Shown here one piece after another: positions 1-64,000 of a stretch of 64,000 nucleotides of DNA. The stretch is from assembly GCA_023105745.1 (NCBI GenBank), contig JALGQZ010000019.1:2542001-2606000 (forward strand), written 5' to 3'. The notes beneath the pieces were generated by a model that was not told the origin of the DNA, searched no databases, and was given only the letters and a program-made list of their open reading frames with translations. Each line of letters opens with the position of its first letter. Within the stretch, counting starts at the first letter, position 1. This stretch comes from Austropuccinia psidii. Taxonomy: Eukaryota; Basidiomycota; Pucciniomycetes; Pucciniales; Sphaerophragmiaceae. A program made the position numbers and the translations under genes.

Positions 1-1652
1 GTTATATATTAATATAAATACTATTTATATGAATTAAGGAATTTCTAATAGAAATAATAGAGAAAAATCACTATGATAAGAAGAAATAACCTACTTTTGA
101 TGCTTCATATAATAATTTTGGATGAATTTATGCCAAATAATGTAAATACAACTTATTTGAATTGTATTTACAAATAAAAATAAGCGAAATTACAACTCTT
201 CTTGATTTTATGTGGAAATAAGGTTTTTAAGAGAATTATAACAAAACAAGAGAACAATTGAAGTAATAACGTCAAAGATGATTATTATAAGAAGGATAGA
301 TTTTGTTCTTTGATATTATAAGAGTTTTATATATAAAGAATAAAAGATTTTACCTTTGGATTTGATTGTTTAAATGTCTTGATGCATCTGAGGGTGAAAT
401 AGTGCAAAAAGAGCTCTACTTAGAGTAGATACCTCCCTTCTAGAGTCCAGCAGGCTTCTAGTAGACGTGTACTGATGGTATCTACTAGAAATAATTAGTA
501 TTTTAAGGCTTGGTGGTGATTACATCATGATCAAACCATCTTATCTGATTATTATGCCATTATTTAGAGTTATCACTATAGCTCTATGTTTGATGACATC
601 ATAGGCTTGGCAGAAGCCTAAGCTTCATGTATTTTATTATTATCAATCATGATCTAACAGTATTTGCCAGCTTTATCACTTATATAGCTGTTAAACCTAA
701 AATACAATTACAGTTAGTGATCATAAATGATCAAGTTTAAGCTTAAGCTTTGATCATTAATAACATTTAAGCTATACATGCTAAAGATATTCTGAGAGTG
801 GATCCTGATAGCTTGAAATGTCCTTTTAAAGCTTCAGAGACAATTTCATTACATAAGAAAAGCTCTATTTCTGATGATTTTGCTTGTAACCCATCTTTTC
901 TGTCAAAATTTAATATTACTAACTTCAAACCTTGATTTCAAGGGGTATACCTTGAATATTATAATAAAAAGTACATACGTCTTCACAAATTAACTAGTAG
1001 AATCTGACTATCTACTTTTTTTGAGTTTGGACCACCTTCACAACAAAGTGGGCAACACCTCCAGTGATTTTGATCAATAAACCATTACAAGTTTTAACCT
1101 TTCTTATATCTTGTAAAAGAAAGTTCATATATGTGTTGTTACAGTAATCTTGTGGTGATTGTATTTTTGATTTAACTATCTATCTTGTATATTTCAAGAG
1201 ATATTAGCTAAAAACCATGAATATATGCATTGACCAAAAAAGTGCATATATTCAGCTTAATTCTTTAAGTATTGACTTTAGAGAATAGCCTTATAATTGT
1301 TTTATGTGTGGTTTTTATGGAGAATCCAATGGTACAATTCATTTCATATGTTGTTTCATTGGTTTCTCAGTTAAATAAGGTTTTATGCCTTTTTTAAGGT
1401 ATTATTACTTATTCTTCAGTAATTATTGACTTTTCAGATATGCCATAAAAATGACATATGTGTATTTTACCATGGGGAATCTATTGGTGTAATTTATTTC
1501 AAATTTTTACTAGTTAGATTCTTAGTGAACTCAGATTCTGTACTTATTTATGGTATTTTTACTAGTCTTTGAGATAATTATTATAAGTATAATTATTACA
1601 GAAATTTTGTTGTGACCTTTTTGGATATGTTGTAATATCTCAAAGGCTCACA
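1..1652 (-). repeat. Partial gamma-family LTR at the window edge
   Basis: Read on the minus strand this starts TGTGAGCCTTTGAGATAT at 1652 and runs off the left edge. It matches the gamma LTRs at 46858-47939/58003-58851 and 61305-63291, including the stretch that in those copies holds a TATAAATAG box; here (about 411-432) the box is degraded. Its 5' end abuts the broken integrase of R1, so it is either a solo LTR or the LTR of an element whose body lies outside the window. No target duplication can be checked. Confidence 0.85.
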
Positions 1653-1689
1653 CCTATTTTTTTTATACATTTATTTTTTTCTTTGAATC

Positions 1690-2037
1690 CCTTTTTCTTA
1701 TGACCAACTTCTGCTTGATGCTTAGTTTTCTACTGCTTAATGTCATTACACAAGAAGGCTTAATTCTGTGGTAGATTTTGCCTTCAAACAAGTGAAATCT
1801 TCCTTCAGAATAGGAAGCTTTCCGTATTTCATCAAGTGAATTCGCCAGAGCTTTTTCTTTGGAGTTTTCATCCAGCAAGGATGTCAATAAATGGAAATTC
1901 TTTTCCTTTTTATAAGACTATCTGACACTTTTATAGAATTCAGTTCCACCTTCAGTTATGTTCATTCCTTCAATTGAAATCTGTGGTTCTTCTTCTAAAG
2001 GGACACAAGCTGGGCTATCAGGGGGATTGGCTAATTC
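1690..2037 (-). pseudogene. R1 integrase N-terminal remnant
   Basis: Reading leftwards, this encodes the RNase H-integrase linker and the first part of integrase. Residues such as SYSEGRFHLFEGKIYHR match the equivalent part of R5 (20384 downwards). Similarity fades at about 1690, before the HHCC zinc-binding module is complete, and the sequence then passes into the left-edge LTR. The DDE core is absent, so this is a truncated, dead fragment. Confidence 0.75.
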
Positions 2038-2440
2038 TCATCTGCTAAGTTCATCTGAGTTCCTATGTAGATTTCCTGCTTTATTAACTATAATAATGTT
2101 ACCTCTATATTCTTGAATTTCTATTTGCCATCTAAACATGTGTCTGTTGGGTGTTTTCATGTTCAGAAGTGATTTTATGGAATTACAGTCATCTTTCACC
2201 TCAAAAAAACTGCCATCAAGATAATAGTGTAATTTCTCAAGGGCCCATACCAAAAATAAGCATTCCATTTGGCTTGCACCATATCTGGCTTCTGTTGGTT
2301 TGATTTTTCTTGAAACATAACAAACTAGTCCTTTTGTGGGGTTGTCAGAAATAATTTGAACTTTATTTAGGTCTTCCCCTAATCCATCTCCAAATTCATA
2401 AATGTACAATTGAAAAGGTATATCCCAGTCTGGAATGAGT
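2038..2440 (-). pseudogene. R1 RNase H fragment
   Basis: About 123 codons are open, matching the R5 RNase H domain. The conserved run around [30 protein letters not shown] is present, and the domain ends in the LSR tail that precedes the integrase linker. The first catalytic acidic block is damaged: R5 reads YIDACGDGL where R1 has YEFGDGL. The frame differs from the RT fragment to its right, so a frameshift lies between about 2410 and 2716. Non-functional. Confidence 0.8.
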
Positions 2441-3740
2441 AGTAAAGGTGCTTCTGTAAGGGCTTCCCTTATCTTCTCATAAGCTTTAATTCTTTCCTGT
2501 TTCAGCTCAAATATGGTCTGTTGATCACAGATTCTATAGAGTTACTTGGCTAGAATTGAAAAATCTTTCAAGTTTTCTTGTAATAACTGGAAAATCCATA
2601 AAAAGAAATAATTTCTTTTTTATTCTTTGGTAGTTTCTTAAATAACACTGAGCTACTTTATTTTTTTTGATACCCAAGCTTAAACCAGAAAAAATATGAC
2701 CCAATTCTTGGAGTTCTTAAAAGCCAAAGCTGTATTTCATGAGTGAAATCTTCATATTCACTCCTGAAAACTTTTCAAGTACTCTTGTAAGTATTTCAAG
2801 GTGCAAAGACCATGAATCTGAGCATATAATAATATCATCAATATAAATAATGGGCCAGCCTTTAGATAATTCTGTGGGGAGGATGGTATTCATCCTTCTT
2901 TGATGATGATATGAAGCATTTTTAATCCCAAATGGCACTCTAAAATACTCATAAAGGCCACAGTGAGTAATAATTCTAAGTAAGTTCTTGGCTTTGGGAA
3001 TCAAAACATTCTTATGAAAGCCTTTCAATGCATCCATGGAGGTTATGTACTTGGATTTGGATAATTGAGTCAAAGTTTCTTGGATTCTAAGAATTTCATA
3101 CCTATCTGGAGCTGTGTAGGTATTCAGAGCTCTAAAATATCCAACCATCTTTGATTTATCATTATTCCAAGGAATAATAACAGGATTTTTTATTTCAACT
3201 TCTTCATTATGGCCTACTTTTCTCAAGACACCAAGTTGTGTCAACTCTTGGATATTTTTTTCCAAGGCTTCTCTATCTCTGTGGTTTTCTGGTTAAGCTG
3301 GTCTTCTAAGTACTGGATGGTATGGTCTGTCAATATCAATAGTAAAATCAACTTCATGCCCTCTAATAGTGCCTAATGGCTCCTTATCTGAAGGAAATGC
3401 ATTCCTATATATGTATAACACATAAATAATCTATTTCTTCAATTTTGATAATACGTTTGGATTAATTTGTGCTTCAAAAAGTTTATTTGTCATAAACTCC
3501 TCCTTATACGTAGCTTTATTTGAAGATACTATTGATATTTGTTTGGGAATATTGTACAAATAAAGTTTTTGTGATTTGTTTCCCCCAATTGTAAAAGATC
3601 TATCTTTATTGTTATTTAGTTAAATACCATAAATATTCAAGTAATCATTTAGAAGAATGATATTTTGAGATGTAAAATTGTCAATTACTACTATTTCTGT
3701 CTTCATTCTCAAAATCCTACAGGGTGTGGGAATACAAGAT
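2441..3740 (-). pseudogene. R1 protease end and reverse transcriptase
   Basis: The longest open stretch, 2717-3265 (182 codons), carries the RT palm: [23 protein letters not shown], the VPFGIKNAS block and the catalytic YIDD at residues 141-144. The YIDD form, rather than YLDD, is shared by R4 and R5. Upstream to 3740 is the protease C-terminal part with several in-frame stops; downstream to 2441 is the RT thumb/connection in broken frames. The piece ends at 3740, where R2 begins, and resumes at 14084. Confidence 0.85.
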
Positions 3741-5449
3741 TGTCACAGGGGCTCTTGGAAGAAGAGGGCCTGGCACTCAGGAATCAAGAACTCACTTGGA
3801 GGGCTCCAGAGATAAAAGAATAATAAGACTGAATTTCTTTAAGAAAGAATAAAGGGGAAAACAAGTATGCCAAAAGATGAGATAAGAAAAGATGAAGCCA
3901 ATGGCCAAAGATAATAAAGAAGCCAACCAAGTGAATCCTCAATTCACTGTTTCAACCTGCCAGAAAAGGAAATGGAATTAGTATAAGGATATGACCACCA
4001 ATATCCACTGGACAGGCGAGGAAATAAAAGAAAAGGGTGCTGAATGACTGACTTAAGATTATCAGTATTAACTTTAATAAGGTAAAAGAAAATAAGGATA
4101 AAATTAATTCCACTATATTAATTAACTGGGGAAAAAGTCCCCAGGTGCTGAAAAGGTGGCCAGTATATGTGAAAAGCTGAAAAGTTGATCCTGGAAGGTG
4201 GATCAATGACTGTATTGTCCGAATCGGGAAATACAGTTCTGGCCATCTTGAAATTTGAACTGTGTGATGGAATTCCCACAGTGGAATAAGAAGTGGCCCA
4301 ATTGGGCCAAGGCCATACAGGCTGATTGAATAAGGCCTGTACGGATGAATTGGGTTGTCCAAGGAGTATTGAATACTTGATGTCTTGACAACTAATTGAA
4401 TTTTGTAATACCTCTTGAGAATTGACCTTAGAATAATCCTGAATGAATTGTACCAGCCCAACTCCTGCAGATACAGGTGGTTGGGATCCTTGAATGATCT
4501 TCTGAATTACCGCCATGGATTGCCAGACTGATAAGCTGAAAAGTCCCCCTTCGAAATGGGCGTTGGAATTATGGACCTTGAAATGGAAAGGTGGAATTGG
4601 GTCCTGAAAACGTCACCATTGGATTGCTGAGTAAAAATGGTGCATAATGGTATATAATACCATATATGCACCACACCTGCAATCTTGAGTACGGAGTACA
4701 TGAAGGAAAGGGAAGAATTCCCCTTAAGTTGAGGGAAATTCTTGTTGAGATGATTTGGTGGCCTCTGGTGGTTGCCAGAGGCCATGACGGTGAAGTTGGT
4801 CCATGGTGGTCCAGGGCCAAAAATGGGTCCTACGGGATTTGTGGCCAAAAATGGATCCAAGGTGTTTTTGGTCCAAATTGGGTCCAAGGGATTGGTGGCC
4901 AAAAAATGGCTCAGGTGGGCCCAATTGTGGTTTGGGACCCACCTGGCCTTGGGGGCTAGGTGGTTGCCCCCTTTGGCCCCTTTTGGCCTCATTGGATTAG
5001 GCCAAAAAGGGGCCTAATCCGCCTACGGACCGTACGGACCGCGGACCGTAGAAGCCATGGGGGGCCTAAATGGCCCAAAAAGGCCATTTAGGCCAAAACC
5101 CCCATAATGAAAGGGGTGGCCAGGAAACCAAGGAAGGTGGCCATGGGGCCTGGAAGCCCCTGGAAGACAAAAGGACCCCCCCAGGCCCAAAAACAGTGAT
5201 GGAGGCCTGGGGGTTGGTGAGGTGCAAATTGGCCAAGAGGGCCAATGACGCAGGATATGGCCTGAGGCCATAAAGGATGATGGAGGCCATAAGTGGCCAA
5301 TGGAATGGGTTATGGCATAAGAGCCATGGAACCCCCAAAAGGGGTCAATTGGCCATAAATGATATGACATGGCCAATTGGCCCCAACTTGGCTCCAGGTT
5401 GGATTGGCGCCGCCATCAAGGAGGAGGGTCAAAATACGTGGTTGTGACA
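3741..5449 (-). repeat. R2 3' LTR (1709 bp)
   Basis: Bounded by TG/CA ends: TGTCACAGGGGC at 3741 and TTGTGACA at 5449 on the plus strand. Matches the right copy 12059-13424 almost base for base and the solo LTR 29285-30960. In element orientation, U3 is the GC-rich right part (about 4740-5449), full of GGCC-containing motifs and a GGACCG short-repeat tract near 5023-5051. The R-U5 part is AT-rich. It lacks a 15-bp segment, near 3910-3925, that the other copies have. Confidence 0.93.
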
Positions 5450-5463
5450 GTACCCCCCTACCT
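5450..5463 (-). other. R2 polypurine tract
   Basis: In element sense this reads AGGTAGGGGGGTAC directly before the 3' LTR, the expected plus-strand primer position. The same GGGGGTAC ending precedes the 3' LTR of R3. Confidence 0.75.
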
Positions 5464-6248
5464 TGAATGGTGAGCTCCTGAGCACCAAGATAAGGTAGAG
5501 GCCTGTTGAGGCTAATGAGATGGATTTGACGTAAGGATTCCAGAGGTATTGAATCTTGAAAGGAAGAATTGAACTGATAAGCTTGTTGGCATATGAATTG
5601 AGGTTGACTTGATCTTCTCTTGACATTTGGCTTTGACAAAGTTGAAGACATGATTTGACGTAAAGATTTGGGCGTTAAAGAGTTATAAGAAAAGAAATTT
5701 TGAAAGAATATAAAGAGTAAAGAGAAAAGGAAACAGATATAAAGAGAGAAACAGAAAACATAAAGAAAATGAAATTTGAGGGGAAATCCAATCTTCATCA
5801 CGGATTACAACAATTGATTTTGAAAGTGACCAAGGACCTGGATAAAAGAATTTGATGCCAGGTGCTCACAGAGTGGCCAAGGTGATGTTTTGACAGATTG
5901 TAGACCCCTCAGGGTAGTGCACACCAGGAGAGGAACTTACTTTGAGTAGTTGCCACTCCCGCCAGTGCCATAAATGAGAAAAATCTTGATAAATGAATGT
6001 GTTGAAAGAATAAAGTCTTGGGAAGGAGAATAAAAAGGAATGGTCCATTTGCCCAAGTGTAAATGGCCATAAATTTGGAATTCGGATGTTGAAAGCCGGG
6101 CCAAAAGGTCTGTGTTCAAATTGAAAAGTGCTCACAGAGTGGCCAAGGTGATTCTTACAATGAAGAAGAGTAGAATACCCCTAAAGGTGCATACCAGGAG
6201 TGGGACTTACTTTTGGTAATTCCTCTCCCCACCAAGCACCATAAAAAT
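5464..6248 (-). repeat. R2 3' untranslated region with internal duplication
   Basis: Non-coding stretch between the pol stop and the polypurine tract. Two diverged direct repeats lie at 5862-5974 and 6128-6244, each running from GTGCTCACAGAGTGGCCAAGG to a block ending GCCATAAA or CACCATAAA. No conserved protein domain is seen here; the short ORFs are not supported. Confidence 0.65.
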
Positions 6249-9200
6249 TCAAGCCATTGAAGAATTGGGTCCTGGCTTGTCAGGATATAACGAATGAAAA
6301 TCTTTGACAAGTTCAGGACAATTCTTGAGGTTTTCAGCTGGTTCCCATGTGGATCTTTCTGAATCTTGACTGAAACCTTTCCATTCCACCAGATACCATA
6401 ATTTTCTTCTCTTGAGCTTTGAATCCAGTACTTGAGAGACTTCCCATTCCTCTTCTTCTTCAATAATGATTGGAGGAGGAGGCTCTTGATGCCGATTTGG
6501 GATTGTTGATGTCTTGACTGGTTCCAAGAGTGAGATATGGAAGACTGGGTGGATGGATTTCCATTGAGATGGAAGCTTGAGGTGGTAAGCATGAGTACTG
6601 ACTTTCTTCAAGATTGGAAAGGGACCCAACCATCTTTCAGACAGTTTCTTGGTGGGTCTAGTTGATTTGATATTCTTGGAAGAAAGCCATACCATGTCAC
6701 CAGGATTGAAAACAGGTGGACTTGCTCTACTTTTATCTGCATACCTCTTAAGCCGGTTTATGGCGATTTCAAGTTCTCTCTTGACATCTTGCTGTACTGA
6801 TTGGATTTTTGTTGATAACATTCCAGCAGGAGTATCTTGAGTGATGTGAACTGAATCAAATTGTGGATCTCTTCCATAAACAGTGAAAAACGGTGATTGC
6901 TTGGTTGAAGAGTGATCAGAATTATTGTAGGCAAATTCAGCCAGAGGGAGCCAGGTGTTCCAATCATCTTGATGATAACTGACGTACATCCGAAGATACT
7001 GTTCTAGTATCTGATTTACCCTCTCTGTCTGTCCATCAGTTTCTGGATGGTAAGCAGTTGACAAGTCTCTTGAAATCTTGAGCTGCTGACAAAGATTGGT
7101 CCAGAAGGAAGAAACAAGGAGTGAACCTCTATCACTGACAATGCTTGATGGAAGGCCATGCTTTGAGAAGATATTCTTGATGAATAAATGGGCCAAATCC
7201 AATGAAGTTATTGAAGACATTGTTGGAATAAAAACCGCCATTTTTGAGAATCTGTCCACTATGACAAGAATTGAGTCAAAAGAATTGGACAGGGGCAGTT
7301 GAGTGATGAAATCCATTGAGAGACAAATCCAAGGACCGTTTGGAATTGGAAGAGGTTTGAGGAGTCCAAACTTCTTATGGTGGATATTCTTGTTTCTTGA
7401 ACACTGTTGACAGGATGATACATAATCCTTAATGAATTGGGTCATGCCGGACCAGTGGAAATCCCGCTTGACAAGTTTGAGAGTCTTCTCTTGGCCAGGG
7501 TGTCCAGCTAGAGGAGAGTCATGACGCTTTTGAAGAATGCTGAGTTGAATTGTGGAGTCATTTGGGACTACCACCCGATCTTTGAAGAGAAGAAGTTGGG
7601 AGGAGGAATCAAGAGAATAATCTTGGACAGATTTACCTTTACCCAAATCTTGAAGGATACTTCTGTACTGAGGATCTTGCCATAATTTCTTCTGAATTGA
7701 ATCAATCAAATTTGAAAAAGAATCCACCTTGACTGAAAAAAACTTTGAGGGTTGAACTTCATCTTGCTTAATGAGTTGTTGAAAATTCATTGGATTCTTG
7801 CTGATGAAATCCTCCCCCCTCTCCGGATAGACGTCGTCCCGACGTGATAAGGCATCTGGAAGAGTTGCTAGGCGGCCAGGGCGGTAAGTGATTGAAAAAT
7901 GAAATTCAGATAAGAATTCGGCCCAACGGGCTTGACGGCGAGTAAGGATCTTTGATGACATAAAGTACTGAAGAGAAGAATGATCGGTGAGAACTTCAAA
8001 AGGAGAGGACAGAGAAAGAAGAAAAGCCCTCCAGCGCTTGAGAGCCCAGACTATACCAAGGAGTTCCTTGTCATGAATTTCATAGTTGAGTTCTGCTGAA
8101 ATAAGCTTGCGGCTGTCAAAGGCAATGGGATGTTTTCCTGAGTCAGAGACCTGACTCAGTACAGCACCCAAAGCATAATTGGATGCATCGGTCTCTACAA
8201 TGGTCGGTAGAGAAGGATTGAAGTGGGAAAGGATTGGAGCGGTAGTGAAGGCCTCTTTGAGTTGATGAAACTGGCTAAGAGCTTCCTCATTGAGGGGGAA
8301 ACAGGAATCTTTCTTGAGGAAACCGGTGAGTGAACTGATTTTCTTTGAATAATTCTTGATGAAACGGCGGTAGAAGTTGGCAAAGCCAAGGAAGGATTGA
8401 AGAGCCTTGAGGTTTCTTGGAGGAGGCCAATTAAGGATCTGCTGGACTTTTGCTTGGTCCATCTTGAGGCCTTCAGAAGAAACAACATAACCAAGATATT
8501 CTACACTAGAAACATGAAAAAGGCATTTAGAAGCCTTGGCAAAAAGGTTATTGTCTCTGAGTCTGGAAAGAACAGTGGACACATGGGTGACATGTTCTTC
8601 CTCAGATTTGGAAAAGACCATAATGTCATCCAAATAAACCACAACAAAAACATCAAGAAGATCTTGGAATATATCATTGACAAGATTCTGAAAGGAGGCA
8701 GGAGCATTGGTGAGTCCAAATGGCATAACCAAGTACTCAAAACTGCCATATTTAGTTCTGAAGCATGTCAAATGTTCATCACCCTCCTTGATTCTGAGCA
8801 GGTTATATGCACCACGCAAATCAATCTTGGAGAAGATAGAAGAACCATTAAAGACATTAAGAAGCTGGTTCATAGGAGGAACAGGATATTTGTTCTTCCT
8901 AGTGACAGCATTGAGTTTGCGGTAATCAACACACAAACGGAGGCCACCATCTTTCTTTTTAACAAAGAGGACAGGTGCTCCTGTTGAGGAGGAGCTTGGC
9001 CGGATGAAACCTTTCTCTACATTCTCTGAAATGTAGGCCCTGAGTGTATCTGACTCTTGTTTGGATAAAGAGTAGATCACCCCAACTGGAGGTAGAGACC
9101 CCTCCAGTTCGATATGATGATCACAGGCACGGTGAGGAGGAAGTTTCTCTGCTTTCACCTTGGAGAATACATCCAAGTATTGGTGATAAACAGAGGGAAC

Positions 9201-9971
9201 AACCTTCATCACGGTTTCTACTTCTTCTGGCTCTTCCTCTTCATCCCACAACTCCTCCAGGGAGTCATGATAAGATGAAGGAGGAAGGTCCATATTCCCA
9301 AAGAAGAGATGAAGTGAAGATACAGAATTATCTTCCCCAACATCTTGAATCTCTTTGAAGACTTCATCTCCAGATGATGGTAATGACAGATGGGAATTAA
9401 GGGAAGGAATATGGACAGAAGATGGAACTGATGGTGTTCTAGAATCACCAACCAGAGCTGCACATGATTTGGCAGAGGAAGAGTCATTACGGAAGGAATT
9501 GGAAGGATCAGAATAGTCCTTTTGATCAGTATTAAAGGTGATCAGCCCTTGCCTCCAATCAATAGAAGGATTAAAATGATTGAGAAAGTCAAAGCCCAAT
9601 ATGAGGTCTTCTCCCTTGGGAGTATCAATGACTAAAAAATCCCATTCAAAGCTTGGGAAGGAAGGGAGCTCAACCATATATTTAGTATGGTGAGTCACAA
9701 ATAAGGAAGGGGACTCAGAGGAGTCCAAAATGATAAGAGGAATCTTCTCTGGAAGTTCTGACGTAGTCAATGAGTACTTGTGAACAAACTGCTTTGCAAT
9801 GAATGAGTGTGTAGCACCAGAATCAATGAGAATACTGTAAAAAACATCAGAAAGAGAAGAGAAAACAAAAAATTTAAGAGAATTCTTGACACCAGTATTC
9901 AGAATGCACAATTGTGCCCTGGAAGGAAAACTGTGAAGACCATTGAACACAACATGATCTTCACTCAGGCT
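6249..9971 (-). CDS. pol: R2 Pol polyprotein (protease-RT-RNase H-integrase-chromodomain)
   Basis: Intact frame of about 1,240 codons, entered by -1 frameshift from gag. The alternative GTG at 9950 is the first start-like codon, and numbering here counts from it. Protease: DSGATHSF at 43-50. Reverse transcriptase: VDYRKLN at 341-347, [10 protein letters not shown] at 374-383, catalytic YLDD at 439-442. RNase H: ETDAS at 586-590, LTDHSSL at 655-661. Integrase: H810, H817, C847, C850 zinc module, then D880, D940, E976, giving exact D,D(35)E spacing. A GPF motif sits at 1109-1111, and a chromodomain covers about 1166-1215 ([23 protein letters not shown]). The product should copy the RNA to DNA in cytoplasmic particles and integrate it; the chromodomain presumably guides it to marked chromatin. 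No lesion seen. Confidence 0.95.
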
Positions 9972-11302
9972 TTTCCCTGGCTGGGAAAACTGCCTGACGG
10001 TTGGGTAAGCTTGTTTTGAGGCCTTTTGACACAGGACTCAAGACTATGCTTCCCACCACAATAGGTACACAACCCCTCCTTGATTCTTCTTTCCTTTTCA
10101 GAACCTTCCAACTTGAAGTCCTTATTCAACAATGAAGAATGGGGCTTGTCCCGCTTTTGAGAATGAAATTTCTTCTTTGGTCTTGAACTTGAAGAAACTT
10201 GATGATGAGAAGAGTGAGACTTTGAGGCTTCAGGCTTCTTCTCTTGATGATGATTCTTTTCCTTCTGCCTCTCATGGTACCTGGTATCAAGTTCCAGGCT
10301 GACGTCCATTAAGTCTTGAAGAGAATCAATGTTTGAAGGATGGGAGGCCAATTGATCCAGAATCCTGGAGGCCAAACCCTTCCTGAAATGATGAATAAGA
10401 GCCCTTTCACCCCAATCCCCAATTCTTGAAACCAAACTCCTGAAATCGGCAATATACAAAGCAACATGCCCACCTTCTTTCATCCTAAGGCCATCCAATT
10501 CAGCTTCTGCTTTTCTAACTTCATTTGGGTCTCCAAATAAAGTGAACAATTGGGATTCGAATAATGGCCAGGAATTGAGGAGATAATTTGAGTCTTGATT
10601 ATTGAGGTTGGAAAGATAAGGCTCAATCCATTTTGCAGCCCTGCCAACTAAGCATGAAGTGGCATAAAGAACCTTCTTTCTGTCTTGAGAGAAGTTTGCC
10701 GGGTCATTATGAAAGATGAGTTGACAAGACTGAATAAAGCTTCTGACTTTGAAGGGCTGAGTCCCATCAAAGCATTCTGGAGCCTTCATAGAGGGAGTCT
10801 TGAAGGCTGGTGGTCTTGATAATTCAGAAGAAGAAGCTGCTTGCAGATTGGCCATAATCTGAGTCATTTGTTGCATAATGGCCAATAAAGACGGTTCAGG
10901 CTGATGAGAGGCAGGCTGATCAGACTGGGCTAGAGTTGGTCCTCTGGTGCCCTCAGATGCTCCCACAGGAGCAGGAGCAGCCTCAGTGCCATTAGACTCT
11001 TCCTCTTCCACAGAATTCTCCTCCTCCTCTTCACCATCTTCACCTTGAACCTTGGGACTGGTTCTTGAAAATCCTGGGAATCCGCCAACCACTCCTGATA
11101 AAGACATTGACCTTCTTGGCCCTCTTCCTTCCTTCCTGGATGGTGCTGCTCCTTCCATAATGGGTCCTCTGTGCAATCTGGCCCTCAGTTGAGAAACTGC
11201 TGGGGTACCGTCAAGAGGAGCCCTTGGAGTTGGAGTCAGAACAGCTTGAGTTCTGGCCTGAGATCTGGTCTGTCTTGCTGGAGGTGAATGTTGAACTGGC
11301 AT
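9965..11302 (-). CDS. gag: R2 Gag capsid/nucleocapsid protein
   Basis: 445 residues, starting at the ATG that gives [15 protein letters not shown]. The frame is open 23 codons further upstream, but that stretch is hydrophobic and looks like leader. An acidic run of glutamates lies at about 90-105. A retrotransposon-Gag capsid domain covers about 177-340, with the [21 protein letters not shown] and FRKGL blocks. A basic, histidine/lysine-rich region follows. The zinc knuckle [13 protein letters not shown] is at about 412-424. It reads C-X2-C-X3-H-X4-C, one residue shorter than the usual CCHC box. The protein should form the virus-like particle and bind element RNA. Its stop is followed within 15 bases by the pol region in another frame. 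Confidence 0.94.
9971..9977 (-). promoter_or_regulatory. -1 ribosomal frameshift heptamer GGGAAAA
   Basis: In the gag frame the codons are CAG GGA AAA GCC TGA. The heptamer G GGA AAA has the X XXY YYZ register required for -1 slippage and lies just before the gag stop. Slippage moves ribosomes into the pol frame, which is open across this point. A downstream stimulatory structure was not demonstrated. Confidence 0.7.
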
Positions 11303-12043
11303 GATTTCAGGAATAAACAACCAAAACAAATGAAATAAAATCAAAATTTTCTTGAAGTACAAAATCAACAATCAAATCTTGAGGAAATTGGATAATCAAT
11401 GAATCAAAATTCTCCAAATACGTCAATCAATCAAATCAAATGAGTCTTGAAGTAAAAATCAATATCAATGAGAATCTTGAAGTCAATAAAAACAATCAAT
11501 CAAACAATCAAAATCAAATCAAATCAAAATCTTGCAGAAAAATCAATCAATCAAAATGAATTCTTGAGTCAAAATCAATTTATGTCAAAAATCTTGATGT
11601 GAATAGTCAGCAAAATCAATAAAGTCTTCAGGTCAATCAATTATCTTGAGGTCAATTTCAATTATGTCAAATTAGTCAATCAAATCAATTTTCAAGTGAA
11701 TTCTTCCAAAAAATCAAAAATTCTTGAGGAATAAATCAAAGTGAATCCTGATATGAAGAACGTGTCTGAATAACCTGATGAATAACTTGAGAACCAAAGA
11801 TAAAGATGCCTGAATTATGGATAAAAATAGATTGATTAAGATTGAGAATGAGATTGAAAAGATAACAGAAATTAAAAAATGGGTCAGCTTTCAATTTTCA
11901 GAATGAAGAATGAATGAGGGAAAATTGAGAGGTGACGAAGAATCATAAGATCATAAAACGTCAAAGAATCATAATTTTGATGAAATGAATGAATGAATTT
12001 AAAATATAAGAATAAAAGGATGAATGAATGAAGAAGAATTATG
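11303..12043 (-). other. R2 untranslated leader with ATCAA-type repeats
   Basis: Non-coding leader between primer site and gag start. About 11380-11720 is a degenerate low-complexity tract of ATCAA/AATC and CTTGA units, in sense TTGATTGATT, with no stable coding frame. The rest is AT-rich. It could serve packaging or translation roles, but nothing in the sequence proves one. Confidence 0.6.
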
Positions 12044-12057
12044 AGTTAATTAATATA
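12044..12057 (-). other. R2 self-complementary primer-binding site
   Basis: In element sense the 14 bases TATATTAATTAACT start one base after the 5' LTR. They do not start TGG as a tRNA-primed site would. Their exact reverse complement lies inside the LTR at 12447-12460, about 40 bases downstream of a TATA-like box, which is the arrangement of Tf1-type self-primed elements. The core TTAATTAA is palindromic and AT-rich, so chance is not excluded. Confidence 0.6.
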
Positions 12058-12058
12058 A

Positions 12059-13424
12059 TGTCACAGGGGCTCTTGGAAGAAGAGGGCCTGGCACTCAGGA
12101 ATCAAGAACTCACTTGGAGGGCTCCAGAGATAAAAGAATAATAAGACTGAATTTCTTTAAGAAAGAATAAAGGGGAAAACAAGTATGCCAAAAGATGAGA
12201 TAATAAAAGATGAAGCCAATGGCCAAAGATAATAAAGAAGCCAAAAGCCAAGAAGCCAACCAAGTGAATCCTCAATTCACTGTTTCAACCTGCCAGAAAA
12301 GGAAATGGAATTAGTATAAGGATATGACCACCAATATCCACTGGACAGACGAGGAAATAAAAGAAAAGGGTGCTGAATGACTGACTTAAGATTATCAGTA
12401 TTAACTTTAATAAGGTAAAAGAAAATAAGGATAAAAATAAATCCACTATATTAATTAACTGGGGAAAAAGTCTCCAGGTGCTGAAAAGGTGGCCAGTATA
12501 TGTGAAAAGCTGAAAAGTTGATCCTGGAAGGTGGATCAATGACTGTATTGTCCGAATCGGGAAATACAGTTCTGGCCATCTTGAAATTTGAACTGTGTGA
12601 TGGAATTCCCACAGTGGAATAAGAAGTGGCCCAATTGGGCCAAGGCCATACAGGCTGATTGAATAAGGCCTGTACGGATGAATTGGGTTGTCCAAGGAGT
12701 ATTGAATACTTGATGTCTTGACAACTAATTGAATTTTGTAATACCTCTTGAGAATTGACCTTAGAATAATCCTGAATGAATTGTACCAGCCCAACTCCTG
12801 CAGATACAGGTGGTTGGGATCCTTGAATGATCTTCTGAATTACTGCCATGGATTGCCAGACTGATAAGCTGAAAAGTCCCCCTTCGAAATGGGCGTTGGA
12901 ATTATGGACCTTGAAATGGAAAGGTGGAATTGGGTCCTGAAAACGTCACCATTGGATTGCTGAGTAAAAATGGTGCATAATGGTATATAATACCATATAT
13001 GCACCACACCTGCAATCTTGAGTACGGAGTACATGAAGGAAAGGGAAGAATTCCCCTTAAGTTGAGGGAAATGCTTGTTGAGATGATTTGGTGGCCTCTG
13101 GTGGTTGCCAGAGGCCATGACGGTGAAGTTGGTCCATGGTGGTCCAGGGCCAAAAATGGGTCCTACGGGATTTGTGGCCAAAAATGGATCCAAGGTGTTT
13201 TTGGTCCAAATTGGGTCCAAGGGATTGGTGGCCAAAAAATGGCTCAGGTGGGCCCAATTGTGGTTTGGGACCCACCTGGCCTTGGGGGCTAGGTGGTTGC
13301 CCCCTTTGGCCCCTTTTGGCCTCATTGGATTAGGCCAAAAAGGGGCCTAATCCGCCTACGGCCCGCGGACCGTAGAAGCCATGGGGGGCCTAAATGGCCC
13401 AAAAAGGCCATTTAGGCCAAAACC
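12059..13424 (-). repeat. R2 5' LTR, truncated (1366 bp remain)
   Basis: Matches 3741-5100 of the 3' LTR and then stops abruptly in GGCCAAAACC. The remaining 349 bp (5101-5449 in the other copy) are missing and R3 follows. Sense-strand promoter landmarks: a TATA-like TATAC at about 12496-12500, then AGTTAATTAATATA at 12460-12447 as the probable start of the transcript. Confidence 0.9.
12447..12504 (-). promoter_or_regulatory. R2 core promoter and putative self-primer
   Basis: Sense strand: CACATATACTGG (TATA-like, about 12493-12504), then about 40 bases on, AGTTAATTAATATA (12460-12447), complementary to the primer site at 12044-12057. If transcription starts near 12460, the RNA 5' end can fold onto the primer site. 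The same motifs are conserved in the 3' LTR (about 4113-4126) and in the solo LTR near 29686. Confidence 0.5.
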
Positions 13425-13426
13425 AC

Positions 13427-13638
13427 TGTCACAGACGGTGGAACTGTGACCTATAGTACCAGAAAAAGATCAAGGAAATTCCACCTTGATCTTGTAGCCT
13501 TTTCTGCTCAGTTGTGATGATTGCGCAATCAAGCAACCTAGGGTCTAGTCATGGTGGTGGTGGGGGACCACCTGTTCCAACATGACCCTGAGTGGAGAGC
13601 TCAAGTGCTTGTTGATGGTTTCTGGCATCAATGTGACA
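13427..13638 (+). repeat. R3 5' LTR (212 bp)
   Basis: Starts TGTCACAGACGG, ends ATCAATGTGACA. A TATA box (CTATAGTACC, TATA at 13452) lies 31 bases before ACCTTGATCTT (13483-13493), the probable transcript start. That gives a U3 of only about 56 bp. An inverted repeat AAGATCAAGG (13466-13475) / CCTTGATCTT (13484-13493) spans the start point. Confidence 0.82.
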
Positions 13639-13866
13639 GAAGATCAAGGTTTACTGTCATGGGTGGATTTCACAATTGTGAGGGAGACACATTGCGAAAT
13701 TTGGGGGTTTCAAACCTGTTGGCAGAAAGGGCTTGGGAGTGATGACCCAACAACCCTTATGGCTCCTTATACCGGCCTGTTGTGTAGCTGATGCCCCTGA
13801 TTGGGACAGGGTTGCCCATCTGTGTTAGTGCACTTCGGGACACAGTGCTTCCTACCCCGGGGGTAC
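13639..13866 (+). other. R3 internal region
   Basis: 228 bp between the repeats. AAGATCAAGGTT (13640-13651) follows the LTR by one base and is complementary over 11 bases to LTR 13483-13493; it is the putative self-primed binding site. The right end ACCCCGGGGGTAC (13854-13866) is the likely polypurine tract. The frames are short and I recognise no domain, so it is treated as non-coding. Confidence 0.65.
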
Positions 13867-14078
13867 TGTCACAGACGGTGGAACTGTGACCTATAATACC
13901 AGAAAAAGATCAAGGAAATTCAACCTTGATCTTGTAGCCTTTTCTGCTCAGTTGTGATGATTGCGCAATCAAGCAACCTAGGGTCTAGTCATGGTGGTGG
14001 TGGGGGACCACCTGTTCCAACATGACCCTGAGTGGAGAGCTCGAGTGCTTGTTGATGGTTTCTGGCATCAATGTGACA
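13867..14078 (+). repeat. R3 3' LTR (212 bp)
   Basis: Same length as the 5' copy with three visible substitutions (TATAG/TATAA, TTCCACC/TTCAACC, CTCAAG/CTCGAG), so about 98.6% identical. Its final TGTGACA is directly followed by AAGAT, the target duplication that belongs to R2. Confidence 0.82.
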
Positions 14079-14083
14079 AAGAT

Positions 14084-14273
14084 TAGCGTCCAATATTCCA
14101 AAAGGGTGAATATTATTACTGGCACTACTACATTGCACACCTTCTATTGGTAAGAGATGGTTTTTCAATTGAGGAGTTATAATTTGAATGTATTCTTTGC
14201 CTACAAAAGTGCAAAATGCTCCTGTGTCCAAAATGACCTTTGCCTCAACATCATTCATCAGGATTGATTTAAT
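14084..14273 (-). pseudogene. R1 aspartic protease, N-terminal part
   Basis: Reads VKVILDTGAFCTFVGKEY-like residues with the protease motif DTGA intact, the only canonical copy among the five alpha/beta/gamma proteases here. It is cut off at 14083 by the R2 insertion and continues at 3735 leftwards. Same frame as the gag fragment on its right. Confidence 0.8.
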
Positions 14274-15913
14274 TCAAGATTCTCCAGAATTGTATCCTTT
14301 TCCTATAGCAGGTTTAGTCTTACACATTCTGAAATAATGGATGATAATCAGGCTATAGAAATCTTCACCGTATTGTGGCAAGTGAGTATGAAATTCAGTT
14401 ACTTCAAAGAAAGCTGTAATGTTTTCAATAGGATGCTCCTCTGCTGGTGTGTCATCAGATATTGCAGAATCTTGGTCAGATTCTTCTTTTTCTTCAGCAC
14501 ACAAAGCCTCTTCAATGACTTTGAATTCATTCACTTTAGTATTTTTGGTGCAAGTGTTGGTTAGATGTGAGGTACTTCCACATTTATTACACTTCAAGAT
14601 AGGTATTTCAGGTCTTCTATCCTGTTTAGAAGTCTTTAAGAGCATTTTAGACTCCATAGGGCTTCTACTCCAGGTCTTACCAACTATTGTCCTAGTAATG
14701 ATATCTTTCATTGCATGAGAATAGTCCTCTGTTGAACAGGGCTCTACAAATCTGCACTTGGGTGCATTTTCTAGTTCTCCTCCACATTTTATCAATATTT
14801 TGATATTAATTATTGTGTCAGATATGTCTGGGTTTAAGTAAGATAATCTGTCTTTTTGTTTTAGGAACCAAGTAAGTGGTTTATCCTTCTCTGAGATAAA
14901 GATGGCACTTTCAAAAGCATTTTCCATTTTAAATATCCATGAATCTTTTTCCCATTTTGTGATTATTCAAAATTTCTTCCAAGACAAATCATGTGTCACA
15001 TTTTCTTGTCTCATCTTGTAATACCATTTCTTTTAATTTCTGGTAAACAAGGAGTGCAATTTAGCGACTATCATTTCATCAGGTATATGAAAATCTTCTT
15101 TCAACGTATCAATTGTTCTAATGCACTCAATATGGTTATATTCACCTTTACCAGAGAGGGCTGGCCATTGTTCCAGTTTAGGAATATCTCTTGCAGAGAT
15201 TACATTTTCTCCTATAAAGGGGTCAAAATTTGTTTCACAGAGAGTTTTTCTTCAGTTAAATGTGTAGAATATCTGGGAATATGTGACTTCGGTTCATAAT
15301 TCTTATGAATTTGTGTCACTTGTGCAATCATCTCATCCTTTGAGTTATGTCTTTCACTTTCACTTCTTTCCAAATGTGTGACAAAAATATTTGTATTATC
15401 AACTATTTCTAAAACATGTTATTTCACACTTTTAGGTTGGTCATCAATGTGATTTTCCACTTCATCATTATTTACTTGAAATTTTCTCTCAACTCTATCA
15501 CAGATGTTGGAAGTTGACACAAGTCTTGAATTGTTCACTTTACACCATTCAGCAAAGGTTCTGAAATTGTTTCTTAAGTAAATAATATTTGATGTTAATT
15601 TATTTAACTCTTAATTTAATTTACCAAGTTAGAAATCAATACTAGCTTTGATGTATTTCATCAAATATATTATTTGCATCAAAAGTTCTGTTAGTTCTTT
15701 CCTTCTTTTTGGCTGTGAGCTCCATAAGGGTCTGGCCCCATTTAATACACTGTCCATGGCTGAAGGCTCCAAGTTGGGGATCTTGTATCCTTGTGGGTAA
15801 GATGTGTGACGATTTCTTTTGCCTTTTCCCTTTCCTTGATTTCTCTTGGGACCTCTTGGCTTCTTCTGAGGTCCTTTGGGCTTGTGTTTGGAAACCTCTG
15901 GAGCTGGTTGATG
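14274..15913 (-). pseudogene. R1 Gag (capsid and zinc knuckle), degraded
   Basis: The main open part, 14274-14927 (217 codons), matches the R5 Gag C-terminal half. It includes the TWFLKQKDRLS and CGGELE blocks and an intact C-X2-C-X4-H-X4-C knuckle (CNKCGSTSHLTNTC), followed by an acidic stretch rich in E and D. Upstream to 15913 is the N-terminal part in several broken frames. Around 15642-15917 two frames are open over the same bases: a glutamine/serine-rich one and a lysine/glycine-rich one. R4 interrupts the gene at 15919. Confidence 0.8.
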
Positions 15914-15918
15914 CCACT

Positions 15919-16711
15919 TGTGAGCCTTAGAGGTATTTTTATATACCCACAGGACCACAAAAGAGAAATTAAAATACAAATATAAATAAAATAAATTTAT
16001 TTATATTATAAAGATAAAAATATAAATACAAATTTATATTTAAAAATGAAAATTTAATTATAATTTAAAAATAAAATTACAATAAAATTTAAAATTATGA
16101 AAATTCATTTTTACTTGTAAAAATTAAGTAAAAATGAATTTTTAATAAAAGTTATGAAATTAAAATATTTTTGGTAAAACTTTATATAAAATATATTATA
16201 GCTTTTTATCCAATAAATAAAAATATAGAATTTATTTCACCATTTGATTCCTTATAAAAAATTAGCTGGGGTCACCTCTGAGTGAAATTTTTGTAGCTCA
16301 ACTCTAAATAAGCTTAAATTAAGTTCTCAGTATTTTCAACACAAAAATTGAAAATCCTCAAAACTTTAATTTAATTCACACCACATGTGGTGTCAACCAT
16401 CAATTTTTGTGTTAAAAGTGAGTTGTTGTGTTTAGCTTAGAAGTTATGAGGAATTGAAGTGTTTTCAATTGAATTCAATTGAAATGTCAAAATGTTTGCA
16501 TGTATTACATGTGTGAACTTTGATTTACATATGAGGTATCAATTATTACTGTATTGTACTGTACAATTCAATTGAATTACATATGTAAGCTACAAGTATA
16601 ATACATGATGAGGAATTAAAGGAAAAAATAAATTGGAAATATTAAAATTGGGGGAAAGGAACTCTAGTTCTAAGGGGGAGCCAGACCCCCACATTCCTTC
16701 CTGACAGGCAT
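15919..16711 (+). repeat. R4 5' LTR, first part
   Basis: Starts TGTGAGCCTTAGAGGTAT and ends at GACAGGCAT, where R5 is inserted; continues at 27007. GGCAT (16707-16711) is the R5 target duplication. Contains a perfect 16-bp palindrome ACACCACATGTGGTGT at 16378-16393, also present in the 3' LTR and in R8. Confidence 0.9.
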
Positions 16712-18635
16712 TATAAGATGTGACTATGAAGCTGGTGATAATATTACTATTAATCAACAGTACTATGTCTGTTCTTATGAAATATAATAATAAGATATTA
16801 TTATAACCACAATTAAATAATTAAAAAATTATTTCTTTCACGTGTTAAACACTACTAGTGATTTTAACAGTGAGCAAGTAATTGTCTACAAGAATCAATT
16901 ACAAGAAGATTTTAATAATAAAAACTTCTTTTATTAAAATAATAAAATTATTTTGATATATATATATCTTTTGCAAGAATAATTATAATGATAATTCTTG
17001 AAGAAAGCTAATTTTAGAGAAAAACTTTGAGAATTAAAAATAAATCACTCACTAATATTCCAAAGAACTTATTGAAAGATAAAGTAGAGAGATATGACGT
17101 AGAATTGTGGATTTAAGGATCAAAGATGGATTTAAAGCAGTATTAAAACAATATATAGTTGGATTCTATGATTTCACGTCTTTCTGGTTGATTCTGAAAG
17201 ACTTAAAACACTTAAGAATAGCTGTAATGAATACTTACTTGTTGGTAATAATGGTTTAAAATGATAATAAGATGATGATCTGGAAAAAAACAGAAAGAGG
17301 AGGCCTCTTTTAAGTCAACAACAGCCCACAGAGGTGTGCCATGGAGCAAACTGAAAAAACAGTGAGTGAGAAAACAATAAACCTTTTTGGATTATTGATT
17401 GCATCATCTGTTGTCACATAAGATTATCATAATTAGTTAATTGATGCTTTTACGTGACTACCAACCCCAATATGGTTAAGAATAAAAGGAGTAACATCTG
17501 TAAATCTTCTTCTATTCCAAAATAATCATTGATTTCTCAAAGTTATAAATTTTATTGCCAATTTCATCACAGGATGTAATTACTGTGAATTTTTGAAGAT
17601 TCAGTGTTTCACGTAGAATGGTCAAAAATGGACTGTAATTAAATGTTTAGTTTTACTAGTAAAACTGTAATTCTTCTTGGTTGTACTATAGTTAATACAG
17701 CTCTCCATTAGTCCTGAAAGTTTCAGAAGGAGTCATTAAGAATTGTATTTTTAATGAATTTTTGAAGTTTTTACCTCATTTCTACATAGAATTGCAAATA
17801 TCAGTGTTTCACTGGTTGCTATGAGGTAAATCAATGGATACAAGTCCAAAAAGGGTTTTAATTACTCTTTTGGGGTTTATCCATGGAAATTCATTAAGAA
17901 TTGATGTGGCTACAGGAGTCTAAGTAGCTCTTTACCTCCTTGGCATGTCAAAATAGCAGGTTATTTGCTATTTTCTTAAGATTTACAGTAGTTGTGACAT
18001 GGTAACCAAGCTCCCAAAAGGCTCTAGTTTACCAATTAGGCCAAGATCAGCCATGGATCCAAGATTTGGAGCTTTCCACGCCTTTGAGGCCTCAGAAGTT
18101 GGGTACCCTGGCTCTCTTCCATGTCTTTTGTCCCCCTTGCTTATTTTTTACGTCAAAATAGTAATTTAAGCTTAAAGTGAGATATCCACTATGGGTGTAC
18201 CAAAAGTCCATGTAAGAATACCATGATATTAAGTGCTCAAAACATGCATAACACTATTCTTAGTGTATATGTAACATGGGATTTCTCACTTTCCCATTAT
18301 TTTGGCATGAAATTAAGAAAAACAAAAGTTTTCACAGATCTTTTATGTGGTATTGATGATGTGGTATTGAAGTATTTTCCATTTTACCACCTCAAAGAGT
18401 TAATTTGAGCTTATTCACTCTATGGAGCTACCCTAGGTGAATTTTGGTGTAGAAACCAAATCTGGCCTCAAATCCATGGATTTACTTACTCAATAAAAAG
18501 TTATTCATCTTTTCTGAAATCCAAAATAATGAATTTTGGATATATGCATGACTTATGAGTTATGCATAATCCAAAATTTCTTTTTAAGATAATTGTGGCC
18601 TATTTGGGTATGTAAGATATACTTCAAGGCTCACA
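16712..18635 (-). repeat. R5 3' LTR (1924 bp)
   Basis: Plus-strand ends are TATAAGATG (normally TGTAAGATG) and GGCTCACA. Matches 25077-27001 with a few percent divergence. In element sense it begins TGTGAGCC, like the beta and gamma LTRs. Confidence 0.92.
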
Positions 18636-18653
18636 TTCCCTCCCACCAAAAAA
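18636..18653 (-). other. R5 polypurine tract
   Basis: Sense strand TTTTTTGGTGGGAGGGAA immediately before the 3' LTR start TGTGAGCC. The same GGGAGGGAA or GGGGGAAA form precedes the 3' LTRs of R4, R8 and R6. Confidence 0.8.
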
Positions 18654-18778
18654 TAAAATTTTACTACAATTTTATCAATGATAGAAATAATAAAAAGCCC
18701 CAAAGGGGGGTTAATGTCCACTGTCCAACCTCTTTACATTACTCAGATAAAGTAATTTAAAGCACATTTGTAGACATA

Positions 18779-20435
18779 TTCAGGTTTGTGGCCTTCTTTC
18801 ATTTCTAAATCTTCTCAAGAGTTTATCTGAGTCAGGTATATCTGATTCTGCCAGTCATTCATCTTCATGTACTGGATTTCTATATCTGACAAGATATTCT
18901 CTCTGATTCTAACCCCTAAGTCTCCTTTCTTCATTGACTTTCTTTATCTTTTTGTCTTGATTCTGTTCCACTGGTGGTACAGTTAAAGGAGCTGGGTTCC
19001 TTAGAGGAAACAATTCTTTATCATCTGGTTGGTAATGTTTTATCAAGCTGACTGGAAACGTGGGGTGTTTGGTTTCCAATTCACCACTCAATTCCACTTG
19101 AACTGCATTGGTTCCATGTAAGGCAACAATAACAAAAGGTCCTACATAAGAATCTTTAAGTTTCTTTGGGCCTTTGATATTATTAAAATTCAAGGTTGAA
19201 ACTAGAACTAAGTCCCCTACTTTGAAGTCTGGTACTTTATGACTCTTGTCCCACTTCTGTTTTGCATAATCAAAAGCATCATCCATACTTTGTTTTGCAT
19301 GATGTTTTACTTTATCAAGCCTTATCTTGAAGCTGGAAGCTGTAGGATGAATGTCAATCAAGTCTTTTCTCAGTGTGTCTGCTGGGAGTCTTGGATTCCA
19401 TCCTTTTTCTAACATAGCAGCAGTTTGTCCTGTGGAAGAATGGACTGATTTCTTGTATGCCAATTCTAGTGCAGGTATCAGAGTGCACCAGTCATGGGTA
19501 AAGCCATCTGAGTCTTTGAATTCTAACCCATAAGCAAAAAATCTCCTGATCATGTCTTCTAAAGTTTGAATCATCCTCTCTGCTAGCCCATCTGTCTGAG
19601 GGTGATATGCTGTAGAGAATGATAACTTAGTCCCAAACAATCTATAAAGATTGGTCCAAAGTGCAGATGTGAACTTGCGATATCTGTCACTTATTATATT
19701 CTTAAATAATACTGTATGAGAAATAACTCTACTCCATAGAAGAAGATCTGTGTCCATAGCAGTGTCATCTTTATTACATGGTAAGAATATGGGAGTCTTG
19801 CTATATCTGTCTACAATGACTAAACAAGAATTATAACTTTTGTCACCACTTGGAGGAAGTGCTGTGACCCAACCCATGTGAACAACTTCCCATGGGGATT
19901 TTGGTTCTTGAATATGGATCATAAGTCCAAATTTCTTGCCTGTACTCCTGTTTACTTTTTGGCATCTTTCACAGGTATGGCAATATTCAATGGTTTCTTT
20001 TCTCCAAGATGGCCACCATGCACAGTTCTTTACTTTTTCAAGTTTTCTGTCCTCTGACAGGTGTCCAGAGTAGATGCTATCATGGCATTCATGAAGAATT
20101 GTATTGATAAGCAATCCGCTGCATAATGTCATTACACAAGAATGTTTGGTTCTGTGGTAAATAATCCCATCAAACAAGTGAAATCTCCCTTCAGAATAGG
20201 AATTTCTCCAAACTTCATCTAGTTCATTGACCAAAGATGTATCTTTGCAGTCTTTATCTAACAAAGGAGTCAAGATATGGCAATTCTTGTCTTGCTTATG
20301 AGATTCTCTGACCTCTTCAAAGAATTCAGTCCCAATATCAGTTATATTAATCCCTTCAATTGGAATCTGTGGTTCAGCTTCCAAGGGTACATAAGCTGGG
20401 TTATCAGGAGTGTTGGCTAATGCCCACCTGCTAAG
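18779..20435 (-). pseudogene. R5 integrase with chromodomain-like tail
   Basis: The longest open segment is 18909-20384 (491 codons). The zinc module is H101, H108, C138, C141. The catalytic core keeps D233 and E269 with exactly 35 residues between, but the first aspartate is Gly171 (VHMGWVT; R8 has VHMDWVT). A GPF block is at 415-417. Beyond a stop at 18909 the frame continues to about 18779 with residues REYLVRY and LLRRFR, resembling a diverged chromodomain end. Normally this inserts the element into the chromosome; this copy cannot, given the lost Asp and stops. Confidence 0.88.
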
Positions 20436-20822
20436 TCAATCAGCATTCTTGTGAATGTTTCCTACTTTGTGGACTATAGTCATGTTTCCTCTATATTCCT
20501 GAATGGCTCTTTTCCATCTCAACATGTTTTTGTTGGGAGTTTTCATGTTAAGAAGTGATTTTACTGTATTACAGTCAGTTATCACTCCAAAAACCCTTCC
20601 ATCAAGATAATAGTGTAATTTCTCAAGTGCCCATACCAAACATAAGCACTCCATTTGGCTTGCACCATATCTGGCTTCTGTTGGTTTTATTTGCCTTGAG
20701 ATATAACATACTGGTCCCTCTGTAGGTTTGTCATCAATAATTTGGACTTGATGTAGGGCTGCCCCCAATCCATCTCCGCATGCATCAATGTACAACTTAA
20801 AAGGAATATTCCAGTCAGGCAT
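20436..20822 (-). pseudogene. R5 RNase H domain
   Basis: 128 codons open, with [13 protein letters not shown] (first catalytic Asp), the [21 protein letters not shown] block and [11 protein letters not shown] (third Asp). The domain normally removes template RNA during reverse transcription. In-frame stops bound it at both ends: one precedes 20822 in the RT connection and one ends it at 20436 before the integrase linker. Confidence 0.85.
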
Positions 20823-21836
20823 GAGGAGTAAAGGTGCTTCTGTAAGATCTTTCTTTATCTTCTCCTAAGCTTTAATTCTCTCCTGTGTCATATCAAATAA
20901 AGTCTGTTGATCACAGATTCTATATAGTGACTTGGCTAGAATTGCAAAGTCTTTTGAATGTTGCCTATAATTACTGGCAAACCCAAGAAAAGACATCATT
21001 TCTTTTTTATTCTAGGGTATTGGCTTAAGTAACACTGCTGCTACTTTGTTTTTGTCAATACCCAAGCTTAAAACAGAAACAGTATGTCCTAATGCTTTGA
21101 GTTCTTCAAAACCAAAATTGCATTTCTTAAGTGAAATTTTCATGTTCACTTCTGCAACCATGTGAAGGACTCTTGCAAGTCTTTCAAGGTGCAAAGACCA
21201 TGAATCAGACCATATGATAATATCATCAATATAAATGATAAGCCATCCTTCAGACAATTCTTTGGGAAAGATTGTGTTCATCATTCTTTGATAATGAGAT
21301 TGAGCATTTTTAATGCCAAATGGCATCCTAAGATACTCATAAATACCACAGTGAGTGATAATTCAAAGTAATTTCTTAGCTTTAGGCGTCAAAACATTCT
21401 GATGAAAACCTTTCAATGCATCCATTGATGTTATCTACTTGGCTTTAGACAATTGAGTCAAGGTCTCTTGAATTCTAGGGATTGGATACCTATCTGGAAC
21501 TGTGGAGGTATTCAATTCTCTTAAATTTCGCACCATTCTTGACTTATCATTATGCCAGGCAATAATAACAGGTGTTGTTACTTCAACTTCCTCATTATGG
21601 CCTACTTTCCTTAGTACACCAAGTTGGATTTACTCTTGGATATGTTTTTCCAACGTCTCTCTAGCTCTGCGACTGGCTGGATAAGCTGGTCCTCTAAGTA
21701 CTGGAGGATATGGTCTGTCAATATTAAGAGTAATATCATCTTCATGTCCCCTTATAGCACCTAATGGTTCATTATCAGAGGCAAATGCCTTACTGTATGT
21801 GTATAACACATTAATAAGTTCATTCCTCATTTTTGG
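20823..21836 (-). pseudogene. R5 reverse transcriptase
   Basis: Same frame as the neighbouring domains but split by stops. The segment 21012-21326 (104 codons) has [15 protein letters not shown] and the catalytic YIDD at 21225-21236, then the [18 protein letters not shown] connection. The segment 21630-21830 holds the N-terminal approach (GHEDDITLNIDRPYPPVLR). The stretch between contains the fingers region with several stop codons. Confidence 0.85.
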
Positions 21837-23300
21837 TTATAATAATGGATTAATTTGTGCTTCAACAATTTGATTAGACAAGAATTCATCTTTATAGGTA
21901 TCCTTAACAGAAGATACCACAGATATTTGTTTTGGCATATTGGAAAAAGCAAATTTTTGTCTTTTGTTATCCCCAATTGTGAAATATCTGTCTTTATGGT
22001 TATTGACATCAATACCATAAGTATTCAAGTAATCATTTCCAAGAATGATGTGCTGAGATGTGTAATTATCCATTACCACAATCTCAGTTTTCATCCTCAC
22101 ACTTCCTGCTGGGTGTGAAAATACAAGATTAGTGTCTAATATACCCAAGGGGTACATATTGTTACTGGCACTACTAAATTGTACACCCTCTATTGGTAAT
22201 AGATGGTTTTTCCATTCAGGAAGTATAATTTGGAGATAATCTTTGCCTACACAAGTGCAAAATGCCCCTAAATCAAAGTTTACTTTGGCTTCAATATCAC
22301 TCATCAAAACTGATGTGATACAGGATGCTCCAGCAGTGTGACCCTTTCCTCTAGCAGGTTTCGTTTTACACATTCTGGCATCTTGGATATTGATCAGGTT
22401 GCAGCAATCTTCACTGTACTTTAGTAAGTGGGTATGGACTTCTGTGACCTCAAAGAAAGCTGTAATGTTTTCAATGGGATAGTCCTCCACTGGTGTATCT
22501 TCAGAGACTGCAGAATCTTGATCAGACTCTTCTTTCTCTTCAGTACACTGAATTTCTTCAATGACCTGAACTTCATTGATTTTTGTCTTTTTGGTGCAAG
22601 TGTTTGCTAAATGTGAAGTACTTCCACATTTATGAAACTTCAAGACAGGTCTTTCTGGTCTTTTATCCTCTCTGGGAATCTTTGGGATCATCTTGGATGC
22701 CATAGGGATTCTAGTCCAAGTTTTACCAATTATTGTTCTGGTAATGATATCTTCCATTGCATTAATGCAGTCCTCTGTTGAACAGGGCTCTAAACATCTG
22801 CTTTTGATAGCATGTTCCAGTTCTCCTCCACACTCTCTTAATATCTTCATATTAATCATAGTGTCAGACATCTCTGGGTGTAAAGCAGATAATCTGTCTT
22901 TTTGTTTGAAGAACCAAGTAAGTGGTTTATCTTTTTCTGAGTTAAAAATGGCACTTTCAAAAGAATTTTCCATTTTAAAACTCCAAGAATTGTTGGCCCA
23001 TTTGGTAATCACTTCAGATTTCCACCAAGACCAATCATGTTTTCCATGATCCATCCTCATCTTGTAATACCATCTCTTTGCAGTCCTGGTAAAGAGAGAG
23101 TGTAACTTCCCCACTATGATTTCATCAGGTATATTAAAGTCTTCTTGCAACATATCAATAGTCCTGATGGACTCAATATGGTTATATTCTCCTTCACCAG
23201 AGAATTTTGGCCATTCTTCTAATTTGGGAATATCTTTGACAGAGACAACATTTTCTCCTAGAAGTGGAGTAAAACTCCCTTTAACAGAAAGTTTCTCTTA
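21837..23300 (-). pseudogene. R5 Gag capsid, zinc knuckle and protease
   Basis: 438 codons are open from 23153. Capsid-type residues come first (IPDEIIVGKLHSLF, RWYYKMR, WWKSEVITKW), then the zinc knuckle FHKCGSTSHLANTC, where the first cysteine has become Phe. An acidic linker follows (EEKEESDQD), then the protease with NFDLGAF where the family has DTGA, so the protease is probably dead. The segment is separated from the upstream gag part by a single in-frame TAA at 23298-23300. Confidence 0.87.
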
Positions 23301-24186
23301 AGTTAAAGGTGTAGAATGTCTTGGCATATGTGGTTCATAATTCTTATCAATTTGTTCTACATTTGCAATGATTTCATTCTTCAACTTCTGCCTTTCACTG
23401 TCACTTTTTGCTAAATGTGTAGCAAATTGATTAGTGTTTTCAACTATCTTCAAGACATGCTTTTGTAGAATCTTAAGTTGATCATTCATTTTAAAAATAG
23501 AAAGATCTTCCATCTCATCATTCTGAATCTGACATGTACTCTCAATTCTGCTACAAGAATTGGTAATTGAATCAAATCTGTCATTTGTTAATTCATACCA
23601 TTCAGTATATTTCTTGTCATTTTTTTTCAATTCATTAATATCTGATGTAATTTTAGTTAGCTTTGAATCAAGTTTACCAATTTCTACATTAATACTACTT
23701 TGTACATGATTTATTTGCGTTGAAAGGTCCTGTTCATCCTTTCCTGCTCCTTGGCTGTGAACTCCATGAGAGTTCTGGCCATATTGAATACACTGTCCAT
23801 GGCTGAAGGCTCCAATTTGGGGATCCTGTACCCTTGTGGGTAAGGTATGTGCCAATTGGCTTTGCCTTTGCCCTTGCCTTGATGGTTCTTGGGACCTCTC
23901 TGCTTCTTCTGAGGTCCTTTGGGCTTGTCTTTGGACACTTCTGGAGCTGGTAGACGCCACTGGGGCCTCTGTCTCCAAAGCTGGAGTCATTTCCAGTTCC
24001 TTCTTCTGGTCTATCGATAAAAGACTTTGGTTCTTCAACCAATTCTTTATCTTTTTGACCTTGTCTTTGCAAGAAAATGGGCTCTATCCTCCTAAGAGTT
24101 CTATGGTCTTCTCCTAACCCAGAAAGCTCTTGATGTGTAAGTAGGAGTTCATGGCCCCCTGCCAAAGGCTCGGGCATATTTCCCAC
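23301..24186 (-). pseudogene. R5 Gag N-terminal region with overlapping frames
   Basis: From 24038 one frame is open for 246 codons: charged, probably coiled-coil residues, a QRQAQRTSEEAERSQEPSR stretch, then an asparagine/lysine-rich helix region. Two other frames are also open over part of it: 23734-24186, with HELLLTHQELSG, which matches R1 38048-38233, and 23711-23938, lysine/glycine-rich and ending FQRK. The same two-frame pattern recurs in R1, R4, R7 and R8. Which frame supplies the real N-terminus is unclear. Confidence 0.7.
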
Positions 24187-25060
24187 TCCTCTTCGTTGGC
24201 TGCTCTAAACAAATTTTTGTACTGGCATTGATGTATTTCTATTTCTGCCACTTGAAAATGGTTCAGCCCTGGAAATATGGTCATGAATCAGTTCAGGCTC
24301 AGAATTCACGTCAAAATCTGTTGGTACAGACCTTGGGGAATGGGGGGCAACTCTGGCATCCTCCAAATGTGTCTTTCTTGTGGAAGAATTGGCACTTCTG
24401 GATTTGGTCTTGCCTCTTCCTTGTCCACATCCATATGGTTGGACTTAATAGTTGCTTCCATTTCTGGTATGCACCATTTTCACATCAATTTAAAGATAAA
24501 AGGTGAAAATATAAGATAAAATACACACCTTTTGGTGGTAATTTGGCTTTTTCTGAGTTAAATAAAGTGCCTCTTTTAGCAATTTTCACCTCAATACTGT
24601 CTTCAGATTCTGATTCTGAAGATTCTGGACTAGTGATATATCTCTTACTGAGTCTGTTGCCAGCTGCACAGTATTTGATTAAAGACACTAAAAAATTATA
24701 GAAGAGAAAAAATTATTTTTTATACTTTTTAAAATATTTTTGAAGATTTTTTATAAGTTTTATATTTTTTAATATAAAAAAAAATTATTCTTTTTAAAGA
24801 AAGAAAAAATTAAAATTTAAGATTTTGAATGAAAATTAATTCAGAGTAACTCAAAGAATAATTTTATAAGTTTTTGGATGTGAAAAAGCCACATGTAAAA
24901 ACAGTATAAAATTAAACCAAATTCCTCAATGAAAAAGATTTCCAAAACAATTTCAAAAAAAAAGAATTATTTTAGCTTCAAAATAAAAGAAAAAATTATT
25001 AAATTAATATATTTTAGAACTTAAAAATATATTAATTAAGGGTACAAGGTCAAAAAAACA
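24187..25060 (-). other. R5 leader region
   Basis: AT-rich leader between primer site and gag. A 67-codon ORF at 24485-24688 is rich in S and E (ITSPESSESESEDS) and may be a short upstream coding exon. Its end lies next to GGTGTGTATTTT, a possible splice donor. I do not recognise it. Confidence 0.4.
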
Positions 25061-25076
25061 CGGCCAGGCCCCCAAA
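25061..25076 (-). other. R5 primer-binding site
   Basis: Sense strand TTTGGGGGCCTGGCCG, directly after the 5' LTR end CTTACA. The same site follows the LTRs of R4, R7 and R8. The matching primer is unidentified. Confidence 0.7.
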
Positions 25077-27001
25077 TGTAAGATGTGACTATGAAACTGA
25101 TGATAATATTACTATTAATCAACAGTACTATGTCTGTTCTTATGAAATATAATAATAAGATATTATTATAACCACAATTAAATAATTAAATAATTATTTC
25201 TTTCACATGTTAAACACTACTAGTGATTTTAACAGTGAGCAAGTAATTGTCTACAAGAATCAATTACAAGAAGATTTTAATAATAAAACTTCTTTTATTA
25301 CTATGATAAAATTATTTTAATATATAATTATCTTTTGCAAGAATAATTATAATGATAATTCTTGAAGAAAACTAAATTTAGAGAAAAACTTTAAGAATTA
25401 AAAATAAATCACTCACTAATATTCCAAAGAATTTATTGAAAGAGAAAGTAGAGAGATTTGATGTAGAATTGTGGATTTAAGGGTCAAAAATGGATTTAAA
25501 ACAGTATTACAACAATATATAGTTGGATTCTACGATTTTACGTCTTTCTGGTTGATTCTGAAAGATTTAAAACACTTAAGACTAGCTGTAACTAATACTT
25601 ACTTGTTGGTAATAATGGTTTAAAATGATAATAAGATGATGATCTGGAAAAAAAACAGCAAGAGGAGGCCTCTTTTAAGTCAACAACAGCTCACAGAGGC
25701 GTGCCACGGAGAAAACTGAAAAACCAGTGAGTGGGAAAACAATAAACCTTTTTGGATTATTGATTGCATCATCCGTTGTCACGTAAGATTATCATAATTA
25801 CTTAATTGGTGCTTTTACGTGACTACCAACCCCAATATGGCTAAGAATAAAAGGAGTAACATCTGTAAATCTTCTTTGATTCCAAAATAATCATTGATTT
25901 CTCAAAGTTATCAATTCTATTGCCAATTTCATCACAGGATGTAATTACTGTGAATTTTTGAAGATTTAGTGTTTCACGTAGAATGGTCAAAAATGGACTG
26001 TAAGTAAGACTTTTAATTTTACCAGTAAAACTGCAATTCTTTTTGGTTGTACCATAGATAATAGAGTTCTCCATTAATCCTGAAAGTTTCAGAAGGATTC
26101 ATTAATTATTGTATTTGTAATGAATTTTTGAAGTTTTTCCCTCATTTCTATGTAGAATTGCAAATATCAGTCTTTCACTGGTTGCTATGAGGTAAATCAA
26201 TGGATACAAGTCCAAAAAGGGTTTTAATTACTCTTTTGGGCTTATCCATGGAAAGGCATTAAGAATTGACGTGGTTACAGGAGTCTAAGTAGCTCTTTAC
26301 CTCCTTGGCATGTCAAAATAGCAGGTTATTTGCTATTTTCTTAAGATTTACAGTAGTTGTGACATGGTAACCAAGTTCCCAAAAGGCTCTAGTTTACCAA
26401 TTAGGCCAAGATCAGCCATGGATCCAAGATTTGGAGCTGTCCACGCCTCTGAGGCCTCAGAAGTTGGGTACCCTGGCTCTCTTTGATGTCTTTTGTCCCG
26501 CTTGCTTATTTTTTACGTCAAAATAGTAATTTAAGCTTCAAGTGAGATATCCACTATGGGTGTACCAAAAGTCCACGTAAGAATACCATGATATTAAGTG
26601 CTCAAAACATGCATAACACTATTCTTATTGTATATGTAACATGGGATTTCTCACATTCCCATTATTTTGGCATGAAATTAAGAAAAACAAAAAATTTTCA
26701 CGGATCTTTTATGTGGTATTGATGATGCGGTATTGAAGTATTTTCCATTTTACCACCTCAAAGAGTTAATTTGAGCTTATTCACTCTATGGAGCTACCCT
26801 TGGTGAATTTTAGTGTAGAATCCAAACCTGGCTTTAAATCAATGGATTTACTTACTCAATCTAAAGTTATTCATCTTTTCTGAAATCAAAAATGATGAAT
26901 CTTGGATATATGAATAACTTATGAGTTATGCATAATTCAAAATTTCTTTTTAAGATAATTGTGGCCCATTTGGGTATGTAAAATATACCTCAAGACTCAC
27001 A
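25077..27001 (-). repeat. R5 5' LTR (1925 bp)
   Basis: Plus-strand TGTAAGATGTGAC at 25077 to ACTCACA at 27001, followed by GGCAT. Nearly the same length and sequence as the copy at 16712-18635. Confidence 0.92.
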
Positions 27002-27006
27002 GGCAT

Positions 27007-28039
27007 GAGATGTCAAAATTCATGCAAACATTCATCACTTTTGGCCTGGAATTGAGTCTCAGGGTCTGTGACTCAATTGATGATGAGGTTTTGATACCAA
27101 CCAGGGTAGTTTAAACTGCTGCCAAGAAGGTAAAACTACCCTTAAGTTAAAGCACTGTTAGTAAAAACAGTTTTAGCTGATTTCTACGCCTCTTACACAC
27201 ATTCTGACGTGTTTTAAAGTTTCTAGACCAGGTATTGTTATAGTGATGGCTGATTTAATGATCTAAAATGGCTAAAAATAGCAAAAAATGGCTTAAACCA
27301 GCCCTTTTTTGGTCTAAACCAGGGTTCAATGATGCCATAATTGGCTTTTCTGTTGTCAGAATGTTTTTCACGACTGACAAGAGGAAATTTTGCTTTTGGA
27401 GTAAGAAAATTGATGGCTATAAAAGAATGTCTTCTTTGCCCCACTTTTCTCTTCATGTTAGAATCTCTTCCTTTTATAATTAGTTTAAACACTGTTAAAA
27501 CAATTGATAAAAGATTCCAACCAACTTTTTTAAATCATTTTAAACCTTTTAACCATGTGAAACAATTATTACAATCATTGTTTGTAACTCTTATAATCAT
27601 TTTTACCCCTGAACCACCGCAAAAGTGAATTAAAGCATCTTTCACCACTGTTAACTTTGTCACTTTGTTTCCAAATTCACTCTGGTCACTTTTGGGAGGG
27701 TTTTATCTTTAATATCCTTTTTACAGACTCTGTTCTTTAATCAATTTCTTGCAGCTCTTTGCTCAATTAACTCCAATTGAAATTGCTCTTGAAGAAATTT
27801 CTGTTGTAGCCTTAAATATCTCTTGTAGAGTATTTTTGGATAAATTTTTATTGTTGGTAAAACAATAGATCTTTATAATATTATTTTTTATACTAATAAA
27901 GCTATAAGCAATAAAACTGGAGTATTTTCTCTCAAGAATAATATTTCTTTCTATTTTTAAATGATTTTTACCTTATACAAATTTTGAGGACAGGAAAAGT
28001 ACTTGATATTTAATTAAAGTCTCATATCCACACGTTACA
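27007..28039 (+). repeat. R4 5' LTR, second part
   Basis: Resumes at GAGATGTCAAAATTC after the duplicated GGCAT and ends CACGTTACA. Carries the promoter: TATAAAAG at 27418-27425, so transcription probably starts near 27450. Matches 3' LTR 36974-38012. Confidence 0.9.
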
Positions 28040-28056
28040 TTTGGGGGCCCAGCCGT
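28040..28056 (+). other. R4 primer-binding site
   Basis: TTTGGGGGCCCAGCCGT immediately after the LTR; the R8 site is identical over these bases. Confidence 0.7.
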
Positions 28057-28146
28057 GATATTTTACCTGTGACATATTTTTTTTACTTTTTTTAAACCTT
28101 GTTCTTATATTGAAAAATCTAACTGAATTATAAGTATTTTTTATAA

Positions 28147-28221
28147 GTGAGTCTTATTTTTATTTCTTTTTTTGAAATAACCTTTTTTCTACTTAATTAA
28201 TTGGCTTTATGTTAATTTTAG
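28147..28221 (+). other. Possible leader intron in R4
   Basis: GTGAGTC at 28147 and a pyrimidine-rich ...TTAATTTTAG ending at 28221 give a 75-base intron. R8 has the same arrangement at 49953-50030 (78 bases). Splicing is not shown by the sequence alone. Confidence 0.4.
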
Positions 28222-28456
28222 TGGTTGACAACATGGTAAGACAAGAAAACATTGGACCAGCCTCATCAGTCACCAGCACTATCCCTGCCAGTACTGTTAT
28301 TGTGACTCAAAATAACCAACCTGAACCATTATGTTCTGAATTGATGAACTTGGATATAAGTAATACCCTTCAGAAAGGTAAGAATTTGGCCAATAGTAAG
28401 TTTTTGATGTAAAAGTACCATTTTAAGCCTTTTTAATTATAAAATATGCCTTCAAA
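28209..28456 (+). other. R4 short upstream ORF region
   Basis: Open frame 28209-28412 (VRQENIGPASSVTSTIPAS...), matched in R8 at 50009-50260 (VRQANIETASTVTNIIPAS). Conservation between two copies suggests a coding exon or an upstream ORF of gag, possibly joined by splicing. No known domain. Confidence 0.45.
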
Positions 28457-29089
28457 TTGATCGGAGCCAGCTATAACCCCTCAAGCAGCTCCCAGAAAGG
28501 TAATAGACGGGATTATGGCAGAAGACAACCAGGTAAAGAAGGAAAAGGGTCACTTGATGACTTACAAACAACTAAAATAGGTCATTCTGATTCTGATGAT
28601 ACCATTTTACCTTCACAAAGAGCTGACACTGCCACAAGAAGCCTCAGTGGACATATACAAAGCCAGCCACAAAGCTTACAACAATTCCCTGCAGTACAAG
28701 GAGTACCAGAGCCTTGCAGATCTGTGAAAAAACTGCATGAATTCATACCTGACTGTGAGAAAATTCTTGGGCCATCCCAATACTTGCAAAGTTCTCAATG
28801 GATGGCATCCATTGATGGAGAAGAAAAATATGATGCTCTTGACACTAGAATGGAGGAAAAACAACCCTCCACCACCCAAGAAAGTGCCAAAAACAGCACC
28901 AGTGGCCAGCAGCAGCAATTCCAACCTGAAGAAGCAGCCACGAGCTCAAAACAAGGGCAAAGGAAAGGCACCAGCCACCAAACCTTACAGCCAGGGCTAC
29001 AGGATGCCATGGAAAATGTGTTTCAGATGGCCAGAACAATGATGGAATTACAAAAGACAGAGGAGGACAGATTAAAATATCAGAAATGA
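28457..29089 (+). CDS. R4 Gag ORF1 (N-terminal region)
   Basis: 210 codons, homologous to R8 50279-50941: GASY.PSSSSQKG start, a QSQPQSLQQ part, a C-terminal DAMENVFQMARTMMELQK and a YQK end. The centre (about 28855-29010) is in a different frame from R8. An extra base in an A-run near 28858 and a 19-base deletion near 29005 cancel out, so a Q/S-rich stretch replaces R8's K/G-rich one, yet the ORF stays open. Its TGA overlaps the ATG of the next frame (ATGA, 29086-29089). Role presumed Gag N-terminus; no recognised domain. Confidence 0.6.
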   Translation: MIGASYNPSSSSQKGNRRDYGRRQPGKEGKGSLDDLQTTKIGHSDSDDTILPSQRADTATRSLSGHIQSQPQSLQQFPAVQGVPEPCRSVKKLHEFIPDCEKILGPSQYLQSSQWMASIDGEEKYDALDTRMEEKQPSTTQESAKNSTSGQQQQFQPEEAATSSKQGQRKGTSHQTLQPGLQDAMENVFQMARTMMELQKTEEDRLKYQK

Positions 29090-29284
29090 TTTCTGATATT
29101 TTTGATTCTATTCCAGAGTTGAATGAAGCTATAACTGACGTAAAACGTCATCTTTCTGATAAAAATACATCAATTTGTGACAATCTTGAAACACATGACT
29201 TGAGTCTGAGCCAAATCAATGAAACACTTGAGTGTTTTGAAAATGTTTTAAGAACAATTAAAACTTCCAGTAATGATAATTCTT
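29086..29284 (+). pseudogene. R4 Gag second frame, start
   Basis: Begins with the ATG that overlaps the ORF1 stop. It encodes a charged, probably helical stretch (SIPELNEAITDVKRHLSDK) and is interrupted at 29285 by the solo LTR. It continues at 30966 with ILLEIRYMNNLPLSRN-type sequence in broken frames. R8 has the same layout at 50938. Confidence 0.65.
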
Positions 29285-30960
29285 TGTCACAGGGGCTCTT
29301 ATGGAAGCAAGAGGACGTGGCACTCAGGAATCAAAAACTCACTTGGAGGGCTCCAAAAGATGATAAGAAGTACTATGGAATATATTTCTTAAGCAGGAAA
29401 TAGAGAAAGGACAAATATGCCAAAGATAACAAAGGGTAAGAAGAATGAAGCCATAGGCCAAAATAAAAGAAGCCAAAAGCCAAGAAGCCAACCAAGTGAA
29501 TCCTCAATTCACTGTTTCAACCTGCCAGAAAGAACAATGGAATTAGTAAAGGATATGACCACCAATATCCACTGACAGGCTAAGAAAGAAAAGAGAAAAA
29601 AGGTGCTAATGACTAACTTAAGATTATCAGTATTAACTTTAATAATGTAAAAGAAAATAAGGATAAAAATAAATCCAATATATTAATTAACTGGGGAAAA
29701 AATCCCCAGGTGATGAAGGGTGGCCGGTATATGTGAAAAGCTGAAAGATTGATCCTGGAAGGTGGATCAATGACTGTATTTTCCGAATCGGGAAATACAG
29801 TTCTGGCCATCTTGAAATTTGAACTGTGTGATGGAATTCACACAGTGGAATAAGAAATGGCCCAATTGGGCCAAGGCCATACAGGTTGATTGAATAAGGC
29901 CTGTACGGATGAATTGGGTTTTCCAAGGAGTATTGAATACTTGATGTCTTGACAACTGATTTAAATGATGTAATACCTCTTGAGAATTGACCTTAGAATA
30001 ATCCTGAATGAATTGTACCAACCCAACTCCTGCAGATACAGGTGGTTGGGATCCTTGAATGATCTTCTGGATTGCCGCCATGGATTGCCAGACTGATGAG
30101 CTGAAAAGTCCTCCTTCGAAATGGGTGTTGGAATTATGGACCTTGAAATGGAAAGGTGGAATTGGGTCCTGAAAACGTCACCATTGGATTGCTGAGCAAA
30201 AATGGTGCATAATGGTATATAATACCATATATGCACCACACCTGCAATCTTGGGTACGGAGTGCATGAAGGAAACGAAGGAATTCCCCTTAAGTTGAGGG
30301 GAAGGTTTTGCTGAGCTGATCTGGTGGCCTCTGGTGGTTGCCAGAGGCCATGGTGGAAATATTGATCCATGGTGGTCCATGGCCAAAATTGGGTCCTACG
30401 GGATTTATGGCCAAAAGGGTGTCCAAGAGGGATTTGGTCATGGCCAAAATTGGCTCAGGTGGGCCCAATTGTGGTTTGGGGCCTAGGTGGCTGGCCCCTT
30501 TTGGCCTCATTGGATTAGGCCAAAAGGGGCCTAATTGGCCTACGGACCGCGGACCGCGGCCCACGGTCCGTACGGACTGTAGAAGCCGTAGGGGGCCTAA
30601 ATGGCCCAAAAAGGCCATTTAGCCCAAAACCCCCATAATGAAAGGGGTTGGCCAGGGGCCAATGATGATGGCTAGGGGGTCCAGAACCCCCTGGAAGATA
30701 AAAGGACCCCCCAGGCCCAAAATAAAAGATGAAGGCCTGGGGGTTGGTGAGGTGGAAATTGGCCAAGAAGGCCAACGATGGCAGGATATGGCCTGAGGCC
30801 ATAAATGATGGTTGAGAGGGGCTATGGCGTAAAAACCATAAAACACCCAAGGGGGCCAATTGGCCATAAAGGACATGATGTGACCAATTGGCCCCATCTG
30901 GGCTCCAGGTTGGATTGCCGCAGCCATCAAGGAGGAGGGCCAAAACTTGTGGTTGTGACA
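29285..30960 (-). repeat. Delta-family solo LTR inside R4 gag
   Basis: 1676 bp from TGTCACAGGGGC to GGTTGTGACA, flanked by TTCTT at 29280-29284 and 30961-30965. Same strand sense as the R2 LTRs and clearly related, but more diverged than they are from each other. It is a complete LTR with no internal sequence, so it probably formed by LTR-LTR recombination. Its GGCC-rich U3 part is about 30270-30960. Confidence 0.92.
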
Positions 30961-30965
30961 TTCTT

Positions 30966-32360
30966 TTGGAAATAAGATACATGAACAATCTGCCATTATC
31001 AAGGAACTGACAGACAAATATTCTAAATTCAATATTGATGACATGACTGAAACAAGAATAAAACAAGCCATAAATACTATCAAAGAGGATAATAACAAAG
31101 CTCTTGATGATATTTCAAAATCATTTACTGAAGTAAAGACACATATGATTTCCTTGATAAAGTGTTTTGATACCTCAAAAGAGGAAATATCAAAATTATC
31201 AATAAAGTTAAATGAGATTATTCCTGATAATACTAAGCAAACAGAATTATGGAATGATCTGACCTATAAAAAGGATGATCATAAAAAAATGTAATAGCCT
31301 CTATACAAAGCTTACAATATGAATTAAGAAATTCACAAAGGTGTAACAACATTAAAATGAATGATATTGAACAACTACTAAACACCTTACCAAGAATGTC
31401 TACACCTCTGAATCAAAATGAGGGTACAGGGGTTCACAATGAACAAGTATTGGATATTGAAAATTCTCAATTAAAGAATGAATTTCAACTTCTTTTCATA
31501 ACTTGGAACCATCAATTGGCCAAGCACTCTTGAGAGAAGTTCCAAAACTTAACGAATGGCCTCACTTCAGTGGTGAAGGAGAATATGACCATATGGAATT
31601 CAGAAGAGGTATTTCAATGATCAAAGAAGACTTTAAATTACCAGACAGATTGGTAAAAGCCAGGTTTAACACCTTTTTTACCAAATCAGCTCACAGATGG
31701 TATCTCAAATTGAGACAAGCACATGGACACCAAAGTTTGACTTGGTGGAAATCCCAAATTATCAACAAATAGGCCAATAATTCTTGGAGGCTTAAAGAGG
31801 AAACAGCCTTTGAATCTGCCAAATTTAATTCTGATAAAGACAAAGCTTTACCATGGTTTTGCCAACAAAAATACAGATTAACATCATTATATCCTGACAT
31901 GTCAGAATTAATGATCCATAAAAAGATTCTGAGACAATGTGGAGGTGACTTACAGCATGCTGTCAAAATCAGGACTACTGAACACTCTTCAGCAGAGGAT
32001 ATTATCAATATATCAGCAGAATTAACCACCAGAACCAAAATTGGTTCCAGTAGGGTGAATCTCAAAACAAGGTTTAATACACCTTGAAAAGATTCTGTAT
32101 ACAAAACCCCCAAAGAAAAATCTAATAATGTTAAGTATAAATCTGCAGATACAGTCAGAAAGTGCCATATTTGCCAAAGCACCACCCATTTAGCCAATAC
32201 ATGTCCAAAAAGGGGGAAATCAATGAAATTGATATTGAAAAGGAACCTGATGTTGAGAAAGATGACATAATTGAAGACAATTCAGATGATAAGTCATCCA
32301 TATTTTCTGAATCTTCAAAAGATATAGAAAATATCAATGCCACTTTTGAAATCATGTAAT
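30966..32360 (+). pseudogene. R4 Gag capsid and zinc knuckle
   Basis: A helical region (31043-31294), then capsid residues at 31503-31772 (EWPHFSGEGEYDHMEF, FTKSAHRWYLKLR, WWKSQIINK). Further segments extend to 32087, and the knuckle CHICQSTTHLANTC near 32163-32205 is intact. It is followed by an acidic tail (KDDIIEDNSDDKSS). At least four stops or frame changes break it. Confidence 0.82.
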
Positions 32361-33271
32361 CTTATTCCCACTTTCCACAATTGAGCAATGGTCAAATTTA
32401 TTTATCAAAACTTCAAGATGCATAACTTATGAAAACCAAACCAAACAGAGGGAAAGGTTATACAGCTGGTAACTCCTGTATAACAGAAGTGGTGATTGGC
32501 AACAAGCCCACCAAACCTTTGCTTGACCCAGAAGCCTTCTGCTCTTGTGTTGGAAAATCTTTTCTCAAACTTGTGTACCAAATTTTGAAGACCAATTGTT
32601 ACCAATTGATGGTATAAAATTCAATTGTTCAAGTAATCCAATGAAAGCATTAGGAATTTTTGAGGCCAATGTCATATTCCCACACATTAATTGGAATTTA
32701 AGAATCACAGTTGAATTTGTTTGTGGAAAACTGCTCTAGTACCCATTTTATATTGGGAAATGACTATTTAATCATGTATGCAATAGATTTACATAATAAC
32801 AAAGACAGATACTTTACTATTGGAGACAATAAGCATCAGAAATTTTCCTTTTTACCATTTAAAAGACAAAGTACAGTAAATAAAGTATCACCAGTCAACT
32901 TACAATTGGAAAAATTCAAATCTGAACAGTTGAAGGAGGCTGAAATAAGCCTTCATCTGACTGATAAACAAGAAAATGAACTTTCTTCCCTTTGGTATGA
33001 CCACAGAGGAGCATTTGCTTCAGAAAAAGAACCTCTAGGAGAAATTATTGGTCATGAAGTTGATATCATTCTTAATATTGAGAGAGCTTATCCACCACTC
33101 TTGAGAAGACCTGCATACCCAGCAAGCTCCAAGTCAAGAGAAGCTCTGGAAACTCATACCAAAGAACTTCTAGACCTTGGTGTAATAAGAAAAGTTGGCC
33201 ATAATGAAGAAGTAGAAATAACTACACCAGTCATAGTGGAATGCCATAATGGAAAATCCAAAATGGTTTGA
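32361..33271 (+). pseudogene. R4 aspartic protease and RT approach
   Basis: Protease motif reads LLDPEAFCSCVGKSF, where Asp-Pro-Glu replaces the catalytic Asp-Thr/Ser-Gly. A frame break follows near 32617-32711. Then 32711-33271 (186 codons) contains LGNDYLIMYAIDLHNNKDRYFTIG, the GHEVDIILNIERAYPPLLR block, the EALETHTKELLDLGVIRK RT start and TPVIV. It ends at a TGA where R8 has Ala/Gly. Confidence 0.8.
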
Positions 33272-34276
33272 GACTTTAGAGCTCTGAACACTTACACTGT
33301 TCCAGACAGATACCCAATACCAAAGATCCAAATTTCCCTCACCCAAATATCTCAAGCAGTGTATATAACCACTATGGATGCCCTTAAAGGATTCCATCAA
33401 AATGTGGTGACACCAAGAGCAAGAAAATACTTGAGAATTATTGTTCATTGTGGAATTTATGAATACTTGAGGATGCCCTTTGGTATCAAAAATGCACCTT
33501 CACACTTCCAAAGAATGATGAATGAAATCTTCCCTAAAGAGCTCTGGGAGGGATGGTTCATAATTTACATTGATGACATTATTGTCTGTTCCAAGACTTG
33601 GGAAGAGCACATGTACAGATTGTCCAGAGGTTTGACAAAAATTCAATCAGTAAACATGAAAATCTCCTTGAAGAAATGCCATTTTGGATTTAAAGAACTT
33701 AAAGCACTAGGACATGTTGTATCTGGTTTGTCCCTTGGAATTGACAAAAACAAAGCTGCAGCAGTATTGCTAAAACCCATGCCTCAGAACAAAAAGGAAA
33801 TTCAGTCATTTTTAGGTTTTTCAGGATATTACAGGCAACACATTAAGGATTTTGCATCCATAGCAAGACCACTTTATAAATTGTGTGACAAAGACACAGT
33901 ATTTGAAATGACTGTTGACAGAGTCAAATCTTTTGAGTCTCTAAGAGAAGCCTTGACCACTGCTCCACTCTTACTGATGCCAGACTTTAAATTACCTTTT
34001 AAATTGTATATTGATGCATCAGGGGATGGGCTGGGTGCTGCACTTCACCAAGTTCAGATCATATATCATAAACCTGTAGAAGGACCCATATGTTTCATAT
34101 CCAGGCAAATCAAACCAACTGAAGCCAGATATGGAGCAAGTCAAATAGAATGCCTATTCCTTGTCTGGGCTTTAGAAAAACTCAACTACTTTCTAGAAAG
34201 ATGTGTTTTTGAAGTGATAACAGATTGTACCGCTGTTAAATCACTTTCAAACATGAAAACATCCAAATATTCATAA
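33272..34276 (+). pseudogene. R4 reverse transcriptase and RNase H
   Basis: 305 codons open from 33359: [26 protein letters not shown], catalytic YIDD at 33566-33577, [31 protein letters not shown]. RNase H follows with [13 protein letters not shown] and [21 protein letters not shown]. The C-terminal end of RNase H is deleted at the KTSK stop, skipping the RW..IQEYRGN segment that R8 retains (near 54450-54560). Confidence 0.85.
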
Positions 34277-34596
34277 AATTGGAGATTGACTGAGCAGCTG
34301 GACATTACCAAATGTGCCAGGAGAAGCTTCCCCACAAATTGAAATAGAAGGAATAAGTGTTACAGACTGGAACACCACCTTCCTTGAAGAGGTCAGAAAT
34401 AGTTACATTCAAGATAGGAATTGTAGTATGTTATGCCAATTACTTAACAAAGACTTTAAAGACAACTCTCTAATACAGACCTTGGATGAAGTATGGAATC
34501 GATCTTATGATGAAGGAAGATTTCACCTACTGGATGGTATAAGTTATCACAGGACCAAGCACACATGTGTCATGATAGTTGTGGACAGGTCATTAA
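34277..34596 (+). pseudogene. R4 integrase N-terminal part
   Basis: Linker and integrase start (EGRFHLLDGISYHRTKHTCVM) open until the SINE-like insert at 34597. The HHCC module lies just beyond the insert, so that insert separates the two halves of the integrase zinc region. Confidence 0.8.
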
Positions 34597-34846
34597 TTTT
34601 TTTTTTTTTTTTTTTATACGGATCATCTAACAACTCCACTTACAGATCATAAGCTTGTTCTATAGACAATTTTTAGGAAGTGAATTTGGTAACCAAAAAT
34701 GAGCGACAGGTTTGAAACTGCCGTCTTGCGATCATCTGTTCTCACAGATCCTCACCACACAGGATTTCACCTGGTAAACACTCCCTCCGTTATCCTATAC
34801 CTTTCAATATAGGATTTCGGCATACCGTTTGGCCTCGCCCTGAGAC
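34597..34846 (-). mobile_element. SINE-like retroposon with poly(A) end
   Basis: About 250 bp absent from R8 at the same place (R8 reads straight through near 54875). The left edge is a run of 19 T (34597-34615), so on the minus strand it ends in poly(A). On that strand there are three clear hairpins (ATCCTATA/TATAGGAT, CAGG/CCTG, ATCTGT-GAGA-ACAGAT) and a T-arm-like CGGCAG-TTTCAAAC-CTGTCG resembling a pol III B box. No LTR and no ORF. I saw no clear target duplication and no convincing A box, so tRNA origin is uncertain. Confidence 0.55.
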
Positions 34847-35580
34847 TCAATCTTGTACTGAAAGAATGCCATGACAGCCCCTTCTCAGGACATCTGTCTG
34901 AAGACAAAAAAAGAGAAAAGGTAAAAACCTGTATATGGTGGCCAATGTGGCAGAAAGATGTTGCAGAATATTGCAAAACCTGTGACAGATGTCAAAAAGC
35001 AAATAAATCCACTGGCAAGAGACTTGGAAATATGATAAAATTCCAAGAACCAAGCAGACCTTGGGAAATTGTCCATATGTATTGGGTAACTTGCCTACCA
35101 CCAGGAGGTGACAGAAATTATAATGCTTGCCTAGTGATTGTGGACAGATTCAGTAAAACTCCAATCTTTTTACCATGTCACAAGGATTATACAGCCATGG
35201 ATACAGCTCTTCTGATATGGAATAGAGTAGTGTCATGGACTGTAATATTTACAAATATCATTAGTTATAGGGATTCCAAATTCACTTCAGCACTATGGAC
35301 AAATCTTCACCAATTATTTGGAACTAAGCTGTCTTTCTCTACGGCCTACCACCCACAAACTGATGGTCTGGCTGAAAGGATGATCCCAACCTTAGAGGAC
35401 ATGGTAAGAATATTTTATGTATATGGCCTTGAATTCAAATATTGTGGTGGATTTAGCCATGATTGGTGTACTCTGTTTCCAGCACTGGAATTAGAATATA
35501 AAACATAAATCCATGCCAGTACCAATCAAACTCCTGCTATCCCAGAAAGAGGATGGAACCCCAAATTACCCCAAGATTCC
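34847..35580 (+). pseudogene. R4 integrase catalytic core
   Basis: The zinc module continues (CHDS...GHLSED, then C-X2-C in KTCDRCQKANK). In the 187-codon segment from 34945 the catalytic triad is Tyr46 (VHMYWVT), Tyr108 (IISYRDSKF) and Glu144. Both aspartates are replaced while the glutamate survives with the 35-residue spacing intact. A stop ends the segment at 35508. Confidence 0.85.
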
Positions 35581-36161
35581 TTGAGGAAAGATTTTATTGA
35601 AATACATCCCATAGCATCTAGCTTCAAGGGAATGCTAGAAAAAGCTAGAAAGCATGCAGTAAGGTGCATGGAGGACTCTTTTGCATATGCTAAGGACAAA
35701 TGGCATAAATCACATGCAACTCCAGATTTCAAAATGGGGGACTTAATTCTTGTATCCACCACTAACTTCAATAACATCAAAGGATGTACAAAGCTGAAAG
35801 CCTCCTTTTCAGGACCCTTCTTTATCAAGGCCCTCCATGGAGAAAATGCTGTTGAAGTAGAGTTATCTGAAGAACTTAGCAATAAGCATCCTACATTTCC
35901 ACTCAGCTTGATAAATCCATATAAATCTAGTGATGCTGAAAAATTCCCCAAGCTATGCCTCCTGTTGAGCCATCTGGTAGTAAGAAAATTACCAAAGTTC
36001 TCAAAGAAAGAAAGTTGAGAACCAACAAAGTAAGGGAATACCTTGTTATGTACAGTGACCTAACTTGTGAAGATGAATGTTTGCCAGAAAAGGACATACC
36101 TGAAGCTACTAAACTTCTCGGAAGGTTCAGGCACACTGTAAATAACAATATTACAAAGTAA
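35581..36161 (+). pseudogene. R4 integrase C-terminus with chromodomain-like tail
   Basis: 145 codons from 35581 with the GDLILVSTTNFNNIKG and SGPFFIKALHGENAVEVEL blocks (GPY/F-like module). After a frame change, a tail at 35955-36161 reads VLKERKLR, REYLVMYSD and a final LLGRFRH. This has the spacing of a diverged chromodomain (compare EYLV.W and LL..F). The stop precedes the polypurine tract by a few bases, so this is the natural end of Pol. Confidence 0.8.
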
Positions 36162-36166
36162 TATGT

Positions 36167-36183
36167 TTTTTAGGGGGAGGGAA
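36167..36183 (+). other. R4 polypurine tract
   Basis: TTTTTAGGGGGAGGGAA directly before the 3' LTR; R8 has the same at 56211-56227. Confidence 0.82.
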
Positions 36184-38012
36184 TGTGAGCCTTAGAGGTA
36201 TTTTTATATACCCAAAAGACCACAAAATATAAATTAAAATACAAATACAAATAAAATAAATTTACTTGTATTATAAAAATAAAAATATAAATACAAATTT
36301 ATATTTAAAAATCAAAATTTAATTTTAATTCAAAATTAAAATTACAGTAAAATCTTAAATTATGAAAATTCATTTTTACTTATAAAAATTAAGTAATAAT
36401 GAATTTTTAATAAAAATTATGAAATTAAGATATTATTGGTAAAAATTTATATAAAAAAAAAAAAAAGCTTTTCATCCAATAAATAAACATATAAAATATA
36501 TTTCACCATTTGATTCCTTAGAAAAAATTAGGTGGGGTCACCTCTGAGGGAGATTTTTGTAACTCAACTCTAAATAAGCTTAAATTACGTTTTCAGTATT
36601 TTCAATACAAAAATTGAAAATACTCAAAACTTTAATTTAATTCACACCACATGTGGTGTCAACCATCAATTTTTGTGTTAAAATTGAGGTGTTGTCTTTA
36701 GTTTAGAAGTTATGAGGAATTGAAGTATTTTAAATTGAATTAAATTGAAATGTCAAAATGTTTTCATGTATTACATAAGTGCGCTTTGATTTACATATGA
36801 GGTATCAATTATTACTGTATTGTACTGTACAATTCAACTGATATACATATGTAAATTACAAGTATAATACATGAAGAGGAATTAAAGGAAAAAATAAATT
36901 GGAAAGATTAGAATTGGGGGGAAAAGGAACTCTAGCTCTAAGAGGGAGCTAGACCCCCAAAGGCCTTGCTGACAGGCTTGGAATGTCAAAATTCACGCAA
37001 AATCTCATTACATTTGCCCTGGAATTGAGTCACAGACCCTGTGACTCAATTGATGATGATGTTTTGATACCAACCAGGGTAGTTTAAACTGCTTCCAAGA
37101 AGGTAAAACTACCCTTAAGCTATAACAATGTTAGTAGAAACAGCTTTCACTGCTTTCTACGCCTCCTACACACATTCTTACGCGTTTTGAAGGCTCTAGA
37201 CCAGGTATTTCTATATTAATGGCTGAGTTAAGGGTCTAAAATGGCTAAAAATAGCAAAAAAGGGCTTAAACCAGCCCTTTTTTGGTATAAACCAGGGTTC
37301 AATGATGCCATAATTGGCTTTTCTGTTGTCAGACTGTCTTTCACGACTGACAAGATTAAATTTCCTTTTGGAGTAAGAAAATTTATGGCTATAAAAGAAT
37401 GTCTTCTTTTCCCCACTTTTCTCTTCATGTTAGAATCTTTTCCTTTTATGATTAGTTTAAACACTGTTAAACCAATCAAAAAAATATTCAAACCACCTTT
37501 TATAAATCATTTCAACCTTTTAACCATGTGAGAAAATAATTATAATCATTGTTTGTAACTCTTATAATGATTTTTACCCCTGAACCACCCCAAAAGTGAA
37601 TTAAAGCATCTTCCATCACTGTTAACTTTGGCACTTTGTTTCCAAATTCACTCTGGTCACTTTTGGGCGTGTTTTCTCTTTAATATTCCTTTTAAAGACT
37701 TTGTTCTTTAATTAACTTCTTGCAGTTTTTTTGCTCAATTAATTCCAATTGAAATTGCTCTTGAAGAAATCTCTTTTGTAGCCTTAAATATCTCTTGTAG
37801 AGTATTTCTGGATAAATTTTTATTGTTGGTAAAACAATAAATCTTTATAATATTATTGTTTTATACTAATAAAGTTATGAAGAATAAAAGTGGCGTGTTT
37901 TCTCTTAATAATAATATTTCTTTCTATTTTTAATTGATTTTTACCTTATACAAATTTTGAGGACAGGAAAAGTACTTAATTTTTAATCAAAGTTTCATAT
38001 CCACACCTTACA
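36184..38012 (+). repeat. R4 3' LTR (1829 bp)
   Basis: TGTGAGCCTTAGAGGTAT to CACACCTTACA, followed by the duplicated CCACT. TATAAAAG at 37390-37397. Palindrome ACACCACATGTGGTGT at 36644-36659. Visibly diverged from the 5' LTR by scattered substitutions and small indels, so the insertion is older than R2. Confidence 0.92.
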
Positions 38013-38017
38013 CCACT

Positions 38018-38228
38018 GGTCCTTCTTTCTCCAAAGCTGGAATCCTCTCAAACTCTCTCTTCTGTTCTATGGATAAAATAATTTGGTTCTTCATCCAATT
38101 CTTTACCTTTTTGACCTTGTCCTTGTAAGAAAAGGGACTCCATCCTCTTAATAGCTCTATGGTCTTCTCCATACTCAGAAAGCTCTTGATGTGTAAGTAG
38201 GAGTTCATGGCCCCCTTCCAAAGTCTTT
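38018..38228 (-). pseudogene. R1 Gag N-terminal fragment
   Basis: The far side of the R4 insertion. Two overlapping minus-strand frames are open: 38008-38208 (ending EKEGPVV, matching R5 ALETEAPVAS) and 38048-38233 (HELLLTHQELSEYGEDHR, matching R5 in its other frame). Directly upstream the sequence jumps into the middle of an alpha LTR, so a deletion has removed the leader, the primer site and the LTR's end. Confidence 0.75.
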
Positions 38229-39776
38229 AACAAATTGTGGATTTAAAGGATCAAAATTTCTTTATAACAATAATACAACAATATAATAGCTAAAGGATAT
38301 TTGGAATGGTATATTTCTATAATTTCATGTGTTTCTGATTTATTTGGAAGGATTTTAAACACTTAAGAAAAGAATCAACTAATACTTACTTGTTCATACC
38401 AAAGATATGATTGGATAATAAGATGATTCAGGAAAAACCGCAAGAGGAGGCCTCTTTCAAGTAGGTAACAGCTCACAAAGGCATTCCATGGAACAAACTG
38501 AAAAACCAGCAAGTGAGAAACCAATTATCCTTTTTAGATTATTGATTGCATCCTCTGTTGTCACATAAGATTATCATAGTTATTTAATTAAGTCATTTAT
38601 ATGACTACCAACCCATTTATGGCTAAGAATAAAAGAATTAAAAACTGTAAAAATTCTTTTATTTCAAACTAAAAATTAATTTTTCAAATTTATCAATGTT
38701 ATTGGAAATTTTATTACAGGTTTTATTTTCTGTGAATTGTTGAAGATTCAGTGTTTCACATTGAATCATCAAAAATGGACTGTAAGCAAACCTTTCAACT
38801 TTAATTATGAAGTCATAAGCATTTTTAGCTTCTTTATGGATCATAACGTTCTCAACCTATCCTGAAAGCTTCAGAAAGAATCATTGAGAATTTTATTTTA
38901 AATGAATTTTTGAGTTTTTTACCTTATTTCTATGTAGAATTGCAAATAGCAGTTTAGCTGGTTGCCATGAGGTAAATGAATGGATACTAGTCAAAAAAAT
39001 GTTTTAATCACCCTTTTAAGGTTCATCAATTGCAAATCACTAAGAATTGGCATGGTTACAGAAGTCATAGTTTCTCTTTACCTCCTTGTCACATCATAAT
39101 AGCAGCTTATTTAAAATTTTGTTATGATTTAATGGGACTTCAACTTGGTAACCAGGTTCCCAAGTGGTTTTAGTATACTAATTTGGCCATGGTGATCCAT
39201 GGATCCAAGCTTTAAAGCTATCCACACCTCAGAGGCCTCAGAAGTTGGGTACCCTGGCTCTCTTAGATGTCTTTTGTCACACTTAGCTATTTTCATGTCA
39301 AAAATATTAATTCAGGCTTAAATACTAATATACACTATGGTGGACCAAAGCTTTATGTAAGAATACTATGTTTTCAAGTCCCACAAACATGCATAACACT
39401 AATTGTAGTGTATATGTAACATGGGATTTCTCACATTCCCATTATTTTGGCGTGAAATTAATAAAAAAAAACTTTCACAATTCTTCTATGTGGTATGGAT
39501 GATGTGGTATTGAATTATTATCCATATTACCCCCTCATAGAGTTAATCTAAGCTTATTCACTCTATAAAGCTACCCTAGATGAATGTTTGTGTAGAATCC
39601 AAATCTGGCCTCAAATTCATGACTTACTTCCTCAAAAGAAGCTATTCATCATTTCTTAAATCAAAAATAATTATTTTTGCATATATGCATGACTTATGGG
39701 TTATGCATAATTCACAGTTTTATTTGATATTAATTGTGGTCTATTTTGGTATGTAAAATATACCACAAGGCTCACA
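38229..39776 (-). repeat. R1 5' LTR, 3'-truncated
   Basis: Alpha-family LTR matching R5 LTRs from GTGGATTTAAAGGATC to the terminal GGCTCACA at 39776. The roughly 380 bp nearest the element body are lost. Clearly more diverged from R5 than the two R5 LTRs are from each other, in keeping with R1 being older. Confidence 0.85.
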
Positions 39777-40888
39777 CCAATGAGCCCAATGGGCCATGCC
39801 CTTGGCTCCCCAATCCTTAAGGGCAAGAATAATCCAAAGCCTCCTTTGGCAACCACCAAAGACCCCCAGCCTTCAATCCCAAGGCTTTACCCTCAATAAA
39901 AGGGAATATCCTCTTTAACCTTGGATCCTGACCTTCAGGAACCCTATATGGGGCATATATGATATTATATACCATTGTGCACCATTTTCCCTCATTAATT
40001 CAATGATTACCTTCACAGGACTTAATTCTTCAATAAAAAGTAAAGCTTCCAGTCCACAAAGACATTTCAAAGAAAGACTTCCAGGCAGTCAAGTTTACAA
40101 TTCATGGGGGGAATTCAGAAGACCATTTGAGGACACCTTTCACCTGACTCTTCAGGTAGCATCATTTTCATTTCAACAGTGGTCCCCAAAAGGAATACTG
40201 GCCAAGAATTTTCCAAGATAAATCTCAGGAGATTCTTATTTTCAGAATCAGTTGTCAAGGCATCATGAGCTCCAGAACTCCTTGGACAACTCAATTGCTC
40301 CATACAGGATATATTCAAGAATCCTGTACCACATTGAATTTTGGGGAAATTCATTCATAAATTATGGGAATTCAATACACACAGTTCTTTTATCAAGATG
40401 GTAAAGCTTTATTTTCCTAAAACAGTCAGCACAGCTGTATACCAACTATACAGTTGGGTTCTCAACCCTCCGGGATCAGTCTTCCAGCTTTGTACATATA
40501 CTGGCCACTCTTTCAATGACTGGGGAACTTTTTCCCAGTTAATTAAGTTTTTGGATTTATTTTTATTAGTATTTTCTTTTCATTTTTTGGAAGTAAATAC
40601 TGATATTCATAATCCCATCATTTCCCCCTTCTTCTTTGCCTGTAAGTGGTTATCCTTCACTAATTCCAGTGTTTTTTCTGACAGTCTGAAAAAGTGAATT
40701 GAGGATTCATTTGGTTATCTATTTTCCCTTTGGCTTCTTTTTATTATTCTCTGCATTTTTTACTTTATCTTATCTTTGTTAAATAAATACATTCTTCAGC
40801 TATTTCTTTATTCTTTGGAGCCCTCCAAGTGAGTGCTTCATTCCTGAGTTTCAGGCCACTCATTATTGCCAAGACCCCCTGTGGCACA
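39777..40888 (+). repeat. Old delta-family LTR, 5'-truncated
   Basis: Plus-sense sequence related to the R2 LTR: GATATTATATACCATTGTGCACCA, then ACATATACTGGCCA, CCCAGTTAATTAAG and a CCCCTGTGGCACA end at 40888. The TATA-like box and self-primer motif are both recognisable. Divergence is high. Its 5' part is missing where R1's LTR abuts, which fits R1 having inserted into it. Confidence 0.75.
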
Positions 40889-41575
40889 TTTGAATTGGAA
40901 TATAAGACATCTGTTCATTCTTCAACAGGTAAACCTCCTGCTATGTTAGAAAAAGGATGACATCCAAGACTCCCAGCAGATACACTGAGGAATTACTTGA
41001 TTGAAATTCATCCTACAGTTTCCAGCTTAAAGCTAATTATTGATAAAGTGGAACACCATGCAATAGAAAGTATGGATGATGCTTTTGAATATGAAAAGAA
41101 GAATTGTGACAATCATCATAAAGTACCAGATTTCAAATTAGGTGACTTAGTTCTACTTTCAACCTTACAATTTAATAATACTAGAGGCCCAAAGAAAATC
41201 AAATATTCTTATGAAGGACCTTTTTTCATTGTTTCCTTACATGGAACCAATGCAGGCTTAGTGGAATTGAGCTGTGAATGAAAAAACAAAAACCTCACAT
41301 TTCCAGTAAGCTTGTTTAAGCCTTATCAATTAGCTAATAAAGAATTTTTTCTGTTAAGGAACCCCACTCCTTTAGCTGTACCACTAGTGAGACATAATGA
41401 AGACAAAAAAAGAAATTAATTCAAAAATGGAGACTTAGGGTTAAAAATAAAAGAAAATATCTTGTCAGATATAAAAACACAATACATGAGATTGAATGGC
41501 TGGAATAGTCAGAAATACCTGACTCAGATAAACCTTTAGAATATTTCAACATGAAAGAAGGCCACAAGCCTTAAT
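40889..41575 (+). pseudogene. R6 integrase C-terminal remnant
   Basis: Plus-strand piece starting inside integrase (LEYKTSVHSSTG), with 94 codons open at 40997-41281: EIHPTVSSLKL, KVPDFKLGDLVLLSTLQFNNTRGPKK and the EGPFFIVSLHGTNAG block. It closely follows R5. Stops at about 40958, 41279 and 41418 kill it. Everything 5' of this part of R6 is missing from the window. Confidence 0.82.
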
Positions 41576-41707
41576 ATTACTATAAATGTGCTTTAATTAC
41601 TTGATATGAGTAATATCAAGAGTTTGGAAAGCAGAGATTAACCCCCTTTGGGGATTGTTTACTTTTTATTCCAAAAATTACTGATAAAATTGTAGTATAA
41701 TCTTAGA

Positions 41708-43632
41708 TTTTGGAGGGGGAAATCTGAACCTTGAGGTATGTTTCATATAACCAAATATGCTAAAATTATTATACAGATGTATTTTGGACAATTGATAAAC
41801 CATCAGTAATGGATATCCTCAAAATTCATCATTTTTTATTCAATAAAAGATGAATAACCTTTCTGTTTGTAAGGAAATTTATGGATTTAGGGCCAGATCT
41901 GGATTCTAAACAAACCTTCACCTAGGTTAACCCCATGGGGTGAACAAGCTGATATTAACTCTATGAGATGGGATTATGGAAAATACTTTAACAGCACATC
42001 ATCAATACCACATAAAATAATTGTGAAACATTTTTTTCCTTAAGTTCATGCCAAAATAATTGGAATGTGTGAAATTTCATGGTACATATGAATTTAGAAT
42101 AGTTTTGTAAATTTTCATCGAACTTAGAATTAATTTATTCTTACATAAAATTTTAATACATCCATAGTGGATATCAGTCTTTAAGCCTGAATTACTATTT
42201 TGACATGAAAATAGCTAAGGGGGAAAAAGAAATGAAAAGAGCCAGGGCACCCAACTTTTGGGACCTCTGAGGAGTGGAAAGCTCCAAATCTTCTATTAAT
42301 TGTTGATCTTGGCTCAATTGGTCCACTAGAGCATTTTTGGAACATGGCTACCAGGTTAAAAACCCATTACATCATGAGAAAATAGGAAATAAGCTGCTAT
42401 TTTGACATGACAAGGAGGTAATGAGCTACACTGACTGCTGTAACCATGTGCACTATTGATCATTTTCCACTAATGAAGCTAAAAATAGTAATTAAAACCC
42501 TTTTGGGACTATTATTCATGAGTTTACCTCATGGCAACTAGCTGTCAATATGCTATTTGCTTTTCTACAAATAAATGGGGTATAAAATTCAAAAATTCAT
42601 TAAAAATACCATTCCTGAAAAATCCTTCCGAAACCTTCAGGACTAATTGAGAAAGAAATAATTCACACTAGAGTCACAAATAAGTATTACTTCATAATTC
42701 AAACTCAAATTTTTACTTACAGTCCATTTTTGATTATTTTACATGAAACACTGCATCTTCAATGGTTCACAAAAAATACAACCTGTGATTTAATTTCCAA
42801 TCAAATTGATAAATTTCAGGGAAAAAAATATTTTAAAATATATGAATATTTAAAGTTATTAATATTTTATTTCTTGACCATAAATGAGTTGGTAGTTAGG
42901 TAAAAGGACTTAATCAAGTAAGTATTATAATCTTACATGACTACAAGTGATGTAATCTTTACACCAATTACGTTAAAAAGATTTCTAACTAAGTTGTTTT
43001 TTATTTTTTTCCAGATTAATCCTCTGTGAGCTGTTCCAAAATTAAAAGACGCCTACTCTTTCTCTTTTTTCCAATATCATCTTATCATTCAGCTTTATCA
43101 TTAATACCAGCAAGTAAGTATTAGTTAAAACCCTTCTTCAGTACTTTTATCTTTACAAATCAATCAAAAACATTTTAAATCAATTTATTATACTATTTTA
43201 AATACTTCTTAACTATTTATTTCTGTATTACTATTATAAATCTATTATTGACCCTTAATTCCACAAATAATCTTTCAAACAACTCTTCCAGTTCTTTTCA
43301 ACAGATTCTTGGAGTATGATTGAGCGTTTTGTAAAATTCTCAAAGTTTTTCTGTAAGATTTTTAATTCTCTTCAAGATTTTATGAAAAATATTCTTTCAA
43401 AAGATAATTATTTATATTATTTTAATAAGAATTCTTATTATTAATACTTTATGTAATTGTTTCCAGTAGACAATTAGTTCTTACTATCATAATAACTAGT
43501 AGCTTATAACAAGTAAAAATTAATTCTTTATTTGTGGTTATGCTGGGTTTCTTTATTATATTTCATAAGAACATTCATACGACTCTTGATCAATTGTAAT
43601 ATTTATCAAGAGTTTCTTATATAAATCTTATA
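41708..43632 (+). repeat. R6 polypurine tract and 3' LTR
   Basis: TTTTGGAGGGGGAAA (41708-41722) precedes an alpha LTR running from TCTGAACCTTGAGGTATG at 41723 (mutated from TGTGAGCC) to about 43632 (AAATCTTATA for ATCTTACA). Plus-strand orientation, opposite to R1 and R5. Strongly diverged. Confidence 0.8.
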
Positions 43633-44042
43633 TAATCCTTTGAACATAAAAACACTGTTATAAATGAATTTTTAAATGTAAAAAACTAGACTTTTATTTG
43701 TGTCCATTCTCAAATTTCTCAATCTCACAAACTTGCATTAATTCATGTCCTAATTGTTTTTCACTCTAACAAACAGATAGTTTCATCTCAGATACATAAG
43801 ATTCCAGCTTGTCCAGACAAAAATCAAGAATAAATTGACCATGGCATAAATGGAATTGATATTCCAACACACAAATTTCTTGAGCCTGTATGAGTAATTG
43901 ATCATATTTAATCCCTTTTCCTGAATATAAAATAATTCAAAGTGTATTGGTCCATATAAGAATTAAAAAATTGTAAGTATATATATCAAAATATTGTTGG
44001 TTAATTAGGGTGTTGAATGAAAAGAGTACCAATGCAATATTA
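43633..44042. other. Unassigned AT-rich stretch
   Basis: No coding frame, LTR similarity or repeat structure that I can recognise. Confidence 0.5.
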
Positions 44043-44560
44043 CTAAGACTTATTTCTATAAAATCTAATGAAAGGTTGGTCCTTTTCAGAAAGTCTTTGG
44101 GCCATCCCAATATGTGGTTTCTCATGTACAACTTTAATCTCAAATGGGTCTTCATCAGAATGAAACTGTAGCCATTGGTCCTCAATTTTTTCCAACAAAT
44201 TATGATATATTACACAGTTCACAGAAAAATACACAAAATGTTGAATGTCATAGGGATCTTTCATCTCATACTTCTTTCTATGTAAGCTAGACCAATTTAC
44301 TTTGAGCCTCCCAATAGCATGTTCAATTTGAGCCCTTCATTTGGAAATGAAATATTTGAGCTTGTTTCAAACATTTTTTTATTTGATTTTCCCTTGAAAG
44401 ATGAAATAGTGAAGCTTGGGCTGAAATATTTTGAATTGGATAGTCAATATTGGTTTTCAGAGAAGTATTTCTCAGGAGCTTTGTAAATATTCATATCTTG
44501 AAGCATTCTTGAGTCATTTACTGATCCTGAAAAGCAAAAATGTAAGGCTCAAAACCATTT
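44043..44560 (-). pseudogene. PIF/Harbinger-type DDE transposase remnant
   Basis: The minus-strand translation gives, in order, SGSVNDSRMLQDMNIYKAPEKYFSENQY, a stop, a degraded SNSKYFSPSF block, then RAQIEHAIGRLKVNWSSL followed by an open C-terminal part to 44043. This matches the layout of DDE_Tnp_4 transposases: G-S-x-H-D-S-R, then Y-L-x-D-S-x-Y-P, then I-E-x-x-x-G-x-L-K with the catalytic Glu. The middle Asp appears as Asn, and stops and frame changes break the gene. Terminal inverted repeats were not found. The only non-LTR-type transposase in the window. Confidence 0.7.
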
Positions 44561-45119
44561 TTTCACATCAAACACAAGCTAAATTAGCATGGAGTAGCTA
44601 TCCTCATAAGATAGTTTATCATTAGTATGTATTGAAGGATTAAACATTTTGCCTTAACCACTTGTGTCTTTGATCAAACGTAATCCGTTAAGGAATGGGT
44701 GGCCTTTGCAATAATGTCATTAAGCTTAAATCAAGAAGTTAATCTCATTTGATTACCTGGAATACCTTCTTGCATTCATTATTATCTGTCCAATCAAGAT
44801 AAGATGAGCTGTGTTCCAAAATCACTTCACATATCTATTGTGTATAAAGAATGACAGTTCCCTGACTGATTCTATATTTTTCCCCCATTGTTTCAGCTGA
44901 AGATTAATTACAATAAATATTAAGTTGACAAGTTTCTACAGCTAATCTCCTACTGATATCACATTACTTCTTATTTTTATTGCTATGGAATATATTACTT
45001 CTCTGGTTTTTTGAGCTTAATATTGAAATTTTTATATGATGTTTGAAATAGTTGTCAAAATTTCCAAAACATGGCTTTGGCAAATATTAGGATTATTATG
45101 ATATTAATGGTGGTTTTTT
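44561..45119. other. Unassigned stretch
   Basis: The left part may belong to the N-terminal half of the same decayed transposase, but I cannot align it. No other feature seen. Confidence 0.4.
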
Positions 45120-46096
45120 AATATTTTCTATGAAACCCTTCATAATATTACTATTGATTCAGAGTACTATACCTTTTCTTACATAATATAATAAAATCCA
45201 TCATTAGTTGATTTTTATATACTACTAGTAATTAAAGCATTCAGCAGTAATTGTCTACTAAAATCAATTACAAGTTTGATAAGAAATCTAATTAAAATAA
45301 TATAAAATAATTTTAATAAGAGATTACCTTTTACAAAAGTAAATATTCACAATTCTTGAAAAAAACTACAAAATTTAGAGAAAGAAATTGAAGAATCTTA
45401 GAAAACTCAATGATACTCCAAAAAGACCTTGAAAATATTTGGAAGAGTAATACATCAGAGTATTTCTGACTTGAAATAATTGAGATTAGGTAAAAAGAAG
45501 TAACACAACAACTGTAATTAAAAGAATATTGAAAGAAGTAATATTCTATTATTTCAAGTCTTTCTGGCTGATTGAAAGATTGCAAAAACTTAAAAATGAT
45601 TTAATGACTAAAATGGAATGTTATATTCATGATTGTTCAGCTTACTGAAAATTAATGTTGAATTTTGAAAAAATAGAAAAATTAGGCTTCTTTTAAGTCT
45701 AAAAAATGTCACAGAGGAATGAAAAAGCTTTAATTTTGAATGGGAAGGGTAAGAACCCATCACTTTATTTATATTTATGCTTACATCACTTCTTGTCATG
45801 TAAAATAATCATAATTATCTAATTGTGTGATTTTATGTGGATACCAAACCATTTAAAGAATGAGTTGCTAATGCAAATCTTATGCTATTTGAAAATGTTT
45901 CTTTCTTCCTGAGCTTATCAAATTTATTGAGAATTCCATTGCAGTTTTTAATTTTCATGGATTTTGGAAGATTCTGTGTTTTATGTGGAATCATTAAGAA
46001 TGAACTGTAAGTAAAGCTTTTAATTTATATCATGAAGTAATACTTTTTTCTTGATTTAAATTCTCAATTTTTCTATTGGTCCTGGAATCCTAACAA
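45120..46096 (-). repeat. Alpha-family LTR fragment
   Basis: Starts in the TCTATGAA...ATAATATTACTATTGAT part and follows the R5 LTR to about the middle (TATTGGTCCTGGAA near 46085), then stops. Roughly the 3' half of an LTR in element sense. Highly diverged, with no element body attached. Confidence 0.65.
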
Positions 46097-46857
46097 GATT
46101 AGGGTGTTTTGGGTGTGGGGATTTCTGGCCTTTAGGGGGTTAATAAGAAGCTAAACAGATTTTATGTTCTAAAATAACTCCCTTTTTTGTTTTTTAAAAC
46201 CAAAAACCACAAAACAAAAAAATAATTTTTTTAAAATTAACAAAGGCTAAGCTTATTTATCAATCAATCTTGAATGGAATCAATATTAAGTTAATTTTTG
46301 AATTTTTCTTAAAAAATAATAATTATAGAATGATTATTTTAAATAATAAAACAAATTATCAAATCTTTCAAAATCATAAACTAAATTTCTTCTGTTTCAA
46401 CAAGAATAAGGCTGATATAATGATCAAAACCCCAAAAATATTGTAGCTTACAACTTTAAGTGAAATTAATTACCAACATAAATATAAAGCTCTGTATCCC
46501 AAAGCATCATTCTATTTGGGAATACGTAAACTCACATAATATTTTGTTCAATTCATGTAATTGGTTCTATGAATTGTTCCATAAAATTACCAATTTTTAA
46601 AATATGTTTTCTTTTTCCCCTTTTTGGGGGCTTCTAACGTCCCAAAATTGTTTTCAGATTTTTTTATTTGAAAAATAGCTGTTTATTTGTAAAAATTGGA
46701 CAGCCCAAGAAGAAATTTCAATAAAATAAAATTCCACTCGTGGACTCTTGTAATTATTCCTTCAAATGAAATTTAGATATTTTGTGAACCCAAGAAGAAA
46801 ATAATTAACTTTTAGAGACAATTTTTGGTAAGAATATCTATGACCAAAGTCATACTC
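46097..46857. other. Unassigned stretch left of R7
   Basis: AT-rich, no recognised coding or repeat similarity. A short inverted repeat TATGAC-CAAA-GTCATA (46839-46854) sits just before the R7 LTR. Confidence 0.45.
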
Positions 46858-47939
46858 TGTGAGCCTTTGATATATGACCAAATATCCAAAAATGTCACAA
46901 GAAAACTTTGCAATAATTATTCTTTCAAAATAATTATCTTAAAATAAGTGAAAATGCCATAAATAGGGATAAATTCTTAATTACCTTATAATCTAATTAG
47001 TAAGAATTTGAGACAGGTTAGACCATTAGATTTCTCTCTATAAAATACACATATGTCATTTTTATGGCATATCTGTAAAGTCAATAATTAATGAATAATA
47101 AGTAAAGGTACCATAAAAAAGCCATAAATTCTTATTTATCACAGAAGCCAATGTAGAAACATGTGAAATAAATCGCACCATTTGATTCTTCATGAAACAC
47201 TACACATATCAAGTTTTTATATCATATTTTTAAGCTCAATATATAAGGAAATAACCTTAATATATGCACTTTTATGGTCAGTGCATATATTCAGGATTTT
47301 TGGCTCATATCTCTTGAAATACAAATTATGGAGAGTTAAGCCAAAAATGAAGATACCATGTATTTACTTTAGGAATACAGATATAAACTTCATTTGACAA
47401 GTTATAAACAAAGCTATAGCTTTTAAGGGTTTATTGAATAAAATTGCCATAGCTGTTGACCACTTTATTGTGAAGGTGGTCCAAGCTTAAGCTAAAGTGG
47501 ATATTCAGGATCTACTAGCTCATTTGTGAAGAATGATGTATTTTTTTTGTCATTAAATTCAAGGTACAACCCCTTGAAATCATAGTTTGAAGTTTATAAT
47601 AGTGAATTTCAACAGAAAAGATGAGTTACAAGAAAAATCATTAAAAATAGATTTTTGATGATGTAATGAAACTCTCTGGGAATTTTATTCATGACATATT
47701 AATCTATCAGAATCCACTCTATAATTGGCTTTAGCATGTATAAGCTAAAATTTATTCATGATTAATGTTTAAGCTTAAAATTGATCATTTATGATCACTC
47801 ACTAGAATCTTATTTTAGTTTTAAAAGCTATATAAGTGCTCAAACTGGTGAATAATATTAGATTATGATTAATACTAATAAGATTCACGACGCTTAGGCT
47901 TCTTCCAAGCCTATTATGTCATCAAAGTTATAGCTATAG
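46858..47939 (+). repeat. R7 5' LTR, first part
   Basis: TGTGAGCCTTTGATATATGACC to TATAGCTATAG, where R8 is inserted. Matches solo LTR 61305 onwards. Confidence 0.87.
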
Positions 47940-49803
47940 TGTGAGCCTTAGAGGTATTTTCATATACCCAAAAGACCACAAATAACAAAAATAAGATACA
48001 AATATGAATAAAATGAATTTATTTATATTATAAAAATGAAAATTGAAGTATAAATACAAACTTATATATAAAAATAAGAAATCCAATTATGATTTAAAAT
48101 AAAAATTACATTAAAATTTAAAATTGTGAAAATGCATTTTTACTTGAAAAGATTACGTAAACATGAATTTTTAATAAAATTAATGGAATCAAAATATTTT
48201 TGGTAAAAATTCACATAAAATATACTATAACTTTTTATCCAATAAATAAACTTAAGAAAATTACTTCGTCATTGGATTCCTCAGAAAATGAGGTGGGGTC
48301 ACCTCTGGGTAGAAATATTGTAACTCAACTCTAAATAAGCTTAAATTAAGTTCTTAATATTTTCTGTACAACAGTTGAAAATCCTCAAAACCTTGATTCA
48401 ACTCACACCACATGTGGTGTTCACCATCAATTTTTGTGTCAAAACTCAGGTTTTGTGTGTAGTTTAAAAGTTATGAGGAATTGAAGTATTTTCAATGGAA
48501 ATGTCAAAATGTGCACGTTTATTACATAAGTGAACTGTAACTTACATTATAACTAGCAATTATTAAAGTTATGTACTTTGAAAATTCAATTGAATTGCAT
48601 GTGTAAATTACAAATGTATTACATGATGGGGAATTAAAGAAAAATAAAGTGGAAAGATTAATTCTTGGGGGGAAAGGAGCTCTAGCTCTAGGGGGGAGCC
48701 AGACCCCCAAAGTCCTTGCTAACAGGCGTGGGATTTCAAAATCCATGCAAATTTTGATCACTTTTGGCCTGGAATTGGGTCACAGGGTCTGTGACTCACT
48801 TGATGATGAGGTTTGGACACCAACTAGGGCAGTTTTAACTGTTTCCCAGAGGGTAAAACTACCCTTAAGTGAAAACAATCTTATTAAAAACAGTTGTAAC
48901 TGTTTCCAAGAGGGTAAAACTACCCTTGAGTTGAGACAATCTTATTCAAAACAGTTTTTACTGGTTTCTACGTCTCTTAAACACATTCTGACGTGTTTCG
49001 AAGGATCTAGACCAGGTATTACTATAGTAATGGCTGATTTAGGGGTCTAAAATGGCTAAAACCAGCCCTTTTTTGACCTAAACCAGGGTTCAATGATTCC
49101 ATGATTGGCTTTTCTGTTGTCACAGTGGTTTCCACGACTTAAAAGATTAATTTTACTTTTGGAGCAAGAAAATTGATGGCTATAAAAGAATGTCTTCTTT
49201 GTCCCACTTTTCTCTTCATGTTAGAATCTTTTCCTTTTATAATTAGTTTATACACTGTTAAACCAATCAATAAGAGATTCCAACTACCATTTTTAAAGAA
49301 TTTTAAACCATTTAACCATGTGAAAAAATTATTGTAATCATTTTTTGTAACTCTTAAAATCATTTGACCCCATGAACCACCCCATAAGTGAATTAAAGCA
49401 TCTTTCATCACTGTAAACTTTGTCACTTGTTTCCAAATTCACTCTGGTCACTTTTGGGTGTGTTTTCTCTTTAAAATTCTTTTTTAAAGACTTTGCTCTT
49501 CAATTAATTGCTTGCAGTTCTTTGATCAATTAATTCCAATTGAAATTGCTCTTGAAGAAATTTCTTTTGTAGCCTTAAATATCTCTTGTAGAGTATTTTT
49601 AGATACATTTTTGTTGTTGGTAAAACAATAAATCTTTATAATATTATTCTTTTAAACTTATAAAGCTAATGAAAATAAAATTTGCATGTTTTCTCTTCAA
49701 AATACTGTTTCATATCATTTTTAATCATTTTTTACCTTATACAAATTTTGAGGGCAGGAAAACTACTTGATTTTTAATCAAAGTTTCATATCCACACCTT
49801 ACA
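47940..49803 (+). repeat. R8 5' LTR (1864 bp)
   Basis: TGTGAGCCTTAGAGGTAT to CACACCTTACA. TATAAAAG promoter box at 49181-49188. Palindrome ACACCACATGTGGTGT at 48405-48420. Contains a local duplication of the ACTGTTTCC(C/A)AGAGGGTAAAACTACCCTT unit near 48837-48930 that other copies carry once. Confidence 0.92.
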
Positions 49804-49820
49804 TTTGGGGGCCCAGCCGT
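49804..49820 (+). other. R8 primer-binding site
   Basis: TTTGGGGGCCCAGCCGT directly after the LTR, identical to R4. Confidence 0.7.
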
Positions 49821-49952
49821 GATATTTTACCTGTGGCATAATTCTTCACTCTTTTTAAATCCTTGTTTTCTTATATCAAAAAATTTAAAAACATATAAAA
49901 AATACTTATAATTTAAAAAATCCATGACAAAAGAAGCTTTTTCATATTATAG

Positions 49953-50030
49953 GTGAGGCTTATATTTTTCAGTTCTTTTTTTGAAATACCTCTTTTTAAC
50001 TTAATTAATTGGCTTTTTCATTGATTTTAG
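49953..50030 (+). other. Possible leader intron in R8
   Basis: GTGAGG donor at 49953 and TTGATTTTAG acceptor at 50030, 78 bases; position and acceptor match R4 28147-28221. The downstream short ORF (50009-50260) is homologous to the R4 one. Confidence 0.4.
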
Positions 50031-50278
50031 TGTGTTACAACGTGGTAAGACAAGCAAACATTGAAACAGCCTCAACAGTAACAAACATTATTCCAGCAAG
50101 TACTGTAAATTCTGACCATAATAGTACAATTATTATAGCTCAGAATAATCAACCAGAACCAATTTCTTCTGAATTAATTAACTTGTATATCAGTAATACC
50201 CTTCATAAGGAAAATAATCTGTCAAATAGTAAGTTTTTTGACGTAAAATTACTATTTTAAGCTTTTTTAATCATAAAT

Positions 50279-50941
50279 ATGCCTCCAACCAGATTGGGAG
50301 CCAGCTATAAACCCTCAAGCAGCTCCCAAAAAGGTCATAGACGTGATTATGGCAGAAGCCAATCAGTTAAAAAAGGAAAAGGGACAGTTGATTACTTCCA
50401 AATTAATAAATTATGTCATTCTGAAGCTGATAATACTATTTTACCTTCAAACAGAGCTTACGCCGCCACAAGAATCCTCAGTGGACATATACTAAGCCAG
50501 CCAGAAGCCTTACAACAATGCATTGCAGCACAAAGAGTATCAGATCCTTTCAGATCTGTGGAAAAACTGCATGAATTCTTACCTGACTGTGAGAAAATTC
50601 CTTTGCCATCCCAACACTTGCAAATCACTCAATGGATGGAATCCATTGATGGAAAAGAAGAAAATGATGCTTTTAACAGCAGAATGGGGGAAAACAACCC
50701 TCCATCACCCAAGCAAGTGCCAAAAACAGTCCCAGTAGCCAGCAGCAGCAATTCAAATGTGAAAAAGCAGCCACAAGCTCAAAACAAGGGCAAAGGCAAG
50801 GAACCAGCCACAAAACCTTACAGCCAGGGTTACATGATCCCAAAGATTCAGCAGGATGCCATGGAAAATGTGTTTCAGATGGCCAGAAAAATGATGGAAT
50901 TACAGAAAAAGGAGGCAGCCAGATTAAAATATCAGAAATGA
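50279..50941 (+). CDS. R8 Gag ORF1 (N-terminal region)
   Basis: 220 codons from ATGCCTCCAACC: GASYKPSSSSQKGHRRDYGR, a SQPEALQQ part, LHEFLPDCEKIP, QWMESIDGKEE, then a basic Q/K/G-rich stretch (KKQPQAQNKGKGKEPATKP), PYSQGY and DAMENVFQMARKMMELQKKEAARLKYQK. The stop overlaps the next ATG as ATGA (50938-50941). A second frame is open across about 50677-50950 and its product matches the R5 Gag frame (QGQRQ..., DPK..., SQIKISEM). No known domain; the basic stretch suggests nucleic-acid binding. Start chosen by homology with R4. Confidence 0.62.
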   Translation: MPPTRLGASYKPSSSSQKGHRRDYGRSQSVKKGKGTVDYFQINKLCHSEADNTILPSNRAYAATRILSGHILSQPEALQQCIAAQRVSDPFRSVEKLHEFLPDCEKIPLPSQHLQITQWMESIDGKEENDAFNSRMGENNPPSPKQVPKTVPVASSSNSNVKKQPQAQNKGKGKEPATKPYSQGYMIPKIQQDAMENVFQMARKMMELQKKEAARLKYQK

Positions 50942-52560
50942 TTTAGGATATCTTTGATTCTATCCCAGAGTTGTATGAAGCTATGAATGACGTAAAAACT
51001 CATGTTTCTGATATAAATTTGTCTATTTGTAACAATCTTAAAACAAACAGCTTAAGTCAGAGCCAAATAAATGAAACATCTATGTTTTTTGATAAAGTTT
51101 TAAGAACAATTATAGCTTCTAATAATGAAAATTCTTTTGGCAATGAGATAAATGAACAATCTTCCATTATTAGAGAACTAACAGACAAATATTTTAAATT
51201 CAATATAGATGACATAATTGAAACAAGAATAAAACAAGCCATAAATACTAGCAAAGAGGATAATAAAAGTGTTCTTGAGAATATTTCAAAATCATTTACT
51301 GAAATAAAGACATATACAATTGCCTTGAAAAAGTGTTTTGAAATCTCACAAGAGGAAATATCAAAATTAACAATGAAGTTGAATCAGATAACCTCTGATA
51401 ATACTAGGCAAACAGAAATATGGAAATAATTAACACAAACATAAGATAATCATAAAATTAATGTAATAAATTCAGTCCAAAGTTTACAACATGAATTCAG
51501 AAATTCCCAAAGGTGTAACAATAGCAAAATGAATGATATTGAACAATTACTTCCCACCTTAACAAGAATTTCTACACCTTTGAATCACAATGAGGGCACA
51601 AGAATTCCAAATTCACAAGCATTGGAGGTTGAAAGCTCACAATTGAAAAATGAATTTTCCACTTCTTTTCATAACTTGGATCCATCAATGGGCCAAGCAC
51701 TCCTGAAAGAAATACCAAAACTTAAATAATGGCCTCACTTCAGTGGTGAAGGTGAATATGACCATATGGAATTCATCAGAGGTATTGACATGATTAAAGA
51801 ATATTTTGAATTACCAGAAAGATTGGTAACAGCAAGATCTAACACCTTGTTTACCAGATCAGCTCACAGATGGTATATCAAATTAAGACAAGCACATGGA
51901 CACTAAAGTTGTATTTGGTGGAAAACCCAAATTATCAACAAATGGGCCAATGATGCTTGGAGTTTTGAAGTTGAGAAAGCCTTTTAATCTGCCAAATTTA
52001 ATTCTGATGAAGACAAAGCTTTACCATGGTTTGGCCAACAAAAAGATAGATTAACAGAATTGTATCCTGACATGTCAGAATTTATGATCCACAGAAAGAT
52101 TCTGAGACAATGTGGGGGTGACTTAGAGAATTCTGTCAAAAGCAGGACTACTGAACAATCTTCAGCAGAAGATATTATTAATATATTAGAATAAGTAACC
52201 ACCAGAACCAGAATTGGTTCTAGTAGGGTGAATCTCAAAACAAGGTTTAATACACCTTGGAATGATTCTGTGGACAAAAATTCCAAAGAAACTTCTAATA
52301 ATGTTAAGCATAAATCTGTGAATATAATCAGAAACTGCCATATTTTCCAAAGCACCACCCACTTAGCCAATACATGTCCAAAGAGGGGGAAAAACAATGA
52401 AATTGACATTGAAAAAGAACTTGATGCTGAAAAAGAGGATAATATAATTGAAGAAAATTCAGATGATAAGTCATAAATATTTTCTGAATCTTTAAAAGAT
52501 GTAGAAAATATCAATGCCACTTTTGAGATCATTGAATTTTATTCCCACATTCCACAATTA
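50938..52560 (+). pseudogene. R8 Gag capsid and zinc knuckle
   Basis: Begins at the overlapping ATG, but the third codon is TAG. 50971-51429 is a helical, coiled-coil-like region (152 codons). Capsid residues follow across 51730-52190 with stops at about 51727, 51904 and 51985, then 52228-52476 with knuckle CHIFQSTTHLANTC (second Cys replaced by Phe) and an acidic tail (KEDNIIEENSDDKS). Confidence 0.8.
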
Positions 52561-52902
52561 AGCAATGGTCAACTTGATTTGTCAAAAATTCAAGATGCAC
52601 AACTTATTAAAACCAAACCAAACAGGGGAAAAGGTTATACAGCTGGTAACTCCTGTATAACAGAAGTGGTAATTGACAACAAGCCCACTGAACTTCTACT
52701 TGACCCAGGAGCCTTCTACTCTTGTGTTGGCAAATCTTTTCTTAATATGTGTGTACCAAATTTTGAAGATCAATTGTTACCAATTGATGGCATAAAATTC
52801 AATAGTGCAAGTAATCCAATGAAAGCATTGGGAATCTTTGAGACCAATGTCATATTTCCAAATATTAATGGAAATTTAAGAATCATGGTTTAATTTGTTG
52901 TT
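52561..52902 (+). pseudogene. R8 aspartic protease
   Basis: KPNRGKGYTAGNSCITEVVIDNKPTELLLDPGAF with the active-site motif as Asp-Pro-Gly-Ala. R4 has Asp-Pro-Glu-Ala, so the Pro may be a beta-family trait rather than decay. The frame stops at 52891, just before the next segment, in the same frame. Confidence 0.8.
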
Positions 52903-53649
52903 ATGGAAAATTGCTTTAGTACCCATTTTATATTGGGAAATGACTATTTGGTCATGTATGGGATAGACGTACATAACAACAAAGACAGATACTTTACTAT
53001 TGGAGACAATAAGCATCAAAAATTTGCCTTTTTACCATTTAAAAGACAAATTAAAGTAAGTAAAGTAGCACCAGTCAGCTTACCATTGGAAAGATTCAAA
53101 TCTGAACAGTTAAATGAAGGTGAAATAAGCCTTCATTTGACTGATAGTCAGGAAAATGAACTTTGGGCCCTTTTATATGACCATAAAGAAGCATTTGCAT
53201 CAGACAAAGAGCCTTTGGGGGCAATTATTGGTCATGAAGTTGACATCATCCTTAATATTGAGAGACCTTGTCCACCACTATTAAGAAGACCTGCATATCC
53301 AGAAAGTCCCAAATCAAGAGAAGCGCTAGAAATTCATATTAAAGAACTTCTAGACCTTGGTGTAATAAGAAAGGCTGGCCATAATAAGGAAGTAGAAATA
53401 ACTACACCAGCCATAGTGGCATGGCATAATGGAAAATCTATAATGGCTGGGGACTTTAGAGCTCTGAATGCTTATACTGTTCCAGACAGATACCCAATAC
53501 CAAAAATCCAAATTTCCCTTACCCAGATATTGCAAGCAGTGTATATAACCACTATGGATGCCCTTAAAGGATTGAATCAAAATTTGGTGACACCAAGGGC
53601 AAGGAAATACTTAAGAACATTGTTCATTGTGGAGTATGTGAATATTTGA
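52903..53649 (+). pseudogene. R8 protease end and RT N-terminal half
   Basis: 248 codons: [76 protein letters not shown] and MDALKGLNQNL. A one-base shift at about 53620 ends the frame at YVNI; the next segment resumes in another frame with the MPFGIKNAP block. Confidence 0.85.
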
Positions 53650-54743
53650 GGATGCCTTTTGGTATCAAGAATGCACCTTTACACTTCCAAAGAATGATGA
53701 ATTAAATCTTCCCTGAAGAACTTTTAGAAGGATGGTTAATCATTTACATTGATTACATTATTGTCTGTTCCAAAACTTGGGAAGAACATATGAACAGATT
53801 ATCCAGAGTTTTGACAAAAATCCAATCTGTGAACATGAAAATTTCTTTAAAGAAATTCCATTTTGGAGTTAAAGAACTTAAAGCACTGGCACCTGTATTA
53901 TCTGGTATATCCCTTGGCATTGACAAAAACAAGGTTGCAGCAGTATTGCAGAAGCCCATGCTTCAAAACAAGAAAGAAATTCAGTCATTTTTAGGGTTTG
54001 CAGGATATTACAGGCAACATATTAAAGTTTTTGCATCCATCGCAAGACCTCGTTATAAATTATGCAACAAAGACACAGTATTTGAAATGACTGTTAACAA
54101 AGTCAAGGCCTTTGAATCTTTGAGACAAGCCTTGACCACTTCTCCACTCTTACTGATGCCAGACTTTAAGCTGCCTTTTAAGCTTTATATTGATTCATCA
54201 GGAAATGGGCTTGGTGCTTCACTTCACCAAGTTCAGATTATCAATGATAAACCTGTGAAAGGACCCGTATGTTTCACATCAAGGAAGATCAAACCAACTG
54301 AAGCCAGATATGGAGCCAGTCAAATGGAATGCTTATGCCTTGTCTGGGCCTTGGAAAAGCTAAACTGCTTTCTGGAAGGATGTGTTTTTGAATTAATAAC
54401 AAATTGTACCGCTGTCAAGTCACTTTTAAAAATGAAGACTCCTAAAAGGCATGTGTTGAGATGGAAAATAGCCATACAAGAGTATAGGGGCAATATGACC
54501 ATTGCTCATAAGGATGGGAATATTCATAAAAATGCAGATGGACTGAGCAGATGGCCATTACCAAATAATATTTATAATCCTGCTTATGTTCCAGAGGAAG
54601 CTTCCCCACAAATCTCCATAGAAGGAATCAATGTTACAGACCTGAACACCACTTTCTTTGAGGAGGTAAGAAACATTTATACTCAGGATACAAATTTTAG
54701 CAATTTATGCCAATTACTTACTAAGGACTGTTAATACAATTCT
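53650..54743 (+). pseudogene. R8 reverse transcriptase C-terminal half and RNase H
   Basis: Includes [15 protein letters not shown], a stop at about 53702, and the polymerase motif YIDY at 53745-53756, where the second catalytic Asp is Tyr. Then 314 codons from 53790: [27 protein letters not shown], RNase H with [13 protein letters not shown] (Asp kept), [33 protein letters not shown] and [10 protein letters not shown], followed by the integrase linker. Confidence 0.85.
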
Positions 54744-55600
54744 TTGATACATACCTTAGATGAGATATGGAGGAAATCATATTATGAAGGAAGATCCCAA
54801 TTACTGGATGGTATAATTTACCACAAAACTAATCATACATGTGTCATGAAAGTTGTAGACAGGTCCTTAATCAAACTTGTACTTAAAGAATGCCATGACA
54901 GCCCTTTCTCAGGACATCTGTCTGAGGACAGAACAAGAGCAAAAATAAAAACTTGCATATGGTGGCCAATGTTTCAGAAAGATGTTGCAGAGTATTGAAA
55001 AACCTGTTACAGATGTCAAAAAGCAAATAAATCCACTGGCAAAAGACTTGGAAATATGATCAAGATCCAAGAGCCCAGCAGACCTTGGTAAATTGTCCAT
55101 ATGGATTGGGTAACTGGTCTGCCACCAGGGGGTGATGAAAATTATAATGCTTGCCTAGTGATGTTTGACAGATTTAGTAAGACTCCAATCTTTTTACCAT
55201 GTCACAAGGATGATACAGCCATGGATACAGCTCTTCTGATATGGAATAGAGTAATATCATGGACTGGCATATTCACAAACATCATTAGTGAAAGAGATCC
55301 CAAATTCACCTCAGCACTATGGACAAATCTTCACCAACTATTTGGGACAAAATTATCCTTCTCTACAGCCTACCACCCACAAACTGATGGTCTGGCTGAA
55401 AGGATGATCCAAACCTTGGAAGATATGGTAATAATATTTTGTGCATATGGACTTGAATTCAAAGATTGTGATGGATTTACCCATGATTGGTGTACTCTTT
55501 TACCAGCACTATAATTGGCATATAAGACATCCATTTATGCCAGTACCAATTAAACTCCCATTACTCTAGAAAAACAATGGAATCCCAAATTACCTCAAGA
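54744..55600 (+). pseudogene. R8 integrase zinc module and catalytic core
   Basis: 54744-54998 carries CHDSPFSGHLSED and ends at a TGA within the CX2C part (KTCYRC follows). 55101-55514 is the core: Asp in VHMDWVT intact, second position Glu64 (IISERDPKF) instead of Asp, Glu100 intact, 35 residues between. Extra stops at about 55088 and 55512. Confidence 0.85.
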
Positions 55601-56210
55601 TTTCTTGAGAAAAGAATTGGTTGAAATACATCCTACAGCTTCTAGCTTCAAAGGAATGCTAGACAAAGCTATGAAGCATTCAGAAATGTTCATGGAAAAC
55701 TCTTTTGCATATGCTAAGGACAAATGGGACAAGTCACATGCCACCCCAGCTTTCAAAGTGGGGGATTTAGTACTTGTATCCAGCACTGACTTCAATAACA
55801 TCAAAGGATGTAAAAAGGCTAAAAGACTCCTTTGCAGGACATTTTTTTATTAAGGCCCTCAATGGAGAAAATGCTTTTGAAGTAGAATTATCTAAAGAAC
55901 TTAGCAATAAGCATCCTACATTTACAGTGAGCTTGATAAATCCATATAAATCTAGTTATGCTGAAAAATTTCCTTTGAGGAACAAAGTTCACCAAGCTAT
56001 ACCTCCCATTTAATCATCTGGTATTTAGAAGATTACCAAAGTGCTCAAAGAAAGAAAGTTGAGGACCAATAAAGTAAGGGAATACCTTGTTAGGTACAGT
56101 GACCCAACTTGTGAGGATGAATGGTTAGCAGAAAACGGCATACCTGAAGCTGCTAAACTTCTCAGAAGGCTCATACACACTAGAAATAACAATATTACAA
56201 AGTAATATCT
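55601..56210 (+). pseudogene. R8 integrase C-terminus and chromodomain-like tail
   Basis: KELVEIHPTASSFKGMLDK, FKVGDLVLVSSTDFNNIKG, then a frameshift near 55820 into ALNGENAFEVELSKELSNKHPTF. The tail to about 56205 reads VREYLVRYSD and LLRRLIH in broken frames, matching the R4 tail. Confidence 0.8.
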
Positions 56211-58002
56211 TTTTTAGGGGGAGGGAATCTGAGCCTGAGAGGTATTTTCATATACCCAAAAGACCACAAATAACAAAAATAAGATACAAATATAAATAAA
56301 ATGAATTTATTTATATTATAAAAATGAAAATTAAAATATAAATACAAGTTTATATATAAAAATAAAAAATTTAATTATGATTTGAAATCAAAATTACATT
56401 AAAATTTAAAATTATGAAAATGCATTTTTACTTGAAAAGATTAAGTAAAAATGAATTTTTAATAAAATTAATGAAAATACAATTTTTTTGGTAAAAAGTT
56501 ACATAAAATATATTAAACCTTTTTATCCAATAAATAAACTTAAGAAAATAACTTCACCATTGAGTTCCTCATAAAAAATGAGGTGGGGTTACCTCTGGGT
56601 AAATTTATGTAACTCAACTCTAAATTATAAGGTTAAATTAATTTTTTAGTATTTTCTGTACAAAATTTGGAAATCCTCAAAATCTTAGTTTAATTCACAC
56701 CACATGTGGTTTTAACCATCAATTTCTGTGTTAAAATTGAGGTGGTGTGTGTAGTTTATAAGTTATGAGGAATTGAAGTAGTTTCAATTGAAATGTCAAA
56801 ATGGGCACATGCATGACATAAGTGAACTGTAATTTACATGAGGTATCAATTATTACAGTGATGTACTGTAAAAATTTAATTGAATTGCATGTGTAAATTA
56901 CAAATGTATTACATGATGAGGAATTAAAGAGTAAGAAAGTGGAAAGATTAATTCTGAAGGGGAAAGGAACTCTAGCTCTGAGGGGGAGACAGACCCCCAA
57001 GATTCTTTCTGACAGGCATGGGATGTCAAACTCCATGCAAAGGTTCATCACTTTTGGCCTGGAATTGAGTCACAGGGTCTGTGACTCAAGTGATGATGGG
57101 GTTTTAATACCAACCAGGGCAGTTTTAACTGTTTCCAAGAGGGTAAAACTACCCTTAATTTAAAAAAATCTTAGTAAAAACAGTTTTAATGGGTTTCTAC
57201 TTCTCTTACGCACATTCTGACGTGTTTTGAAGGCTCTAGACCAGGTATTACTATAGTAATGGCTGATTTAAGGGTCTAAAATGGCTACAACCAGCCCTTT
57301 TTTGACCTAAACCAGGGTTCAATGATGCCATAATTGGATTTTCTGTTGTCAGAGTGTTTTCCACAACTGACAAGAGAAACTTTTCTTTTTGGAGCAGGAA
57401 AATTTATGGATATAAAAGAATGTCTTCTTTGTCCCACTTTTCCTTTTATATTTAGTTTATACACTGTTAAAACAATCAATAAAAGATTCCAACCACAATT
57501 TTTGAATCATTTTAAGCCTTTTAGCCACGTGAGAAAATCATTATAATCATTTTTTGTAACTCTTATAATCATTTTACCCCTTGAACCACCCCATAAGTGA
57601 ATTAAAGCATCTTTCATCAATGTAAACTTTGTCACTTCTTTCCAAATTCACTCTGGTCCTTTTTGGGCGTTTTTTGTCTTTAAAATTCTTTTTTAAAGAC
57701 TTTGTTCTTTAATTAATTGCTTGCAGTTCTTTGCTCAATTCATTCCAATTGAAATTGCTCTTGAAGAAATTTCTTTTGTAGCCTTAAATATCTCTTGTAG
57801 GGTATTTTTGGATAAATTTTTATTTTTGGTAAATCAATAAATCTTTATAATATTATTGTTTTAAACTTATAAGGTTAAAAACAATAAAATTGGTGCTTTT
57901 TATCTTAAATATACTATTTTTAATTATTTTTTACCTTATACAAATTTTGAGGACAGGAAAAGTACTTGATTTTTAATCAAAGTTTCATATCCACACCTTA
58001 CA
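56211..58002 (+). repeat. R8 polypurine tract and 3' LTR (LTR 56228-58002, 1775 bp)
   Basis: TTTTTAGGGGGAGGGAA (56211-56227), then TCTGAGCCTGAGAGGTAT, with one base changed in the terminal TG, to CACACCTTACA. TATAAAAG at 57411-57418. The ACACCACATGTGGTGT palindrome is damaged here (56697-56712). Confidence 0.9.
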
Positions 58003-58007
58003 TATAA

Positions 58008-58851
58008 TGATAAATCCAAGTAATGGCATAATAATGAGATAGGATGGCTTAATTATGATTCAATCATCACTAAACCTTAAAATACTGATCAATTCCAGTG
58101 GATACCATCATTAAACATCTACTAGAAGCCTGCCGGACTCTAGGAGGGAAGGCTTTCCTATAAATAGAGCTCTTTTTACTCTATTTCCCCCTCAGATGCA
58201 TCAAAAACATTAAAACATTAAATTTAAAGGTAATTTCTTTATTCTTTATATATAGACTCATTATCTTATTAAAGACCAAAGATAATCTTCACTACAATGA
58301 CCAATCTTGACATGATGACATCAATTTTTTAATTGTTTTTGTTATAATTCTCTCTAAAATTCTCTAAATCCACATAAAATCAAGAATATTTGTAGTTTCT
58401 TTTATTTTTATCTGTAAATACAATTCAAATAAGTTTCATTTACTTTATTAGGCATAAATTCATCCAAAGGTATTATATTAATCATCAAAATTGGGTTATT
58501 TTCACTTATTATAATTTTTTCTCCCTATTATTATCCTTAATAATTCTTAATTAATAAAAATATTCTTTATATTAATATATAACATTAATATTAGTGAAAA
58601 TTTTGTTATAAATTATTTCTTATTATCAAATAACAATTTCTTACACATCTATCATTCTTGGTAACAATAATAAATTGCCATAAATATATTAATTATGAAA
58701 TATTAATATATTTATTTAATTATACAGTTATTTTAAACCATTTTTATAGTAATTATTATTAATTCATTTTTACAATTTCATAAGGACATTCATAGTACAA
58801 TAAGTTAAATATTTTTAATATTTTCTTATTGTTCCATAGTCAAATATTACA
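58008..58851 (+). repeat. R7 5' LTR, second part
   Basis: Continues the LTR after R8 and its target copy. Core promoter TATAAATAG at 58159-58167 followed by CTCTTTTTACTCTATTTCCCCCTCAGATGC, probably the start region. Ends AAATATTACA. Confidence 0.88.
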
Positions 58852-58867
58852 TTTGGGGGCCTGGCCA
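58852..58867 (+). other. R7 primer-binding site
   Basis: TTTGGGGGCCTGGCCA directly after the LTR, matching R5 for 15 of 16 bases although the LTRs differ. Confidence 0.7.
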
Positions 58868-59549
58868 TTATATTTACTTAAAAGATCTCTAAAAAAAATA
58901 TTCAAATTGGGCTTATCCAATAAATAATTATATCTCTAATTATAAAGTTATATAGTAATCTTATATTTATTGATTTTAAGAGATATTGAGGCGTTTGGAA
59001 AGAAACTGTACTGTCTTACACATGTTTTTTCACATCCTTAGAGCTGCAAGAGCTTTCTTTTAGTGACTCTTGTAATTGAAAAAAGATATTTAAAAGTTAA
59101 AAATGAATTTATATTATAAATTAATTATAAACAGAATCATCTTAATTTTCATTTTATTCTTAAAAATAATAATAAAAAACCAATAAAAAAAGTTATTTTT
59201 ATTCCTTTTTTCTTTTATTCATTTCATTCATGTAAGGATATAAAAGCAATTTTTTATGTGGAAATTTCCATATCTTATCAAAAATAAAACTTTTTACAAA
59301 AAATACTTATATTTATTTGCCTTTTTTTCAGTGTTTACAGACAGCCCAACAGAGGACAATCAAACCACTTTTGAGAGATTGGTGGAATAAACTTGTCCAA
59401 GTTCTCCAACACCTGTTGTCAATAATAAAAAGAAATCTAAGAAATTAGTCTTCCCAGGAACCACTATTCAGCACTCTGAAGGTGAGTACTTCTCTTTAAA
59501 TTTCCATAAAAAGAATTTTCAGTGTCCTAAAATCTTTTATCTTCTCATT
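58868..59549 (+). other. R7 leader with possible splice sites
   Basis: AT-rich. A strong acceptor-like CCTTTTTTTCAG ends at 59331 and corresponds in position to the acceptors in R4 and R8. GAAG|GTGAGTAC at 59482 with TTTTCAG ending at 59522 would be a very short 41-base intron just before the gag ATG. Not proven. Confidence 0.35.
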
Positions 59550-60189
59550 ATGACTACAACAAGAGGATGTCAATACTCCATCCAATCAGATGGAGCTCAA
59601 CTCATAAGTAGAGTTCATCCTCCAAAAAGAAAAATAAAGGGAAAAATCACCAGTGGAACAGAATCCACACATGGAAGTACCATATCCCAAAGGCAAGACC
59701 CAGAAATGCCCATAATATCTGAGCCAGAGCTAGAACTACGTATGAGTAACTCCAACAGATATAACTCACATTCAGAGGGCTCAAATATACATTTATATGA
59801 GCCAGTATGAGAAGTACTACACAGTGTACAAGGACAAGGATTGGGAAATGTTGCCACAAATCTACCAAGGAGTGATGAACTCCTGGCACATCCTGATAAA
59901 TCTCCTCAAAAGAGGAGGAAATAGTGAGATACTCCAATGGATGGAATCCACTATCATCCAAGCCTCAAATCAAAAAGAGAAAGGAGTACCATGCCAAAAG
60001 GAGGGAGGCAAGCAAGGAAGAAGCCCCAGTAGCTTCTACCAGCAAGCCTCAAGCCAACCAACCTTCCCAAGAAGGGAAGCAGAACAAGAAAAAGAACTGC
60101 AGGACACCATATTCCCCAAGCTACAGGATTCCAAAAATCCAAAAGATGCCATGGACAATGTCTTCAACATGGCCAAAACCTTGATGTAA
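59550..60189 (+). pseudogene. R7 Gag N-terminal region
   Basis: 86 codons from ATGACTACAACA (S/P/E-rich: TSGTESTHGS, ISEPELELRMSN), then a frame change near 59800 into a 130-codon frame ending DAMDNVFNMAKTLM, equivalent to the ORF1 end in R8. A second frame (59924-60184) is open over the same bases with APVASTSKPQANQPS, matching R5 EAPVASTSSR. Confidence 0.65.
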
Positions 60190-61304
60190 TTCAAGGACAA
60201 GGAAGAAAAAAGAATGAGACAACCTCATTTCCCAAATAACTAACTGTGTCTCCTGATTTTATAAATACTTTAACAGAAATTAAAAATAATATTTTACCTC
60301 CTAAAGACATTAATAATATTCTATTATCTTTACAAGAAATAAATAAAAGTTTATCATCTTTAACAAAAATTTCTGTACAAAACAAAAAGAAATTGATAAC
60401 ATTAAATTTTTGGTTTAAAAGAATAAACCAAAATTTTTAATTGACAATACTCAAAAATTAATACAAGGACAACAAGAATTGTATAAATACATAAAAGATA
60501 TCAAAGAAAACTTTTTGATAATTCATTATGGTGTGAGTATTGATAATCTTACAGAAAAATTCAACAAATTAAGTATTTCTGTTAAATAATTTGAAGAAAA
60601 GACTTCATAACAATAAAAATTACTTCTAGAACATTCAAAAAGTGATGAAGCAAGAATGAATCTTAAGTATGACATTCAAAGTGAAATATGACTTATTACT
60701 GAAAAAATGGATAAAATAAATGAGGCTAACCTAAATATGCCAAAGTTATCAGCACCATTTTCTCATATAAGAAGTCCTGTTAAGCCAAAAGAGGAAACAA
60801 GAAATCCATTCATATCAGACTTGATCCATAAATATAATAACCAGGTCTTGATGAAGGAAGCACCTCAATTAAAAGAATGGCCAAAATTCACAGGCAAAGG
60901 TGAATATGACCATATGTCTTTTATTAAAACAATTGACATGTTACAAGAAGATTACGCCATACCAGACAAATTCATCACTGCCATATTACATTCATTATTT
61001 TAAAAATCTGCAAAAAGATGGTATTATAGAATAAGACAAAAAGAGGAAAAAACATGGTCTTGGTGGAAAGATGAAATAATCACCAAGTGGGAAAATGATT
61101 CCTGGAGGTACAAGATATAAAATGCATTTAAAAATTTCTTCTTTGACCTAGATAAGGATAAACCTTTTACTTGGTTCTTAAAAAAAGCTGAAATATTAAA
61201 TGCACTGTATCCAGAAATGTCACAGAAAATGGTGCATATGGAAATACTCAAGAAATGTGGAGTATAACTGGAAAATTCCCTGAGAAACAGATGTATAGAG
61301 TCAT
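60190..61304 (+). pseudogene. R7 Gag helical region and capsid
   Basis: An N/K-rich helical stretch (about 60246-60600) with stops, then 60707-61003 (98 codons): a SAPFSHIRSPVKP linker and capsid residues LKEWPKFTGKGEYDHMSF and IPDKFITAILHSLF. Beyond a stop it continues to 61299 with RWYYRIRQ, WSWWKDEIITKW and ILKKCG. The solo LTR interrupts it at 61305. Confidence 0.8.
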
Positions 61305-63291
61305 TGTGAACCTTTGAGATATGACCACATACCCAAAAAGTTCACAAGAAATATTTAAAATAATTATACCTTAAAAATAATTACCTTAAAGCTACAAAAA
61401 TGCCATAAATAGGCATAAAAGTTAGTTTAACTTAAAAGCCGATTAATGAACATGTGAAATAAATTACACCATTGGATTCCCCATGGTAAAATACACATAT
61501 ACCATTTTTATGGCATATCTGTAAAGTCAATATTTAATGAGTTATAAGTAATAATACCTTATAAAAAACATGAATCCTTAATTATTTTTGATACCAATGA
61601 GATAACATGTACAAGAAATAGTACCATTAGATTCTCCATAAAATTCTACATATAAAACAATTAAGAAGCTAATCTCCAAAGTCAATACTTAAGGAGTTAA
61701 GCTGAATATATGCACTTTTTTGGTCAATGCGTAGATTCAAGGATTTTAGCTAATATCTTTTGAAATATGCATGATAGAGTGATGAACCAAAAATGAAGTC
61801 TTCACGTAATTACTGTATGAGTACAGAAATGAACGTTTTTTCACAAGTTATAAACAAGGTTAAACCCCATAATGCATTATTGATTAAAATCAATAGAGCT
61901 GTTGTCCTTGTTGTGAAAGTGGTCCAAACTTAAAGAAACTAGACTGTTGGATTTTACTAGTCCATTCGTGAAGAATTTTTTTTATTACAATATTCAAGGT
62001 ATAACCCCTTGAAATCATGGTTTGAAGTTTAAAATATTAAATTTCAACAGAAAGGATGAGTTACAAGAAAAATCATCAAAAATACAGTTTTGATGATGTA
62101 ATGAAATTCTCTTGGCAGTGTAATAAGGACATGCCAAGCCATCAGAATCCACTCTCAGAATAGCTTTAGCATGTATAACTTAAAAGTTATGGATGATCAA
62201 AGTTTAAGCTTAAATTTGATCATTTAAGATCACTCATTGTAATCTTATTTTAAGTTTAACAGTCATATAAGTGATAAACTGGTGAATACTATTATAATAT
62301 GATTGATACCAATAAATTCCACGAAGTTTAGGCTTCTGCCAAGCCCATGATGTCATCAAACCTAGAGTTATAGTGATAACTCTAAATAATGGCATAATTA
62401 TGAGGTAAGATCGTTTGATCATGATGTAATCATCACCAAACCTTAAAATATTGATCAATTCTAGTAGAAAGCATCAGTACACATCTACTTGAAGCCTGCT
62501 GGACTCTAGGAGGAAGGTATTTACTATAAATAGAGCACTTTTTACTCTGTTTTCCCCTCAGACACTTACAAAACATTAAATCATTAAATAAAAAGGTAAT
62601 TTCTTTATTCTTTATATATAAAACTTTTATATTATTAAAGACCAAAGATAATCTTATTATAATATTCATCTCTGACATCATTATTGCAATTATTTCATTG
62701 TTTTGTTTAAATTTCTCTTAAAAAAACCTCTATTCCATGTAAAATCAAGAAAAATTGTAATTTCTCTTAAAGTTTTATTGTAACTATGATTTAAATAAGT
62801 TGTATTAACATTTTTAGGTGTAAAATTATTCAAAATTATTATATTAAGCATTAAACGTAGGTTATTTCTCTTATTATAAGAATTTTTTCTATTATTACTT
62901 TAATATTCCTATAATTGATATAAATAGTATTCAGTAATATTATTGTTATTAATTGTTTTTTATTAATAAAAAAATATTATTTTTATTAATTGTTTTTTAT
63001 TAATAAAAGACAATTTGTTATGCCTTTATTATTTGTTGGTAACAATAATAAAGTGCTTTCAAATATATTAATTATATTATATTAATATGTTTACTTATTA
63101 TATTATTCTTTTATAATATAAATTATATTATTATATTTATTTAATAATATAATTATTTTACACCATAATTATAATAATTCTTTATTATGATAATTATTTT
63201 TATCTTATTTATTTCATTTATAAGTACATTCATAGTACAATAAGTAAAATATTAGTAATTTTTACTTATTGTTTCATGGTCAAACCTTACA
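61305..63291 (+). repeat. Gamma-family solo LTR inside R7 gag (1987 bp)
   Basis: TGTGAACCTTTGAGATATG to CAAACCTTACA, with diverged duplication GTCAT (61300-61304) / ACCAT (63292-63296). Gag similarity continues on both sides (NRCIE before, PCSTEEYINALEDI after). TATAAATAG at 62525-62533. Same family as its host R7, with no internal sequence. Confidence 0.87.
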
Positions 63292-63565
63292 ACCATGCTC
63301 CACAGAAGAGTATATCAATGCATTAGAAGATATAGTGAGAAGAGCAAAAATTGGCAGAATGTGGAATAAATTGGACATTAAAGGTCCAAACAAACCATTT
63401 ATAAAGAAAGATCATCCAAAAGAACCTTTCAAACCCAATACACCCAACACTAATGAGAAAAGAAAATGCCATAAATGTGGATATATTGGATACTTAGCCA
63501 ATAATTGCCTCAAAAGGGCAAAAATCAATGAAATTATGGAAACAGAAGACCACAATGATAAATAA
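63292..63565 (+). pseudogene. R7 Gag with zinc knuckle
   Basis: PCSTEEYINALEDIVRRAKIGRMW followed by a basic linker and the knuckle CHKCGYIGYLANNC, where the zinc-binding His is Tyr. Stop TAA at 63563-63565. Confidence 0.8.
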
Positions 63566-64000
63566 GATGAATCTTATTATGAAAAGGACACTGAAGAGTC
63601 AGAAACCTTTCAAAGTGTTGAAATTGATATAATTGATACACAAATTAATAATATTGATTTAATATATGAAGTACTAGATGTAAATTCAAGCTTAACACAA
63701 GTTGGAACATCTGATACAAGCCTCACAAGCATACATGATTCCAAACTGTATAAAACCAAAGCAGCAAAAGGAATGGGCTATAAAGCTGGAAAATGAAGTA
63801 TAACTATTGTCATGGTTGAAAACCAAGACACAAAAGCAATCTTAGATACAGAAGCATACTGTACCTGGGTTGGTAAGGATTACTCAAAAACAATTATACC
63901 AGATTGGGAAGAAAAACTTATACTAGTACAAGGGGTTAAATTTAGTAGTGCAAGTGAAAGCATTAAACCCCTTGGAATAATTGACTTAACATTCATTTTT
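63566..64000 (+). pseudogene. R7 acidic linker and protease start
   Basis: Same frame after the stop: acidic DESYYEKDTEESE, a long D/I/N/S-rich linker, then KAAKGMGYKAGK, a TGA, and the protease ILDTEAYCTWVGKDY, where Glu replaces the Gly of the DTG motif. Continues as GVKFSSASESIKPLGI to the window edge. Confidence 0.8.

Follow-up and report, generated by a model that had tools for sequence, protein, structure and literature searches.

A gene-less element of 652 bp, here called mini-1, is very probably a non-autonomous LTR retrotransposon of TRIM size that primes its own reverse transcription, is served in trans by the proteins of a Ty3/gypsy element, and at times enters the genome joined to one as a composite. 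One copy lies in the window, by which we mean the whole stretch of 64,000 nucleotides that was analysed. The copies of mini-1, their target duplications, the pairing within them, its paired change between families, and composites bracketed by a single duplication can all be read directly from the genome.

The mechanism that we propose has several steps. Mini-1 RNA would start at or next to 13482/13483, and its first 11-12 nt would fold back onto a primer-binding site (PBS) one base past the LTR. The annealed primer would presumably be cut free as in Tf1, and would then prime minus-strand DNA. The enzymes would come in trans from a lineage of chromodomain Ty3/gypsy elements, most likely from the big self-complementary gypsy of the window, and the gypsy integrase would insert the mini cDNA with 5-bp duplications. 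At times a mini cDNA and a gypsy cDNA would be joined end to end and integrated as one unit, with the window copy being such a case. In this scheme the RNA start, the self-priming, the primer cleavage, the packaging and the identity of the helper are what we infer.

Structure and mobility of mini-1

Mini-1 lies on the plus strand and consists of two 212-bp LTRs (13427-13638 and 13867-14078) of the form TGTCACA...TGTGACA, which differ at 3 of 212 bases and flank an internal region of 228 bp (13639-13866). The first-pass annotation had placed these two repeats, about 98.6% alike, and the non-coding DNA between them correctly. No stop-to-stop open reading frame of at least 150 aa overlaps the element, and the interior, at 228 bp, is too short for gag-pol. 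The U3 region holds a TATA-like motif, TATAGTA (13452-13458); its form in the 3′ LTR, as in most copies read, is TATAATA. Its first T stands 31 bases from the putative start at 13483, the distance that had been given for the window copy. From there ACCTTGATCTT (13483-13493) would form the first 11 nt of the RNA, the beginning of R, and serve as primer. A single G (13639) separates the LTR end from the PBS, AAGATCAAGGT (13640-13650), and the sequence bears out the earlier observation that this site is the exact 11-nt complement of 13483-13493. A polypurine-tract-like GGGGGTAC (13859-13866) precedes the 3′ LTR; the same tract, short and 3 bases from the LTR, is found in mini-1, in the related family mini-2 and in the gypsy. 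Past the putative RNA start, the LTR also carries a 14-nt palindrome, TGATTGCGCAATCA (13518-13531 and 13958-13971), through which mini-1 RNA could fold on itself as a hairpin or contact a second molecule as a dimer.

The genome searched comprises 1.015 Gb in 84 contigs. A search with mini-1 returned 42 rows at 98-100% identity (best 40 of 1013 candidates scored), and a pattern across the LTR end and PBS occurs at 217 places genome-wide, 100 of them listed, with 0 for the reversed control. We gathered 81 mini-1 loci and dropped 15 whose two 30-nt flanks were both identical to those of another, these being repeat views of one place or duplicated sites (L042, L043, L069). Complete LTR-interior-LTR units make up 52 of the 66 loci left. 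The 5-bp target duplication is perfect in 44 of the 52, has one mismatch in 3, and is absent from 5 (L001, which is the window copy, L007, L012, L036 and L038); copies with duplications of their own thus exist, as the first-pass annotation expected of a mobile element. The two LTRs are identical in 11 of the 52 copies, with a median difference of 1.4%. Copies, duplications and near-identical LTRs together make mini-1 a mobile family with recent activity, and we conclude from its sequences that it is a real miniature LTR retrotransposon, TRIM-like in kind.

Copy counts are inflated in one region. Contig C7 has 21 listed mini-1 places at about 41.25-44.90 Mb, all on the minus strand, and the 4 of these that were read (L084-L087) belong to a duplicated unit that is 96-98% alike over 1.3-1.5 kb; the cluster is a large segmental array. 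Other arrangements were also seen. Tandem LTR-interior-LTR-interior-type arrays of mini-1 occur at L013/L029, L076 and L088, the array at L013 being bracketed by one duplication, GAGAG, and three mini-1 copies (L006, L008, L035) lie inside copies of the candidate-helper gypsy or of its LTR with normal 5-bp duplications.

Pairing between the LTR and the primer-binding site

The match between LTR and PBS is rare by chance: when 20,000 first-order Markov versions of the mini-1 LTR were generated, 6 had a match of at least 11 nt starting no more than 4 nt from the LTR end. Most other copies read have a 12-nt match, AACCTTGATCTT (start AACC...) against AAGATCAAGGTT, and the window copy has 11 nt because its 5′ LTR carries C, not A, at 13482. 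Pairing in the window copy stops after base 11, where G13494 stands opposite G13639; this end point is consistent with an RNase H cut of the Tf1 type. All 11 pairs form in 46 of the 52 complete copies and 10 of 11 in the other 6, in agreement with the conserved pairing that had been anticipated. A pattern that includes the PBS picked out 24 of the 52, and among the copies picked without it 26 of 28 pair perfectly. There are no paired changes among the 52, so pairing within the family shows conservation only.

The predicted structure of mini-1 RNA is less straightforward. The lowest-energy fold holds 0 of the 11 helix pairs at each of three RNA lengths, and forcing the full helix costs 0.2, 2.0 and 1.5 kcal/mol. 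Pair probabilities for the helix are 0.66-0.94 in the RNA 13483-13660 and 0.41-0.60 in longer RNAs. RNAalifold, applied to 49 distinct R-U5-PBS fragments, many of them chosen for an intact PBS, predicts that the helix closes the whole domain. The lack of the helix from the lowest-energy fold slightly lowers our confidence in the explanation as a whole.

Just upstream, at 13467-13476, the LTR has the inverted motif once more (AAGATCAAGG), and complementarity alone is therefore weaker evidence than it first appeared. One might read this copy, together with a lowest-energy fold that leaves the RNA start unpaired with the PBS, as a sign that the inverted motif (13467-13493) serves the LTR as a hairpin, for regulation or termination, with the copy beside the LTR a by-product and some other molecule as primer. 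Against such a hairpin, L040-L043 (one duplicated site, chosen by the PBS pattern) have kept the PBS and the 5′ start while the upstream copy has decayed, and mini-2 has no third copy in the aligned stretch, yet keeps the match. We consider a hairpin of this kind highly improbable, the least probable of the alternatives to self-priming or to its details.

Further evidence for self-priming comes from related families. Mini-2, a second miniature family reached by following joined element ends, is 464 bp long with an LTR of 117 bp, and in a genome search 42 of 43 rows matched at 95-100% (best 40 of 2193 candidates scored). MAFFT aligns the two families at their ends, after the start (TAGCCTTTT), after the PBS (GTCATGG) and through the polypurine tract; BLAST similarity is significant over 45 nt at the tract/LTR junction only (E 2e-5). 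The PBS lies exactly one base past the LTR in both. Mini-2 pairs AACCGGTTTA with TAAACCGGTT over 10 bp, compared with the 12 bp of mini-1, and both arms differ between the families, including a 2-base length change on each side. Arms matched with their own partners form 12 of 12 pairs in mini-1 and 10 of 10 in mini-2, while swapped arms form 5. All ten mini-2 copies read, taken from the best-scoring rows of 42 places, pair at 10 of 10 positions; nine have the 5-bp duplication and eight have identical LTRs. The helix is present in the lowest-energy fold of predicted mini-2 RNA, with probabilities of 0.79-1.0, and the match was reproduced in 3 of 20,000 Markov LTRs. Overlapping mini-2 pairs were seen at C9:30986125 and C1:11560723.

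Mini-3 is an older relative found in the C7 unit, where four duplicated stretches count as one case. It pairs AACTGGTTTG with TAAACCAGTT and differs from mini-2 by one C:G to T:A paired change plus a G.U; its arms still form 8-9 of 10 pairs with those of mini-2. The decayed mini-2 copy at L090 retains the helix only with two G.U pairs. Between related families, then, the arms as read change together. Of the compensatory change that the first-pass annotation had looked to, nothing is seen inside mini-1, where the lack of paired changes is uninformative, and the comparison of mini-1, mini-2 and mini-3 provides it. The TATA spacing fares worse as a general support, since mini-2 has no canonical TATA at the aligned place, where it reads TACAACT instead.

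Paired change also bears on whether mini-1 could be a tRNA-primed TRIM moved by Copia elements, its LTR match being accidental. The Helenus elements of rust fungi offer a model for this: they are TRIM-sized and abundant, make 5-bp duplications, and are described in the relevant passages as using tRNA or anticodon-loop primers (PMC10886601). In our elements, a PBS that differs from one family to the next differs together with its LTR, no Rfam tRNA or 5S match was found in 13300-14200 at E values up to 10, ARAGORN found no tRNA in the window, and three closed composites, described below, join a gypsy and not a Copia. A PBS opposite a tRNA 3′ end is expected to start with TGG, and the mini PBS does not. 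On these comparisons between families and searches within the window, we rate a tRNA-primed, Copia-moved TRIM with an accidental LTR match as very improbable.

The chromodomain gypsy and composite insertions

The candidate helper is a chromodomain Ty3/gypsy element on the minus strand (3741-13424), with a complete 3′ LTR of 1709 bp (3741-5449) and a 5′ LTR that mini-1, joined on at LTR base 350, cuts short. Its gag (9965-11371) and its pol (6249-10037) together span 6249-11371, and pol comprises protease, reverse transcriptase, RNase H, integrase, a Tf2-1-like SH3 domain and a chromodomain (Pfam SH3_Tf2-1 and, C-terminal, Chromo). One base past its LTR lies the PBS TATATTAATTAACT (12044-12057), an exact 14-nt complement of its own LTR at base 1323. 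None of 4000 Markov LTRs reached an equal match. Eight copies, among them that of the window, were retrieved with a query containing both arms; all 8 keep the pair, and they are 98-100% alike. The family is abundant, with 40 of 40 scored places at 98-100% (best 40 of 2508 candidates). In its Ty3/gypsy pol, chromodomain and self-complementary PBS, the element has the features of a Tf1/sushi-like chromovirus. A second Ty3/gypsy family in the window (47941-58003, LTRs at about 47941-49803 and 56230-58003) has an interior that opens with a PBS-like TTTGGGGGCCCAGCC, tRNA-type by eye, and no self-match of at least 9 nt was found in it; the self-complementary pattern is thus not universal here.

The window copy of mini-1 has no target duplication of its own. 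Instead, one pair of AAGAT sequences (3736-3740 and 14079-14083, plus strand) brackets gypsy and mini-1 together. In a related copy of the target that has no insertion, AAGAT stands once (22125-22129). At the junction the gypsy 5′ LTR runs to base 350 and is followed by AC (13425-13426, plus strand), the same two bases that precede the mini 3′ LTR, and then by the exact start of mini-1. The first-pass annotation was right to treat mini-1 as a real unit, and missed that this copy and the gypsy beside it make up a composite insertion, half each.

The same arrangement could in principle arise if a mini had nested in the gypsy LTR and a deletion between TGTGACA repeats had followed. Minis do insert in gypsies with normal duplications, as at the three loci named above, and TGTGACA is present at both ends. 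Nesting followed by deletion would need ACCAC in the target, however; when 7 other gypsy LTR copies were aligned at the junction, all had CCCC there, without the AC. It would also leave L012 and L089 unexplained, since in these both partners are joined by intact ends. We judge it improbable and prefer a joint insertion.

Similar joins occur elsewhere. Locus L012, read with L083, has the order TACCC, mini-1, GAC, gypsy-type LTR, TACCC. Its junction consists of G, the base that stands between mini LTR and PBS (13639 in the window), and AC, the U3-side bases. L089 has AATAG, a reversed mini-2, GTAC and a gypsy, GTAC being AC facing AC. The second AATAG was predicted before its stretch was fetched, the stretches between being read in pieces, and is present after the gypsy LTR end about 12.5 kb off (L103); it is absent at the solo-LTR and standard-length positions, where gypsy interior continues. 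At L091, two LTRs of a gypsy relative are joined by AAC. These composites fit cDNAs that were joined by their unprocessed ends and then integrated in a single event. If the junctions do preserve such ends, minus-strand synthesis of mini-1 would have begun opposite 13639, just where it would start from a primer annealed to 13640-13650. The junction bases AC, GAC and GTAC support the proposed position of the primer, and they also favour this gypsy lineage as the source of the helper.

Some further joins add less. TGTGACA-TGTCACA joins occur at 129 places genome-wide, compared with 9 for the reversed control, and 50 of them were listed. AC or GT spacers account for 7 of 38 listed joins with 3.4 expected, a weak excess (925 of 20,000 simulations were as high); the spacers were typed by hand, and the 12 places with spacer TC or GA were dropped. 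TGTGACA-TC-TGTCACA, found at 12 of the 50 listed places, belongs to a repeat with an inverted LTR-end-like motif. No mini-1 start is joined to TGTGACA within 10 nt anywhere in the genome. Another join, at L112, has GTGACATTAC before a mini-2 start, and the join at L090 has the spacer GTA; the far end of the first was not reached and only the near end of the second was read, and neither is counted. At L057 (926-1566), two mini-1 pieces are fused in inverted orientation exactly at the R/PBS motif, with the PBS-side letter at base 12, and gypsy LTR sequence follows. This fusion is perhaps a template switch at the primer site. L057 is not counted as a composite, no LTR end having been found at the expected far end (L082).

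Self-priming could be right and the helper wrong, with another self-priming gypsy serving the minis in place of the window family. The partners at L012, L089 and L091 match the window gypsy LTR at about 77-86%, which makes them relatives; the window family itself takes part in the window composite alone. The window gypsy nevertheless shares with mini-1 a 15-nt end, GGGGGTACTGTCACA, at the polypurine tract/3′ LTR, and with the minis the 1-base gap between LTR and PBS, and three closed composites involve this gypsy lineage. A different helper is possible, though we think it unlikely, and the window family stays our leading candidate. A search for a longer element sharing the mini PBS found none, its sole match being a decayed mini; its pattern was narrow and left out elements that continue with TT as mini-1 does.

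The Tf1-like self-priming that the first-pass annotation proposed has gained support from the duplications, the pairing, its co-change and the fused cDNA ends, and from these we infer the start and the priming. In LTR reverse transcription as generally understood, the primer is itself copied into a fresh PBS in every cycle, and both arms would therefore drift together. We are inclined to think, with some reserve, that a gene-less lineage has in this way escaped tRNA priming: its RNA start and PBS would drift together, new families with 12-bp or 10-bp pairs would arise freely while living off self-priming gypsies, and the composites would record unprocessed cDNA ends, that is, the start of each DNA strand.

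Relation to known elements

TRIMs are described as tRNA-primed. Their definition includes a PBS complementary to a tRNA (as set out in PMC6934838), and the PBS matches tRNA-Leu in the ant TRIM and tRNA-Met in plant TRIMs, according to the relevant part of PMC3532108. Mini-1 resembles them in being shorter than 1000 bp, in LTRs within the 100-250 bp range, in its lack of genes or coding capacity, in its polypurine tract, and in its many copies with 5-bp duplications, as in plants; mini-2, at 464 bp with LTRs of 117 bp, is likewise of TRIM size. The difference lies in the PBS, which in the minis matches the element's own putative RNA start, whereas PMC6934838, in the section cited, includes a tRNA-complementary site in its definition of the class.

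Two groups of TRIMs bear comparison. Helenus TRIMs are known from rust fungi, including Austropuccinia, and have tRNA-like LTRs and probable Copia helpers; the author reports, in the part of the work relevant here, that the PBS is not complementary to the tRNA-like stretch of the LTR (PMC10886601). Mini-1 is like them in size, 5-bp duplications and high copy number, and unlike them in that no tRNA-like LTR was found in it and its joined partner is a gypsy, not a Copia. For bivalve TRIMs, the discussion in PMC6934838 names no clear tRNA PBS and proposes no mechanism, self-priming being mentioned as a known alternative elsewhere. Mini-1 shares with these the lack of a clear tRNA PBS, and differs in its self-complementary pair, whose two arms change jointly from family to family. 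Searches of open-licence literature returned no title or abstract on a self-priming TRIM, which is no proof of absence.

A further parallel is with Tf1 and the sushi chromoviruses. In Tf1, bases 1-11 of the RNA anneal to the PBS and RNase H severs base 11 from base 12, and priming of the same type has been proposed for Tcn1 (both as given in the section of PMC7175516 on priming). Mini-1 is like these elements in that 11 nt at its putative RNA start complement a PBS next to the LTR, and its candidate helper is like them in having a chromodomain and a Tf2-1-like SH3 domain. Those elements carry genes, whereas mini-1 and mini-2 have none. For some TRIMs, those of bivalves, no primer could be named. 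If self-priming is true of the minis, an element of 464-652 bp would come near the minimum length at which nothing more than the proteins of another element is required, and would allow the Tf1-type primer structure to be studied in natural minimal RNAs. From the composites, in turn, the ends of cDNAs and the likely pairing of elements with their helpers can be deduced with no data beyond the genome sequence.
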